Assembly: GCA_030425385.1 (NCBI GenBank)
Contig: JAUIAH010000046.1
Span: 1 to 51,742 of the forward strand
Direction: 5' to 3'
Origin: Verrucomicrobiia bacterium
Lineage (GTDB): Bacteria > Verrucomicrobiota > Verrucomicrobiia > Verrucomicrobiales > DEV007
Length of the DNA: 51,742 nucleotides
How positions within the stretch are numbered: position 1 is the stretch's first letter; every line of letters starts with the position of its first letter. Below, piece by piece: positions 1-51,742 of the stretch. The notes under the pieces were generated by a model. The model made no database searches, was not told the origin of the DNA, and was given only the letters and a program-made list of their open reading frames with translations. A program made the position numbers and the translations under genes.

Positions 1-153
1 CCGTCCGCGATTTTTAACGACTTAGCTAACATTTACGCAACACTCGGTAGTGACTACTGGCTAGGTTCTATCACATATGGACTTGCACCATATAAGAAGC
101 GCCTCGCTTTGCTCGGCGCACAACGTCCGAGGCCTGCCGACGCTCCGGCATAG
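1..153 (+). CDS. 3' end of an unrecognised gene (partial, cut by window edge)
   Basis: The first 50 codons of the + strand are open in frame 1 and end at TAG (151-153). The residues look protein-like (for example SDYWLGSITYGLAPYKKR near the middle), but no family is recognised and the start lies outside the window. The last codons overlap an attC-like site (118-242). The frame runs opposite to the two minus-strand cassette genes that follow, so it could be an inverted cassette gene or a chance open frame. Confidence 0.4.
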   Translation, partial: PSAIFNDLANIYATLGSDYWLGSITYGLAPYKKRLALLGAQRPRPADAPA

Positions 154-242
154 GGCTCTGACTTCAAAGTTAGTATTCTAGTTACAATCATCGCTGGAAA
201 CTACTACCGGGAGAGCGGTCGGCCAGCGCCGCTTTGTTCGCT
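118..242 (-). other. attC-like integron recombination site (distal)
   Basis: Read on the minus strand this is a dyad of about 125 bp. R'' is AGCGAAC (complement of 236-242) followed by AAAGCGGCGCTGG. Inner arms GCCGACCGCTC and GAGCGTCGGC pair imperfectly, and R' is GTTGTGC (complement of 118-124) preceded by CTCGGAC. The R'' box AGCGAAC is the exact complement of GTTCGCT, the crossover core in front of the same cassette (852-858), as expected for a cassette that excises as a circle. The stop codon of the 204-845 gene lies inside the site, as is usual for cassettes. Confidence 0.6.
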
Positions 243-845
243 GTTTAGTTCCGTGCAGGCCTCAATGCTCGATGTCTTGCAGTTAGGGCTTGTGCTGAGG
301 TAATACTCAAGGGTCACCTTCCACTCCGTCTGATCTGACGGCTTCCAGGCGGTGACCTTGTCTGCTAGTTCCTTCTGCCGCCAATCGGGCTCGACATGGC
401 AAATAAGGTGGAAACGTCGATCGCCTTCGAAACCGCCGAAATCCTCATAGACATTCCTTCCGGTCGATATCACACCCTGCCTACCAAGAATGTTAGAGAT
501 ATATGATGGAAGCACTAACTTAATCCAACGCTCGCCATCTCGAATATACACATCCGTGCTACGCGTCGTCTTAGTGCCACGCACGGAAACGGCAAACGCT
601 GTGGAATCCTCCTTCCAGATCGCTTCGACATCATCCGTTCGGAAATAGCTGTATCCCTGTCCGGTCATCGTATCAATCGTTTCGCCGGTATTGATATTCT
701 TAATCGACACTAATCCGTAGTCCTCTGGCGTTTCTGCACGAAGAAGCAGCTCGAAATTCTTATCCGGCGATAGTCCGAGACTACGCTCCTCGATGGCGAA
801 TACCATCGCGGGAATCAAGAGTAGCATCAGCAGTGTTGCCTTCAT
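204..845 (-). CDS. Secreted protein of unknown function, integron cassette gene
   Basis: A 213-residue protein opening with a signal peptide (MKATLLMLLLIPAMVFA), so exported. No family is recognised. The body is rich in beta-type patterns, and the phrase LSPDKNFELLL resembles the opening of propeller-like repeats. Its ATG (845) lies seven bases after the crossover core GTTCGCT of the upstream attC-like site, which fixes the start. Its last residues (GAGRPLSR) and stop are encoded by the R'' half of the next attC-like site. Both facts are typical of a gene cassette. It has no promoter of its own that I can see, and expression would depend on read-through from the integrase side or on an internal promoter. 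Confidence 0.72.
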   Translation of the reverse strand: MKATLLMLLLIPAMVFAIEERSLGLSPDKNFELLLRAETPEDYGLVSIKNINTGETIDTMTGQGYSYFRTDDVEAIWKEDSTAFAVSVRGTKTTRSTDVYIRDGERWIKLVLPSYISNILGRQGVISTGRNVYEDFGGFEGDRRFHLICHVEPDWRQKELADKVTAWKPSDQTEWKVTLEYYLSTSPNCKTSSIEACTELNSEQSGAGRPLSR

Positions 846-851
846 TTGTTA

Positions 852-978
852 AGCGAACGTCAAAGTCCACACATCCGCTACCGGGAGCGAGGCTTCGACT
901 CAGGGTTAGGGTTGTAGCTATCGGTAAAGATTCGACTCATGGCGGGTAGCGGATTGTCGTGCGACGCCTTGTTCTGCT
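852..978 (-). other. attC-like integron recombination site (proximal)
   Basis: On the minus strand: R'' AGCAGAAC (complement of 971-978), then AAGGCGTCGCACGACA, a perfect 10-bp inner arm ATCCGCTACC, a spacer of about 60 bp, the matching arm GGTAGCGGAT, then GGACTTTGAC and R' GTTCGCT (complement of 852-858). AACAAGGCG...GACGTT is the usual layout of chromosomal-integron attC sites. The core departs from consensus GTTRRRY. R'' complements GTTCTGCT, the sequence at the start of the DUF1810 cassette (1440-1447), supporting a true cassette boundary. Confidence 0.68.
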
Positions 979-982
979 TGTG

Positions 983-1426
983 TTAGTCTCGGGGTTGTGT
1001 GTCAAGGAAAGCGATGGTCTTCTCATCGGCCTGTCCTTCATAAAACGCATCCAGAACCGCCTGAAAAATCCTCGGGGTTGCTGAAACACTCGCGAATAGA
1101 GTCATCGATGATCGCAACTTCAGGTCATCGGGAAAACCCATAATATCTTCAATCTTCGAATCTCGGTGCGGTAGCAAAGCCTCACAACTTTCCTGCAATC
1201 GTTGGCTTAGAACCGGGTGATTGAGATACGCTACCGCTTCATCTCGGGATGCGATCGCATAATCATCCGCCATCGAACTAGATCCCAGCCCCGAAACCTG
1301 TGGGAAGACATACCAGATCCAATGCGATTCCTTCCTGCCGTTTCGGAGCTCGTTGAGCGCGAACTCATAGTCCTCATCCTGCGCTGACAGAAACCGTTGA
1401 AGGTTATGTGGATCGGCGTCTCTCAT
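983..1426 (-). CDS. DUF1810 family protein, first integron cassette gene
   Basis: A 147-residue cytosolic protein with the DUF1810 pattern along its whole length: NLQRFLSAQ, ELRNGRKESHWIWYVFPQ, GLGSSSMADDYAI, then AVAYLNHPVL and LRSSMTLFA. The family is a small helical protein of unknown biochemical role that is often found in mobile arrays. A longer in-frame start exists at 1477, but it would run back across the crossover core at 1441-1447. The ATG at 1426 sits about 15 bases after that core, as expected for the first gene of a cassette. The stop is five bases before the R'' box of the following attC-like site. Confidence 0.85.
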   Translation of the reverse strand: MRDADPHNLQRFLSAQDEDYEFALNELRNGRKESHWIWYVFPQVSGLGSSSMADDYAIASRDEAVAYLNHPVLSQRLQESCEALLPHRDSKIEDIMGFPDDLKLRSSMTLFASVSATPRIFQAVLDAFYEGQADEKTIAFLDTQPRD

Positions 1427-1440
1427 GCGCAGATATCTTA

Positions 1441-1585
1441 GCAGAACGTTGTATATACGACACGTGCGATATATCACCGGATATATGTGCAGGTCGTTTG
1501 GATTTCTTGATTATTTGGCTTTATTAATTTCATAATCACTACATTTTTCGTTTGACCGGACTGTTCAATTGCTTATTTTGTTCGT
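1441..1585 (-). other. attI-like junction and AT-rich region between integrase and cassettes
   Basis: The minus strand carries GTTCTGC (complement of 1441-1447) exactly where the first cassette begins. From there to the start of the integrase-like ORF at 1586 the DNA is AT-rich, with GATATATC-type repeats (about 1469-1485) and the palindrome CACGTG. No ORF fills it. In integrons this interval holds attI, the cassette promoter and the intI promoter. A possible intI -35 (TTGACC, about 1553) is visible, but its -10 is poor. The attI assignment rests on position and on the crossover core only. Confidence 0.5.
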
Positions 1586-2428
1586 ATGAACGCTTTCCTT
1601 GACTCGGATTTGCCTCGCCATGCGGCTTGGTTGGAGCGTCTTTTGGATCGGGCAGATGGGTTGGTGGGGAAGCGGCGGTTTTGGTTCGGGGTTTGGATCA
1701 AGCGTTTTCGATGCTTTTGCTACAGTGACCCTGTTCATACGGGGATCGCACTCGTTCCTCTTTGCCAAGCGTTTTTGCATCACTTGGAGTCTCGGCCCGA
1801 CGTTCCCGTATGGCAAGCAGATCAGGCGCGCGAAGCGCTTCGTCTTTTCGCCAGGGAGATCGCGCATTGGCGATGGAAGGCGGATCAGATCTGCTTCCGG
1901 TTGCGGACGACTCTGCCGGTCTGGGACCTCCCGGTTCCCGTGGTCCCAGCTGATGGTGGAGAACGGCAAGGGGGTGCTTCGGCGAGGGAGATCATGCCCG
2001 CAGTGGCGGGTGACCCTTCGATTCCCCCCGTTTCTGCCTCTGAGATGGCGTTGCGGCGCAGCGCACCGGATCCGCGTGCGGCGATGCCCACTATGGAGGC
2101 CTCAAAGGCGAGTGGAGGGGAGCGTTCTGAGCGTTCTGGACGTGCCGTGAGTGATTCTGTTTCTGCCGGGCGCGATGCAGGGCCTGATCGTCGTGCTAGG
2201 GATCGGCGAGCGAGCCGGCATCGCAGCAGGCGATGCGTTTGGCGTTGGCGGGTGGACACTATTTATGAGTTGGCGCCTGAGCGGTCGTCTCTTTCTCCGT
2301 TATTTGCGCATTGGGGTGGTGACGCGAGGCACTCAGGGCGCGAAGATGTGAGGCGTTGGAAGCCGACGGGGACGTCGGTGCGCCAGGGGGCCTGCTTTGG
2401 GGGTCCCTTTAGCTCTGGGGAGGCGTGA
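1586..2428 (+). pseudogene. intI-like: Degenerate integron-integrase-like gene (N-terminal SAM-like domain only)
   Basis: Residues 1-95 resemble the N-terminal SAM-like, core-binding domain of integron/phage tyrosine recombinases: LPRHAAWLERLL..., then LCQAFLHHL...VPVWQADQAREALRLFAREIAHW. From about residue 100 to the end the frame becomes low-complexity, rich in Arg, Ser and Pro. None of the catalytic signatures (Arg, HxxR, the LRHSFATHLL-type box, Tyr) appears in this or the neighbouring frames. The ORF diverges from the cassette genes and is separated from them by an AT-rich attI-like interval, which is the normal intI position. Its end overlaps the convergent FG-GAP gene. I infer an integrase that has lost its catalytic domain, so the array would be frozen. 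Confidence 0.5.
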
Positions 2429-4703
2429 TCGCGTGGTAGCGATTGATGGCGGGTTTCTCGAGCGTCTGCTCCCCGCCGTTGGGCCAGTAGACGCGAACTT
2501 CCTCCACCTCAGCTGATTTGCCGAGACCGAAGTGCGCCATGGGCCGGTGCTGCCCGTGGATGGTTTCTCCTGCCGCGATGACGTGAACTTGCGTGCCGGC
2601 GGAGGTCTGCAATTCGACTCGGGCCCCGATGGGCGAGCGTCCCGGTGCATCGGCCAATCGGAAACCGATCCAGCGATGATCGTTCTCCAGTACGTTTCGG
2701 TAGACATGCAAGGTCTGCCCATCGCGCCAGCGGTCTTCCACGACTAACAAATCCATGCGCCCATCGCCATCGATGTCGTCACTCAGCGCCGCGCGGCCGT
2801 CGAATTCGTCGGCGACGCCCATGAGAAAGGCAATGTTATGGAAACGTTGGCCGTCCGTATTCATGAGGAGATGGCTTTTCTGATAGCCGTCCCAGGACTC
2901 ACTCTTGTCAAAGTAGCCCTTGTGGATCTCCTGAAAGACCTCGTGCATGGCACGATCCGGCTTGGACAAGGGCTTGTAGATGTCGTGGCACCAGAAATGG
3001 GTGCAATGATCTTTGGTTGATTCGCCCGAGGAATGCCCGTTGGCCACGAAGAGATCGTCGTCTCCATCGTTATCGAAATCGAGCGTCGTCGTTCCCCAGG
3101 TCCAGCCTGTGCGCGCCACCTGATCCTTGAACTCAGGTTGGGTGAATTTGCCAGGGCTGCGACTGACATACATGCGATTTCCATAGGCCATGGTCATGCG
3201 CATCTTATCCACATTGGGATCATCCGAGCGCTTGGCTCCCATGTGCTCCAGGCGTCGGGCGGTCGTCGATCCCATGCCCGCCACGTAGAAGTCGATCTTT
3301 CCGTCTAGGTTGTAGTCACCGAAGGTGGCTGACATTCCAAAGAGGTGGCGTTCATCCACCGCCGTGTCGGTGACATCAGTGAATTTTCCTTTGCCGTCGT
3401 TCAGATAGACATCCACGCCAGCGAAGTCGCTTACAACTAACAGATCCAGATCACGGTCTTCGTCGAGATCAACAAAGGAGCCCGTGTATGAGCGCCGATT
3501 CCGTTTCTTCTCCAAGCCCGCTTCTGGTGTCCAGGGAGCGAAGCGCCCGCCGCCCTCATTGAGCAAGAGGTAGGCAGGGAAGCCGTCGTTGGCATCGTAG
3601 TAGGGATTCGGCATGACCCCATAAAGGTAGCTGATGCGATACTGGCCGACCCAGAGATCGAGATCACCATCCCCGTCGATATCGCCCGCAGTGAACGCGG
3701 TGGGCTGCTTGAGTGGGCCGCCTTGCTTCGACTTCCCTAGCGGTTTGCTCGCGAGCAAGCCTTCAGACGTTCCTGGGAATAACAGCATATCACCTTGCCC
3801 ATTTGGAGCGAGGAAGTCCACATGCCCATCGCCATTGGCATCTGCGAGGATGCCCGTTTCGTGAAAGCGCTCCCAGTGTTGGAGGAAAGGCTTGGTTGCG
3901 AAGCCACCATTGCCATCGGCATCGAGCACGATATTGCAGCCCGCTGCCACGATCTCCGAATCGCCATCGCCATCGAGATCGTAGACTAACAGAGGATGAA
4001 TGCCGGAAGGCTTATCGGGACGCGAGGGATCCAATTGCGTCCATTTCTCGAAGATGGGTTTCCCTGTGCGCTTGAGGAGCCGCAGTGTCGACACATCCAC
4101 AGTCTGGGGCTGCGGCATGTCTCGCCCGTTATCGGGATGCCATTTCACGGTAACGGCCCCTTCGATGGAAAGGCGTGTTTCCGAGGTAGGCTGAAGAAGA
4201 TGCAAGACTAGAGTGACTGTGGAGGTCGCGCCATCTTCCGCTGGCGTGAAGGTTGCGTGGTGAAACTCAGACTGCACCAACACATACCCCTCAGCCTGAC
4301 GTTGATCCAACCACGCTAGCCAGGCAGCGCTCTCCAGCGTTGTCCCCTTGGTGAATGTCGTCAAGGTGATCCCGTGATCCAACGCCACGGGTTCCTGGGG
4401 CTTCCCCAGGGTCAGCGTCTTCAATCCTAATGCTTTGAAGACGGCAAACTTATCTCCTTTACCCGCGCGATTGATCTCCAAGAGCGCATCCCAAAGCTCC
4501 ACGAGGCGTTCCTCGTGCCGCTGGGCCTGCGTTTCCTGTGCCCAAACCGTCTGATTGAGTTGTCGCCTCTCGTCTAACAATGACCCTTTGCGCTCGAGAA
4601 AGCCCGGGTCAGGTGCACGATTCTCTTGAGCCCGCAGAGAGGCGCTCCCTAGCGAGAGGGCGAGAAGAATGAAGACGAAGCGGAGGTGGGGTCGCAACAA
4701 CAT
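2409..4703 (-). CDS. Secreted FG-GAP/VCBS repeat protein with C-terminal ASPIC/UnbV domain (CRTAC1 type)
   Basis: A 764-residue exported protein with signal peptide MLLRPHLRFVFILLALSLGS. The start at 4703 is chosen because the longer frame (4745) would overlap the upstream PEP-CTERM gene and precede the signal peptide. At least seven calcium-binding FG-GAP blades are visible, for example DLDGDGDSEIVAAG, DANGDGHVDFLAP, DIDGDGDLDLWVG, DFDNDGDDDLFVANG and DIDGDGRMDLLVVED, forming an integrin-alpha-like propeller. The ASPIC/UnbV domain follows (IGARVELQTSAG...HFGLGKSAEVEEVRVYWPNG). This architecture is common in marine and soil Verrucomicrobiota and Planctomycetota; the role is probably extracellular binding. 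It starts seven bases after the PEP-CTERM gene and is likely co-transcribed with it. Confidence 0.9.
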   Translation of the reverse strand: MLLRPHLRFVFILLALSLGSASLRAQENRAPDPGFLERKGSLLDERRQLNQTVWAQETQAQRHEERLVELWDALLEINRAGKGDKFAVFKALGLKTLTLGKPQEPVALDHGITLTTFTKGTTLESAAWLAWLDQRQAEGYVLVQSEFHHATFTPAEDGATSTVTLVLHLLQPTSETRLSIEGAVTVKWHPDNGRDMPQPQTVDVSTLRLLKRTGKPIFEKWTQLDPSRPDKPSGIHPLLVYDLDGDGDSEIVAAGCNIVLDADGNGGFATKPFLQHWERFHETGILADANGDGHVDFLAPNGQGDMLLFPGTSEGLLASKPLGKSKQGGPLKQPTAFTAGDIDGDGDLDLWVGQYRISYLYGVMPNPYYDANDGFPAYLLLNEGGGRFAPWTPEAGLEKKRNRRSYTGSFVDLDEDRDLDLLVVSDFAGVDVYLNDGKGKFTDVTDTAVDERHLFGMSATFGDYNLDGKIDFYVAGMGSTTARRLEHMGAKRSDDPNVDKMRMTMAYGNRMYVSRSPGKFTQPEFKDQVARTGWTWGTTTLDFDNDGDDDLFVANGHSSGESTKDHCTHFWCHDIYKPLSKPDRAMHEVFQEIHKGYFDKSESWDGYQKSHLLMNTDGQRFHNIAFLMGVADEFDGRAALSDDIDGDGRMDLLVVEDRWRDGQTLHVYRNVLENDHRWIGFRLADAPGRSPIGARVELQTSAGTQVHVIAAGETIHGQHRPMAHFGLGKSAEVEEVRVYWPNGGEQTLEKPAINRYHAITPPQS

Positions 4704-4710
4704 GCCGCCA

Positions 4711-5289
4711 TTATGCCTGCCGGCGGCGGCGGCTGGCAAGCGCAAGGACTCCCATGGCGACCAGGGCGACCGAAGAGGGCTCGGGCACCACGTGCACAGT
4801 CAATTCATAGTCCTGCGTCGCCCCGCCTTCGCGGATTTCCAGGGTGTACTGCTGCCCAGCTTCCAGGGGCTGCGCCAGGGGAACGAGCGCCACGTCTGCT
4901 GCGAGCACATCTTTGCCCAAGTTCGCCACATCGAGAGGGGCACTCGCGAGGAGTGTGCCACCTTCACCAATAGGGCCTTGATAAAGATTGAGAAGAGAGG
5001 TGTTCGTCGCGTTGGGACCGTAACTCTCTAAGGTGATGCTAAAGACCTGATTGTTCTCAGGGATGGTGAACACGGCCTCATCATAGCCGGAGATGTCCGC
5101 CACTACAGGACCTGCGATGCTACCAATGATGGTATTATCCCCTGTAATCAAATCGATCGAAGTCGGCACTGAGGGGCTAGAAGACAGCTCGCCGTCTATC
5201 GACTCATTCCAGACCACAGCGGCCTGGAGCGAGCTGAGCGAAAGGCCGATCGCGCAGGTCGAGAGGGTGAAGAAGCGGTGAATGGACAT
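4711..5289 (-). CDS. PEP-CTERM sorting-domain protein
   Basis: A 192-residue exported protein. Signal peptide MSIHRFFTLSTCAIGLSLSSLQAA; body a beta-rich domain of unknown function (DISGYDEAVFTIPENN, LLNLYQGPIGEGGTLLAS, LEAGQQYTLEIREGG) resembling the pre-C-terminal type beta-sandwiches that accompany sorting tags. The C-terminus is a textbook PEP-CTERM tail: VPEPSS motif, hydrophobic helix VALVAMGVLALA and a basic end RRRR. Such tails are cut by exosortase at the outer face of the inner membrane. No exosortase gene is in the window. It lies 28 bases downstream of the LamG gene in the same direction. Confidence 0.92.
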   Translation of the reverse strand: MSIHRFFTLSTCAIGLSLSSLQAAVVWNESIDGELSSSPSVPTSIDLITGDNTIIGSIAGPVVADISGYDEAVFTIPENNQVFSITLESYGPNATNTSLLNLYQGPIGEGGTLLASAPLDVANLGKDVLAADVALVPLAQPLEAGQQYTLEIREGGATQDYELTVHVVPEPSSVALVAMGVLALASRRRRQA

Positions 5290-5317
5290 GATGTGTAGTC
5301 AGTTTGAGGTGAACCGG

Positions 5318-8300
5318 TTAATCCACAAAGTTGGTTTGCCGAATGCGATAGAAACCTTGGGTGGTGGGTCTCTCGGTATCAACGAAAGAGGCAGCACCAT
5401 TCGCGGCCTCGACTGTTCCGATCGATTTCCAATCCTCTGGAGCCAGGCTCGTCGAGAATTCGATGGCATAGGAGACACCGTCCTCAAGCCCTTCCCAGGA
5501 CAAGCTTGCCGCCTGGGACTCGGAGTCGAAGGTGACCAGTGGGTTCAAGGCGATGGTGTCCGCGATGGATCCGTGGGGACCAGCCTTGAGACCAGCAGCA
5601 GGTGCCACTCCAGAGAAATTGCCGATCATGATCTGGCCGATTTCCTCGGCAGACAACGCTCGATTGAACAGCGCGACATCGTCCAGGTACCCGTTCATGG
5701 CTGTGAAGAGATCCGCCCGTGAACCGATGTAGAGTGGATTGGCATTGGGCGTCCCAAAGGTGTCTGCCAGAGGTTCAGCCCAGGTGAAGACTTCCGCCCC
5801 ATTGATGTAGAACTTCAGATCACCACCCTTGGCACCCGAAATCGCGATGTGCGACCAGACATCACCGGCGACAGGAGTCGTATCGCTGAGATAGAACGCG
5901 GTATCATCCGCGCCACCCTGCTGGTGCAAGAAGTGGATCCCACGGCTACCATTCTCGATGCGGAGTTCGTAGTTCCCTGCGTGATTGGTCGCAGAATCGT
6001 CGCTCGGATTCTTGGCGAGGATACCATCCCATTCCATGTCGCCCATGGGCTTGACCCAGGCGGCGATGGTGATGCCGTCGGCAGCGTTGAGCGAATCATG
6101 GTGAGGCACGAGGACGTGCTGTTCACCACCATCGACGAACAGGGAATGGCCTCCATCATACGGGCTGTCCTCGGCGACTGATGCCCCGTTCTCAAGGGTG
6201 CCGTCATTGCCATTTCCAGAGGAGTCAGCAGCCGTGCCATCATCGAAGCGCCACAGTCCCACAAGACCCGCAATGGAATCGTCACCGCCACCAGCCCGCC
6301 CGTAGGCGGCAGCTGCCAAGTCGAATTGGCTCGCAATCTCTTCGGCTGACAAGGCACCGTCATAGATGCGGAGTTCGCCAATGCTGAGCGACCCAGCGAG
6401 ACCGGCGTTCGGCGTCACGCCATCACCTTCCCATTGGGAACCTACCAAGATTGGGAAACCCGAATGCGTGTTCAAGGTGATACCTTCCTCCGAAGTGGTA
6501 AGGGCACCGTTGGTGTAGACGCTCGTGGTGCTACCGTCTTGGGTGTAGGCAACGAAAGTCCAAATGCCCGCCTCTTCTTGGCCTTCGCCCGTGTCGGCAT
6601 CGTCTGCCGTGGCGGAGGGATCCCAACCAATGTCAGGACCATTACCCCAGTGACCTACAGCTCCGTAGGCGTTGTGGGTGCCGTGATTAAACGAAACGTT
6701 GGTGCCATCGGGACCGCCACGGCGTCCCCATGAAACAATGGTTTCTTCAGGAGCCACCACAGGGTTGTAGATCCATGCGGTGATAGAGCGGGCGCTGGCA
6801 CCTTCGATCCCGGGATCGGCCACAGGACCCACCAGCCAGTCTCCGTCACCGTCCAAGGTGACCCCTTTCGCCCCATCGATCGTCTCCACTGTTGGGTCGC
6901 CCGAAGCGACGAAATCACCCGTCAGCTCGCCGGTGTTCGTCCAGGTGGCGAGAGGGCCATCATCGAGGCCGCCGGACTGCAATTCGACGAGCAAGCGCAC
7001 TGGCTTCTCAGGCACCGAGGCTGGCGAGAGCGGATCTGTTCCCGCATCGACCTCCTCCTTATCAGAAGCGCCATCGTTGTCGGAATCGGCCGCCAAAGGA
7101 TTCGTCCCACGTCCCGCTTCATCCACATTGGTGAGGCCATCCTCATCGGGATCCCCCTCACCGGTCTGGTCGAGATTACCAAAGGTTGCTAATTCATAGT
7201 CATCTGTCAGGCCATCCTCATCGCTATCGCCACCGAAGATGAAGGTATCGCGTCCAAAGGAGGCTGCATTCTCATTGTAGAGGTGGGCCACGCTCGCATC
7301 GCTCAGGCCGGCATCGAATACACGAATCAACGCGATGCTCATCGAACCAGAAAGATTATCTACCTGCGTGCCATCCCCCTCACTCTGATTCCCCACGAGG
7401 AAGGGGAGAGGGGTCTCGCCGTCATCGGCAAACGCATGCGTGGCTGGCGTGAACGCTTCACTGTCAGACAACAAGCCATTCGTATACACGCGAGTCTCGG
7501 ATCCATCATTGGAATACGTGATATGGGTCCACATCGCGGCCTCCTGATCCCCATTCCAGCCGATGTCTGGAGCTCCCCAGTGACCAACGGCTCCAAAAGT
7601 GGCATTTGCCCCGTGGTTGAAGGAGACGTTGGATCCGTCAGGACCACCGCGGCGTCCCCAGGAGAACACCGTCTCTTCATCAGCAATTTCGGGATTGTAG
7701 ACCCACGCCTCAATTGCTCGCGGGCGTGGTCCGGTAACCGAATCGGGGGCAATGGGCCCTACTAGCCAGTCGCCTTCACCATCGAGCGTGACCGCACGCA
7801 CCCCATCGACATCGGCGATCTGCGGATCCCCTTCCGATGCAAAGTTGCCCCCAAGAGAACCGGTATTCGTCCACCCTGAAAGCGGGCCTTCACCGGGGAA
7901 ATCACGTGAATCCAAGACCACGATCGGCATGGGAACTCGGCCATACGCAGAAGCCTTCTCATTGTAGACACCCGCCACTTCCTCATCGGATAGGGCACCG
8001 TCATAGATTCGGACCAGCCCCACACTCAACGAACCCGAGAGGGCTTCGTTGATTGTCACGCCGTCTCCCTCCCACTGAGCACCCACGACGATGGGAAAGC
8101 CCGCATGGGAATTGAGCGTGATCCCTTCTTCGTTCTCCGAAAGCTCCCCGTTCGTGTAAACGCGCGTCTCGGAACCATCGTTGGTGTAGACGATGTGTGA
8201 CCAAATTCCCTGCTCCTGATCTTCACCCCACCCGATATCAGGCCCGCCCCAATGCCCCACGGCACCAAAGTCAGGATGTGACCCGTGATTGAAAGAAACG

Positions 8301-10153
8301 TTCGAGCCGTCCGGACCCCCGCGACGGCCCCAGGAAACCACCGTTTCCTCACCCGCAATTTCGGGGTTGTAGACCCAGGCCTCGATCGTTCGAGCGCTAG
8401 CTCCTTCAATGGAAGGGACCGAGGCAGGGCCGATCAACCAGTCACCTTCCCCATCGAGAGTCACCCCCTTGGCACCAGCGATCTCCTCTACCATGGGGTC
8501 GCCCGAGGCCGCGAAGGATCCTCCAAGAGACCCATCGTTGGTCCAGGCACTGATCGCGCCAGCTTCAAGGTCGGCTGCATCCAACACGACTAAAGCAGCG
8601 GCCTCAGCTTGCGGCACACTCGCGGGATCGGTCGGATCGGAACCGCCAGCCACTTCGGTGGCATCGTCCACGCCGTCATTATCGGTGTCAGGATGCCGCA
8701 AATTGGTTCCATTGGCGGCCTCATCGGCATTGGAAAGTCCGTCGCCATCGAGATCGCCTGCCCCATCTTGGGCCAAATTCCCAAACATCGCCATCTCCAC
8801 CTCATCTGGCAGATTATCGCCATCCTTATCTCCTCCGAACTCAAAGCTCTCCCGACCGTAACCCGCCGCCGAAGCGTTGTAGTTCGCGTGGATATCGTCT
8901 CCAGAAAGCGCAGCGGCATACACCTGAATGGAGCTGATACTCAGCGAGCCCGACAACCCATTGGACTGCGTCCCATCACCATCGTTCTGATTCCCCACCA
9001 CGAATGGCAGCGGTGTCTCATTGTCATTCGCCAACGTGTGTGAATTCAGCACGGAGGCTTCAGAATCTGCCAAGATACCGTTCACATAGACCCGTGATTC
9101 CGAGCCATCATGGGTGTAAGCCACATGGGTCCAAATGTCTGGCTCCTGCCGCCCATTCCAACCAATGTCTGGGCCACCCCAGTGTCCCACCGCACCAAAG
9201 TCCGTGCTGGAACCGTGATTGAAGGAAACATTTGATCCTTCCGGACCGCCACGACGCCCCCAGGCGAAGACCGTCTCTTCGTTATCAATCGTGAAATTGT
9301 GAATCCAGGCCTCGATCGTGCGCGGATTGGAACCGGCAACCGCATCCGGCGCAATTGGCCCCACGAACCAGTCCTCATCCCCATCGAGGTGGACGGCATG
9401 CACCTGATCCACGGGCTTTACTTCTGGATCACCAGAAGCCTCAAATGTGCCCCCCAGGCTGCCCGTGTTCTCCCAACTCACAATCGCTCCCGCATCGAGG
9501 CCGCTCGCGTGCAGGGAAACGACCGGGATATCCGTCACGGTCAGCCGGATATTGTCGAAATGAGAACGCCCACTACCGGAATTGTCCCCAATCACCACGA
9601 CGATCGTACCCGTAGGCGGCGTCTCTCCGGTATCGAAGGTGGCGGTCACATCGCCAAACTGAGATTCGGCCAAATTGAATGCGCTGTAGGTGGTGCTCGC
9701 TGCGGCAAGGATCGCATCGTCGGCGAGGAGTCCGGCCGTATTCGCCGAAGCGGGCGCAGGATCATTGCTCAGGCCAATCACACTGCCATTGGTATCGTTG
9801 GTGAAACTAGCGTTCCGGTTTCCCACAGCCACCGTGAGGCGGTAGCGCTTGTGCGCCTCCCAGGCCACGCCCGTGTCCTGGGTCAGATAGTAGCCCGTTG
9901 CCATGCCGACGTGGTTGCCGCCATCCGCGGCAAATCCAGGAATCACCTCCAAGAAGGCATCCCCGCTACCATTGCCGTCGCGGCCGACCCACTGGGTCCC
10001 CCCTTCGGTCGACTCCAGGTTGTTCGTCCAGGTGTTGCCACCAAAGTCGGCGCTCTCAAAACTGTGGTGATTCACCGCAATGGGAGCTGCCATGAGAGAG
10101 GCAGGAGCCAAAGCAAGAGCCAACACTAATGTCCGTAAAGGGGTCTTAATCAT
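5318..10153 (-). CDS. Giant secreted multi-LamG protein with thrombospondin type 3 repeats
   Basis: An exported protein of about 1611 residues; signal peptide MIKTPLRTLVLALALAPASLMA (start 10153; an earlier Met at 10177 adds only a non-signal extension). The first ~200 residues are a galactose-binding-like domain (FESADFGGNTW...). Five ConA-like LamG domains follow. Four are near-copies marked by SWGRRGGPDGSNVSFNHG and GAVGHWGGPDIGW; the fifth is canonical (LVGLWRFDDGTAADSSGNGNDG). Calcium-binding TSP3-like segments (DKDGDNLPDEVE, DLDGDGLSNADE, DTDNDGVDD) follow the first and third LamG. The tail (SLSWEGLEDGVSYAIEFSTS...FYRIRQ) is a verrucomicrobial fibronectin-like ending without PEP-CTERM. 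Likely a glycan-binding adhesin; specific ligand unknown. Confidence 0.9.
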   Translation of the reverse strand: MIKTPLRTLVLALALAPASLMAAPIAVNHHSFESADFGGNTWTNNLESTEGGTQWVGRDGNGSGDAFLEVIPGFAADGGNHVGMATGYYLTQDTGVAWEAHKRYRLTVAVGNRNASFTNDTNGSVIGLSNDPAPASANTAGLLADDAILAAASTTYSAFNLAESQFGDVTATFDTGETPPTGTIVVVIGDNSGSGRSHFDNIRLTVTDIPVVSLHASGLDAGAIVSWENTGSLGGTFEASGDPEVKPVDQVHAVHLDGDEDWFVGPIAPDAVAGSNPRTIEAWIHNFTIDNEETVFAWGRRGGPEGSNVSFNHGSSTDFGAVGHWGGPDIGWNGRQEPDIWTHVAYTHDGSESRVYVNGILADSEASVLNSHTLANDNETPLPFVVGNQNDGDGTQSNGLSGSLSISSIQVYAAALSGDDIHANYNASAAGYGRESFEFGGDKDGDNLPDEVEMAMFGNLAQDGAGDLDGDGLSNADEAANGTNLRHPDTDNDGVDDATEVAGGSDPTDPASVPQAEAAALVVLDAADLEAGAISAWTNDGSLGGSFAASGDPMVEEIAGAKGVTLDGEGDWLIGPASVPSIEGASARTIEAWVYNPEIAGEETVVSWGRRGGPDGSNVSFNHGSHPDFGAVGHWGGPDIGWGEDQEQGIWSHIVYTNDGSETRVYTNGELSENEEGITLNSHAGFPIVVGAQWEGDGVTINEALSGSLSVGLVRIYDGALSDEEVAGVYNEKASAYGRVPMPIVVLDSRDFPGEGPLSGWTNTGSLGGNFASEGDPQIADVDGVRAVTLDGEGDWLVGPIAPDSVTGPRPRAIEAWVYNPEIADEETVFSWGRRGGPDGSNVSFNHGANATFGAVGHWGAPDIGWNGDQEAAMWTHITYSNDGSETRVYTNGLLSDSEAFTPATHAFADDGETPLPFLVGNQSEGDGTQVDNLSGSMSIALIRVFDAGLSDASVAHLYNENAASFGRDTFIFGGDSDEDGLTDDYELATFGNLDQTGEGDPDEDGLTNVDEAGRGTNPLAADSDNDGASDKEEVDAGTDPLSPASVPEKPVRLLVELQSGGLDDGPLATWTNTGELTGDFVASGDPTVETIDGAKGVTLDGDGDWLVGPVADPGIEGASARSITAWIYNPVVAPEETIVSWGRRGGPDGTNVSFNHGTHNAYGAVGHWGNGPDIGWDPSATADDADTGEGQEEAGIWTFVAYTQDGSTTSVYTNGALTTSEEGITLNTHSGFPILVGSQWEGDGVTPNAGLAGSLSIGELRIYDGALSAEEIASQFDLAAAAYGRAGGGDDSIAGLVGLWRFDDGTAADSSGNGNDGTLENGASVAEDSPYDGGHSLFVDGGEQHVLVPHHDSLNAADGITIAAWVKPMGDMEWDGILAKNPSDDSATNHAGNYELRIENGSRGIHFLHQQGGADDTAFYLSDTTPVAGDVWSHIAISGAKGGDLKFYINGAEVFTWAEPLADTFGTPNANPLYIGSRADLFTAMNGYLDDVALFNRALSAEEIGQIMIGNFSGVAPAAGLKAGPHGSIADTIALNPLVTFDSESQAASLSWEGLEDGVSYAIEFSTSLAPEDWKSIGTVEAANGAASFVDTERPTTQGFYRIRQTNFVD
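6270..9520 (-). repeat. Tandem duplication of a ~1.6-kb LamG-TSP3-LamG coding unit
   Basis: Within the LamG gene the domains alternate between two subtypes. Subtype A has LPFVVGNQNDGDGTQ; subtype B has GITLNSHAGFPIVVGAQWEGDG. The order is A, TSP3, B, A, TSP3, B, so a unit of about 530 codons (roughly 9520-7930 and 7929-6270) has been duplicated as a block. The copies remain very similar at DNA level around SWGRRGGPDGSN, a substrate for recombination. Confidence 0.8.
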
Positions 10154-10295
10154 AGTCCAGTGCAAACGGGTTACCACGCGTGACGGCCATTGTTAGGGTG
10201 CCAGCCCGTGACTACGCAAGCCTATTCTTGAGAAATGCTAAGTTTCTTTGGGCCCGCTCAAAGCGTCTGACTCAAACTCTGGCAAATTGCCTCCA

Positions 10296-13200
10296 TCAGG
10301 GCTTCTCCAGACCCGGAACACGATAGTCCGGTCGATCGGGTCCATTGAGTCGGAAGAAGAAAGCGCGATCTCCGGCCAAGACATCGAGATCCTCGACGTC
10401 TGGGAGATCGGGGCCCATTTCCGTCCAGAACTGCCAATCGGATCCAGCATCCAGGAGAAAGTAGCCGCGATAACCCTCCACACCCCACTCGCCATCACCT
10501 TGCCAGAGGTGGACTTGATCCGCCTGTTCGGCATCCCGGCTGCCCTGAAAGCCATCGGCGACGGTCATGCCTCGGTCTTCAAGACTCATAGCAATGGGTC
10601 GCGGTGAGGCGAGGAGATGGTGACCGTTGACGAGCGGTTGGGCGAATGCTCCCTCCCGCACGGATCCCTGGTAGGTGAGCGCGAGCGGTTGCGCCTCGGC
10701 AGGACGCTCGAGAAAGGCACCGACCCCTGGAGGAATCACCAAACCGTCTGCGGAAAGCAACGCTTCGTCATCTTGGGCCACCCAGTGGAGACGATCCTCA
10801 GCCTGGAGAACAAAGTAGCTGTCGTAGCCTTCTCCGTGATAGAAATGAAGTTGATCCGCGCCTGCGGGATCGGTCGCTCCGAGCAAGGTGTCCACGGGGT
10901 AGGCAGAACCCAAGGTCCAATGCGGGCGCACGACGACCTGGGCATGAAACCAATCCGCCGTTCCAGGAATCGCCTCCAGCGTGTTATGGGGAGCCGCCCA
11001 ATCGAGCCGCACGACAGTGTCTGTGGTGCCGGTCACATCGATGTCTATCCGATGGCCTGTCAGCGTGCCTGATACGAACTCTATATAATAAGCATGCTCA
11101 GAAGAGAGCAGGCTGCCGAGGCCATGCCCCCCCAGAGTCAGACCTTCCTCTGTCCATCCTTGAACCTGGCTCGTGAAGACAGCAGGTTGATTCAATGCCA
11201 GGCCATGGGTTTGGAATCCTGGCCCGAAGGTGGTCGCTTTCCACCCCATGATGGGCGTGGTGGAGACGCTCCCCCAACCTTGATGGGTGATGCGCAGCCG
11301 AGCGAATCCGTGTTCACGCGATAGCCCGGGCTGCAACTCCAGGTGAGGGAAGGTCAGGCGCTCCTGCCGATACGCTATCACTTCCACTGTCTCTGCGGTC
11401 TCATAAAGGGGTGTCCAGGTTTCCAGATCACCGCTCACTTCCACCTCGTAGCGAACCCCACTGAGACGCGCAGGGCGTTCGTAAGAAAGCGTGATGGTTT
11501 CTCCAGCCAACCCGAGATCAATCTCGAAACCGGGGTCGCCTGGTTGGGCCTCGTATGGGTTCCGCCCAAGCGCATACTCCGCCGTCAGATCCAACAAATC
11601 GCCATCACTGTTATTATCACCATAAACATTCGTGTTCGTCAGCGTGCCGTCTGACCCGGTGCTCACCTGCTGAGCCACGCGAAGGCGTTCTCCTGGACCA
11701 AAGACTTCCACTTCCGCCAAGGCGAGATAGTTGGATCCTGACAGTTGCACGCGCACATAGCGCCCCATCCGATTCACGTCTACGCGCTGCGTCGCTGAGG
11801 GCGCGGTGCTGAAGGCGAAATCACTGACGCCCGATTGAGCCATGGTGGCTGCGAGGTCTGTCGAGGCGAACGGCACCTCGCTCACAAAGACATGATAGGC
11901 ACTGAGCCACTCGTCCCCACAACAATCCGTGCGATTCCACACATTGAGATGACTGATGGCTTGCACGGCTCCCAGATCCACTTCCCACCACGCATGGATG
12001 TCTAATTCCGTATGCGTGACGCTTCCATTGCGCCAATCGCCATCGGTGTTGCCGTCGATCGCGAGATCCGCCGTGAATGCGGTTCCAAACACACTGGATT
12101 GGGTAGCCGTCACGCCTCCTTGATCCACCAGATTCACGTAGGTGTTTCCATCATCTAACTCTTGTACCGTCACGTCCTGATAAAATGCGTCCAACGCATC
12201 ATCGGAAGTCGACCACCCTTCAGGCAGGAGCCGGATCGCCCAAAGATGGCCATCTCCCAAGCGCGCATCACTCGCCACTCCGAGTGTGATCACCTCATTC
12301 CCAAAGCCCGCTTCCACTGTGCGGATGTCACTAGCAATGGTGCTCCAGTTATCATTGGCATCGTGCAACCAGATACCGATCTCACGGCGCTGCGTCGTTT
12401 CATACTCGATGAGAATGGAGGTCGTCCCGGCAGCTTGCACTGTCGGTACCGCGTTCACACTGACAAACACATCACGGGTGGGATCGCCGCCTCCAGAGCC
12501 GCGCTCGACTCGCGCATCTGCATAGTCGGCATCAAGGGCATCGTCGGCACTCTCCCAATCCACTGGCAGCAAACGCAGTGCCCACACATAACCGTCTCCG
12601 ACACGTGCGTCTGCCAGAACGGGCATGGTAAAGGTGTGTGTCCCAAAGCCGCGCTCCACCACCGTCGACCCCTGGGCGATGGTGAACCAGCCATTCAGGG
12701 AATCGTGCAGCCACACGCGTAATTCGCGCGTCTCTGTGACCTCGTAGGGCACTTCAAGAGTCACCGAACCCGGACTGTTCACTAGCCCTGGGAAGTTGAC
12801 ACCGCCTAACTGATCTGCCGTGGGCTCCCCTCCACCACCGCTCGATCCCGTTTGCACGGTCACCGGAAGATAGTCCGCACTCAATGCATCCTCAGCCGAA
12901 CTCCAACCCTGCGGCAGCAAACGGACGACCCAAAGATAACCATCTCCCACTCGGGCATCCCCCGCGATGGTGAGATTGAAGGTATGCGATCCGATACCTG
13001 GCGATAATGTCAGGTTATCCGTAGCGACCGTGCGCCAGCCACTATTTGAATCCTGCACCCAGATCCAGAGTTCATGCGCTGCCGTCGTTTCATAGTCCAC
13101 GGTTGCCACCACGCTCTGCCCTTGCTGAACGACTGCCGGAGCGTCGATCGCTGTGATCAAGTCATTCTCCGCTGGATTGACGGCATTCACCGTCCAGGTG

Positions 13201-16200
13201 AAACTCACTGAGTCACTGCCACCGACGCCATCACTTACCGTGACGGTCACGTTGGTGGTTCCCGCCGCTTGCAAGACACCCGAGATCACCCCACTGTTAG
13301 GATCGATCACGAGTCCTGCCGGGAGCGAGGTCGAGCTAAAGGTGAGCGGATCATCATTCGGATCCGCCGCCATCAAAGCCAGGTTGGCAGACGATCCTTC
13401 CTCGCCCACCTGGTTGCCAGGATTCTCAAGTGACGGCGCACCATTGCTAGGGGCCGTCGATTCTCCTCCGTCAATCTGCAAGAGATAGGCGACCAGGCGA
13501 TCGATCTCCTCTCCAGTCACGGACAAGCCATTGTGAGCAGCAATGGCCTCGGCCAGCGAGCCGGCAGAGCCATCATGCAGATACGGCGCTCCATCCCAGA
13601 GGCCGCGGAGTGTCGGCGTGTCAATGCCAGTCAATGCGCCACCCAAACGCCCGCCACTAGATGCCTTGATGGTTCCAATCTCGTGCAGGCTGTCAGGCCC
13701 ACTATCCGTGAAACGGGACCCAGCATGGCAGCTAGCACAATCCTTGGCTCGAAACAGGTCACGTCCAGCCATGCCTTCACTTGTGAGCGCGCCATTGGCA
13801 TCGCGATAGGGGCTTGCTGGCGTTTCTGTGAGAGAAGACACATAAGCGGCCAGGGCATCAAGCGCTGCGCTGCGCCCGGCATTGGCCAGGCCCAAGGGCG
13901 GATGCGGATCACCATCCGTGATGAGCCCATTGCCAAGCGCCAGCGTGCGGATCTGATTCTCGAAATCATGCACCTCATCAAAGTTGGCCGACCAGTGGAG
14001 AGGGCCGTGGCCCACGCCGCCGCGACCACGAAGGTCGATCGTGTTACGCAACCCTTCACCAAATCCTGTCATGTCCCAGATGCGCCCATCGTGCCCGCCG
14101 TCGTTGTGGCAACTGGCACAGGAAATGTAGTCTTCGCGTGAGAGGCGATCATCGTTGGCATCATAGAAGAGCTGTTTCCCTAACAAAACCTGTGAACTCA
14201 ACTGTTCATTGCCCACCGCATTGTAGACCTCCAATGATCCCACAACATCGGAGCCCTGATCGATCACCGCGCTGATATCGTGAACGCTCACCGTTCGGCT
14301 CATGAAATTGTGCACAAACAAGCGCTTCCCATCTTGCGACAGCGCTAGTCCCTGTGGGGCGCGCCCGGCGTCAAAGCGAAAGAGTTCCTGCTTCCCATAC
14401 GCGTCTACCACGGCCACTTCACGACTCCCCTCAAGAGCCACAAAGACGTAGAGGCCATTGGGGCCAAAGATCGCCGTGCTCGGAACTGCGGCGTCATCGT
14501 GATCGATCCGGCCTTCCGCATCCTCCATTTCGGCCACCAAATCGAGCCGCGAAGTCACAGCCCTCACCGAATTCTCATGCGTCAATCCCCGTCCGTCACG
14601 CAAGGTGCCGCGCAAGACATTGTCCTGTTTGGAGGCCACCCATGCCATGTCTCCAGCGGGCGAGAGCGCTGCCGGTCCAAGGTAGTTCGGGATCCCGCGA
14701 CCACCGCCGCCGGAGTCCGGTTCGTCGCTATGCGCAAGCGTGATCGTCTTGAGCACGTCCAAGGGCGCCGTTCCTAGCACCATCACATCGCCACCTCCAT
14801 TTGCCACCTCGGGAAACGCGGTGGCTTCGCCCGGCAAGCGCGGGGTAATGAATCGTGACACATACACTTTGGAACCATCGCTCGAAACGGAGAGGTGTCG
14901 CGGGGTGGTTCCTACCGAAACAAGGCCTAACTCTGTCCCACTCGCGTCCAACTGTAGCACTTGACCTAACATTTCCAAGGCCACGTAAGCCCGCGTCCCT
15001 TGAGGATCGAAGGCGATCCCATGCGGTTGTGAGCCGCGAGGCAAGAGAAGGTCTGGGAGTCGCGTCAAATCACTCGTTTGGATACGTACAAGAGTCGCAT
15101 CCGCCTTGACCGTCACCCACACGGTGCCTGAGACCGCGTGCCAGGCAAGGCTGCGTGGGCTGGCGCCGACGGCGATCTCTGCCACCTTCGCGTGCGTCAC
15201 CGCATCAAAGACACTCACCGTATCATTGTCAGGATTCACATTCCACACCCGGTCATTTCCTCCATCGCGTGATTCGTAGATCACGCTCTGAGAAAGGGTG
15301 GGACGCTCTGCCAGGAGTTCTGGATAGACATTCTGGACAAAGGCTGTGGACACTTCCGCGCCGGAATCGTCCGTGGCCGTGAATCGGACCAGGAAACGGC
15401 CTGGATACTCGTAAGTATGGCTAAACGTTGGCGACGACGACCAGGCGCTATCGCCACTGCCATCACCTACATTCCAACGGTACCGCGGATTGGTTCCACC
15501 ACTGGGCGATGCCGTGAAGGTGATCGCAACACCCAAGGCCGAGGCACTAGGAATCATGTCAGGAACAGAAAGCTCTGGATTGACCGTCCAGGCGAAGCTC
15601 ATGGTGCCCGTCTGTTGCCCGTCACTGGCACTCACCCCTACTTGGAAGACGCCCACCTCATTGAGGGTGCCTGAAATGGCACCCGTGGCGGCATCCAGTG
15701 TGAGCCCCCCGGGCAATCCGCTCGCCGCGAAAGTGACAGGATCGCTATCGGCATCTGTGGCACTCAAGTTGACGTCCACGGTTTGCCCGATCGTGTGGGC
15801 CTGGTCCGCAAGGGCAGCGATCTCTGGCGCGCGGTTGGGCTGATAGGGTGAAAGGTAGTCACCCACCATCACGCTCAACCCAGCATCACCCGGAATCTGC
15901 CAGGCAAGATTGACGTGATCCCCACCCGTTCCCTGTTTGTGCAGGATCTCGAGGTAGTAACGTTGTCCTCCCACCAGGGCAATCTCCGCCGATTGTTGTT
16001 CTGGAAACTTCGTCCACTCATTCACACCAGACCAGGAAGGGACCGAGGCCACTTCCGCACTATTGTTAGGACTAGCATCCGTGCTCAAGAGAAGGCGCCC
16101 TTCGTCATCGCTGCTCAGCCAGAAGCGGTAGGATCCCGTCACGGGCGCGTGCACGTAGCCGCGGAATCGGCTGCCATAGTTGGTAGCTGAATTCACACCC

Positions 16201-18980
16201 ACTGGAAAACTGGAGACCAGCTCGGAGCCCGTCGGGTTGAAGGGATAATCCCCATTTCCTAACAGGTCAGCCAGGGTCGAACCCGTCACGCCCGACCACC
16301 ATTCACGCAGAATGGTGCCATCCCCTTGTCCTGGCAAACGCACCACCCATTGAAAGGCAGCCGAAGCCGTGAGGCCATTCTGATCCTCGACGGTGACGCT
16401 GGGCGTGAAGATCCCTTCCCCGGCAAACGTTCCCGTGATCTGTCCGGTGGACGGCTGGATTCCAACTCCGGCAGGCAGCCCTTGGGCAGAGAATGTTAGG
16501 GTCGATGACGCTGGAGCCGTCACCGGGACTGTCAGCGCTACGGCTTGCCCCACGGTGTCCACGCGATCTGCAAGTGATCCTATTTGGGGACCGCCTGTGG
16601 TGAGTCGCAGAAAGACCTCTTCAGCATTGCCATCCGCGGCCCAGATCCGTCTTGCGGGAGATCCCACTGGCATGCCCACCACTCCACTGGGAATGCCCCC
16701 ATAGTCGGTTGCCGACGCCCAAGCGCCATCATTGAAACCCGGCTGATTCCACTCACTCGGCGCGGAGGTTGCCACTTTCCAGGAGGCATCGGTGACCACC
16801 CGCTCCCCTGCAATCATGAAATCGCCCAGTGCAAAGAAGCCGCCCCCTGTGTTGCAGGCACGGATGGCCAGCACGGTGCTCGCACCCGTCTCAAAACTGA
16901 CTTGTGAGACCTGATTCCATTCCGTCCCGATACTCACAAGATCCCCATTCACATACAATTCAAAGACATCATCGACGGCGACCGCTGCAGAGCCTGACGG
17001 ATTCTCAAAGCGCAGATTCTTCTGAGGAATGATCTGTTTGGGCGTTCCCGGTCCCGACCATCGCAATTCGGCGACAGCACCACTCGCCCTCTCGTAAAAC
17101 TCCATGCGCAAAGGCACGGGCACGCCAGCAGTGAGCGCAATGCTTCCACTGTTCTCCGTCGGCGCGTGATCGGTCCAGTTGCTCACCAAGGACTGGTTGT
17201 TCACCCACAAGCGCACGCCATCATCTGACTTGGTGTAGAAGGTGAAGGTGCCCGTGTAATCTGGGACGACCCACCCATCCCAGCGGATCGAGAAATTGTC
17301 ATTGCCAACTTCGGCGGCATCTGGCCCGAGTGTCCCATAGTTGTAGTCGATCCGGTGATCCACGCGTTCGAGTTGCTTGTTAGCCAAGGAAACACCGTTG
17401 TGATAGTCAGCTTCCAATCCAGCACTGGGGCTCGTTCCCGCCTTGGTCACTTGAACGATCTTCGCCTTGGAGTGCACGCCGTTGGCATCGAGGCCAAAGA
17501 TCATCCAGTACCCTGGGACCATCACATTCACATTGGGATGCGCCACCAGTTGGTAAGTCCCGGTCGACGTCTCGGAGAATGGCAGACGCAGATACCGCTG
17601 ATCCGTGGACAAGCCGTGCGTTGTGGCGAGGAGTCGAATAGCGGCGAACTTCTTCAAATTAGCAGTGCCTTCGATCTCGAAAACGGAACCACACGACACC
17701 ACTTCAGGCGCAGTGTTGAGCACGGGACGGTTCGCCAACTGGCCACTCGCATTGTAGAGGGAAGGCGGCGTGAAGATTTCGCCATTCTGTTGGTTAGGAT
17801 TGGGATAACCATTCCCACCTGCAAAGACGCGCCCATCGGCTAACAAAAGCCCCACGGAATGGTAATTGCGAGGCCGCGCCATGTCTGCCACTTCACGCCA
17901 TGTATTGGTGCGAGGATTCCAGATCTCGGGTGTCAGGATGGTTCCCTCATCGTTGAACTTCTTGCCTGAGGTGTTCCCACCCACGATCATGACTTCCCCG
18001 CTGGGAAGGACCACAGCATTGGAGAAGCGTCGCGGATAGCGCATCGACGCCACCTGTTGTACCGTGGGAGGGTTGGTATTGAGATCTACCGTGTAGGCTT
18101 TGTTCGTGCTGCCTCCACTGGTGGTCGCCGCTCCTCCGGCAATCAGGATCTTGCCAGAGTCATACATGGTGACGCCAGCGTGCTTAGGATAGTGATTGCT
18201 CGGCACATTCAGGCCAGCAGAAGTGCGCGATCCATTGCCGTCAGGATCCACCCAGTGCATGGTTTCGGTAGGACCAAAGTGAAAGAGCTTTCCGTTAGGG
18301 GCCACAAACACATACGGCCACCAACGGGATTCGAATCCCGCGGCACCTGAGACGGGCTGCCAATTGATTCCCGTGAGCTTACGCCAGGTTTGGGTTGTGT
18401 CAGAGAAACGCTCCGCCGTGTTCTCGCCACCACTGCCAGCCACCGTGAAGACATCGCCATCCGGTAAGGCCACCGAGGTCGTGTACCAACGACGATCCTC
18501 CATGTCATCGACCCGCTTCCATTCATTCGATCGGAAATCGAACACACTGCTATGCTCGATGGTATACCGCCCTCCTACCGTTTGCACCATCCCATCGGCA
18601 CGCATGACGAGATGCGCGCAGAACATTTCGTGATTGAGATAGAGGCTTTCGTCAAAGCGATTCGTTTCGGGATCGTAGATGGTCCAGTAAGTCTGCGTCT
18701 TGGTGCCGGGCCACGACCCGCGCTCCTGGCCGGAGAATGTGAGGATCTTGCCATTGGGAAGACTGGCGGCCGAGACGGGCACATGCGGCCAGTTGATGAC
18801 ACCACTCCAGCGCCCATCCTGGTCAGATGCCCCGGGCTCAGCCGGGGTGCCCGTGAATCCAGGCAAAAGCGCGGCCGCGTCTGCCCAGAAGGCATCATCA
18901 TCATCGTGATTCTCACCCGCCCAGAGAGCGTTGAGACAGACAAATGGTAGGATCAGGAATCGTGTGCGGCGAGCCATCAT
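10296..18980 (-). CDS. Giant galactose-oxidase-like copper radical oxidase / PA14 / YVTN / di-heme peroxidase / F5-8C mosaic
   Basis: An exported 2894-residue protein. Residues 50-515 form a galactose-oxidase/glyoxal-oxidase kelch propeller plus DUF1929-type domain. The five copper-radical residues can be aligned: Cys121 (MFC), Tyr166 (RRWYTTS), Tyr373-His374 (RNYHSVGLLLADGRVF) and His455 (LATTHGLSTDQR). Then come PA14 (~520-660 and ~885-1045), putative-Ig/He_PIG domains, PKD (~1140-1215), a YVTN-type propeller (~1230-1570) and a di-heme cytochrome c peroxidase domain with C1621-ASCH and C1748-ASCH. The C-terminal third has three ~95-residue repeats (~1945-2240), an F5/8-type-C domain (NRTDCCGDEW) and a TIGR02597-like end. 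The start overlaps the upstream stop by four bases (ATGA), indicating translational coupling to the MbnP-MbnH-like gene. The Trp290-type stacking residue of galactose oxidase is not evident, so the substrate may differ. Confidence 0.88.
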   Translation of the reverse strand: MMARRTRFLILPFVCLNALWAGENHDDDDAFWADAAALLPGFTGTPAEPGASDQDGRWSGVINWPHVPVSAASLPNGKILTFSGQERGSWPGTKTQTYWTIYDPETNRFDESLYLNHEMFCAHLVMRADGMVQTVGGRYTIEHSSVFDFRSNEWKRVDDMEDRRWYTTSVALPDGDVFTVAGSGGENTAERFSDTTQTWRKLTGINWQPVSGAAGFESRWWPYVFVAPNGKLFHFGPTETMHWVDPDGNGSRTSAGLNVPSNHYPKHAGVTMYDSGKILIAGGAATTSGGSTNKAYTVDLNTNPPTVQQVASMRYPRRFSNAVVLPSGEVMIVGGNTSGKKFNDEGTILTPEIWNPRTNTWREVADMARPRNYHSVGLLLADGRVFAGGNGYPNPNQQNGEIFTPPSLYNASGQLANRPVLNTAPEVVSCGSVFEIEGTANLKKFAAIRLLATTHGLSTDQRYLRLPFSETSTGTYQLVAHPNVNVMVPGYWMIFGLDANGVHSKAKIVQVTKAGTSPSAGLEADYHNGVSLANKQLERVDHRIDYNYGTLGPDAAEVGNDNFSIRWDGWVVPDYTGTFTFYTKSDDGVRLWVNNQSLVSNWTDHAPTENSGSIALTAGVPVPLRMEFYERASGAVAELRWSGPGTPKQIIPQKNLRFENPSGSAAVAVDDVFELYVNGDLVSIGTEWNQVSQVSFETGASTVLAIRACNTGGGFFALGDFMIAGERVVTDASWKVATSAPSEWNQPGFNDGAWASATDYGGIPSGVVGMPVGSPARRIWAADGNAEEVFLRLTTGGPQIGSLADRVDTVGQAVALTVPVTAPASSTLTFSAQGLPAGVGIQPSTGQITGTFAGEGIFTPSVTVEDQNGLTASAAFQWVVRLPGQGDGTILREWWSGVTGSTLADLLGNGDYPFNPTGSELVSSFPVGVNSATNYGSRFRGYVHAPVTGSYRFWLSSDDEGRLLLSTDASPNNSAEVASVPSWSGVNEWTKFPEQQSAEIALVGGQRYYLEILHKQGTGGDHVNLAWQIPGDAGLSVMVGDYLSPYQPNRAPEIAALADQAHTIGQTVDVNLSATDADSDPVTFAASGLPGGLTLDAATGAISGTLNEVGVFQVGVSASDGQQTGTMSFAWTVNPELSVPDMIPSASALGVAITFTASPSGGTNPRYRWNVGDGSGDSAWSSSPTFSHTYEYPGRFLVRFTATDDSGAEVSTAFVQNVYPELLAERPTLSQSVIYESRDGGNDRVWNVNPDNDTVSVFDAVTHAKVAEIAVGASPRSLAWHAVSGTVWVTVKADATLVRIQTSDLTRLPDLLLPRGSQPHGIAFDPQGTRAYVALEMLGQVLQLDASGTELGLVSVGTTPRHLSVSSDGSKVYVSRFITPRLPGEATAFPEVANGGGDVMVLGTAPLDVLKTITLAHSDEPDSGGGGRGIPNYLGPAALSPAGDMAWVASKQDNVLRGTLRDGRGLTHENSVRAVTSRLDLVAEMEDAEGRIDHDDAAVPSTAIFGPNGLYVFVALEGSREVAVVDAYGKQELFRFDAGRAPQGLALSQDGKRLFVHNFMSRTVSVHDISAVIDQGSDVVGSLEVYNAVGNEQLSSQVLLGKQLFYDANDDRLSREDYISCASCHNDGGHDGRIWDMTGFGEGLRNTIDLRGRGGVGHGPLHWSANFDEVHDFENQIRTLALGNGLITDGDPHPPLGLANAGRSAALDALAAYVSSLTETPASPYRDANGALTSEGMAGRDLFRAKDCASCHAGSRFTDSGPDSLHEIGTIKASSGGRLGGALTGIDTPTLRGLWDGAPYLHDGSAGSLAEAIAAHNGLSVTGEEIDRLVAYLLQIDGGESTAPSNGAPSLENPGNQVGEEGSSANLALMAADPNDDPLTFSSTSLPAGLVIDPNSGVISGVLQAAGTTNVTVTVSDGVGGSDSVSFTWTVNAVNPAENDLITAIDAPAVVQQGQSVVATVDYETTAAHELWIWVQDSNSGWRTVATDNLTLSPGIGSHTFNLTIAGDARVGDGYLWVVRLLPQGWSSAEDALSADYLPVTVQTGSSGGGGEPTADQLGGVNFPGLVNSPGSVTLEVPYEVTETRELRVWLHDSLNGWFTIAQGSTVVERGFGTHTFTMPVLADARVGDGYVWALRLLPVDWESADDALDADYADARVERGSGGGDPTRDVFVSVNAVPTVQAAGTTSILIEYETTQRREIGIWLHDANDNWSTIASDIRTVEAGFGNEVITLGVASDARLGDGHLWAIRLLPEGWSTSDDALDAFYQDVTVQELDDGNTYVNLVDQGGVTATQSSVFGTAFTADLAIDGNTDGDWRNGSVTHTELDIHAWWEVDLGAVQAISHLNVWNRTDCCGDEWLSAYHVFVSEVPFASTDLAATMAQSGVSDFAFSTAPSATQRVDVNRMGRYVRVQLSGSNYLALAEVEVFGPGERLRVAQQVSTGSDGTLTNTNVYGDNNSDGDLLDLTAEYALGRNPYEAQPGDPGFEIDLGLAGETITLSYERPARLSGVRYEVEVSGDLETWTPLYETAETVEVIAYRQERLTFPHLELQPGLSREHGFARLRITHQGWGSVSTTPIMGWKATTFGPGFQTHGLALNQPAVFTSQVQGWTEEGLTLGGHGLGSLLSSEHAYYIEFVSGTLTGHRIDIDVTGTTDTVVRLDWAAPHNTLEAIPGTADWFHAQVVVRPHWTLGSAYPVDTLLGATDPAGADQLHFYHGEGYDSYFVLQAEDRLHWVAQDDEALLSADGLVIPPGVGAFLERPAEAQPLALTYQGSVREGAFAQPLVNGHHLLASPRPIAMSLEDRGMTVADGFQGSRDAEQADQVHLWQGDGEWGVEGYRGYFLLDAGSDWQFWTEMGPDLPDVEDLDVLAGDRAFFFRLNGPDRPDYRVPGLEKP

Positions 18981-20734
18981 GGCGAATGTTGGGTGTTAAG
19001 CGTGGTGAAAGCGTGTGGTGCGGTTTGCAGAAAGCGTTCGTCTGTGAGGGTGTGCAGGAAGGCGATCAAGGCAGCGCGGTCGTCGGCGCTCAGTTCGAGC
19101 CCCAGTTCAGGATGCTTGGCCAAGTTTGGATCCAAGGTTTCGGAGCGCTTCACCCCTTGAGCGTAGTGATCGATCACCTCTTCCAACGTCGCAAAGCGCC
19201 CATCGTGCATGTAGGGCCCTGTCACGGCCACATTGCGCAAAGAAGGCGTGGCGAATTTCCCCTCGTCTGCCGCCTCTCCTGTCACTTTCCCTAATCCGAT
19301 ATCCTCGAATGAGGCGTCGAGCCCATTGTTGGCAAAGCCATGGTTGGTGAAGAGGTTTCCACTGTGGCAATGGAAACAATCGGCCCCGTAGAGTCCATTC
19401 TTGGGATCGTATTCCGTGACGAATAGCTGCAGACCGCGTTGCTCTTGTGGCGTCAGTCTCTCTTCACCGCGAGCGGCTCGATCGAATTTCGCCTCCTGGC
19501 TGACCAGCGTGAGGAGAAATTGCTCCAGCGCCTTGGCGAGACTCTCCGGAGTGATCGCGCGGCTACCGAAGGCCGCGGCAAACATGGCAGGATAGTGATC
19601 GTCTTGGCCTAACTGAGTCATCACCACTTCAAGAGAGGCATTCATTTCCAAGGGGTCTTGGATCGGGTGCAAGACTTGATCCCTGAGAGTGGATACTCGT
19701 CCGTCCCAGAAGAAGCGCTGTTTCCAGGCGAGATTGAACAACGGCATGGCATTGCGCTTCCCCTCGTGCCCTTCCACACCCACACTGAGTTGTTTGTCAG
19801 GATCGGTAAAGGCATGCGAGCGCTGATGACAACTCGCGCAGGACTGCTCGTGCCCCTTGGACAATCGCACATCGTGGAACAGGCGCTCTCCTAACTGCAC
19901 GCCTTCGCGCGTGAGAGGATTGTCCGCAGGCAGCGCTACGGTTGGAAAGCGCTTCGTGATGCGTAATAGGTGAGGGCTTCCATAAGCAGGAACGGCTTGC
20001 TCCAGGGACTCCATCTCATGATAGCGATCGGATCGTGCTTCTCGAAAAGCGAAGGCCGCGCGAAGAGCCGTGGTCAGTTTCTCTGGGATCGGGTCGCCCT
20101 CACGCGAATGCGTTGAGTTGCCATCCCGATCAAAGTCAAAGGCGATTAGTTTCCCTACATCCATGGAAAGATCGATCGAGCGATGCCCCGGCAAGGTGAC
20201 TTGCAAAGGCACCACGACTTCAACGGCATTTCTCGCATTCGCTAAATGATAGGAATATCCTAACATGCCTCCTTTGCGAGACTGATACCGCCCTTCAGCC
20301 GCGAGGTAGATGTAGCCACCTTGCCATCCCCAATGCAGCCCATTGACTTCAGGATGCAGGGCATGGTCCGGTGGATAGCCATTGGGATCGCTGGCATCCA
20401 CTTCTGCGGGCAGCCCGATGGTGAACCGGACGGCGTCATAGGTACCCTTGGGAGGTTTTCCCAAAGTAACCGTATCGCGCCCCTGCCGCGCACTGACATA
20501 GCCATAACGGTCACCAGCCTCAACCCAGTCTCCCGTGTCCGCACGGCGCAGCGCAAACTGGGACAAGAGATAGTCGAGCCGATGGAGGGCAACTCGCTGA
20601 CCCGCGGCGTTGGCCAATCGAAACTCATCGAAGGTGAGCGGGTCTTCGCCTACCAGATGGATGAGTCGCAGTTGCACCTCCCCACGGCTCCCCAAGGGGG
20701 CCAAGCAGCAGAGGACAAGCAGTAGGAAGCGCAC
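18977..20734 (-). CDS. MbnP-like copper-binding domain fused to MbnH/MauG-like di-heme cytochrome c peroxidase
   Basis: An exported 585-residue protein (signal MRFLLLVLCCLAPLGSRG). Residues ~20-235 match the MbnP copper-protein pattern: HRLDYLLSQF, then HPEVNGLHWGWQGGYIYLAAEG, then ending DFDRDGN. The conserved W-x-W (Trp135, Trp137) corresponds to the region where MbnP proteins carry the Trp converted to kynurenine. Residues ~250-570 are a MauG/MbnH-type peroxidase with two heme sites, C299-ASCH and C453-FHCH, plus the usual FNLAWKQRFFWDGR and GPYMHDGRFATLEEV motifs. In described systems MbnP and MbnH are separate partners; here they appear as one chain. It is the first gene of a minus-strand operon and overlaps the copper radical oxidase gene by four bases. 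Confidence 0.87.
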   Translation of the reverse strand: MRFLLLVLCCLAPLGSRGEVQLRLIHLVGEDPLTFDEFRLANAAGQRVALHRLDYLLSQFALRRADTGDWVEAGDRYGYVSARQGRDTVTLGKPPKGTYDAVRFTIGLPAEVDASDPNGYPPDHALHPEVNGLHWGWQGGYIYLAAEGRYQSRKGGMLGYSYHLANARNAVEVVVPLQVTLPGHRSIDLSMDVGKLIAFDFDRDGNSTHSREGDPIPEKLTTALRAAFAFREARSDRYHEMESLEQAVPAYGSPHLLRITKRFPTVALPADNPLTREGVQLGERLFHDVRLSKGHEQSCASCHQRSHAFTDPDKQLSVGVEGHEGKRNAMPLFNLAWKQRFFWDGRVSTLRDQVLHPIQDPLEMNASLEVVMTQLGQDDHYPAMFAAAFGSRAITPESLAKALEQFLLTLVSQEAKFDRAARGEERLTPQEQRGLQLFVTEYDPKNGLYGADCFHCHSGNLFTNHGFANNGLDASFEDIGLGKVTGEAADEGKFATPSLRNVAVTGPYMHDGRFATLEEVIDHYAQGVKRSETLDPNLAKHPELGLELSADDRAALIAFLHTLTDERFLQTAPHAFTTLNTQHSP

Positions 20735-20755
20735 GCGTTTGCATACTTTCTCTCC

Positions 20756-20786
20756 GTATAATTTCCATACTTTTAGACTCTTTCAA
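20756..20786 (-). promoter_or_regulatory. Possible promoter for the MbnP-MbnH / oxidase operon
   Basis: Minus strand: TTGAAA (complement of 20781-20786) as -35, and TTATAC (20756-20761) as -10, with a long spacer of 19 bases. It lies 22 bases upstream of the ATG at 20734. The same TTGAAA/TTTCAA hexamer can serve the divergent desulfurase promoter. Matches are imperfect. Confidence 0.35.
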
Positions 20787-20811
20787 CGCTAGTATTCGCA
20801 GAAATTATAAT
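20781..20811 (+). promoter_or_regulatory. Possible promoter for the cysteine desulfurase gene
   Basis: A consensus -10 TATAAT at 20806-20811, with a weak -35 (TTTCAA or TTCAAC at 20781-20787) 18-19 bases upstream. Transcription would begin near 20818 and give a ~70-base leader before ATG 20891. An upstream ATG at 20810 lies inside this -10 and is therefore unlikely to be the start. Confidence 0.4.
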
Positions 20812-20890
20812 GGAGATCCAAACCATCCGGCTTCCCATCGTGATGGCGTCGGGCACTTGCGTCTTCCTCCGTAGCCGCCGTAGTAGAGGC

Positions 20891-22066
20891 ATGGTCTACC
20901 TCGACAACAATGCCACCACGCGCATCCATCCCGACGTCTTGGATGCCATGATGCCCTATCTCACCGACGCCTATGCGAATCCGTCCAGCGGCTATGGCTT
21001 GTCACGCCAGGTGAAGAAGGCAGTCGATCACGCACGCGAGCAAGTTGCGGGATTGCTGGGGGCGCATCCGGAAGAGATCATCTTCACGAGTGGCGGGACA
21101 GAGGCGGACAACACGGCCATCGCCTCTTGCACGGCGTGCCTTCCGGATCGCAAACACCTCGTAGGAAGCACCGTGGAGCATCCTGCCGTGCGCCAATTCT
21201 ATGAGATGCTGGAGCGCGAGAACGGGTATCGGACGACTTATGTTCCCGTCGACGCCGACGGCATGCTCGATGAGGACGCGCTCGACGCCGCGGTTGTGCC
21301 GGGAGAGACGGCTCTCGTCTCTCTCATGTGGGCCAACAATGAGACAGGCGTGCTCTTTCCCATACCCGAACTCGTAGCTCGACTGGAAGGCAAAGGTGTC
21401 TTTGTCCATACGGACGCCGTGCAGGCGGTGGGAAAGACGCCAATCAATGTGCGTGAAGCCGGGGTTCATTTCCTAGCCCTTTCCGGCCACAAATTCCATG
21501 GGCCCAAAGGCGTGGGCGCGCTTTATGCCAGTTCGAAAGTGCGCCTGAAGCCTCGCGTGATCGGTGGCGCCCAAGAACAGAAGCGGCGCGGCGGCACAGA
21601 GAATGTTGCGAGTATCATTGGACTCGGAAAAGCGGCTGAATTGATGCAATCGAAATTGGTCAACCATGATCACCTCAAGCTCGGGGACATGCGCGATGCT
21701 TTCGAAAAGTCTCTACGAGAACGGCTAGGAGGCGTGATGATCAATGGGCACCCCAAACACCGACTCACCAATACGGCCAATCTTGCATTTCAAGGGATCG
21801 ATGCCGCCGCCCTGCTGATCCTATTGGACGAAGCGGGCATTTGTGCGTCTGCCGGATCCGCCTGTCACACCGGAGCCGTTCATATGTCGCCTGTTCTGGA
21901 AGCGATGGGCTTCGATCGCGAGCGTGCCAATGGAACCTTGAGACTCTCGCTATCGGGACTCACCACCCATGAGGAGCTAGAGCGCGCGGTGGAAGGGATC
22001 GTGCAAGGCGTTGAGAAACTGCGCGCCTTGCGAAGCGGCCCCCAGGTGACGGTGCATTCCTCGTGA
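20891..22066 (+). CDS. Cysteine desulfurase, NifS/IscS class
   Basis: A 391-residue cytosolic PLP enzyme that takes sulfur from cysteine for Fe-S cluster or thio-cofactor assembly. The start at 20891 (MVYLDNNATT) matches the family N-terminus and follows AGAGG; the earlier Met at 20810 adds 27 residues with no family match. Motifs: SGGTEADNTAI, the PLP-binding HTDAVQAVGK and SGHKFHGPKG (Lys201), and the active-site loop ICASAGSACHTG (Cys325). Length is that of group I desulfurases. No isc/suf partners adjoin it; it is divergent from the oxidase operon and ends 22 bases from a convergent gene. Confidence 0.95.
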   Translation: MVYLDNNATTRIHPDVLDAMMPYLTDAYANPSSGYGLSRQVKKAVDHAREQVAGLLGAHPEEIIFTSGGTEADNTAIASCTACLPDRKHLVGSTVEHPAVRQFYEMLERENGYRTTYVPVDADGMLDEDALDAAVVPGETALVSLMWANNETGVLFPIPELVARLEGKGVFVHTDAVQAVGKTPINVREAGVHFLALSGHKFHGPKGVGALYASSKVRLKPRVIGGAQEQKRRGGTENVASIIGLGKAAELMQSKLVNHDHLKLGDMRDAFEKSLRERLGGVMINGHPKHRLTNTANLAFQGIDAAALLILLDEAGICASAGSACHTGAVHMSPVLEAMGFDRERANGTLRLSLSGLTTHEELERAVEGIVQGVEKLRALRSGPQVTVHSS

Positions 22067-22088
22067 ATGCTCCCTTCCCAAGACTACC

Positions 22089-23771
22089 TCACTTGATCAC
22101 GACAAGGCGATAGAACCGCCTGACCACGTTCCCAATCTCAGGATCTAGCAGGGTCTTGATTTGATCATTGAGAAGGCCATCACCGAGCGGCTTCCAATCG
22201 GGATTGAGCAAATCAGGAGACGCCTCGATCCGCACTTTCTGATCTGGAACAGGATCCCATTCCAAATTGAGAGTAGATGCTCCAATCAACTCGAAATCAA
22301 TATCCGGCACTGCCCGTGCCACCCGAAAGCCCAAGTCCCGCCGGATCAAGACAGGAAAGCCAATAAACCGATAACTGCTGCTCAGTTGAAAGTCGCGCAG
22401 CTTCCAACTGGCACCACGCATCACGCGCTGCTCCGTGCCAGCGACGGATTCGATCCATTCCTGCATGTTGGCGGTCATATTCGCGGCCCCATAACCACTG
22501 AGACTCCCACCACTCCCAACGGTCGTCGCCATCCCCTGGCGCTCGGTATCATCCAACTGCCCATCATTATCGAGATCCCAGACCGCCGTTCCCAGGGCGA
22601 GTCGCGGCTCGTCGTCGGTATCATCGAACGTCGCCACATTCAGACCAGGGTTGTCGACATTCCCGTCCATATCGGCCGTCGCTGCTGTCGGCACCGTATT
22701 GGACCCTGTCGCGTAACGGCGATACTTCGCAATGCTCGATTGATAATAGGCGGCTTTGAACCATTCGTCCTCATTCGGTAAGAAATACTTGGCACCAGGC
22801 GAGCGCCGAACGGTGTTGAGGGTGATGGCTCCCGAATCCGTGAGATCGTAAGCGCCGTCTTCGGTGGTTTCGGGACTCATGTCGCGATCGGCGGGCGTGG
22901 GACGGCCGTTGTGGAGCCAATTACAGAATCGCAGCGCGGCCCAGAAGGACACCCAATTGACGGGCTTATTCCCCATATCTTCTTTCACCGAGTAAGTGAA
23001 CGGTGGATTGCTTCCATGGCGCTCGATGCCCCCAGTCAGCGAAGCCATCATTTGGGGGACATACACGACGCGATCTTCATCGTTTCCACCAATCGCGTTC
23101 AGAAAAGCCACATACTGATCATTCGTCACCTCGAACTTACCCATTTGAAAAGCCCGATCCACGCGCCCCACGACAGGAGGCTGCCCAATGCCGGTATTCG
23201 TCACGGGCGTGTTCCCCGGACTGCCCACGGTGACGAACTCCATAAACTCCGCCGCCTGAATAAAGACCATTAGGAAACGCTGCTTCGCGTCTGAAGACAA
23301 AGGATGATCAATATCCCCCACCGTGAACTCGTCGCCATCCTCTGACAGAAGCCCCTGCCGACTCGAAAAGGCACCGTTCGCCTCTCTGCGAAAGAGTAGT
23401 TGGCCACTCTCAAGATCACCAACGCTGTCCGCTCCCCTCACAAAGTAGACGAGGTCCTCGGCATCAGGTTGAATGGGAAACGTCACCGTGAGGTAATCCT
23501 CGCCGTCATGTTCCTGCACGGCGCCGTCCATGGGGCAGGGATCATATTTCTGAGGATCGGTGCCCATGGCATACTCTCTCAAATTGGTGAGGGTATCCTC
23601 ATCTGGATCTTCCAGCATTTGCGCGATGGGTAAATCCGCGTCGCCAAACTCATCTTCCGCCCACTCCTCGTAGGTCAAGGCCCATGAAGTCGATAAAGCC
23701 ATTAAACTGGCTAGACTAACTCTAAGGCAAATTATGGCTACTGGATGCTTTTGTGGTGAGCACCGGTACAT
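22089..23771 (-). CDS. Secreted FGE-fold (SUMF1-like) protein with calcium-binding N-terminal segment
   Basis: A 560-residue exported protein. The start at 23771 puts the hydrophobic segment AIICLRVSLASLMALSTSWA near the N-terminus as signal; an extension to 23816 is possible. After the signal comes a TSP3-like calcium motif (DPDEDTLTNLREYAMGTDP), a beta-sandwich linker, and a formylglycine-generating-enzyme fold from about residue 200: MGKFEVTNDQYVAFLNAIGG, RFCNWLHNGRPT, YFLPNEDEWFKAAYY, GFRVAR. The paired catalytic cysteines of true FGE are not seen (LSSSYRF and GFRVAR carry Ser/Val), so sulfatase maturation is unlikely and a structural or ligand-binding role is more probable. The tail (NLEWDPVPDQKVRIEASPDL...FYRLV) is a verrucomicrobial-type ending. 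Confidence 0.85.
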   Translation of the reverse strand: MYRCSPQKHPVAIICLRVSLASLMALSTSWALTYEEWAEDEFGDADLPIAQMLEDPDEDTLTNLREYAMGTDPQKYDPCPMDGAVQEHDGEDYLTVTFPIQPDAEDLVYFVRGADSVGDLESGQLLFRREANGAFSSRQGLLSEDGDEFTVGDIDHPLSSDAKQRFLMVFIQAAEFMEFVTVGSPGNTPVTNTGIGQPPVVGRVDRAFQMGKFEVTNDQYVAFLNAIGGNDEDRVVYVPQMMASLTGGIERHGSNPPFTYSVKEDMGNKPVNWVSFWAALRFCNWLHNGRPTPADRDMSPETTEDGAYDLTDSGAITLNTVRRSPGAKYFLPNEDEWFKAAYYQSSIAKYRRYATGSNTVPTAATADMDGNVDNPGLNVATFDDTDDEPRLALGTAVWDLDNDGQLDDTERQGMATTVGSGGSLSGYGAANMTANMQEWIESVAGTEQRVMRGASWKLRDFQLSSSYRFIGFPVLIRRDLGFRVARAVPDIDFELIGASTLNLEWDPVPDQKVRIEASPDLLNPDWKPLGDGLLNDQIKTLLDPEIGNVVRRFYRLVVIK

Positions 23772-23998
23772 GAAACGACAGTTGGTTTGGGGTAGATGAA
23801 TAGAAGGGGTTGTCACATCGCACTTCGTGGTCGACTAGGGGGAGTCAACTCGTGCTGATCACTGAAATAAGAGGCAGAAGGTAGGGAGATTTGCAAGGCG
23901 AATTAGCTTTCTCAACGAAACGTTCGCGACCGAACTTCTCGCTGGATGCCCCTGGCCGTCAGTTGACGACTCAACCCCAATGACACAACAGTTAAGAA

Positions 23999-26900
23999 AT
24001 GTTAGCATTCATACTCAACCCCCGGCGCCTGTGGATGGCGCTCCTTGCCCTTGCGCTTTTCCCATGGAGCGCCATGGCCACCACGACTCTCGGATCGGGA
24101 TCCGACTGGACACACTTCCGCTGGTTTGGAAGCACGGGAAGCTTCGACGCACTCGAAGGCCCATTCAACTTTGAAGTACCCTCCGGTTCCTTTGGCGTGC
24201 TTCAAATCACGGATGCCTTTGACATCGGTGACACCTTTTCCCTCTCCGACGGCTCCACGGTCTACGGGACGACCTCCACGCCCATCCCTGGAATTGAGTT
24301 TACCCGAGATCCTGATGTGGCCTTCGCTGATGACCGCTGGAGTTCGGGCGAATTCGAATTCGCCGAAGGCATCTTTTCCGTGCAGGTGGAGGCGGTGACC
24401 GATACCAATCAGGGTGGCGGTTATGTCAGACTCCAACTCCATCCCCTCCTGGAGATCACCTGGGATGACCCGGGCACCATCACTTATGGAACCCCCCTTG
24501 ACGCGAGTCATCTGGATGCCTCTGTGCCCCTCGGATCGGACGGCACCCTGATCTATGATCCTCCTCTGGGCACGATCTTGGGCGCGGGGCAGAATCAAAT
24601 GCTCGGCGTGACATTCGACCCCAACGACCCTGGTGAGCCAGAGGTCACCACCTCTGTCACCATCGATGTCTTGAAAGCGCCTCTCCAAATTGTCGCTGAT
24701 TCTCATGAACGTGCCTACGGAGAGGTGAACCCCGTTCTTACAGCGCACTTCATCGGTTTCGTGAACAATGAAGGCCCTGCCGACCTCGATAACGGGGTCT
24801 CCGTGTCCACCCTAGCCAACACACAAAGCCCTCCGGGATCCTACACCGTTGAGCCTCATAGCGCGACGAGCTCTAACTATGACATCACCTTCGTCAACGG
24901 GACAATCACGGTAACCGGCGGCCCTCAGGTGCCCATGATCGATTGGACGACGCCGGAGCCCATCACCTATGGCACGCCTTTGAGCGACTCCCAATTGAGT
25001 GCGACAGCTGCGAGCGGAGCGTCGGGCACCTTCGCCTTCACCCCACCCCTCGGCACGGTGTTAGGCGCTGGTCAACACACCCTGGAGGTCACCTTCACCC
25101 CAGACGACCCCAATGCCTATCAATCGGCCACCCAATCCGTGACCCTGACCGTCTTTCCCGCCCCTCTGACGATCCAGGCCAACGCGGCTTCACGATTTGT
25201 GGGAGATTCCAACCCGCCGTTCACCGCTAGCTACCTGGGATTCGTCAATGGCGATGGTCCCGAAAGTCTTCAGACCAGTCCCAGCTTTGCCACGACTGCC
25301 AACGCAAGTAGTGGACCTGGCGAATACCCTATCGTGGCCAGCGGTGCCAGTGCCGCCAACTACAGCTTCTCTTACATCGATGGCCTCCTCACAGTGCTCG
25401 CGCCCACGGGGCCGCGCATTCTCTGGACACCACCCGCTCCGATCACTTATGGCACTCCCCTGACAGAGGCCCAACTCAATGCCACACTCAGTGAGACCGT
25501 GCCGGGCAGCTTTATCTACACTCCGAGTGCGGATACCTTACTCAACGCAGGCACCCACTTGCTTTCCGTCACATTCTTCACCGAGGACCCTAGCAATGGC
25601 CTCAACGAAACCACCAAGACAGTGACCCTCACGGTAGAGAAAGCCCCTCTCATCATTCGCGCGGATGACAAGCAGGGCTTGCCATCTGGCGACCAGCCCG
25701 TGATCGTTCCCATCGAGTTTGTGCTCGTGGGCGATCCTGACAATCTCCCCGAAATTCGACGAGACCCCTTTGGACGCGACATTTCCTATGGCAGTGTCGC
25801 TCATGCCTTCGAAATCGGAAAACACGAGATCACCAATGAGATCTACGCGCAGTTCCTCAATGCGGTCGCGAAAGACGATCCCGATCTCAGCGCGCGATTC
25901 ACAGTGCAAGAACCTCTCTACACGATTGCGATGGGCGATTCGACGCGTGGCGGGATCGTGCAGTTAGGCGAGGCGCCAAACTACCGCTACGAGACGAAGC
26001 CATTGATGGCGGACAAACCAGTGGCTTTTGTGAGTTTCCTAGATGTCTGCCGTTTCTGCAACTGGCTCCACAATGGCATGCCAGAGGGCCCGCGCAGCGC
26101 CGAGACGACCGAAGCAGGAGCGTATGATTTGCGCGACGAAGAAGCCGTTCTGGCGAATGGTATCATTCGAGAGCCCGGGGCGCGCTACTTTGTGCCGAGC
26201 CAGGATGAGTGGTACAAAGCAGCCTTCTACGATCCCGAGAAGTCCAATGGGAACCCCGGCTATTGGCGCTACGCCACCCAGTCGGACACCGCTCCCGAGC
26301 CCGCTCTCGCCGACGCTTCTGGCAATGTGACTAACAACACTGCCAACGTGGCAAACTTCGGCCGGAACGCCGATTGGGATGTGACCCAGGACGGGGTGAT
26401 CGATAACATTCCCACCTCATTCGCCCTTGGCCCCGAGGATGGACTCTATACCACCGTCGGCAGTGCTGGACCCGACAGCGCCTCCCACTACGGTGCCTTC
26501 GGCATGGCGGGCAACGCCTCCGAATGGACGGAACACGCCCTCACCGATTGGGCCCGAATCATCCGCGGTGGCAACTGGAATGGCCCCGAGAATTTCCTCG
26601 CGAGCAACTACGAGTTCGCTCTCTCGCCCTCGACAGAGGTCCAGGATGTTGGTTTCCGAGTCGCTCGGATGCCTCTCGACATGCCCATCTGGGATCTGCC
26701 TGAACTCACCGTGAGTTACGAAGGGTTCGTCAATGGTGACACAGCCGATGTCCTGACCATGGCCCCATCGCCTACCACGATAGCAACGGGGAACAGCCTT
26801 GCTGGCGCCTACGCCATCGTCGTGAGCGGGGCCATGGCTGCCAACTACGACATCACCTATGAAGAGGGCACCCTCACCTTGGCTCCTGCCGTGCCGCCGA

Positions 26901-27601
26901 CGATCACCCCAGTCGACATGGGCGAACTCATCTATGGCACGCCTCTCTCGACAGACGTTCTCCCCGTCACGGCGTCGATCGACGACGTGGCCGTAGAGGG
27001 TGTCTTCACCTATGAGCCAGACTTGGGAACGATCCTGGCCGTGGGTGATCATGACATTGTAGCGACATTCACTCCAACTGACCTGACGCAGTATACGATG
27101 GCCAGTCTCACACAAAGTGTGAGCATTCAGCCCGCGCCCTTGACCATTCGTGTTGCCGATGCGGAGCGCGCGTTTGACGCTCCCAATCCGGAGTTCACCT
27201 TCACCTTTGAGGGATTCGTCAATGATGAAGACAGCACGATTCTTGACACCCCTCCTACCGCCACGACGGAAGCCACTCAAGAGAGCGCTCCTGGCACGTA
27301 TCCCATCACGGCATCGGGAGCCGAAGCCGCAAACTACGTGATCACCTACGAGAACGGTTCGCTCACCATTCTAGAGCCAATCCTCTCAGAGTTGCCAAAG
27401 ATCCAGATCCGGCCATTTGGCGATGGACAAGTTCAAGTCTTCTGGAATGAGACCGCTCAGGTGCGTCTGGTACGCTCGACCAATCTGATCGATTGGGAGC
27501 TTGTCAGTGGCGAGGCTTCCACTCTTCAGGGCGTGACGGTGCAGACCCTACCCAAGACGGGTAATATCTATTTCTACCGTTTGGAACGCATCGGGGGCTA
27601 G
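23999..27601 (+). CDS. Secreted MBG-repeat protein with an FGE-fold domain nested inside one repeat
   Basis: A 1200-residue exported protein (signal ends near LALFPWSAMA). The N-terminal ~120 residues are a unique domain. Alternating MBG/YDG-type beta-sandwich modules follow, recognisable by ITYGTPL...LGTVLGAGQHTLEVTFTP and APLTIQANAASR...GFVNGDGPESL. At about residue 545 an MBG module opens (APLIIRADDKQG) and is interrupted by a complete FGE fold (FEIGKHEITNEIYAQFLNAV, CRFCNWLHNGMP, GFRVARMPL; ~565-890). The MBG module resumes at LTVSYEGFVNGDTADVL. One more MBG pair and a C-terminal FYRLERI ending follow. The catalytic FGE cysteines are absent. It is divergent from another FGE-fold gene 227 bases away. 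Adhesin or surface-matrix role inferred. Confidence 0.87.
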   Translation: MLAFILNPRRLWMALLALALFPWSAMATTTLGSGSDWTHFRWFGSTGSFDALEGPFNFEVPSGSFGVLQITDAFDIGDTFSLSDGSTVYGTTSTPIPGIEFTRDPDVAFADDRWSSGEFEFAEGIFSVQVEAVTDTNQGGGYVRLQLHPLLEITWDDPGTITYGTPLDASHLDASVPLGSDGTLIYDPPLGTILGAGQNQMLGVTFDPNDPGEPEVTTSVTIDVLKAPLQIVADSHERAYGEVNPVLTAHFIGFVNNEGPADLDNGVSVSTLANTQSPPGSYTVEPHSATSSNYDITFVNGTITVTGGPQVPMIDWTTPEPITYGTPLSDSQLSATAASGASGTFAFTPPLGTVLGAGQHTLEVTFTPDDPNAYQSATQSVTLTVFPAPLTIQANAASRFVGDSNPPFTASYLGFVNGDGPESLQTSPSFATTANASSGPGEYPIVASGASAANYSFSYIDGLLTVLAPTGPRILWTPPAPITYGTPLTEAQLNATLSETVPGSFIYTPSADTLLNAGTHLLSVTFFTEDPSNGLNETTKTVTLTVEKAPLIIRADDKQGLPSGDQPVIVPIEFVLVGDPDNLPEIRRDPFGRDISYGSVAHAFEIGKHEITNEIYAQFLNAVAKDDPDLSARFTVQEPLYTIAMGDSTRGGIVQLGEAPNYRYETKPLMADKPVAFVSFLDVCRFCNWLHNGMPEGPRSAETTEAGAYDLRDEEAVLANGIIREPGARYFVPSQDEWYKAAFYDPEKSNGNPGYWRYATQSDTAPEPALADASGNVTNNTANVANFGRNADWDVTQDGVIDNIPTSFALGPEDGLYTTVGSAGPDSASHYGAFGMAGNASEWTEHALTDWARIIRGGNWNGPENFLASNYEFALSPSTEVQDVGFRVARMPLDMPIWDLPELTVSYEGFVNGDTADVLTMAPSPTTIATGNSLAGAYAIVVSGAMAANYDITYEEGTLTLAPAVPPTITPVDMGELIYGTPLSTDVLPVTASIDDVAVEGVFTYEPDLGTILAVGDHDIVATFTPTDLTQYTMASLTQSVSIQPAPLTIRVADAERAFDAPNPEFTFTFEGFVNDEDSTILDTPPTATTEATQESAPGTYPITASGAEAANYVITYENGSLTILEPILSELPKIQIRPFGDGQVQVFWNETAQVRLVRSTNLIDWELVSGEASTLQGVTVQTLPKTGNIYFYRLERIGG

Positions 27602-27608
27602 CAGAGCC

Positions 27609-28460
27609 TCACACGGTTCGAGCCGTGACCCACTTCCCAACCTGTTTGACCGTCGCCATGGTGAATCCCGCCGTGGCGGCGGCCGCCAGGGTTTCTTCGG
27701 CTTGTTCCGCAAGGATTCCCGAGATGAGCAACGTTCCCTCTGGATGCAGGGCACGACGGATCTTGGGAAAACAAGCGATGAGGATTTCCGAGAACATATT
27801 GGCCGTGATCACATCCCAGCTGGGACCTTCCGGATCCCAAGTGAGGACGTCTTGATTGGCTATCTGCACGTCCGAGGCAGACCATCCATTCTCTCTCACA
27901 TTGCGCTCAGCGACGGGAACGGCCAAGGGATCGTTCTCCCAGCCCAAGACGCGCTGCGCCCCCAAGTGCTTCGCGGCAATGGCCAAGACCCCGGTTCCAG
28001 TGCCAAGGTCTAACATCTCCCACGGCGTTCCCTGGCGTTCCCGAGCCACATCGACCAGGAACCTCAGACAGGTGGACGTCGTCTCGTGTTCCCCCGTTCC
28101 AAAGGCTAGCTCAGGCGGGATCGATAGGATGCATCGACCGGGATACTCCTCTTGCAGTGCCGCGCGGTCGGCGGGCTCACGATGCGAGGTCACTATGATC
28201 TCGTCGCGAATCTTGACGAGGATTGGGCCAGGACTTCCCTGCGCGATCCAGCTCTCCTTAGCCAATTCTTCGATCGCTCCGCCATAACGTTTATGAAGCG
28301 TCTCTGCTAAGGCCACCTCTTCTGCGTAAACCTGTAACTTGAGGGAACGCTGACCCACCACCTGAGCGATCGCGTATCGGCCCTCAGCCTCCATCTCCAT
28401 ACGCGTTTCCCAAAGAGCTTCCTCATCAGGCGCGATTCGTTTCGTCCACACGTGCATCAT
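27609..28460 (-). CDS. prmA: Ribosomal protein L11 methyltransferase
   Basis: About 283 residues. PrmA methylates lysines and the N-terminus of ribosomal protein L11 using S-adenosylmethionine. Visible motifs: PELAFGTGEHETTSTCLRFL, the SAM-binding LDLGTGTGVLAIAA followed by acidic WENDP, and the post-motif ITANMFSEILI with GTLLISGIL. The N-terminal alpha/beta domain is shorter and more divergent than in E. coli. The start is uncertain among 28478, 28460 and 28457; tandem ATGs at 28460/28457 lead into HVWTKRIAP, the usual family opening. It converges with the MBG gene, leaving eight bases between stops. Confidence 0.92.
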   Translation of the reverse strand: MMHVWTKRIAPDEEALWETRMEMEAEGRYAIAQVVGQRSLKLQVYAEEVALAETLHKRYGGAIEELAKESWIAQGSPGPILVKIRDEIIVTSHREPADRAALQEEYPGRCILSIPPELAFGTGEHETTSTCLRFLVDVARERQGTPWEMLDLGTGTGVLAIAAKHLGAQRVLGWENDPLAVPVAERNVRENGWSASDVQIANQDVLTWDPEGPSWDVITANMFSEILIACFPKIRRALHPEGTLLISGILAEQAEETLAAAATAGFTMATVKQVGKWVTARTV

Positions 28461-28546
28461 GCTCCACGTCACGCACACGCCGAGCGCAACCGCAACCGCA
28501 CAATTTCTCCGTTAGCTTCGCCCCGTCCCGTGTTACCATAGTGCCC

Positions 28547-31500
28547 ATGACTCGACTGCCGTGGCTGCTCTCCATGATCTGGATACCCTTGGCGACCGCT
28601 GAGGTGGTGATTCACGAAATCCACTATCATCCAGAGGAACGCGGACAACCGTTAGAGTTTATCGAACTCTACAACCATGGCGATGAATCCGTTGATCTGT
28701 CTGCATGGCAATTGACCGAGGCCATCAACTTCACGTTTCCCGCCGGAACCCTCCTGGCTCCACACGCTTACCTCATCGTTGCCCAGGATCCTACGCGCTA
28801 TCAGCATCTCGATGTTATCGTGTTAGGACCATGGACAGGCAAGCTGGATAATGATGGTGAAGCCATTATCCTGACAGATCCGCAGGGTCGTGAGCGGGAT
28901 GTGGTCGACTATGGCGTCGGATTTCCCTGGCCGTGCTTGGCTGACGGAGGTGGCGCCTCCATGGGACTGATCCACCCAACCCTGGACAACGATCTGGGAG
29001 GGTCGTGGCGCGCCTCGTTGCCAAGAATCCGCTTATCCCGAGACCCTGTCACTTTCCTTGCGCCGCAAGACCCGCACTGGCGCTATTTCAAAGGGTTCCG
29101 CGAGCCACCCCGCGAGTGGAAATCCCGCGAGTTTGACCATCGCCATTGGGCCAAGGGGCAAACACCGATTGGCTATGCGGATGGCGATGATCGCACCGTC
29201 CTCACGGACATGTTAGGCAATTACACCACCGTCTTCATGCGGCATCATGTCGACATTGCCGCCGATCATCCGCTTGATCGCCCAATCACCCTTCGTGTCT
29301 ATTCTGATGATGGTGCGATCGTATGGATCAATGGCAGGGAAGTGGCTCGCCTCCGGGTTCCCGCTCACGAATCGAGTCACCGTGCCCAGACCACTCGCAA
29401 TCACGAAGCCGCTTGGGAAGAGATCGTGCTTTCTCAACCACAGCAATTCCTCCAGAATGGAGACAATTTGATTGCGGTTCTCGGCGTGAATGGCAATCCC
29501 ACCAGCTCTGACTTCTCCATCGATGTGGCGCTTGCGGAGACCCGCGGCGATCTACAGCTCCCCAGCCCGACTCCCGGCCAACCCAACCACACTTTCGACC
29601 CTACTCCTCCCCCACAAATTCGCCAAGTGGATCACGAACCCAAGCGCGTGCGATCCGGCCAGTCCGTTCGCATTTCTGCTAAAGTGACCGATCCTGATGG
29701 CGTTGCTGCCGTGATGTTAGAATGGCAAGCGGTTCGACCCGGCGACTATATAGCCCTCACAGATGCGCGCTATGCCGAGGAATGGACGACGCTACCCATG
29801 CGCGGAGAGAGGGACATCTATTCCATCGACCTCCCCGGAGAGCATCACCGTCATCGCCACCTCTATCGCTATCGCCTCGTCGCCCAAGATCGCTTGGGAG
29901 AAGAAGTGCGCGTGCCCTATGCAAACGATGATCCCCAGCCAAACTTCGCCTATTACGTGAACGATGGCCCAACCCCGTGGACCGGCGCCAACATTCCTGG
30001 CAGAACACCCAAGAAGACTTTCAGCGCTACCTTGATGGAAGGCGTGCCCAACCTGACTCTGATCGCCCAGGATGAAGCCGTGGAGAACTCTCAATATGGC
30101 TATCGCTACAACGAGCAGTTTCTCCCTGGAACACTTGTTGTGGACGACCATGTCTACGATCACATCCGCTTTCGCAATCGCGGTGAAACCACCACCTACA
30201 TGGTCGGTAAGAACAAGTGGCGATTGAACTTCAACCGCACGCATGAGTTCCGCCCCAGCCCTTTGGATGGTGGCCCAAAAGCCCGACGGTGGAAACGGCT
30301 CAATCTCAACCCTGGGACGGCTCCCTATCATCCTCATTTCCGTGGCAACGCCGCCTTAAACGAGCGCCTGGCGTTTCGACTCTATCAATTAGCCGGAATC
30401 CCGGCCCCCGATACCGCCCACGTGCTCTGGCGAGTAGTCGATGCGCCTGAGGAAACAACGCCTGATCAGTATTCGGGTGATCTCTGGGGGCTCTACATGG
30501 CCTTTGAAGCGATCGATGGATTTCTGCTAGACAATCACGATCTCCCCGATGGCGAATTGCACCGGATCTCACAAAGTGGTAATTCTGTCGAACGCGCAGC
30601 CATCGTGCCAGCACCTCCTGGCCTGACATTTCCCGAATTCTGGCAATCGCTTCACCGCTCGCAATCTCAATCATGGTGGGCACAAGCCATCGATCTAGAC
30701 TACTACTATCGCTACCACGCCCTAAGCATTGCCACCGCACGAGGCGATCAGAAACTCAACCACAATCACTTCCTCTACCGCCACCCAGTCGACGGTTGGC
30801 GCCCCCTCCCGTGGGACACCGACCTTTGCTTGCAACCCATCCTCTACGATCCCAATGGCTACCGCTGGCAAACGCTCCTCAAGCATTGTTTGGAACACAC
30901 CGACTATCAGATCGCTTACGCCAACCAAGCTCGTGAACTCCTCGATCTATTGTTCACTCGCGATCAAATCACTGTGTTAGTTGACGAACTCATCGCTGGG
31001 CTGGGCCCGATGGCGGGGCTCAACCTCGCCGAACTCGATCAGTTCCTTTGGAATCATCATCCCCAAACCACTCCCCAGCATCGCGGCACCTATTTCCTCA
31101 CAAACATCCCTGTGCCCCGCCAACGCGATGGCTATCGCATGCGTCTCGATCCTCCTGGCTTTGCTGGCCGCGTGCGGTATTTCAAGGACTATCTTTGCCA
31201 GATGCCTCCCGATCAGCGACAGCCTTGGCTTGGGCTTGGCTACCGCCAGCTCGCTCTGGACAGTCAAGACCCTCACATTCCGTCGACACCAGTGATCCAG
31301 CGCCTCGGACAGGACAGCTCGCTGACCTTTCGTTGTGGCCCCTATCACGACCCTCAAGGCGCCGACACCTTTGGGGGAATGCGCTGGCGGATCGGAGAGA
31401 TCGATCACCCAGGAATCGCTAGCCACGTCGCGGGCGACGCCAATCGCTATGAAGTGGAAACGGTTTGGGAAAGCCCAATCCTCACATCGTTCGAAAGCGA

Positions 31501-32119
31501 CATCGACATCCATGCCATTCCCCTCCATCCTGGCCGGACCTACCGCCTCCGCGCACGCTTCAGTGATGACTCAGGACGCTGGAGCCACTGGTCCGAACCC
31601 ATCACCTTCATCGCTCCTGAACCGGAGGCATCGCCCTATCAAAAATGCCTTGCCATCACGGAAATCATGTATCATCCCAAAGACGGCCCGCACGCCGCAG
31701 AGTACATTGAACTCACCAACATCGGGAAAAGTCCTCTTGATCTCCGCCCGCTCGCCTTCTCAGAAGGCATTCACTATCATTTCAGCGAAGCAACCCTCAC
31801 ACAACTGCAGCCAGGACAGCGCATCGTCATCACCAATGATCGGGCACGATTCCTCAATGCCTATCCCAATGCCAAAGAAGCCCTCATCGGCACCTGGACC
31901 TCTGGCAAACTCGACAACGGTGGTGAACGCCTCAGCCTCCAAGTCGGAAAGGGCACCCCCTTCCTTCAGATCCGCTATGATGACAGTTTCCCTTGGCCGA
32001 CGGAAGCCGATGGGCAAGGGCCCAGCCTTGAGAGGAATCCCGACGCCCCGCATGCCGATGTCAACGATGCTTCCCACTGGCGCGCTAGCACCACCGCCGG
32101 AGGCACACCCGGTCACTGA
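28547..32119 (+). CDS. Secreted CotH-kinase-family protein flanked by two lamin tail domains
   Basis: About 1190 residues; signal MTRLPWLLSMIWIPLATA (ATG 28547; a GTG at 28541 is also possible). Order: lamin tail domain (EVVIHEIHYHPEERG...FIELYNHGDESVDLSAWQL), a galactose-binding-like segment (MRHHVDIAADHP...RVYSDDGAIVWINGREV), an Ig-like linker, and the CotH domain (IRFRNRGETTTYMVGKNKW...YHALSIATARGDQ and LPWDTDLCL). It ends with a fibronectin-like part and a second lamin tail domain (AITEIMYHPKDG...YIELTNIGKSPLDL). CotH proteins are atypical protein kinases in spore coats; in Verrucomicrobiota and Planctomycetota this secreted LTD-CotH architecture is common and its role is unknown. Confidence 0.88.
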   Translation: MTRLPWLLSMIWIPLATAEVVIHEIHYHPEERGQPLEFIELYNHGDESVDLSAWQLTEAINFTFPAGTLLAPHAYLIVAQDPTRYQHLDVIVLGPWTGKLDNDGEAIILTDPQGRERDVVDYGVGFPWPCLADGGGASMGLIHPTLDNDLGGSWRASLPRIRLSRDPVTFLAPQDPHWRYFKGFREPPREWKSREFDHRHWAKGQTPIGYADGDDRTVLTDMLGNYTTVFMRHHVDIAADHPLDRPITLRVYSDDGAIVWINGREVARLRVPAHESSHRAQTTRNHEAAWEEIVLSQPQQFLQNGDNLIAVLGVNGNPTSSDFSIDVALAETRGDLQLPSPTPGQPNHTFDPTPPPQIRQVDHEPKRVRSGQSVRISAKVTDPDGVAAVMLEWQAVRPGDYIALTDARYAEEWTTLPMRGERDIYSIDLPGEHHRHRHLYRYRLVAQDRLGEEVRVPYANDDPQPNFAYYVNDGPTPWTGANIPGRTPKKTFSATLMEGVPNLTLIAQDEAVENSQYGYRYNEQFLPGTLVVDDHVYDHIRFRNRGETTTYMVGKNKWRLNFNRTHEFRPSPLDGGPKARRWKRLNLNPGTAPYHPHFRGNAALNERLAFRLYQLAGIPAPDTAHVLWRVVDAPEETTPDQYSGDLWGLYMAFEAIDGFLLDNHDLPDGELHRISQSGNSVERAAIVPAPPGLTFPEFWQSLHRSQSQSWWAQAIDLDYYYRYHALSIATARGDQKLNHNHFLYRHPVDGWRPLPWDTDLCLQPILYDPNGYRWQTLLKHCLEHTDYQIAYANQARELLDLLFTRDQITVLVDELIAGLGPMAGLNLAELDQFLWNHHPQTTPQHRGTYFLTNIPVPRQRDGYRMRLDPPGFAGRVRYFKDYLCQMPPDQRQPWLGLGYRQLALDSQDPHIPSTPVIQRLGQDSSLTFRCGPYHDPQGADTFGGMRWRIGEIDHPGIASHVAGDANRYEVETVWESPILTSFESDIDIHAIPLHPGRTYRLRARFSDDSGRWSHWSEPITFIAPEPEASPYQKCLAITEIMYHPKDGPHAAEYIELTNIGKSPLDLRPLAFSEGIHYHFSEATLTQLQPGQRIVITNDRARFLNAYPNAKEALIGTWTSGKLDNGGERLSLQVGKGTPFLQIRYDDSFPWPTEADGQGPSLERNPDAPHADVNDASHWRASTTAGGTPGH

Positions 32120-32130
32120 AAGCGCCTCGA

Positions 32131-32174
32131 TGGCAACACTCACCCTTCTTTAACTATATTCCATTAAAGGAATT
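32131..32174 (+). promoter_or_regulatory. Probable promoter with overlapping palindromic operator for the DUF3365-arsR operon
   Basis: A -10-like TATATT (32155-32160) lies 18 bases after a weak -35 TGGCAA (32131-32136). Overlapping the -10 is the inverted repeat ATTCC-ATTAAA-GGAAT (32158-32173). An ArsR-family repressor is encoded by the second gene of the operon, and such repressors normally bind palindromes over their own promoter. The functional assignment is inference. Confidence 0.45.
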
Positions 32175-32208
32175 GAATGATGGGCCAGCAATGGCATAGA
32201 TTCCAGTC

Positions 32209-32877
32209 ATGAATGGCTTTCCCCTCACCCTCTCCGCAGTCCTTGCCTGCCTGATCGCCCCTTGGGTCCCTGCATACGCGCAGGAATCTGCGCCCGAATC
32301 CTCCCCGGCCGACAAGCCGAAGCCTGAGGAGATCACCCTCACGGATACCCAGAGGCAACAGTGTGAGAACATCGGCAAAGAGCTTTCAGATCAACTCATG
32401 AAGCAACTTTCCACACAGTTGAAAGCGGCGCTGAGTGGCGGCGACCCCGCGGCGGCGTTGACGGTTTGCCAGACCATTGCTCAGCCCCTGACTGCGGCCG
32501 TCCACGGGGACAGAGACGGCGTGGACGTTGGACGGACCTCTCTCAAACCGCGAAATGCCAAGAACGCCCCGGACGCGGTCGACACCAAGATCCTTACCGA
32601 ATGGCAACGAGCTCATGACACCGGTCAATCCCCCACGCCTACGGTCGTCCCTACTGGAGCGCATGCCGCACGCTACTATCGGCCCATCATGATCCAGGCG
32701 GTGTGCCTCAACTGCCACGGCCCCACCGAATCCCTCCCGCCATCGGTGCTCAAGGCATTGGAAGAGGCTTATCCAGAAGACAAGGCTCGGGGGTATGCCG
32801 AGGGTAATCTCCGCGGCGCCTTTCGAGTGAAGATCGATTTGAATCATGCAGCCGAAGCATCCACACGTGAACCATGA
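32209..32877 (+). CDS. Exported c-type heme protein, DUF3365 (Tll0287-like)
   Basis: A 222-residue protein with signal peptide (LSAVLACLIAPWVPAYA). The body matches DUF3365: VCQTIAQPL early, then VGRTSLKPRNAKNAPDA, and a single heme-attachment motif C166-LNCH-170 followed by GP. Late motif YAEGNLRGAFRVKI is also typical. Tll0287-like proteins are periplasmic heme sensors or electron carriers with a PAS-like fold. It overlaps the arsR-type gene by four bases (ATGA), so the two are co-translated. This suggests a redox or metal/sulfur stress response, which is inference. Confidence 0.9.
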   Translation: MNGFPLTLSAVLACLIAPWVPAYAQESAPESSPADKPKPEEITLTDTQRQQCENIGKELSDQLMKQLSTQLKAALSGGDPAAALTVCQTIAQPLTAAVHGDRDGVDVGRTSLKPRNAKNAPDAVDTKILTEWQRAHDTGQSPTPTVVPTGAHAARYYRPIMIQAVCLNCHGPTESLPPSVLKALEEAYPEDKARGYAEGNLRGAFRVKIDLNHAAEASTREP

Positions 32878-33227
32878 AATCCACCTCACCCTGTGAAGGC
32901 ACGCCAGCCGCCAATCGCGCCACGTTTGAGGTCATCGCCCAACTCTTTCGCGCCTTTGCAGATGCCACTCGACTTCAGTTGCTCCAATGCCTGCGCGAAG
33001 GTCCGAAGAATGTGAGTGAACTTGTCGATGAACTCGGCATGAATCAGGCGAACGTGTCCAAGCACCTGCAGACTCTGTTTGACGCTAACATCGTGACGCG
33101 CGAGAAGCGCGGAACCGCCAGCTACTATTCCATTGATGACGAGTTCATCTACCCCCTCTGCGAACTCGTCTGTGATAAACTCAACCGCGATCAGGAACGC
33201 CACCATGCGGTTAGTTTCTCGATTTGA
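32874..33227 (+). CDS. ArsR/SmtB-family transcriptional regulator
   Basis: A 117-residue winged-helix repressor. The N-terminal helix (LFRAFADATRLQLLQCL) and the HTH (NVSELVDELGMNQANVSKHLQTL), then the wing (IVTREKRGTASYYSIDD), are canonical. The metal-binding ELCVCD box of ArsR is not present: the recognition helix carries no Cys, and the only cysteines are Cys7, one in LLQCL and two near the C-terminus (LCELVCDK). A thiol-based or C-terminal metal site is possible. Translation is coupled to the upstream DUF3365 cytochrome gene. Confidence 0.92.
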   Translation: MKSTSPCEGTPAANRATFEVIAQLFRAFADATRLQLLQCLREGPKNVSELVDELGMNQANVSKHLQTLFDANIVTREKRGTASYYSIDDEFIYPLCELVCDKLNRDQERHHAVSFSI

Positions 33228-33329
33228 CCGAGACACCGGCGCTCACTCTGAACGCCCTATCAGAACCGCTACGGCAAGGTCATCTTCCGATCCCTAGCGA
33301 CTCTCACAGAAGCACCTTTCCCAAGGAAA

Positions 33330-33396
33330 TCAAGCTTTTGGCACAGGAAGGCAGTGCCGAGATTGAGGCAGCCAAGCCCTGATCTCGATCGATACG
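33330..33396 (+). pseudogene. Remnant of a vapBC junction
   Basis: The frame [17 protein letters not shown]-stop followed at once by ISIDTN copies the last residues of the intact VapB at 34140-34196 ([17 protein letters not shown]) and the first of its VapC (MISIDTN). DNA identity is high over about 60 bp. The toxin frame is then joined abruptly to the next scrap (33398 on). No complete gene remains. Confidence 0.7.
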
Positions 33397-33397
33397 A

Positions 33398-33813
33398 ATA
33401 CGACAATGTCGTTTCCAAGCAGGTCCATGATCAAGTGAAGACGGTCGAGCTTCGCCAAGATGATCAGAGGACTGGCGTCACAGACAACAACGCTCACTTG
33501 CTTGACACACGTTGCTCTAGCATCTGCAAATCATCTTCAAACTCACAGACGCCATAGTGCAATTCGAGCTGTTCCTTGGGCATCAATGCCAGGAAATCCC
33601 AAGTGCTCAGCCCGGCAAGCTCCGCCGCACGCGAAAGCGTGATCCCCTCCGCACGATAAGCTGCCACCGCCCGATCCAGGCGAAGCGCCTAGATCCCCCG
33701 CCGGAAATCGACTTGATCAGCGTCGAGCGATCGCACCCCTCCATCTCAGCAAGGGTCTCGATCAAAGCAGCTTCTTCCGCCCCAACCCGCGCAGCAATGG
33801 TCGTCGTCGCCAT
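33398..33813 (-). pseudogene. Decayed UPF0175 antitoxin / DUF3368 toxin pair (duplicate of 39826-40586)
   Basis: On the minus strand the antitoxin opens with an intact N-terminus (MATTTIAARVGAEEAAL...EMEGCDRSTLIKSI). It then loses frame and carries a TAG where the sister copy has Lys (GIKALRLDR). The remaining sequence (DFLALMPKEQL, FEDDLQMLEQR) matches the sister in another frame. The toxin is truncated after its first ~33 residues (CDASPLIILAKLDRLHLI...). The DNA is a long imperfect direct repeat of about 40224-40577. Confidence 0.8.
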
Positions 33814-33816
33814 GTT

Positions 33817-33828
33817 TGCAATATTGCA
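33817..33828. promoter_or_regulatory. Perfect palindrome TGCAATATTGCA, candidate TA operator
   Basis: A perfect 12-base palindrome three bases upstream of the start codon of the decayed UPF0175 antitoxin. In the sister copy near 40580 it has decayed to TGCAAGATGGCA. Its position fits an antitoxin operator. Confidence 0.4.
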
Positions 33829-33868
33829 TTCTGTAAATGTAAACACATCGTCAACTCGAGGTCCACTT

Positions 33869-33933
33869 CATCAGATCTCTCGGATCGTGCAATCTGATGT
33901 AAATTTGACATCATTAAATCTGATGGCTTATTT
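33869..33933 (+). promoter_or_regulatory. Promoter and repeated operator half-sites of the vapBC pair at 33939
   Basis: CATCAGAT (33869-33876) is the inverse of ATCTGATG, which occurs twice more (33892-33899 and 33918-33925). Between and around these are -35 TTGACA (33905-33910) and, 17 bases on, a -10-like TTATTT (33928-33933). The predicted transcription start falls at or within a base or two of the ATG (33939), suggesting a leaderless mRNA. RHH antitoxins bind such repeated half-sites. Confidence 0.55.
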
Positions 33934-33938
33934 CTATC

Positions 33939-34196
33939 ATGATACGCACACAGATTCAACTTCCCGATGAGCTCTATCAAGAGGCCAAGCGTCTTTGCGA
34001 GGAGCGAGAGATGTCCCTCGCAGAACTCGCCCGCCGAGGGATCGAGCACATGGTCACTGTCCTCAATCGTGGGAAGAAAGATGCGCCGTGGCTTCCCCCA
34101 ACGCCACAAGCGCTGGGTTGGAATGACCTTTCTGAGGAGGAACTCAAGCGATTGGCGCAGGAAGGCAGTGCCGAGCTTGAAGCAGCCAATTCATGA
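33939..34196 (+). CDS. vapB: Ribbon-helix-helix antitoxin, VapB type
   Basis: An 85-residue protein with the RHH pattern at its N-terminus ([26 protein letters not shown], then [12 protein letters not shown]) and a charged tail ([22 protein letters not shown]) that would wrap the toxin. It overlaps the PIN toxin gene by four bases (ATGA). The ATG lies directly after the promoter elements, with no room for a ribosome binding site, so the message is probably leaderless. Confidence 0.88.
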
Positions 34197-34633
34197 TCTC
34201 GATCGATACCAATATCCTCTTCCACGCTTTCAACGCCGATTCACCGCTGAATCGTCAGGCCTACGACTGGTTGTCAGCGCAGGGAGTTTCCGAGAAGGTT
34301 GCCATCTCAGAATTCGTCCTAGCAGAACTCTACCGGCTCGTTCGCAATCCCATTACCGCGAAGAAAGGAGTGCTGAGCGCAGAAGCTGCTTTCAATCTCA
34401 TCGAAGCCTATCGGAATCACCCACGCTGGATGCTGATCGGTTTCGCGGCCAACAGCCGCTCGCTTCATGACCGGCTTTGGCGTGAAGCGGGGAAAGGCGA
34501 CTTTGCCTATCGAAAGCTCTACGATGTGCGCACCGCTCTGACACTACTCGAACACGGTGTGACGGAGTTCGCTACCATGAATACGAAGGACTTCGAGGGG
34601 CTCGGGTTTGTAAGCGTATGGAATCCGCTATAA
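34193..34633 (+). CDS. vapC: PIN-domain ribonuclease toxin, VapC type
   Basis: A 146-residue PIN endoribonuclease. Acidic active-site residues are visible: Asp5 in [13 protein letters not shown], Glu in [11 protein letters not shown], Asp in [13 protein letters not shown], and a late [12 protein letters not shown]. VapC toxins cleave specific tRNA or rRNA and are neutralised by the overlapping VapB. The length is usual for the family. The N-terminal coding sequence was copied into the scrap at 33330-33396. Confidence 0.9.
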
Positions 34634-34775
34634 AGCCCCAGAGCCTTGGTCGGCCATCGAAACGGCCAGCGCCGCTTTCCTCAGTGTCGATCCTGACATG
34701 ACCCTAGGATAGGTGACTCTTGGAATCAGAGGCCAACCGATTGAAACGATCGCCACCTTGTAGGAGACTCCCACC

Positions 34776-35099
34776 ATGACAGCAGTGCTTGCCCAGAACG
34801 GTCAGATCGTCATCCCCGAGGCGATCCGAGATCAGATGAACCTAGAGGCTGGTGATCGTTTCGAAGTCGACCTCCTCGATGTCGAGATCGTTCTCCGCCC
34901 GCTGCCAAAGGCGCGGAATCAAGGACTCGCAGACATCCTTCTCAACCCTCCAGGGAAGTTGGAGATCTCAGAGCGCGAGGAGCATGAACGCCTGGCCGAG
35001 GCCCAAGACGATCTCGATTCGGTCGAAGCCGTCCGTTTGAGCCTGAAGGCAGTCGAGGCCAACGATGTGCGCCCGGCCAACGAAGTCATCGCCGATTAG
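34776..35099 (+). CDS. AbrB/MazE-type swapped-hairpin antitoxin without adjacent toxin
   Basis: A 107-residue protein whose first 45 residues form a SpoVT/AbrB beta-hairpin domain (VLAQNGQIVIPEAIRDQM, then AGDRFEVDLLDVEIVLRPLPK). The tail is acidic and helical (EREEHERLAEAQDDLDSVEAVRL). A good ribosome binding site, TAGGAGA, precedes the ATG. AbrB-type antitoxins normally sit next to a PIN or MazF toxin, but none follows: the next 130 bases hold a dispersed repeat and then a convergent AbiE gene. A decayed copy of the domain is at about 40643. Toxin loss is inferred. Confidence 0.8.
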   Translation: MTAVLAQNGQIVIPEAIRDQMNLEAGDRFEVDLLDVEIVLRPLPKARNQGLADILLNPPGKLEISEREEHERLAEAQDDLDSVEAVRLSLKAVEANDVRPANEVIAD

Positions 35100-35131
35100 G
35101 AGAATCTCTGAGTCGGTGACCGCATCGACAA

Positions 35132-35192
35132 TCAGCTCCCTTAATAGCTCCTTTGCGCCTCCGCGGCTCTGCACGAGGATTCGTCCTGAGGT
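35132..35192. repeat. Dispersed repeat, GCGCCTCCGCGGCTCTGC type (copy 1)
   Basis: About 53 bp, beginning ATCAGCTCCCTTAATAGCTC, nearly identical (about four mismatches) to 37668-37732. A shorter relative is at 39723-39772. It is non-coding and lies at the 3' side of TA genes. Confidence 0.7.
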
Positions 35193-35228
35193 GACCAAGA
35201 ATGGCACCTTCCTCTGCACGACTTCAGC

Positions 35229-36095
35229 TCAGAGGACTTTGAGTCGATCTATCATTGAAACGAAGAATTCCTGGCTCCAGAGATCCAAGGCATTGGCATC
35301 CTTGATGAAAGGGCGCACATCGGATTTGGCTTGTTCAAAGTCGATCGATTCGAAGCGGTCGGTGAGCAGCTCTTGCAAGGCTGTCAGATTCAGTTTCTTC
35401 TCAGGATCCCAGTGACCAGTTTGTTCCATGCGTGACTGGAGATGCGCGAGATGACAGGGTGTCTCCCTGCCAAGGTACCAAAGGAGATCGTAGTAATCTC
35501 GCCCCTTCACACGATGCTTCCACTTGCGGCATAACAACGCGTGCAGTTTGCCCGCGAAGAGGCATGGAAGCGTGTAAAGCTTGACCTGAAATGGGATGGG
35601 AACGAGCAAGGTTTCGACCTTGAACTCGGCACCTGGAGGCGGGTTGGTATCGATTTCCAATTTGATTCGCAACCGCTGAAGTTTGGGTAGCCGATCTCTG
35701 AGGTGGTCGGGCGCTCCGACTTGCAAGAGATTGACTTTCGTTTCCTCTTTGATGAACGCGGATTCGATTGCCGTTGAGTTGGATTTCACTTTCCGCTCAA
35801 CCTCAAAGGTGAATCCAAACGAAATCAGTTCCGTCCGCACAGCGTCGAGATGTGGGGCGAGATCGAACTCAGCGTTAGGGGCGATGAGCGAGAGATCCAT
35901 GTCTTCCGAGAACCTGGGTAGGGCATAGAAGACCCGTAGCGCGGTGCCCCCATAGAAGGCTGCATGCTCATAGAACTTGGATCGCCAGAGTCCGAGAAGC
36001 GCGAGTTCTTGAACGATCTCACGGAGAGCATTCTCGTAGTCTGATAGAGTCGATGGCGTGTAACGCGACAACAGAGAATCTAGCGGATGGGTCAT
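35229..36095 (-). CDS. abiEii: AbiEii-type nucleotidyltransferase toxin
   Basis: 288 residues from ATG 36095 (MTHPLDSLLSRY), which overlaps the stop of the AbiEi gene by four bases; a longer open frame to 36299 lies inside abiEi and is rejected. The nucleotidyltransferase signature is clear: FYGGTALRVFYALPRFSEDMDLSL (GG...SEDxD), and a second conserved acidic/basic region GRDYYDLLWYL. AbiEii/Sav1826-like toxins are DNA-polymerase-beta-fold enzymes that modify tRNA or nucleotides and act bacteriostatically, protecting against phage. The antitoxin AbiEi is directly upstream. Confidence 0.9.
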   Translation of the reverse strand: MTHPLDSLLSRYTPSTLSDYENALREIVQELALLGLWRSKFYEHAAFYGGTALRVFYALPRFSEDMDLSLIAPNAEFDLAPHLDAVRTELISFGFTFEVERKVKSNSTAIESAFIKEETKVNLLQVGAPDHLRDRLPKLQRLRIKLEIDTNPPPGAEFKVETLLVPIPFQVKLYTLPCLFAGKLHALLCRKWKHRVKGRDYYDLLWYLGRETPCHLAHLQSRMEQTGHWDPEKKLNLTALQELLTDRFESIDFEQAKSDVRPFIKDANALDLWSQEFFVSMIDRLKVL

Positions 36096-36736
36096 GAGGT
36101 GAGGTCTTTGATAGGTTGACGTTGAAGCCATTTCGCAAAGGCGGTCACCGTGTTCCGTCGATAGCACTTTGCGATCTCTTGGACTTCGCTCGCTCGAAGA
36201 CGCATGACGCCGACCAGCTCTACCCGAAGGTCCTCCTCCAGCAGAGCAGGTATCTCTCTTTGGGCACGGACACCAGGAATTCGTGCGAGCCGGTCGCACA
36301 GTGCCTTCTCCGGTGTCGCTAGGAAATAGCTGCCACCAGTCGCTTCTTCAAGAGTCACCCCACAGCTAAAGGCGCGAATATTCAGTGAATGATAGGAATA
36401 CCGACCGACAGGCGTTTCGAACGACCGCGATCGCTTCGTGGTCATGCTGGTGATCTCGTTCACGCGCTCGGGGATGAGCCCATGATGAGCTAGCGCGGTT
36501 TCAAGGCTCACGTAAGACGGTCCATAGATCAGCCCTGCGAGGACCAAAGGGTCCACCAACGCAGAGGCGGCACTTGGCGCTGACGGAATGTAGAGCCCCT
36601 TCTTCACCCGGATGATCTCGCCTGCGTCACGGAGCTGACGGAGCTTGTTGCGTGGATAGCGATAGGCGGCCAGCCGATCCATGGCGAGCTGGTAGTCAAA
36701 GGGTCTATCTCTCGGAAGATTGTCTGTAATTGCCAC
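36092..36736 (-). CDS. abiEi: AbiEi-type antitoxin (transcriptional repressor)
   Basis: About 214 residues. The N-terminal winged helix is the AbiEi_4 type (DRLAAYRYPRNKLRQLRDAGEIIRVKKGLYIPS). The C-terminal domain has PSYVSLETALAHHGLIPERV and TPEKALCDRLAR. Start choice: a near-palindrome at 36737-36759 directly precedes GTG 36736, so translation from 36772 would have to read through the likely operator. GTG 36736 or ATG 36682 are better candidates. AbiEi represses its own operon and neutralises AbiEii without forming a stable complex (type IV TA). Confidence 0.87.
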   Translation of the reverse strand: MAITDNLPRDRPFDYQLAMDRLAAYRYPRNKLRQLRDAGEIIRVKKGLYIPSAPSAASALVDPLVLAGLIYGPSYVSLETALAHHGLIPERVNEITSMTTKRSRSFETPVGRYSYHSLNIRAFSCGVTLEEATGGSYFLATPEKALCDRLARIPGVRAQREIPALLEEDLRVELVGVMRLRASEVQEIAKCYRRNTVTAFAKWLQRQPIKDLTS

Positions 36737-36759
36737 TATATGGAAATTTAATCCACATA
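36737..36759. promoter_or_regulatory. Near-palindromic operator in front of abiEi
   Basis: TATATGGA (36737-36744) and TCCACATA (36752-36759) are inverted arms with one mismatch around an AT-rich centre, ending at the proposed GTG start of abiEi. AbiEi proteins bind inverted repeats at their own promoter, so this is the likely site. A TATAGT hexamer on the minus strand overlaps it and could be the -10. Confidence 0.5.
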
Positions 36760-36861
36760 ATGACGATTTCAAGCATCCTTATACTTGTTCAGGTGCTGTG
36801 ATTAGCAAACATCCTTCTCACTCCTGGTACGTAGAACATCCCAAAGCAGGGAGCACCAAGC

Positions 36862-36890
36862 TTGCATATCGGCACATGAGCAAGTATGCT
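36862..36890 (+). promoter_or_regulatory. Promoter of the second RHH/PIN pair
   Basis: TTGCAT (36862-36867), a 17-base spacer and TATGCT (36885-36890). Transcription would start about 36897, directly at ATG 36898, again suggesting a leaderless antitoxin message. GCATA and TATGC half-sites (36864-36868, 36886-36889, 36894-36897) could be operator repeats. Confidence 0.5.
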
Positions 36891-36897
36891 TTTATGC

Positions 36898-37134
36898 ATG
36901 AGAACGACTGTCGAACTGCCTGACGCGCTCATGGACCGAGTGAAAGCCCGCCTTGCGAAACGTAAGCTGACATTTCGCGCCCTGGTGATCTCTGCTTTGG
37001 AGCAGGCATTGCAGGAGGACCCGAAGCCTTTCAAGCTCCGGGACGCATCCGTCGGTGGCGGAACCAGAACGGTGTCCAGCTCAGAGATCAATCACGCCAT
37101 CAACGAGCAACGAGAGCCGTCGTACAAAGCGTGA
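36898..37134 (+). CDS. vapB: Ribbon-helix-helix antitoxin (second VapB-type)
   Basis: 78 residues: RHH core MRTTVELPDALMDRVKARLA followed by RKLTFRALVISALEQAL, then a basic and polar tail that includes GGGTRTVSSSEINHAI. The frame opens earlier (36886), but that codon is part of the -10 hexamer, so ATG 36898 is chosen. It overlaps the toxin gene by four bases (GTGA). It autoregulates with the toxin, by analogy with the family. Confidence 0.86.
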   Translation: MRTTVELPDALMDRVKARLAKRKLTFRALVISALEQALQEDPKPFKLRDASVGGGTRTVSSSEINHAINEQREPSYKA

Positions 37135-37562
37135 TCGCGTTAGACACGAACATTCTTGTCCATGCCCACCGCAAGGACGCAAGCCTCCATGACGAGGCGC
37201 AAGCTTGCGTTCGTGAGTTGGCCGAAGCGGCTGCTCCATGGTTTATCTGCTACCATAGCCTGATCGAATTCTACGGCATCGCGACCCATGCCAAGATCTG
37301 GGAATGCCCATCGACCCCACCTCAGGCGGCCCAACAAATTGCCGCCTGGCGTGAATCTCCCAGCCTTCGTGTCCTAACGGAATCTCCAGAGCACATCGAG
37401 GAAGTGATGGCAGTGGCCGAATCCAGCAAAGTGATCGGTCCTATGATTCATGACGCGAGGATCGCTGCCTGTTGCCTCACTCATGGTGTTCGAGAACTCT
37501 GGACGATCGATCGTGACTTCAGCCGCTTTCCCCAGATTCAAACGCGCAATCCGCTGATCTAG
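37131..37562 (+). CDS. vapC: PIN-domain ribonuclease toxin (second VapC-type)
   Basis: 143 residues from GTG 37131. Active-site acids: Asp5 in MIALDTNILVHAH, Glu in HSLIEFYGIA, Asp in GPMIHDARIAACCL, and Asp in LWTIDRDFSRFP. The C-terminal FSRFPQIQTRNPLI ending is typical of this VapC subgroup. Translational overlap with the upstream RHH antitoxin indicates a functional pair. Confidence 0.9.
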   Translation: MIALDTNILVHAHRKDASLHDEAQACVRELAEAAAPWFICYHSLIEFYGIATHAKIWECPSTPPQAAQQIAAWRESPSLRVLTESPEHIEEVMAVAESSKVIGPMIHDARIAACCLTHGVRELWTIDRDFSRFPQIQTRNPLI

Positions 37563-37667
37563 TCCATCACGACAGCGGCAACGAAACCTACCACGACCTG
37601 TCCGACCACGTCCTGATCACCGCCAACCCGCCCGAGAAAGGCTGGGGTCTTTTGATAGATGGATCGT

Positions 37668-37732
37668 CAATCAGCTTCCTCAATAGCTCCTCTGCGCCTC
37701 CGCGGCTCTGCGCGAGGATTCATTGTTTCGTA
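37668..37732. repeat. Dispersed repeat, GCGCCTCCGCGGCTCTGC type (copy 2)
   Basis: ATCAGCTTCCTCAATAGCTC then CTCTGCGCCTCCGCGGCTCT then GCGCGAGGATTC. It aligns without gaps to 35138-35192 with about four substitutions. It is intergenic, near the 3' end of a PIN toxin gene. Confidence 0.7.
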
Positions 37733-37946
37733 TGCATCTCATGGACGAAGCCGAACGCCAGGAAATGACCCGCAACCTAGTGGTGAACAATCGGGTAGAG
37801 ATTTCGGGCATGCTAACGCGTTGAAGAATCACAAGCTCTCGGTGGAGCAGTTTCTCGGAGTTAGACAAACCCATTATCTCGGAAAAATGAAGAAATTCCG
37901 AGTTAATGGGCAGCCTCGCAAGAAGTCATGCTGCTTACCCTTCGGA

Positions 37947-38016
37947 TTCCTGTTTAAGTGATAGAGTTCGGCCTGCGTTTCGTCAAAGTGAACCTGGGCG
38001 ATTGGGAATACTACAA
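37947..38016. repeat. ~70-bp repeat shared with 41829-41898
   Basis: Both copies contain TTCCTGTTTAAGTGATAGAG- or TCCCTGTTCGAGTGACAGAG-like starts and end GTGAACCTGGGCGATTGGGA or GTGAACCTAGGCGGATGGGA. In the + direction one frame reads V-R-F-(V/F)-K-V-N-L-G. This suggests a scrap of the same unidentified gene inserted twice. Confidence 0.6.
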
Positions 38017-38081
38017 TTGCTGGATTCCACCTTGGTCGTGGTGTCGACCAAGTTCGGCCGGAAGCCCGAAGTAAATCTAAC

Positions 38082-38240
38082 AAAGTCAGGAAATACCACC
38101 CGGACGGCTTTACGTGTTTGATGGCAGGCGCTGGCGTGAAAGCCGGTCAGATCTACGGATCGACCACTAAAAGCGGCAAGCATGCGAACAAGGATGTATT
38201 AGATGTCACGGATTTCAATGCATCCATCGCTGGCGCCTCG
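38082..38240 (+). pseudogene. C-terminal fragment of a DUF1501 (sulfatase-fold) protein
   Basis: The frame reads KYHPDGFTCLMAGAGVKAG, then YGSTTKSGKHANKDVLD and VTDFNASIAGASG. This corresponds to the DUF1501 block RDH.P.GF..WMAGGGVK.G..YG.TDE.G, followed by the V.D.HA(T)-type motif. Only about 50 residues of a ~450-residue family are present, and the reading frame ends in unrelated sequence. DUF1501 proteins are abundant in Planctomycetota and Verrucomicrobiota. Confidence 0.7.
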
Positions 38241-38585
38241 GGATTGATCCCGGCTTTGAGGAGAACTCGGCAAGTGGTCGCCCCTTTGGATTGGCCAACA
38301 AAGGGGAGAGCGCGCAAGGAACTGTTTGGCTGAGAAAGTGGGAAACCAGCTTGCCCATTCGGAGCTGAACAGCGAGGGAGACCGCTGCGAGTGTCCACGT
38401 AGATGAGCCCCGAGTACACCGCAGGAGTTCTGGGATGCTCTCCGCGAGGATCGTCACTGATCCGGGTCATCGTATTCGCAGTCTACTGGGATACATTGGC
38501 TATCTTGAAGCTCATCTGGTGGTGACTCTTGAGAGGTAGCCGTGTGGGAACGTGATACAAGGGCTGTTGCCCAAGCGCCCAGAAT

Positions 38586-38598
38586 GGGTAATTTACCC
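38586..38598. promoter_or_regulatory. Perfect palindrome GGGTAATTTACCC, candidate Phd operator
   Basis: A 13-base perfect inverted repeat located 20 bases before the ATG of the Phd/YefM-type antitoxin. Antitoxins of this family bind short palindromes over their promoters. Confidence 0.5.
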
Positions 38599-38618
38599 AA
38601 ACTAGGGATTTTAAACAA

Positions 38619-38912
38619 ATGGCAACCATTCCCGCAACAGAAGCTCAAAGCCGCTTTGGAGCATTAATTGACCAGGCAAGGCGTGAGCCTGTGATCATAT
38701 CGAAGCAAGGCCGGTCGGTCGCAGTCATGCTTTCGATCGAACGATTCACGGAACTCGAAGCTCTAGAAGCAGATTCTCAGAAGGGCCTGAGCGACGAGCA
38801 CGACGCTGCTCGGAAGAGAGCACTCAAGGCTCTGCGAAAGCCAAAAGCCTTAGGCGGGGAGAGCGTGCAGAGGGAAGAACTTCATGAAGAACGCGTGGGA
38901 AGACGGAGTTAG
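38619..38912 (+). CDS. Phd/YefM-family antitoxin
   Basis: 97 residues; the DNA-binding N-terminal domain is typical (MATIPATEAQSRFGALIDQA, then PVIISKQGRSVAVMLSIERF). The C-terminal half is charged (SDEHDAARKRALKALRKPKA) and would bind the toxin. A perfect palindrome lies just upstream. A PIN gene follows, but its start is damaged, so the antitoxin may be a survivor of a broken pair. Confidence 0.88.
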   Translation: MATIPATEAQSRFGALIDQARREPVIISKQGRSVAVMLSIERFTELEALEADSQKGLSDEHDAARKRALKALRKPKALGGESVQREELHEERVGRRS

Positions 38913-38935
38913 AGAACACCTTCATCGATACAAAT

Positions 38936-39325
38936 GTGCTCGTCTACGCTCATGACACGGATGCTAGCGAGAAACATCAAATCGCGAATCAGCTAGTGAC
39001 CACCATTTGGGACCAGGGACCTTATCCATTCATTAGCCCGCAAGTACTGAAGGAGTTTTGTAGTGTCCTGCTCGGCAAAGGCTACGACCGAGCCAATGCC
39101 TGGGAGATCGTGGAGCCTTACCTCTGGTGGAAGGTGGTTCCTGAAGACGGGGCACTCATTCGTGAAGCTTCGTCGATTCAGGTAAGATACCAGCTCTCTG
39201 TTTGGGACGCCTGCATCATTGCTGCCGCTAAATGTTGTGGTGCGACGGTCTTGTGCACCGAAGATCTCAACCATAATCAGGACTACGATGGGCTAACTGT
39301 TGAGAATCTCTTCAAAGATCCTTAA
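38936..39325 (+). CDS. PIN-domain toxin with an apparently frameshifted N-terminus
   Basis: The frame contains most of a PIN domain: LVYAHDTDASEKHQIANQLV, PFISPQVLKEFCSVLL, QLSVWDACIIAAAKCCG, CTEDLNHNQDYDG. The expected first strand with the catalytic Asp (FIDTN) is encoded directly upstream (38921-38935) in the same frame, but no ATG, GTG or TTG precedes it. A good ATG start (MKNA..., 38884) lies one base out of frame. From the GTG at 38936 the product lacks that Asp. Either a one-base indel has inactivated the gene, or a non-standard start such as ATC is used. Confidence 0.7.
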   Translation: MLVYAHDTDASEKHQIANQLVTTIWDQGPYPFISPQVLKEFCSVLLGKGYDRANAWEIVEPYLWWKVVPEDGALIREASSIQVRYQLSVWDACIIAAAKCCGATVLCTEDLNHNQDYDGLTVENLFKDP

Positions 39326-39457
39326 TTTATATTTATATATTACGGCCTAGAGCCCAAGCAACATCACGCGGCAGTGATGACTAAGCACCAGAGATCCGCC
39401 GCGTGTAGACTGCCTCGTTGACCGGCTTTCTCTCCGTTCCCATACCATGATTTGCAA

Positions 39458-39721
39458 ATGAGTTCAGACCGGAAGATAGCCATCACGCTCTCCCAATGGG
39501 AGCGGCATCTTATTCTGAAATACGGTTATCCATGGGAATCGCTGAAGGACCAGCTTACCGAGTTTCGGAATCAGAAACGTGATCGAGTGGTTGCGTTCTC
39601 CTCGCTTGATCTCGAAATGGTCACTGGCGATCTCAGCCGGACCATCAATCATGGTGAAGCCGATGGCTACGAGGAGGAGCTGGATGCGATTGCGACGATG
39701 TTAGAAAACTACGTTAGGTGA
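39458..39721 (+). CDS. Small protein of unknown function
   Basis: 87 residues from ATG 39458 (a TTG at 39452 is also open): MSSDRKIAITLSQWERHLIL..., acidic C-terminus DGYEEELDAIATMLENYV. It is soluble, with no signal peptide or membrane helix and no family I recognise. Its coding pattern looks genuine, with Glu/Asp-rich helices. Its place inside the TA island suggests a TA or defence accessory role, but this is only context. Confidence 0.6.
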   Translation: MSSDRKIAITLSQWERHLILKYGYPWESLKDQLTEFRNQKRDRVVAFSSLDLEMVTGDLSRTINHGEADGYEEELDAIATMLENYVR

Positions 39722-39722
39722 C

Positions 39723-39772
39723 CCTCAGTTCGGCTCCTCTGCGCCTCCGGGTCTCTGCGTGAGGCTCTCTTC
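39723..39772. repeat. Dispersed repeat, GCGCCTCCGCGGCTCTGC type (copy 3, shorter)
   Basis: GGCTCCTCTGCGCCTCCGGG then TCTCTGCGTGAGGCTCTCTT; it matches the core of copies 1 and 2 with more changes. Intergenic, starting two bases after the stop at 39721. Confidence 0.55.
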
Positions 39773-39825
39773 ACCTGCTTGCTTCCTTCTCGCCAACCCT
39801 GTAGGCAGGTCTATCGGAGGGTCTC

Positions 39826-40320
39826 CTATCCCTGAAGTTCATCCAACACGCGTTGATAAAGCGCCACCGAAATTCGAAGATCATGCTGCCCAACGGCATC
39901 ACGAACCAAGGTTTCTGCTTCTGCACGTGTCAGGATCCCGCGATTGGCAGCGCCCACCAGCAGCCCAAGAAACCCCATCACCGCAATCCCATGCTCCGTA
40001 GTCACGCGGCGCATCAGTCTTTCATCGACCAGCAACCAATCGGCCGCGTTTCGTATGCTGTAGGTGAGCGTGTAGCAATCACTAACGCTCAGCGCATTCG
40101 CCACAATGTCAGAATCCTCAAACGCCGTTACCGTCGCAGCCGTACTCAGGAAGCCATCTAATCGCTGGCGTTCAAGCGTGCCCGCGCGTTCACCAAGCAC
40201 CTCATCAGCCACACACTGCAGCACCACGACGTCGTTCCCAAGCAGGTCCGTGATCAAGTGAAGCCGGTCGAGCTTCGCTAAGATGATCAGAGGGCTGGCA
40301 TCACAGACAACAACGCTCAC
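39826..40320 (-). CDS. DUF3368 PIN-like toxin
   Basis: 164 residues. The opening VVVCDASPLIILAKLDRLHLI is the hallmark of DUF3368, a PIN-related nuclease family (Asp in CDASP). Further acids appear in LVDERLMRRV and SVSDCYTLTYSI, and GFLGLLVGAANRGIL is the conserved centre. It overlaps its UPF0175 antitoxin by four bases. A truncated copy is at 33398-33500. Confidence 0.9.
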   Translation of the reverse strand: MSVVVCDASPLIILAKLDRLHLITDLLGNDVVVLQCVADEVLGERAGTLERQRLDGFLSTAATVTAFEDSDIVANALSVSDCYTLTYSIRNAADWLLVDERLMRRVTTEHGIAVMGFLGLLVGAANRGILTRAEAETLVRDAVGQHDLRISVALYQRVLDELQG

Positions 40321-40586
40321 TTGCTTGGAATACGTTGCTCTAGCATCTGCAAATCATCTTCAAACTCAGAGACGCCATAGTGCAGATCGAGCTGCTCCTT
40401 GGGCATCAATGCCAGGAAATCCCAAGCGCTCAGCCCGGCAAGCTCCGCCGCACGCGAAAGCGTGATCTCCTCCGCACGATAAGCCGCCACCGCGCGATCC
40501 AGACGAAGCGCCTTGATCCCTCGCCGCACGATCGACTTGATGAGCGTCGAGCGATCACACCCGTCGCCATGTTTGCAAGATGGCAT
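40317..40586 (-). CDS. UPF0175-family antitoxin with altered N-terminus
   Basis: 89 residues; the core is RLDRAVAAYRAEEITLSRAAELAGLSAWDFLALMPKE, the standard UPF0175 HTH-like region, partner of DUF3368 toxins. Compared with the decayed copy at 33.4-33.8 kb, about 60 bp are missing near the 5' end. The original start (MATTTIAARVG...) is now out of frame, and the present frame opens with MPSCKHGDGCDRST. The N-terminal DNA-contacting part is therefore probably lost or replaced, and regulation may be impaired. Confidence 0.8.
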   Translation of the reverse strand: MPSCKHGDGCDRSTLIKSIVRRGIKALRLDRAVAAYRAEEITLSRAAELAGLSAWDFLALMPKEQLDLHYGVSEFEDDLQMLEQRIPSK

Positions 40587-40642
40587 TCTGCAAACACATC
40601 ATCAATCCGATCAAGATCGAGCCGGAAGAGCCAGAGGTGGGG

Positions 40643-40705
40643 AAGCTGGCGATCGCTTCGAAGTCTACCTCCTCGATCTCCACCTGCTTCCGTCCGTCCC
40701 AAAAA
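40643..40705 (+). pseudogene. Fragment of an AbrB-type antitoxin gene
   Basis: The + frame AGDRFEVYLLDLHLLPSVPK matches AGDRFEVDLLDVEIVLRPLPK of the intact AbrB-type gene at 34776-35099, at both protein and DNA level, over about 60 bp. No start or tail is left. It abuts the damaged 5' end of the UPF0175 gene, so the deletion there and this scrap may come from the same rearrangement. Confidence 0.6.
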
Positions 40706-40795
40706 GCACGCCCACTCACAGTCATCTACAAGAGTTCCTCGCATTGTCACCACCTCCCGCATGCTGAGTGAAGAGCCGATGGAGGGGCACGATGA

Positions 40796-41650
40796 TCATC
40801 TACCCAACTGAAAGGAAGCGGAAACGGGGTAGTGGTCAGAGATCTTGTTCAAGATCTCGTCGTGATGCGTCTTGGAGCTGGTCGACCGTTTGGCGAGATC
40901 CGGGGACGCCAGGATGAAATCAATCCGTTCGGCGAATTTCTGGCGTTCGGATTCCGAACGGGCGTGACGGAGCGCGCGCGACGGGAAGGTGCCGAGGTGG
41001 ATGTTCTTCTTGGGAGCATGCTTGAGATTGAGATCGACCAAGTTGAGATCGAGGTAGTGGGTCATGGTTTGGTAGTCCCATTGGCCATCCTTCATGAAGG
41101 TCGACGCTTTGCGCCGTTCGATCAGAGCCGATTGCTTGTCGAGGAAGGCTCTATCCGCAGGGGTGTGCGCGTTGAAATCGCCGAGGACAATGACGTGCTG
41201 CTTATCGGCGAACAATTTGCCGATCACCTCGGTGAGAATCTTGGATTCTCGTAGCCGAACCTTGTAGTCCCCTGGGCACTGATGCACCACCAGGTAGTGG
41301 ATCTTGCCGACCGTTGCATGAAGTGCCCCATGCCAGAGTCCCTCCCGATAGCGACCCACCAAGGTGATGGGCTTCTTCGCGGTGAGCCCAACCGCATAGC
41401 CCTCTTCTTTGAGGATCAAGGCGTGAGGGTGGTCCCAGGATTTCCCGAACGTGGCGAGTTTCTCCTTGCTGAAGCCCACCAGTTCCTGAAGGGCGAGGAC
41501 ATCCGGATCTTGCGTTTGGATCCATGAAGCAAGGCGCCCGTGCTTCTCTTCGTCAGCCCCGTTCCAAATGTTGTAGGTCATCACCTTGAGGTCTTCAGCC
41601 CTAGCGAAGGAAGCCAGGACAAGGAAGAGAACGGGAAGCAAGAGTCGCAT
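40796..41650 (-). CDS. Secreted endonuclease/exonuclease/phosphatase (EEP) family protein
   Basis: 284 residues from ATG 41650, directly at the signal peptide MRLLLPVLFLVLASFARA; the longer frame to 41731 lacks a sensible N-terminus. EEP motifs in order: MTYNIWNG (Asn), LALQELVGF (metal-binding Glu), VIVLGDFNAHTP (Asp/Asn), IDFILAS, ISDHYPVSASF (catalytic His). Members cleave phosphodiesters in nucleic acids, phospholipids or inositol phosphates; the export signal favours an extracellular or periplasmic substrate. It stands alone between the TA island and the methyltransferase operon. Confidence 0.9.
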   Translation of the reverse strand: MRLLLPVLFLVLASFARAEDLKVMTYNIWNGADEEKHGRLASWIQTQDPDVLALQELVGFSKEKLATFGKSWDHPHALILKEEGYAVGLTAKKPITLVGRYREGLWHGALHATVGKIHYLVVHQCPGDYKVRLRESKILTEVIGKLFADKQHVIVLGDFNAHTPADRAFLDKQSALIERRKASTFMKDGQWDYQTMTHYLDLNLVDLNLKHAPKKNIHLGTFPSRALRHARSESERQKFAERIDFILASPDLAKRSTSSKTHHDEILNKISDHYPVSASFQLGR

Positions 41651-41828
41651 AGGACACCACCTTACAGAACCGTGGTGACGCGCATCAACCAAACCGTTCG
41701 CTAAGAATGAACTCCCCAAAGGGACAGTCAATAACCTCGAGATCCTGCTGCATTAGATGGCACATGTCTTTAGGGCAAGTGGTCTGAGCTTTATTATAGG
41801 CAAGATTCTTCATTTCTTTCGGACCTCG

Positions 41829-41898
41829 GATCCCTGTTCGAGTGACAGAGCGCGTCGTACGTTTCTTCAAAGTGAACCTAGGCGGATGGGATTACCAC
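41829..41898. repeat. ~70-bp repeat shared with 37947-38016
   Basis: Second copy of the unit described at 37947, about 75-80 percent identical by eye, ending GGCGGATGGGATTACCACAA. It lies between the EEP gene and the ATPase gene in a stretch (41651-41951) that otherwise holds nothing I can identify. Confidence 0.6.
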
Positions 41899-41951
41899 AA
41901 AGGCGGAAAGCCCTCAATGAGTAGACGGCTGAACGACAACCTCTATCTTTA

Positions 41952-43682
41952 CTACGCATTCCGCAGTTCAGACAAAGTGTTCTTTAGCTCTTCGTAACGG
42001 GAATCCCTACGTTTGATAAGCTTCGCAAACAGATTCTTGAAAACATCGTCAGGATCGTAAGGAGTTTCGCTAGCGATCATGAGCAGCCGTTGCTTCAAAT
42101 CCGATTCATCCGAGAACTGCTTGGGCAAGGCCTTTCCTAACAGCTCCTCGGCTGCGCTATCATCCCAAACGTATTCTTCGGGAGTCTTCGCGGGTAAAAA
42201 CCGTACGTTGGTCCTCAAGAAGTTTACGTAATCCCTAATTTCATCGGAAGAAGCAAAATCAAGCTTTGGTCCCTTGGAGTTATTACCCTTTGTGAGATCT
42301 TGAACAAGCTTTTTCAGCTCGGCCTCACCAGTTGGTAGTGCACCAGCTTCTGGTATATCTCGTTCAGGTTTGTGATCTCCGTCCATAATCACAAAAACGT
42401 CAACAAGCGACATGTTAGAAAAAGCAACCAAATCACGATAGATCCTTGATGTGCCACCATTTCTCACGCGGACGTCGAACTCTTTTAACGCGTGGCTAGG
42501 CAAGAGCTTCAAACATTGGACAACCAAATGTTTTGCCCGCGCGTCTTCCACGAATATCGTCTTTCCCGAAGGACGGTTTACTATCTCATGTAAGGCTTCA
42601 TTCGAAGGAATGTCATCGCGTATCGAAATGAGACCTTGCTCGTCACGCGTTAGAAGACGAATGGATTGCTGAGGAAGATTCTCTGCAAAATAAGGTGAGT
42701 GTGTTGATATTACGATCTGGAGTTTCTTCCTGCCAGAGTAGTCTGCCAGAAACTCCACCATGCGTTGTTGGGCCCGTGGGTGTATGGATGTTTCAGGCTC
42801 ATCCAGAAGCACAAGAGAATTGTCTGGCGCATTGACAATCTTGTGAACTAGCAATGTGACTGCAGACTCGCCGCTGCCAGCAAAAGCATCAGAATAGTTT
42901 GCTGAATCAGAAACAGCAAATCGAATTGTCCACCCATTGTGCCCGTGAAAGATGGCATGCTGAAGAACAGTGGCCGATTTGTATTCCCGCTCTAATATGT
43001 ATGAAATTAATTCGAGTTCTTCATCAGGAAGCAATTCGCCTGATTGATCCAGTTCTCTTTGTAGAATCTGGGAACGCCGACGCAAGTAATCTTGCTTTCC
43101 GTATGACCATTTCCTTCGGCTGTTGATCCAACGCTTTGCCTTCTTCAGATAGCTATCGCGCTGGCGTAAATGATGTTCATCAGGAAAATAAAAGTACTTA
43201 TCGAACGCCGGCAGCTCAGCTCTAAAGTCCAAATAGGTAACTTCGAGGGACACCCCTTGCACTCGGACCCCAGCCTTTGGGAATCCATACTTCTTTGACT
43301 GTTTTGCAGCTTCCCAATAGTCAGGATCTTCTTTACGTGGTGCTCGTGTCTTGAAACATTCGACTTCAACACCATCTTTATTCATATAACGATGGACAAC
43401 ACTCTGCTTCAGCCCGTCTCTAGTAGCTGGAATAGAATCTACCTTTGTCTCGAACCAAAGGTCTCCCGTGCTACGACGGTGAGGCGCCCCATAAAGGGCA
43501 TGCAGGAGAGAGCTCTTATTTGTTCCGTTTCTTCCCAATAGAAGAGTTAATGGGTTTTCGAATCGTATTTCTTCATCCTTATTGAACCCCTTGTAGTTTG
43601 GAAATCGCAATCCCAAGATATGAGGCTGTTGACCTTCCAGTATCTTTACGCTTTTCCCGATAGGCTTCAACATTCTACTCAT
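41952..43682 (-). CDS. AAA ATPase with C-terminal TOPRIM/DUF4435-like domain (OLD/PARIS-like)
   Basis: 576 residues. An ABC-type ATPase head is split around a ~180-residue coiled insertion: Walker A LLGRNGTNKSSLL (50-58; Asn where Gly is usual), signature-like GSGESAV (~269-275), Walker B SLVLLDEPETSIHP (~289-302), and switch His in ISTHSPYF. C-terminally, TIFVEDARAK (Glu379) and VFVIMDGDHKP (Asp434, Asp436) match a TOPRIM/DUF4435 core as in OLD nucleases and PARIS AriB. It overlaps the upstream C5 methyltransferase gene by eight bases. A role as an anti-phage effector, with the methyltransferase marking self, is inferred from this pairing. Confidence 0.82.
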   Translation of the reverse strand: MSRMLKPIGKSVKILEGQQPHILGLRFPNYKGFNKDEEIRFENPLTLLLGRNGTNKSSLLHALYGAPHRRSTGDLWFETKVDSIPATRDGLKQSVVHRYMNKDGVEVECFKTRAPRKEDPDYWEAAKQSKKYGFPKAGVRVQGVSLEVTYLDFRAELPAFDKYFYFPDEHHLRQRDSYLKKAKRWINSRRKWSYGKQDYLRRRSQILQRELDQSGELLPDEELELISYILEREYKSATVLQHAIFHGHNGWTIRFAVSDSANYSDAFAGSGESAVTLLVHKIVNAPDNSLVLLDEPETSIHPRAQQRMVEFLADYSGRKKLQIVISTHSPYFAENLPQQSIRLLTRDEQGLISIRDDIPSNEALHEIVNRPSGKTIFVEDARAKHLVVQCLKLLPSHALKEFDVRVRNGGTSRIYRDLVAFSNMSLVDVFVIMDGDHKPERDIPEAGALPTGEAELKKLVQDLTKGNNSKGPKLDFASSDEIRDYVNFLRTNVRFLPAKTPEEYVWDDSAAEELLGKALPKQFSDESDLKQRLLMIASETPYDPDDVFKNLFAKLIKRRDSRYEELKNTLSELRNA

Positions 43683-44745
43683 TACTTAATCGTTGCGCAA
43701 CAACTCTGGCAACAGGAGCTATGAGCTTAGGAGGAAACGCATTTCCAATTTGAGCAGCCACCTGTCCCTTGCCTTTGGTGAGAGGAAAAACATAATCAGG
43801 CGGAAAAGTCTGCAGCAAGGCCGCTTCCCGCAGAGTTATTGCCCGGTCTTGAGTTGGATGAATAAACCTCCCCTTTGATGGATTATTGCAACCACTAGTA
43901 ATAGTTGGCGCAACTGCTTTCCACGCCATTCTACCATAGACATCTCGAAATCCCGTTGTCTTTCCATGACACTTACATTGAAATTTAGCAGCTATGTCAG
44001 ATCGACTACCTCCATCCTTTGGCGTAGCCCGTATCCTTTCGAGCACAGATGAGGACCTCTTATCTGGGTAATCATGAAGCTCATCGCCACTTTGCCCTGG
44101 TAACTCTAAATGTTTGATTGCTTCTTCAACAGTAGCTTTCTTTTCTCGTAGACCCACCCAGTCTATAGCTGGGGTCGCGCCGCGATATGCGACCATTACC
44201 AATCGCCTTCGTCTCTGGGGCACGCCATAGTCAGCTGCATCGAGTATAGATACTGCTGTACCGTAGCCTGCACTTTTTAGCTTGCGTTCAAAGTCTCCGA
44301 ACCTCCAGTCCTTTGCTAATCCCGGCACGTTCTCAAAGATTACAGCACGCGGTCTCAGTGACCTTATTAATCTAAGGAAATCAAAGAGAAGATCGTTTCG
44401 CGGGTCAAATACGGAGGATGATTTCTGGCGGGTTCTTAACGTGGAGAAACCTTGGCAAGGTGGACAGCCCGTAAGAAGATCTAGCTCTCCGATCGACATG
44501 TTTGCGGCAGCCAGAATTCTGGTGGCTGTTATCTTTCGGATATCCTCGAGAATAACTTCGGATTCAGGATGGTTAATCGCAAAAGTCTCGGCCGCAGTAG
44601 CGTCCTTCTCCACAGCTACTGAGACATGAAATCCATTCTGCTCTAGACCGCAGCTCAAACCGCCCGCACCTGCGAATAAATCGATAGCGGTAAGCGCAGT
44701 GGAAGACCGAGAACGCTTACGACTGGAACTAGATGGAATAGTCAA
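43675..44745 (-). CDS. DNA (cytosine-5) methyltransferase
   Basis: 356 residues, initiated at a TTG (44745) preceded by AGAAGA; no in-frame ATG is available before motif I. C5-methylase motifs in order: I DLFAGAGGLSCGL, IV GCPPCQGFS (nucleophile Cys97), VI ENVPG, VIII YGVPQRRRRLVMV, IX/X RxAxLQTFP and IGNAFPP. The target-recognition region (~190-300) is short. Base composition is more AT-rich than in neighbouring genes, consistent with horizontal transfer. Immediately downstream is an AAA-TOPRIM gene rather than a standard restriction endonuclease. Confidence 0.93.
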   Translation of the reverse strand: MTIPSSSSRKRSRSSTALTAIDLFAGAGGLSCGLEQNGFHVSVAVEKDATAAETFAINHPESEVILEDIRKITATRILAAANMSIGELDLLTGCPPCQGFSTLRTRQKSSSVFDPRNDLLFDFLRLIRSLRPRAVIFENVPGLAKDWRFGDFERKLKSAGYGTAVSILDAADYGVPQRRRRLVMVAYRGATPAIDWVGLREKKATVEEAIKHLELPGQSGDELHDYPDKRSSSVLERIRATPKDGGSRSDIAAKFQCKCHGKTTGFRDVYGRMAWKAVAPTITSGCNNPSKGRFIHPTQDRAITLREAALLQTFPPDYVFPLTKGKGQVAAQIGNAFPPKLIAPVARVVAQRLSNE

Positions 44746-44760
44746 ATCTTCTTTTGTGTG

Positions 44761-44789
44761 ATAGTAGTTAGAGTATTCTGTGTAGTCAA
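44761..44789 (-). promoter_or_regulatory. Sigma-70 promoter of the methyltransferase/ATPase operon
   Basis: Minus strand TTGACT (complement of 44784-44789), a 17-base spacer and TACTAT (44761-44766). This is a strong housekeeping-type match, placed 16 bases before the TTG start. Confidence 0.65.
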
Positions 44790-45020
44790 GGTCCTGTCAA
44801 GAGTCGCCTTCTGCTTCCAGCCGCCGTTCTTAGTGAGACATGCTTCACGCTGATGACTTCATTTCAAGACGGATAGGACTGCCTGAGGGTCCGTGTTAGA
44901 AGGTGGGAGAGGTGGAGTGACTCTCTATGGTATCACGAAGCAAGGATGGGCATGGTTCTTCTGCTAGTTCTATCCCTGGCGAAGCCGATGGCCTGCAAGC
45001 TATCTACTATGCACGAGCAG

Positions 45021-45105
45021 AAGGAATGAATAGGGGGACAGAAACTATCTGCTTTGGAAACGGGGAGTGTAGAAGAATGGGGACAGAAAATGTCTGCTTG
45101 AAAAT
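45021..45105 (+). repeat. GGGACAGA-type repeat, double copy (RAYT-associated)
   Basis: Unit one: GGAATGAATAGGGGGACAGA followed by AACTATCTGCTTTGGAAACG. Unit two: GAATGGGGACAGAAAATGTC then TGCTT. Relatives are at 45990-46020 and 51564-51616. The 50-bp first part is almost identical to 51564-51616. CAGA/TCTG and GACA/TGTC arms give small hairpins, in keeping with REP-like elements mobilised by REP-associated transposases. Confidence 0.7.
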
Positions 45106-45157
45106 CCACACCCCTGTTTGGCTTGGTTTCATCGGCCTTATCGGGTAGACCGAATCC

Positions 45158-45489
45158 ATGAACATTCGGTCTTTTTTGCCGCCTTTCTTCTCGTGACCTT
45201 GGCTGCATCGGCTTCGGCCCAGGAGAAGTTTCGTGTCTACCTCGGCACCTACAGCAAAGGAGACAGCAAAGGCATCTACCAATGCGAACTGAACCTCGCG
45301 GACGGGTCCCTCACGCCGCCGACCCTGGCCGTGGAAGCCAGCGATCCGTCTTTCCTCGCCTTTCACCCGAACAAACCCTTTCTCTACGCGGTCAATGAAG
45401 ACAAGGCCTCGATCAGCGCCTTCGCCATCGATACGAAGACGGGAACCTTGACCTTTCTCAACTCGCAGCCTTCCCAGGGAGGCGATTGA
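45158..45489 (+). pseudogene. Truncated lactonase-family (7-bladed propeller) gene
   Basis: Only the N-terminal ~110 residues of a secreted lactonase (6-phosphogluconolactonase-like): hydrophobic FFAAFLLVTLAASASA, EKFRVYLGTYSKGDSKGIY, FLAFHPNKPFLYAVNED, ISAFAIDTKTG. The natural start ATG 45158 is one base out of frame, with a T-run (TCTTTTTTG) as the probable slip. The coding region ends after LNSQPSQGGD, where it meets an HsdS scrap on the other strand. It is non-functional. Confidence 0.8.
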
Positions 45490-45566
45490 CCCATGACGAA
45501 ATCGAAGACTTCTCCAAATGGCGTGACGTTCCACCCTTCAGGAATGTCTCCCCGCGACAATCCCAT
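45477..45566 (-). pseudogene. Fragment of a type I restriction specificity subunit (HsdS)
   Basis: Minus frame IPEGWNVTPFGEVFDFVMGQ then SPP, a characteristic start of an HsdS target-recognition domain (IPEGW...LG.V....GQSPP). Only ~25 residues remain; it is joined to lactonase sequence on one side and lost on the other. No hsdR or hsdM is in the window. Confidence 0.65.
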
Positions 45567-45605
45567 CCCTTTGGAATGGGGCCCCTAAGGAATGCTTCAG
45601 GGGAA

Positions 45606-45990
45606 TCACTCACTCGCTTCCTCCTTGCTTTCCAATCTCGCCTTCGACATTTCAATCGCCGCATGCAGTTTCTTTTCTAACAACTCCCTTGAAGGCAACT
45701 CCGTGAGATACTCCGCCACATGAATCCCCGATTGGCCCAGCTCTAACAACTCAATCTGTTCCTGCTTCTTCCCGGCACACAGGATGAGCCCTAGCGGTGA
45801 TCCCTCACCGGATTGTTGTTCATGCTTGGCGAGCCAGCGTAGATACAGCTCCATTTGACCTTTGTATTCCGCTTTGAAGTCGCCGAGTTTGAGGTCGATG
45901 GCGATGAGGCGTTTTAACCGTCGATGATAGAAGAGGAGGTCGAGGTAGAAGTCGTCGGAATCGATCTGAATCCGGCGTTGCCTAGCATGG
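45606..45990 (-). pseudogene. C-terminal fragment of a DUF1016 (YhcG-like) PD-(D/E)XK nuclease
   Basis: The open minus frame from the repeat boundary reads DSDDFYLDLLFYHRRLKRLI, then AIDLKLGDFKAEYKGQMELY, LGLILCAGKKQEQIELLEL and ELPSRELLEKKL. This is the nuclease half of YhcG, with the catalytic Asp...xDxK (LDLLF/IDLKLG). The N-terminal half is missing and the frame begins exactly where the GGGACAGA repeat (45990-46020) lies. An internal ATG at 45854 could still give an 82-residue product. Confidence 0.8.
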
Positions 45991-46020
45991 GAATGAATGG
46001 GGACAGAAACTATCTGCTTC
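45990..46020 (+). repeat. GGGACAGA-type repeat (single copy)
   Basis: GAATGAATGGGGACAGAAAC then TATCTGCTTC. It separates a DUF1016 scrap from a RAYT transposase scrap, so it marks a recombination or insertion boundary. Confidence 0.65.
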
Positions 46021-46843
46021 TGTCCGTGAAATACCGCAGCCGCTCCCGCACCACTTGCGTCACACTCAACGCGCCATCCGCACGCGTCACCGCCTTCGCA
46101 CCATGAGCGCCGCGACGCTTGCAGGTCGCATCATCCTCTAGCGGGCTCTCCTCGCCCGCTCCATACAACTACTTACGATAGAATGCCTGATAGCGTTTCT
46201 AGGAACGTCAATAGCGCGCTTCGCCACGCGTCATCGGCCCACACGCTCTCATCAACCCCAGACGACGCTCACGTTTCCCGGCCACTGCTTCTCCATAACC
46301 GCTCCACCGGTAATCCTTCGGATCCTTCACCAATCCAGCACGCACAGGATTCAGATCAATGTAAGCCGCCATCGTCAGCAGCACCTTCTCATCGCCCTCC
46401 ACCAACACACTCTTAAACCGATCCTCCCACAGCGGCCCTTTCCTGCCCACGCGTTTGTTGTACCACCACGTGAAACGCTTCTTCAATTCCTGCATGAACA
46501 CTGACACATCGTACATCCGTGAGAGCAGGCGCTCCCGATACTCCAGATAACCCTTCTTAGAAGGCTCTTCCTTCATCCGCGCGATCATCAGCCGCGCCTC
46601 CTCCACCCGATCCCCGGTCGAGACCAAGCCCAAGCGCCGCAGGATCTCCTCATCATCCAACGCCGCTCGACTCTCCTCCGCATTCGGAACCTGGACCAAG
46701 AGATGAAAGTGATTCGACATGCAGCACCACGTGATCAACTCCACCCCAGCGAATGCACAATGCGCCACTAGGAACTCCCGAAACTTCTCCTTCACCTGGC
46801 GATCAAAGATGAACCGCCCCTCATGGATTGATGAATCCCGCAA
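46021..46843 (-). pseudogene. Broken REP-associated tyrosine transposase (RAYT, Y1_Tnp)
   Basis: The largest open part (46208-46843) encodes the Y1 transposase core: ITWCCMSNHFHLLVQVP (HUH-type His-x-His), FMQELKKRFTWWYNKRVGR and GPLWEDRFKSVLVEGDEK. Also visible is AAYIDLNPVRAGLVKDPKDYRWSGYGEAV. It stops early. Downstream the rest is recognisable in another frame: LYGAGEESPLEDDATCKR, then ADGALSVTQVVRERLRYFTD, interrupted by an in-frame TAG. The N-terminus (LHVTSRV-type) is replaced by a methyltransferase scrap. It is inactive as it stands. Confidence 0.8.
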
Positions 46844-46977
46844 TCATCGTGCCTCCCGGTTTCAGGACCCGATAAGCTTCTCGCCAAACGGGTAGGACAT
46901 TGTCCACGTAGCCGTTTGAGAACGGGTGGAAGATGAAGTCGAAGGAGCGTTTTTTAGGCTCCAACATGAGACTAGCC
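46821..46977 (-). pseudogene. Fragment of a class I SAM-dependent methyltransferase
   Basis: Minus frame: [40 protein letters not shown], then INP and a stop at about 46821. The VLKPGG-type loop is typical of Methyltransf_11 enzymes. Only about 45 residues remain, fused to the RAYT remnant. Confidence 0.7.
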
Positions 46978-47104
46978 TTCACGCAGGACGCAGGGCATGA
47001 AGCAGAGCAAGCTCTAACGTTTCCCGTGCTAGTTGGCGGTCAGTCTCTAGCCGGACGTCCTGATTTCTAGAAGTCTCGAATTCTATCACTTACTGCATTC
47101 TGAT

Positions 47105-47126
47105 ATTTGTCGAAAGATTGACAAAT
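47105..47126. promoter_or_regulatory. Inverted repeat ATTTGTC/GACAAAT upstream of the second giant gene
   Basis: Perfect 7-base arms (47105-47111 and 47120-47126) separated by eight bases; the right arm contains a TTGACA hexamer (47118-47123). It lies 57 bases before ATG 47183. No good -10 is seen 17 bases on. The repeat could be an operator or a promoter element. Confidence 0.35.
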
Positions 47127-47182
47127 TGCGCCTTACAACCGAGATTACGAATCAATCAGGGATGTTGCTGGGGATGTGATCA

Positions 47183-50100
47183 ATGTTTTGTATTGATAGG
47201 GTTATTGATCCAGCGCTCTCACTTTTACCACGTTTAGGCATGACTCAAATGTATTCTATTCTCTCGTATTGGATTCTTCTCGTTCAGAGTTTCTTACCCA
47301 TTGGCATTCGGTCGATTGCTATGGGCATGTCGCTTGCTTTTGTTGCGACTGCTAGTGCTGAACCGACACTAACCTTGCCATCGCCGATAACGGTGAAGCG
47401 CGGTGACTGGGTGAGTGTTCCGTTCGAGGCGACTAATGACACAGGCGGCTTTCTCAACTTCAGTGTGGGTGGCCCTTTGCCGCTGGGCATAGCCCCCTCA
47501 ATTTCAGGAGGCTACATTCTATTCGGAACGATTGAGCCTGACGCTCCGATCGGTGTCCAGGACACGACGATCACCGCTTCTGTGTGGTTCGTCGATCCTC
47601 CACCTGATCCAGTTGTTGCCGACTTTCCCATCACCGTGGTGGAAGATGCGGAAGCGCCGATGATCCACTTTAGATCCATCAGCCTGTCCGGTGGTCGGAG
47701 CATGACCTTGGAACCAGGTGAACGCACTGGTGCGAATTCAGACTTTCTAGTCGGGTTCGCGTCAACGGAAGTCCTTCTGGACTTACAGCCGGAGGATTTC
47801 GTGGTCACCAATGGCAGCATCGTTTCCGAAATCATCGAAGGTAGCTACTCGTCTAGTAGTCCTCCCCCCATTTATTCGAGGGCGCCGCGGCGGGTCTATT
47901 ATTTTACTATTCGCGGTCTTGAGGCTGGTCCAGTCACGGTCTCGACTCCGGCCAATGGCTTCACGGACTATTCCGGAAACGGCAATGCGGTGGCGTTGGA
48001 CGCCTCGTATTACTATTTCGTCGATCCTCCTGCCAACGAGCCGCCTGCTGTCACCGATCTCGGCGTCCAGCCTATCGCTGTTGGTGAACCTGTGAATCTC
48101 ACGGTGCCAGTGACTGATGCGGATGGCGACCCCTTGGCTTTCGCTGCCTTGAACCTGCCGAGTGGGCTTAGCTTTGATGCCACTTCAGGGGTGATCTCTG
48201 GTGCCTTTGGTGAGGTTGGCTACCGTTCAATGAGTGTTCGGGTTAGTGACGGCCAGGATCACGTGACAGCGTTTCTTAGGTGGCAGGTCGCCGATGCGCC
48301 ACAGCTACCAAGAATCAACGCTTTTGCGTCGTCGGCCCCAGTGATCGATGCTGGTCAGAGTTCGACGCTTTCGTGGAACGTTGATGATGGAGGCGAAGTG
48401 ATCACGTCTCTAACGATCGATCAGGGAGTCGGGGACGTTATAGGTACGAACCTTGTGGAGGTGACTCCTGCGGCCACGACCACCTATACACTGACAGCGA
48501 GCAATGTGGCCGGATCTGATTCCGCTTCGGTAACGATCACTGTGAATCCAGTGGTTGGTGAGGATGCATTGGGAGAGGTGACATTTCCTTCGATGGTCAC
48601 GAGCCCTAGCGTCGTGACTTTGGAGGTGCCCTACGAAGCTTCGGACGAACGATTGTTGTCGATTCGGCTCCATGATGGTGAGAATGGCTGGGCGACGATT
48701 GGTCAGGCGGACGTCAGTGTCGGACCTGGAGCTGGAACGCATGTGTTTGATTTACCAATCTTGGCTCGTGCGCGTGAAGGCAGTGGTTATGTGTGGGCCC
48801 TCCGCTTACTGCCTACGGATGCGGCCAGCGCTGATGATGCTTTCAGTCAGGCCTATGGAGATGCCACCGTGGTTGCTGATGGTGGCACTGGAGAACCGAC
48901 CGAGGATCTGTTGGGCTCGGTGGGCTTCCCCTCTACGGTGGAGAGTCCGGGGACGGTGACCTTAACAGTTCCCTATGAGGCCACCCTTCAACGCGAACTG
49001 CGGGTGTGGCTGCACGATGCTCAGAACAATTGGGCGACTCTTGGGCAGGGAAGCGTTGTTGTGGGCCCCGGTATTGGCTCGCATACGTTTGACATTTCCA
49101 TGCTGGCCAATGGGAGGATCGGTAGTGGCTATGTCTGGGCCTTACGTTTGTTGCCGATAGATTGGAGTTCAGCGGATGATGCCCTCGATGCTAGGTATGG
49201 AGAGGCGGCGGTCGAGATGGGCACCGGAAGTGGAGCGACACAGAATGTCCTCACCAATGTCCAGGCACCAAGTGTCGTGATCCAGGGTGAGAATGTCTCG
49301 GTCCGCATGGACTATGAAACTACGGCTCGCCGCGACCTTGGAATCTGGCTGCACGATGCTGCCGATAACTGGCGCCTGATTGGACAGGGCATGACCAAAG
49401 TGGGACCTGGTTTCGGTAGCGAAGAATTTATCGTAGCGATTGCTCCAGACGCACGTCTTGGGGCTGATCATCTGTGGGCCATTCGCTTGTTGCCTGAAAA
49501 CTGGAGCACGAGCGATGACGCTTTGGCTGCGTCTTATCAAGACGTTACGGTTGAAGCGTCTAGCCAAGACTTGATCAACTACGCGGTTCTGCCAGAGGCT
49601 ACCGCGACCCAATCAAGCGTCTACGGAAGCGCCTTTGTCGCCGATCTGGCTCGGGACGGCAGCCGAGATGGGAGTTGGAATAATGGCAGTGTGACTCATA
49701 CGGAACTCAATGTGAATGCTTGGTGGGAGATTGATCTTGGTGAAGAGCGAGAGATTAGTCACTTGCAGGTGTGGAATCGGACGGATTGCTGTGGTGACCG
49801 TTTGGGCAACTACCATGCTCTCGTGAGTAGTGTGCCGTTCGAGTCGACTGATCTCAGCGCCAGTACTAGCCAGCCGGGGGTGTTCAGTCAGCAGTTTACG
49901 GCAGCGCCTTCGCCTGCTCAACGCGTCGATGTGGCTAGATCGGGGCGTTACGTTCGGATTCAATTGAGCGGCTCAAACTACCTATCACTTGCTGAAGTCG
50001 AGGTCCTCGGAGTACCAGCGACGACGGCTTTCGTGAGGGCCCGGCAGGAATCTTTCTCTAGTGCTGCAGTAATCACGGAGGGAAACGTCAGCGTGACGCC

Positions 50101-51451
50101 TTTACCGTTACGACCGCTTCCTGTCATTGATCGTGTTCAGCCACATGATAACGTCGATGGCGATTTACTCGACCAGACTGCTGAGTATGCGCTTGGCACC
50201 AACCCTTACGATGCGGTCATGAGCGATCTAGGGCTCCATTTAGAACCGTCCGAGGACGGTACGAGCTTCGATGTTTGGTATGAGCGACCCGCGCGGTTGG
50301 ACGAAGTGAGCTACATGTTAGAAACGAGTGATGATCTTGAAGATTGGTTGCAGATCTCGGATCCAGAAGTGAGTTTGGCGTCTTATGTTACCGAACACGT
50401 TCGTTATCGACAACTTGAGCAGCAGGAAGGAGTAAGCCTCGAGCGTGGGTTCGTGCGGTTGCGGATACGTCACCACGAATGGAACTACGAGACGACCACC
50501 CCAGTGTTAGGCTGGTATCATACGATGATACGTCCAGGGTATCAGACGCATGGCTTGAGCTTAAATAGGGCTCCTTTTCTCGCTGGCTCTATTGCTAAGG
50601 TGGATGATGAGCGACTCATTCTCTCGACTGATGGGGTCGAAAGCCCGTTAGGTGCTGGCACGCCAAGTTACGTTGAGATTACGAGTGGACCTTATGAGGG
50701 ACACCGGTTGAACGTGGATCGAGATCGGTCAACTGACCAGGAACTCGTGATCGAATGGAAAGCTCTTCATAACACATTGACGGCATGGCCTGTCGACGAA
50801 GGCTTAGTAGGGGCAACCGTCGTCGTTCGCGAACATTGGACCTTGGGAACTGCTTATCCGAAGGATGACTTCATTGGTAGCAGCGATCTCGCAAATGCTG
50901 ATACGATACAGATTTTTAGAGACGGCAGCTACGACGGTTACTTCCTCTTGAAGGCAGGTGACCACCACCAGTGGACCGCCACCAATGATCTTCAACTGGA
51001 GGCTGCCGACAATGTCATCATCCATCCAGGCGTTGGCTGTTTCTTCCATAGGGCGGTACAGTCTGGTGAATCCAGTATGCTGGTAACGGGGCATCTGCGG
51101 CAGGGAGCCTTCATTCAACCACTGAGTGAAGGGTTTAATCTCATCGCTGCGTCGACGCCCATGGATCGAACGCCAAAGGAGCGTGTGTTAGAAATTGAGA
51201 ACGGTTTTCTTGGAAGTGCTGAGCCGCTGGAGGCTGATCAGATTCAGATCTGGGCAGGAGATCGTGATGAGGGTTCCCAGATTTTTGAGAATTACTTTCT
51301 GTTAGATGGTGGTAGTCATGATACGCGCTTCTGGACACCGATGGAAAGTGATGAGTTGGAGTCTGTGAATGAGTGGAAACTGTTTCCAGGAAATCGCGCA
51401 TTTTTCTTGAAGATAGCGCATGAAGATCACCTGAACTATCGTCTGCCATAG
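47183..51451 (+). CDS. Giant secreted Ig-like / F5-8C / TIGR02597-like protein, paralogous to the C-terminus of the oxidase mosaic
   Basis: 1422 residues. ATG 47183 has a Shine-Dalgarno-like GGGGA eight bases upstream; a start at 47240 would give a shorter export signal (hydrophobic region to VATASA). Order: an Ig-like domain (~60-155), a Big-type domain with FVVTNGSIVSEI, a He_PIG domain (EPPAVTDL...LNLPSGLSFDATSGVISG, ~285-370), and an Ig-like domain (~375-455). Three ~95-residue repeats follow (SGYVWALRLLP, ~455-775), then an F5/8-type-C domain (NRTDCCGDRLGNY, ~795-950), an EF-like loop (GDLLDQTAEYALGTNPY) and the TIGR02597-like end (TTPVLGWYHT...). No catalytic motif is evident. Surface binding is the likely role. 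Confidence 0.88.
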   Translation: MFCIDRVIDPALSLLPRLGMTQMYSILSYWILLVQSFLPIGIRSIAMGMSLAFVATASAEPTLTLPSPITVKRGDWVSVPFEATNDTGGFLNFSVGGPLPLGIAPSISGGYILFGTIEPDAPIGVQDTTITASVWFVDPPPDPVVADFPITVVEDAEAPMIHFRSISLSGGRSMTLEPGERTGANSDFLVGFASTEVLLDLQPEDFVVTNGSIVSEIIEGSYSSSSPPPIYSRAPRRVYYFTIRGLEAGPVTVSTPANGFTDYSGNGNAVALDASYYYFVDPPANEPPAVTDLGVQPIAVGEPVNLTVPVTDADGDPLAFAALNLPSGLSFDATSGVISGAFGEVGYRSMSVRVSDGQDHVTAFLRWQVADAPQLPRINAFASSAPVIDAGQSSTLSWNVDDGGEVITSLTIDQGVGDVIGTNLVEVTPAATTTYTLTASNVAGSDSASVTITVNPVVGEDALGEVTFPSMVTSPSVVTLEVPYEASDERLLSIRLHDGENGWATIGQADVSVGPGAGTHVFDLPILARAREGSGYVWALRLLPTDAASADDAFSQAYGDATVVADGGTGEPTEDLLGSVGFPSTVESPGTVTLTVPYEATLQRELRVWLHDAQNNWATLGQGSVVVGPGIGSHTFDISMLANGRIGSGYVWALRLLPIDWSSADDALDARYGEAAVEMGTGSGATQNVLTNVQAPSVVIQGENVSVRMDYETTARRDLGIWLHDAADNWRLIGQGMTKVGPGFGSEEFIVAIAPDARLGADHLWAIRLLPENWSTSDDALAASYQDVTVEASSQDLINYAVLPEATATQSSVYGSAFVADLARDGSRDGSWNNGSVTHTELNVNAWWEIDLGEEREISHLQVWNRTDCCGDRLGNYHALVSSVPFESTDLSASTSQPGVFSQQFTAAPSPAQRVDVARSGRYVRIQLSGSNYLSLAEVEVLGVPATTAFVRARQESFSSAAVITEGNVSVTPLPLRPLPVIDRVQPHDNVDGDLLDQTAEYALGTNPYDAVMSDLGLHLEPSEDGTSFDVWYERPARLDEVSYMLETSDDLEDWLQISDPEVSLASYVTEHVRYRQLEQQEGVSLERGFVRLRIRHHEWNYETTTPVLGWYHTMIRPGYQTHGLSLNRAPFLAGSIAKVDDERLILSTDGVESPLGAGTPSYVEITSGPYEGHRLNVDRDRSTDQELVIEWKALHNTLTAWPVDEGLVGATVVVREHWTLGTAYPKDDFIGSSDLANADTIQIFRDGSYDGYFLLKAGDHHQWTATNDLQLEAADNVIIHPGVGCFFHRAVQSGESSMLVTGHLRQGAFIQPLSEGFNLIAASTPMDRTPKERVLEIENGFLGSAEPLEADQIQIWAGDRDEGSQIFENYFLLDGGSHDTRFWTPMESDELESVNEWKLFPGNRAFFLKIAHEDHLNYRLP

Positions 51452-51742
51452 TCATCAGGCATTTCTACTTGATCGTGGGCTTATGGCGAGCTTCTCCTTA
51501 CTTCTAGCATACGACTAAGTTGCTGCGCGATCCGGTTTGCCTTTCTGTCCTTTGGATCCAGGAAAGGAATGAATAGGGACAGAAACTATCTGCTTTGGAA
51601 ACGGGGAGTGTAGAAGTGTACTGGTTCAGCGAGAATGTATGTTTTGGCGGATGAGTTTAAGTGACTCTGGTCGTCGCTCTAGGTTCGGTTCAAGCCGCTG
51701 GCGCGGCAGGTAAGTTTGGAGGCATGGCAGGCTCCTCTAAGG
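51452..51742. other. Gene-free right end of the window
   Basis: No convincing ORF. The only structured element is the GGGACAGA-type repeat at 51564-51616. The remaining bases after 51617 give no coding or RNA signal I can support; a downstream gene may begin outside the window. Confidence 0.5.
51564..51616 (+). repeat. GGGACAGA-type repeat (copy near right end)
   Basis: AAGGAATGAATAGGGACAGA, AACTATCTGCTTTGGAAACG, GGGAGTGTAGAAG: almost identical to 45022-45075, the difference being two fewer G. It shows that the element is dispersed and not confined to the transposase scrap zone. Confidence 0.75.

Follow-up and report, generated by a model that had tools for sequence, protein, structure and literature searches.

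The window analysed here is a 51,742-nucleotide stretch of contig JAUIAH010000046.1 from a Verrucomicrobiia bacterium. Two adjoining genes on its minus strand, to which all coordinates of genes and domains below refer, were found where an earlier note on this DNA had placed them. Gene A (18977..20734) has a GTG start and encodes a 585-residue protein that combines an MbnP domain and an MbnH/MauG-like di-heme domain in one chain. Gene B (10296..18980) encodes a 2894-residue multidomain protein, a predicted copper radical oxidase with a propeller and a di-heme module. Each translation contains two CxxCH motifs. The ATGA overlap that the earlier note had read between the genes is present in the sequence at 18977..18980 and joins the stop codon of A to the start codon of B. 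A 4-bp overlap occurs in 16 of 25 B-linked pairs, the window included. Because the A-B pair, and with it the overlap, recurs in diverged genomes, we rejected a chance overlap or an annotation artefact.

The N-terminus of A, judged by eye, is hydrophobic and resembles a signal peptide. The MbnP domain (residues 18-197; 20144..20683) is a Pfam profile match (PF20243, 90 bits, above the cut-off of 27), and the model TIGR04052 (MbnP_like_WxW) gives 29.5 bits, under its cut-off of 140. The di-heme domain (residues 269-574; 19013..19930) carries CxxCH at 299-303 and 453-457, W343 and an axial-position Tyr524. The Pfam model CCP_MauG matches residues 277-425 with 187 bits, and the MbnH model TIGR04039 scores 248.7 bits over 269-574, under its cut-off of 363. 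The two Pfam matches bear out the earlier description of A as a copper-binding protein with its own di-heme domain. Both by sequence and by structure, this domain has its best PDB match in MbnH (6e1c), and MauG chains come directly after it among the structure matches. In the alignment to chain 1iqc, Tyr524 falls on Met258, at what we take to be the axial ligand position of the second heme. Among the A proteins (L082 excluded from all residue counts), Tyr524 is conserved in 57 of the 57 with letters there and W343 in 58 of 58. With its axial-position Tyr and inter-heme Trp, the domain appears to be of the MauG type, and the best match to 6e1c together with the aligned Tyr524 suggests that A may work like MbnH.

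Three further residues of A, W135 (20330-20332) and H163 (20246-20248) in the MbnP domain and H209 (20108-20110) just past it, are invariant in 58/58 A proteins and are equally conserved in those without a neighbouring B. From this conservation, W135 is a candidate kynurenine precursor, and H163 and H209 are candidate copper ligands. An AlphaFold model of A reached a mean pLDDT of 70 and a pTM of 0.45, so the relative placing of the two domains is unreliable and no Trp135-heme distance is claimed.

Protein B also has a signal-peptide-like N-terminus, judged by eye. Its profile matches comprise a GO-like E-set, kelch, PA14 (two stretches), He_PIG, PKD, propeller models, CCP_MauG and F5/8, and the oxidase and di-heme domains make up about a quarter of the chain. 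A galactose-oxidase-like kelch propeller plus E-set (residues 20-515; 17436..18923) is followed by the best PA14 stretch (521-653; 17022..17420), a YVTN-type propeller (about 1226-1585; 14226..15305), the di-heme domain (1586-1850; 13431..14225) and an F5/8-type C domain (2292-2415; 11736..12107). PF13964 (kelch) and PF09118 (GO-like early-set) both score over their cut-offs, and phmmer matched B to a solved galactose oxidase with E 5e-83. C121, Y166, Y373, H374 and H455 align with galactose oxidase motifs, in which we take them to be the Cys-Tyr cofactor pair, the axial Tyr and the two His ligands. All five are invariant in the 70 kelch domains found in B relatives from the best 80 of at least 568, a count that includes two domains not in one reading frame with a di-heme domain (that of L165 and the second one of L102). 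These features mark the oxidase domain as a probable copper radical oxidase of the galactose oxidase/GlxA type. B itself scores 156.5 bits with the GlxA model NF052501, far under the cut-off of 800, and by this measure is not a GlxA.

The B di-heme domain is matched by CCP_MauG with 36 bits (cut-off 25.6), and the earlier reading of B as a copper enzyme with its own di-heme domain agrees with this match and with the oxidase-type kelch/E-set. It carries CxxCH at 1621-1625 and 1748-1752, an inter-heme-type W1663 and His1816, all of which are kept in 40/40 aligned domains (the window and 39 of 77). By sequence and structure matches, the combination of propeller and MauG-like di-heme domain is like that of hydrazine synthase beta-gamma (5c2v), which differs in being without an oxidase domain. 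This resemblance is probably one of fold only: B scores 51.6 bits with the beta-gamma model NF052342, under its cut-off of 1250, and bacterial cytochrome c peroxidases are about equally good matches to the di-heme domain. The B propeller resembles hydrazine synthase beta as one among many propellers: with an AlphaFold model of the propeller/di-heme part, about 1800 PDB chains match the propeller at E 0.001. Confidence in this model is lower over the heme part (pLDDT down to 42) than over the propeller. His1816 sits at the aligned position of Tyr524 of A, and the MauG-type axial Tyr is absent from the B domain, His standing there in 40/40. The two di-heme domains thus appear to be of different types, and we rejected the idea that both do the same job because their axial positions differ (Tyr in A, His in B).

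We analysed the linkage of A and B in an even sample of the class, 286 genomes in all, with an oxidase-domain threshold of E 1e-100, so that more distant oxidases were left uncounted. MbnP was found in 49 of the 286. A fusion-length MbnP gene lies directly upstream of B, on the same contig and strand, in 10 of 10 genomes with a B oxidase, and A touches or nearly touches B in every one of them. The hypergeometric p for co-occurrence alone, uncorrected for kinship, is 1e-8. Among 95 relatives, a match to A at E 1e-100 or better was present in 16 of 16 genomes with a B di-heme match above 390 bits and in 27 of the 79 others; G003 and G009, which hold A fragments at contig ends, were counted as present. 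On a tree built from 59 A proteins, after two duplicate rows had been removed, the B-linked label needs 3 changes, with a shuffled mean of about 19 and none of 500 shuffles as low. The view that the two genes belong together is upheld by the 10/10 upstream MbnP genes and by the three label changes, and the pairing is not unique to this genome.

Since A adjoins other genes in 34 of the 59 cases, it is not specific to oxidases. The earlier note had also considered that such fusions might stand at random beside unrelated genes. The 34 without a neighbouring B bear this out in part, although 31 of them fall outside the smallest mostly B-linked part of the tree. Four of the proteins labelled as not B-linked (L039, L046, L075 and L081) have downstream flanks shorter than 3 kb (834 to 2033 bp), so a farther-off B is possible there. 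In a similarity-ranked set (the best 80 of at least 568 B relatives), A lies beside B in 10 of 21 full-flank Verrucomicrobiota loci, or 11 with L165, read by eye, which is a looser link than the 10/10 of the class sample. A and B are conserved as a pair in a lineage of Verrucomicrobia; one named strain that carries both is Brevifollis gellanilyticus NBRC 108608 (L114).

The distribution of B is wider than that of the pair. A scan of genome contigs confirmed at least 568 relatives, of which only the best 80 were kept, so the B loci are biased toward close relatives; the assemblies are mostly metagenomic, and the phylum of each was therefore taken from its record title. The 81 B rows comprise 70 with oxidase and di-heme domains in a single reading frame, L165 with the two split between neighbouring genes, L108 and L150 without an oxidase domain, and 8 that are cut off; 52 of the 81 have full flanks, L150 being among the 21 Verrucomicrobiota rows of that subset. 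Within the best 80 of at least 568, oxidase and di-heme domains share one reading frame in 70 of 72 judgeable relatives, and the full architecture occurs in at least seven phyla. These matches point to a widespread bacterial family of heme-bearing copper oxidases.

In many Pseudomonadota, other proteins take the place of A. SCO1 lies on the same strand within 1 kb of B in 11 of 25 full-flank Pseudomonadota loci, with 15 such matches in all 80 loci (again the best 80 of at least 568). A MauG-like neighbour occurs in 5 of the same 25, and four of these are YtkA-CCP_MauG fusions adjoining B (L138, L153, L154 and L155). Neither SCO1 nor a di-heme neighbour was seen in 9 of the 25, nor in 6 full-flank loci of other phyla from this set. 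MbnP was searched for in 50 of the 80 loci, namely those without A beside B, with 7 other non-Verrucomicrobia and several cut-off Verrucomicrobia loci lying outside the search. No MbnP match was present in 33 of the 38 searched non-Verrucomicrobia genomes with a B-type gene (best 80 of at least 568), and the proposal that the pair forms a self-contained system is for this reason unsupported.

Taken together, we favor, at a probability of about 0.55, a model in which B, a secreted copper radical oxidase, has a built-in di-heme redox partner and A is, in this Verrucomicrobia lineage, a dedicated maturation factor that loads copper. By analogy, A most likely does the job of SCO1 and MauG, namely copper loading and cofactor maturation, because B in Pseudomonadota adjoins SCO1 or a MauG-like protein instead. 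The MbnP domain of A would bind copper and supply the B oxidase domain with it. The A di-heme domain, using H2O2, would make the MbnP copper site by converting Trp135 to kynurenine and/or oxidise copper during loading, and the Tyr166-Cys121 cofactor of B could then form. B would be secreted as a galactose oxidase/GlxA-type enzyme whose propeller and di-heme domain, resembling hydrazine synthase beta-gamma, are part of the same chain. With its invariant His in place of Tyr, the B di-heme domain would serve as a built-in redox partner rather than a protein-modifying MauG; it may re-oxidise the copper site to the active radical state and remove H2O2 formed in turnover. H2O2 from the oxidase might drive either di-heme domain, as the earlier note proposed.

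The electrons could also take a different route. Built-in cytochromes serve as electron outlets in other oxidoreductases, and B might be a cytochrome-coupled copper radical dehydrogenase in which substrate electrons exit through the propeller and di-heme domain to a soluble cytochrome, not to O2, with little H2O2 formed and A acting as copper loader only. We consider this unlikely, since a Trp of the inter-heme type (Trp1663) and a MauG-like sequence are features of peroxidases, and to our knowledge the copper radical oxidases studied so far use O2. A small cytochrome c gene does directly follow B in L146, and a one-CxxCH reading frame without a Pfam match stands at the same place in L135, but among the reading frames tabulated such a small one adjoins B only in these two. 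His1816 would fit a dehydrogenase in suggesting a bis-His second heme, like heme gamma-II, which transfers electrons in hydrazine synthase (excerpt of PMC12758564).

Other alternatives concern A. Its di-heme domain, which keeps the MauG/MbnH-type Tyr524 and W343 and has MbnH and then MauG as its closest structures, could act on B as MauG does on its substrate, introducing the Tyr-Cys cross-link or some other residue modification, with the MbnP part as a docking platform; the recurrence of MauG-like neighbours beside B is in keeping with this. We find it rather doubtful, as the cross-link in fungal galactose oxidase is started by copper (excerpt of PMC4736821) and the MbnP Trp and His residues are invariant even where B is absent. 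The earlier note left open whether the MbnP part delivers or scavenges copper for the oxidase. Delivery fits, because in many Pseudomonadota the position of A is taken by unrelated copper chaperones (SCO1) or by other MauG-like proteins. That A is a cellular copper scavenger, the role suggested for MopE and CorA, and sits in one operon with B solely through a common response to copper limitation, seems improbable: the close contact of A with B in every B-bearing class-sample genome and the kept ATGA overlap exceed what shared regulation needs, and SCO1 fills the same slot in many Pseudomonadota. Scavenging would account for the many other genes beside A, and copper turns down the genes of MopE and CorA, which are surface-associated or secreted (excerpts of PMC3912023 and PMC3621798).

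The favored model, an oxidase matured by A, bears on how copper radical oxidases acquire their copper in the cell and how the active radical form is maintained there. For full activity in vitro, these enzymes need a peroxidase (excerpt of PMC9770985). Here the oxidase, its heme partner and a copper/heme protein are packed into two overlapping genes, and unrelated copper or MauG-like proteins fill the second slot in other phyla; thus a rule of "copper chaperone plus heme peroxidase" is testable with a two-gene construct.

The earlier statement that no such system had been described was too strong, because close functional precedents exist. In Streptomyces lividans, maturation of the copper radical oxidase GlxA at low copper needs the copper chaperone Sco and the heme peroxidase DtpA, which uses the H2O2 of GlxA (excerpt of PMC4736821). 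There, a DyP peroxidase and Sco are encoded by separate genes, whereas A fuses a copper-binding domain to a di-heme domain and the B oxidase has a di-heme domain of its own. The methanethiol oxidase MtoX is likewise a copper enzyme and proposed H2O2 producer with a copper chaperone and MauG-like protein encoded beside it, in mtoX-SCO1/senC-mauG operons with SCO1-MauG fusions in some species; however, it belongs to the SBP56 family, not the copper radical oxidases, and its chaperone is SCO1, not MbnP (excerpt of PMC5739008). In fungal alcohol oxidase-peroxidase tandems, a copper radical oxidase gene is accompanied by that of a heme peroxidase, the activator of the enzyme, but this peroxidase belongs to class II and has its own gene, placed head to head, and the excerpt of PMC9770985 mentions no copper-binding partner domain. 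In the pairs MbnP-MbnH, MopE-SACCP and CorA-CorB, a MauG-like di-heme protein is encoded beside its partner, which binds copper in the cases of MopE and CorA; the two are separate genes associated with methanobactin operons, TonB receptors or methanotroph surfaces (excerpts of PMC3621798 and PMC3912023); unlike these, A is one polypeptide coupled to an oxidase.

Among the literature matches listed, mostly titles and abstract openings, we found no description of a heme-fused galactose oxidase or of an MbnP-MbnH fusion. We hypothesize, at slightly less than even odds, that B represents a class of heme-fused copper radical oxidases not described before and present in at least seven phyla, whose same-chain di-heme domain gates the radical or takes electrons. 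Lineages may have independently gained fusion maturases of a copper-type and a MauG-like part (MbnP-MbnH in Verrucomicrobia, YtkA-CCP in Gammaproteobacteria), in parallel to Sco plus DtpA and SCO1-MauG.

Upstream of A lies a divergent intergenic region of 75 bp (20735..20809). A copper-dependent promoter there was dropped from consideration because no copper operator was recognised in 20735-20809. The region holds a promoter-like site (20786-20758, minus strand) and a 9+9 inverted repeat, TATAATTTC/GAAATTATA, which resembles two facing -10 boxes. Upstream of other MbnP-MbnH fusions are candidate TonB receptors, a guess from the size of the reading frames.

Both genes of the pair were confirmed at the positions where the earlier note had placed them. 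Gene A, with a GTG start, encodes 585 aa on the minus strand at 18977-20734, and gene B encodes 2894 aa on that strand at 10296-18980; the end of A and the start of B have an ATGA in common. A consists of an MbnP domain (Pfam, 90 bits against a cut-off of 27) and, C-terminal to it, a di-heme domain of CCP_MauG type (187 bits), for which the MbnH family is the top NCBIfam match at a score below the model cut-off. The domain order of B is galactose-oxidase-like kelch/E-set, PA14, Ig-like and PKD, YVTN-type propeller, di-heme, repeats and F5/8-type.

The A/B pair is a conserved unit. In a sample of 286 genomes spread evenly over the class, MbnP was found in 49 and the B oxidase domain (E 1e-100) in 10; each of these 10 carries, on the contig and strand of the oxidase domain and immediately upstream of it, an MbnP match within a 580-630 aa open frame. 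Viewed in reverse, B adjoins 10 of the 54 MbnP matches above the cut-off in this sample. Strong B di-heme matches (over 390 bits) occurred in 16 of 95 relatives' genomes, and all 16 also match A with an E-value no higher than 1e-100; A matches of this strength were detected in 43 of the 95, two of them (genomes G003 and G009) being fragments. Of the 59 A proteins placed in a tree, 25 have B within 3 kb downstream and the other 34 do not; the B-linked label changes 3 times across this tree, versus a shuffled mean of 19, and none of 500 shuffles was as low. A single gain with two or three losses fits this pattern; support is only 80-94% on several branches involved. The 4-bp overlap is kept in 16 of the 25 B-linked pairs, the window counted in. 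The window's A is 46-54% identical to its aligned B-linked relatives, which argues that the linkage is old. Together, the 10/10 co-occurrence and the three label changes bear out the earlier note's view of A and B as a real pair.

The pairing is not absolute. Among the best 80 of 568 relatives' loci, a similarity-ranked set biased to close relatives, 21 Verrucomicrobiota loci have full flanks, and in 10 of them A stands beside B (11 counting locus L165); the two samples thus point to different degrees of strictness in the link. One of these 21, L150, is without an oxidase domain, and a search of its genome found no MbnP. In all nine Verrucomicrobia genomes searched whose kelch-bearing B lacks an adjacent A or is cut off, MbnP is present elsewhere, in frames of fusion-like length (591-625 aa) outside the B locus stretch; one of these assemblies, UBA7681, also has a linked pair (loci L117 and L162). 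The operon at L165:3471-12079 carries A and, behind it, separate genes first for the oxidase part and next for the propeller/di-heme part, a natural split of B.

B is a family in its own right, a wider and more surprising object than the pair. Oxidase and di-heme domains occupy one open reading frame in 70 of 81 B rows from the best 80 of 568 loci; of the remainder, one is split over two neighbouring genes, two have no oxidase domain and eight are truncated. The 70 bear seven phylum labels, many on metagenome assemblies: Verrucomicrobiota, Pseudomonadota, Chloroflexota, Acidobacteriota, Deinococcota, Planctomycetota and Rhodothermota. C121, Y166, Y373, H374 and H455, the five residues of the copper radical site, are invariant in the alignment of all 70 oxidase domains, as are W1663, H1816 and both CxxCH motifs in 40 of 40 aligned B di-heme domains. 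A weaker B-like di-heme set (about 290-365 bits; genomes G007, G010, G020, G021 and others) has frames of 1500-2200 aa.

B's neighbours elsewhere are the key to reading A. No MbnP match was found in 33 of 38 non-Verrucomicrobia B-bearing genomes searched. Within the best 80 of 568 loci, 11 of 25 full-flank Pseudomonadota loci encode a SCO1/SenC copper chaperone on the strand of B and no more than 1 kb from it, five have a MauG-like di-heme protein beside B (on the opposite strand in L088), and nine have neither; the six loci from other phyla that have full flanks also show neither. The 80 loci contain 15 SCO1 matches, every one within 1 kb of B, with none farther within the stretches examined. 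Four of the five di-heme neighbours (loci L138, L153, L154 and L155) are fusions of YtkA-like and CCP_MauG domains. Across phyla, therefore, one slot beside B is filled by different proteins, SCO1, YtkA-CCP or MbnP-MbnH, which have in common that each brings a copper-type protein or a MauG-like heme protein, or the two combined; YtkA at these loci would bind copper. A is one of several partners in this slot.

Tyr524 in the di-heme domain of A aligns, as in MauG and MbnH, with the position that ligates the second heme, and this domain could perform oxidative protein chemistry. W135, H163 and H209 of A are kept in 58 of 58 A proteins, with B nearby or not, and would fit a CorA/MopE-like copper site of two His and a kynurenine (PMC3912023). 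The idea of a copper/heme partner for a copper oxidase has functional precedents. When copper is scarce, GlxA, a Streptomyces copper radical oxidase, needs both Sco and the peroxidase DtpA to reach its cross-linked form, and DtpA uses the H2O2 made by GlxA (PMC4736821); mtoX, a copper methanethiol oxidase gene, adjoins SCO1/senC and mauG, the latter two fused in some species (PMC5739008); and a fungal copper radical oxidase is activated by a partner heme peroxidase (PMC9770985). By analogy, A would load or mature B.

The di-heme domain of B has a His (H1816) where A has Tyr524. Tyr-to-His MauG reportedly loses its modifying chemistry, which suggests that this domain may be an electron-transfer or peroxidase unit serving B's own oxidase domain. 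Such a MauG variant was made and crystallised (3orv). The unit might activate the oxidase with H2O2 or carry substrate electrons away, options that sequence does not separate. The earlier note, which proposed a self-contained copper and peroxide redox system, guessed the logic of the pair well; however, the pair is lineage-specific, A has counterparts in its slot, and the precedents exist. Neither an MbnP-MbnH fusion nor a heme-fused copper radical oxidase is described among the literature matches listed, weak evidence given their partial coverage.

When PDB matches to the predicted structure of the propeller/di-heme part of B (pLDDT 85, pTM 0.90; less confident in the heme part) are ranked by E-value, hydrazine synthase beta comes second, amid very many propellers. 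The di-heme sequence is about equally close to hydrazine synthase gamma and to bacterial cytochrome c peroxidases. These matches indicate fold kinship but not membership, since the curated-model score is far below its cut-off.

On the same strand, 118 bp after B, lies a gene (5318-10177) whose 1619-aa product has TSP3 repeats and five Laminin_G_3 stretches; no terminator-like site was found in the 118 bp, and this gene could be in one operon with B. Beyond it are an FG-GAP/UnbV_ASPIC repeat protein (2409-4745) and a small PEP-CTERM-motif protein (4711-5289). A and an aminotransferase class-V gene are divergently oriented, and a perfect 9+9 inverted repeat, TATAATTTC/GAAATTATA (20757-20809), which resembles two facing -10 boxes, extends across the intergenic region that separates them. 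Adjoining FGE-sulfatase (formylglycine-generating-enzyme-like) proteins are encoded at 22089-23816 and 23999-27601, one with four MBG_2 stretches. In another branch (L061:4575-7646, also loci L055 and L065), the gene after an A-type fusion encodes some 1020 aa, comprising in L061 a YHYH and a sulfatase domain. At L082:9363-14303, an MbnP-MbnH fusion forms the start of a 1646-aa frame that runs on for about 1100 further residues.
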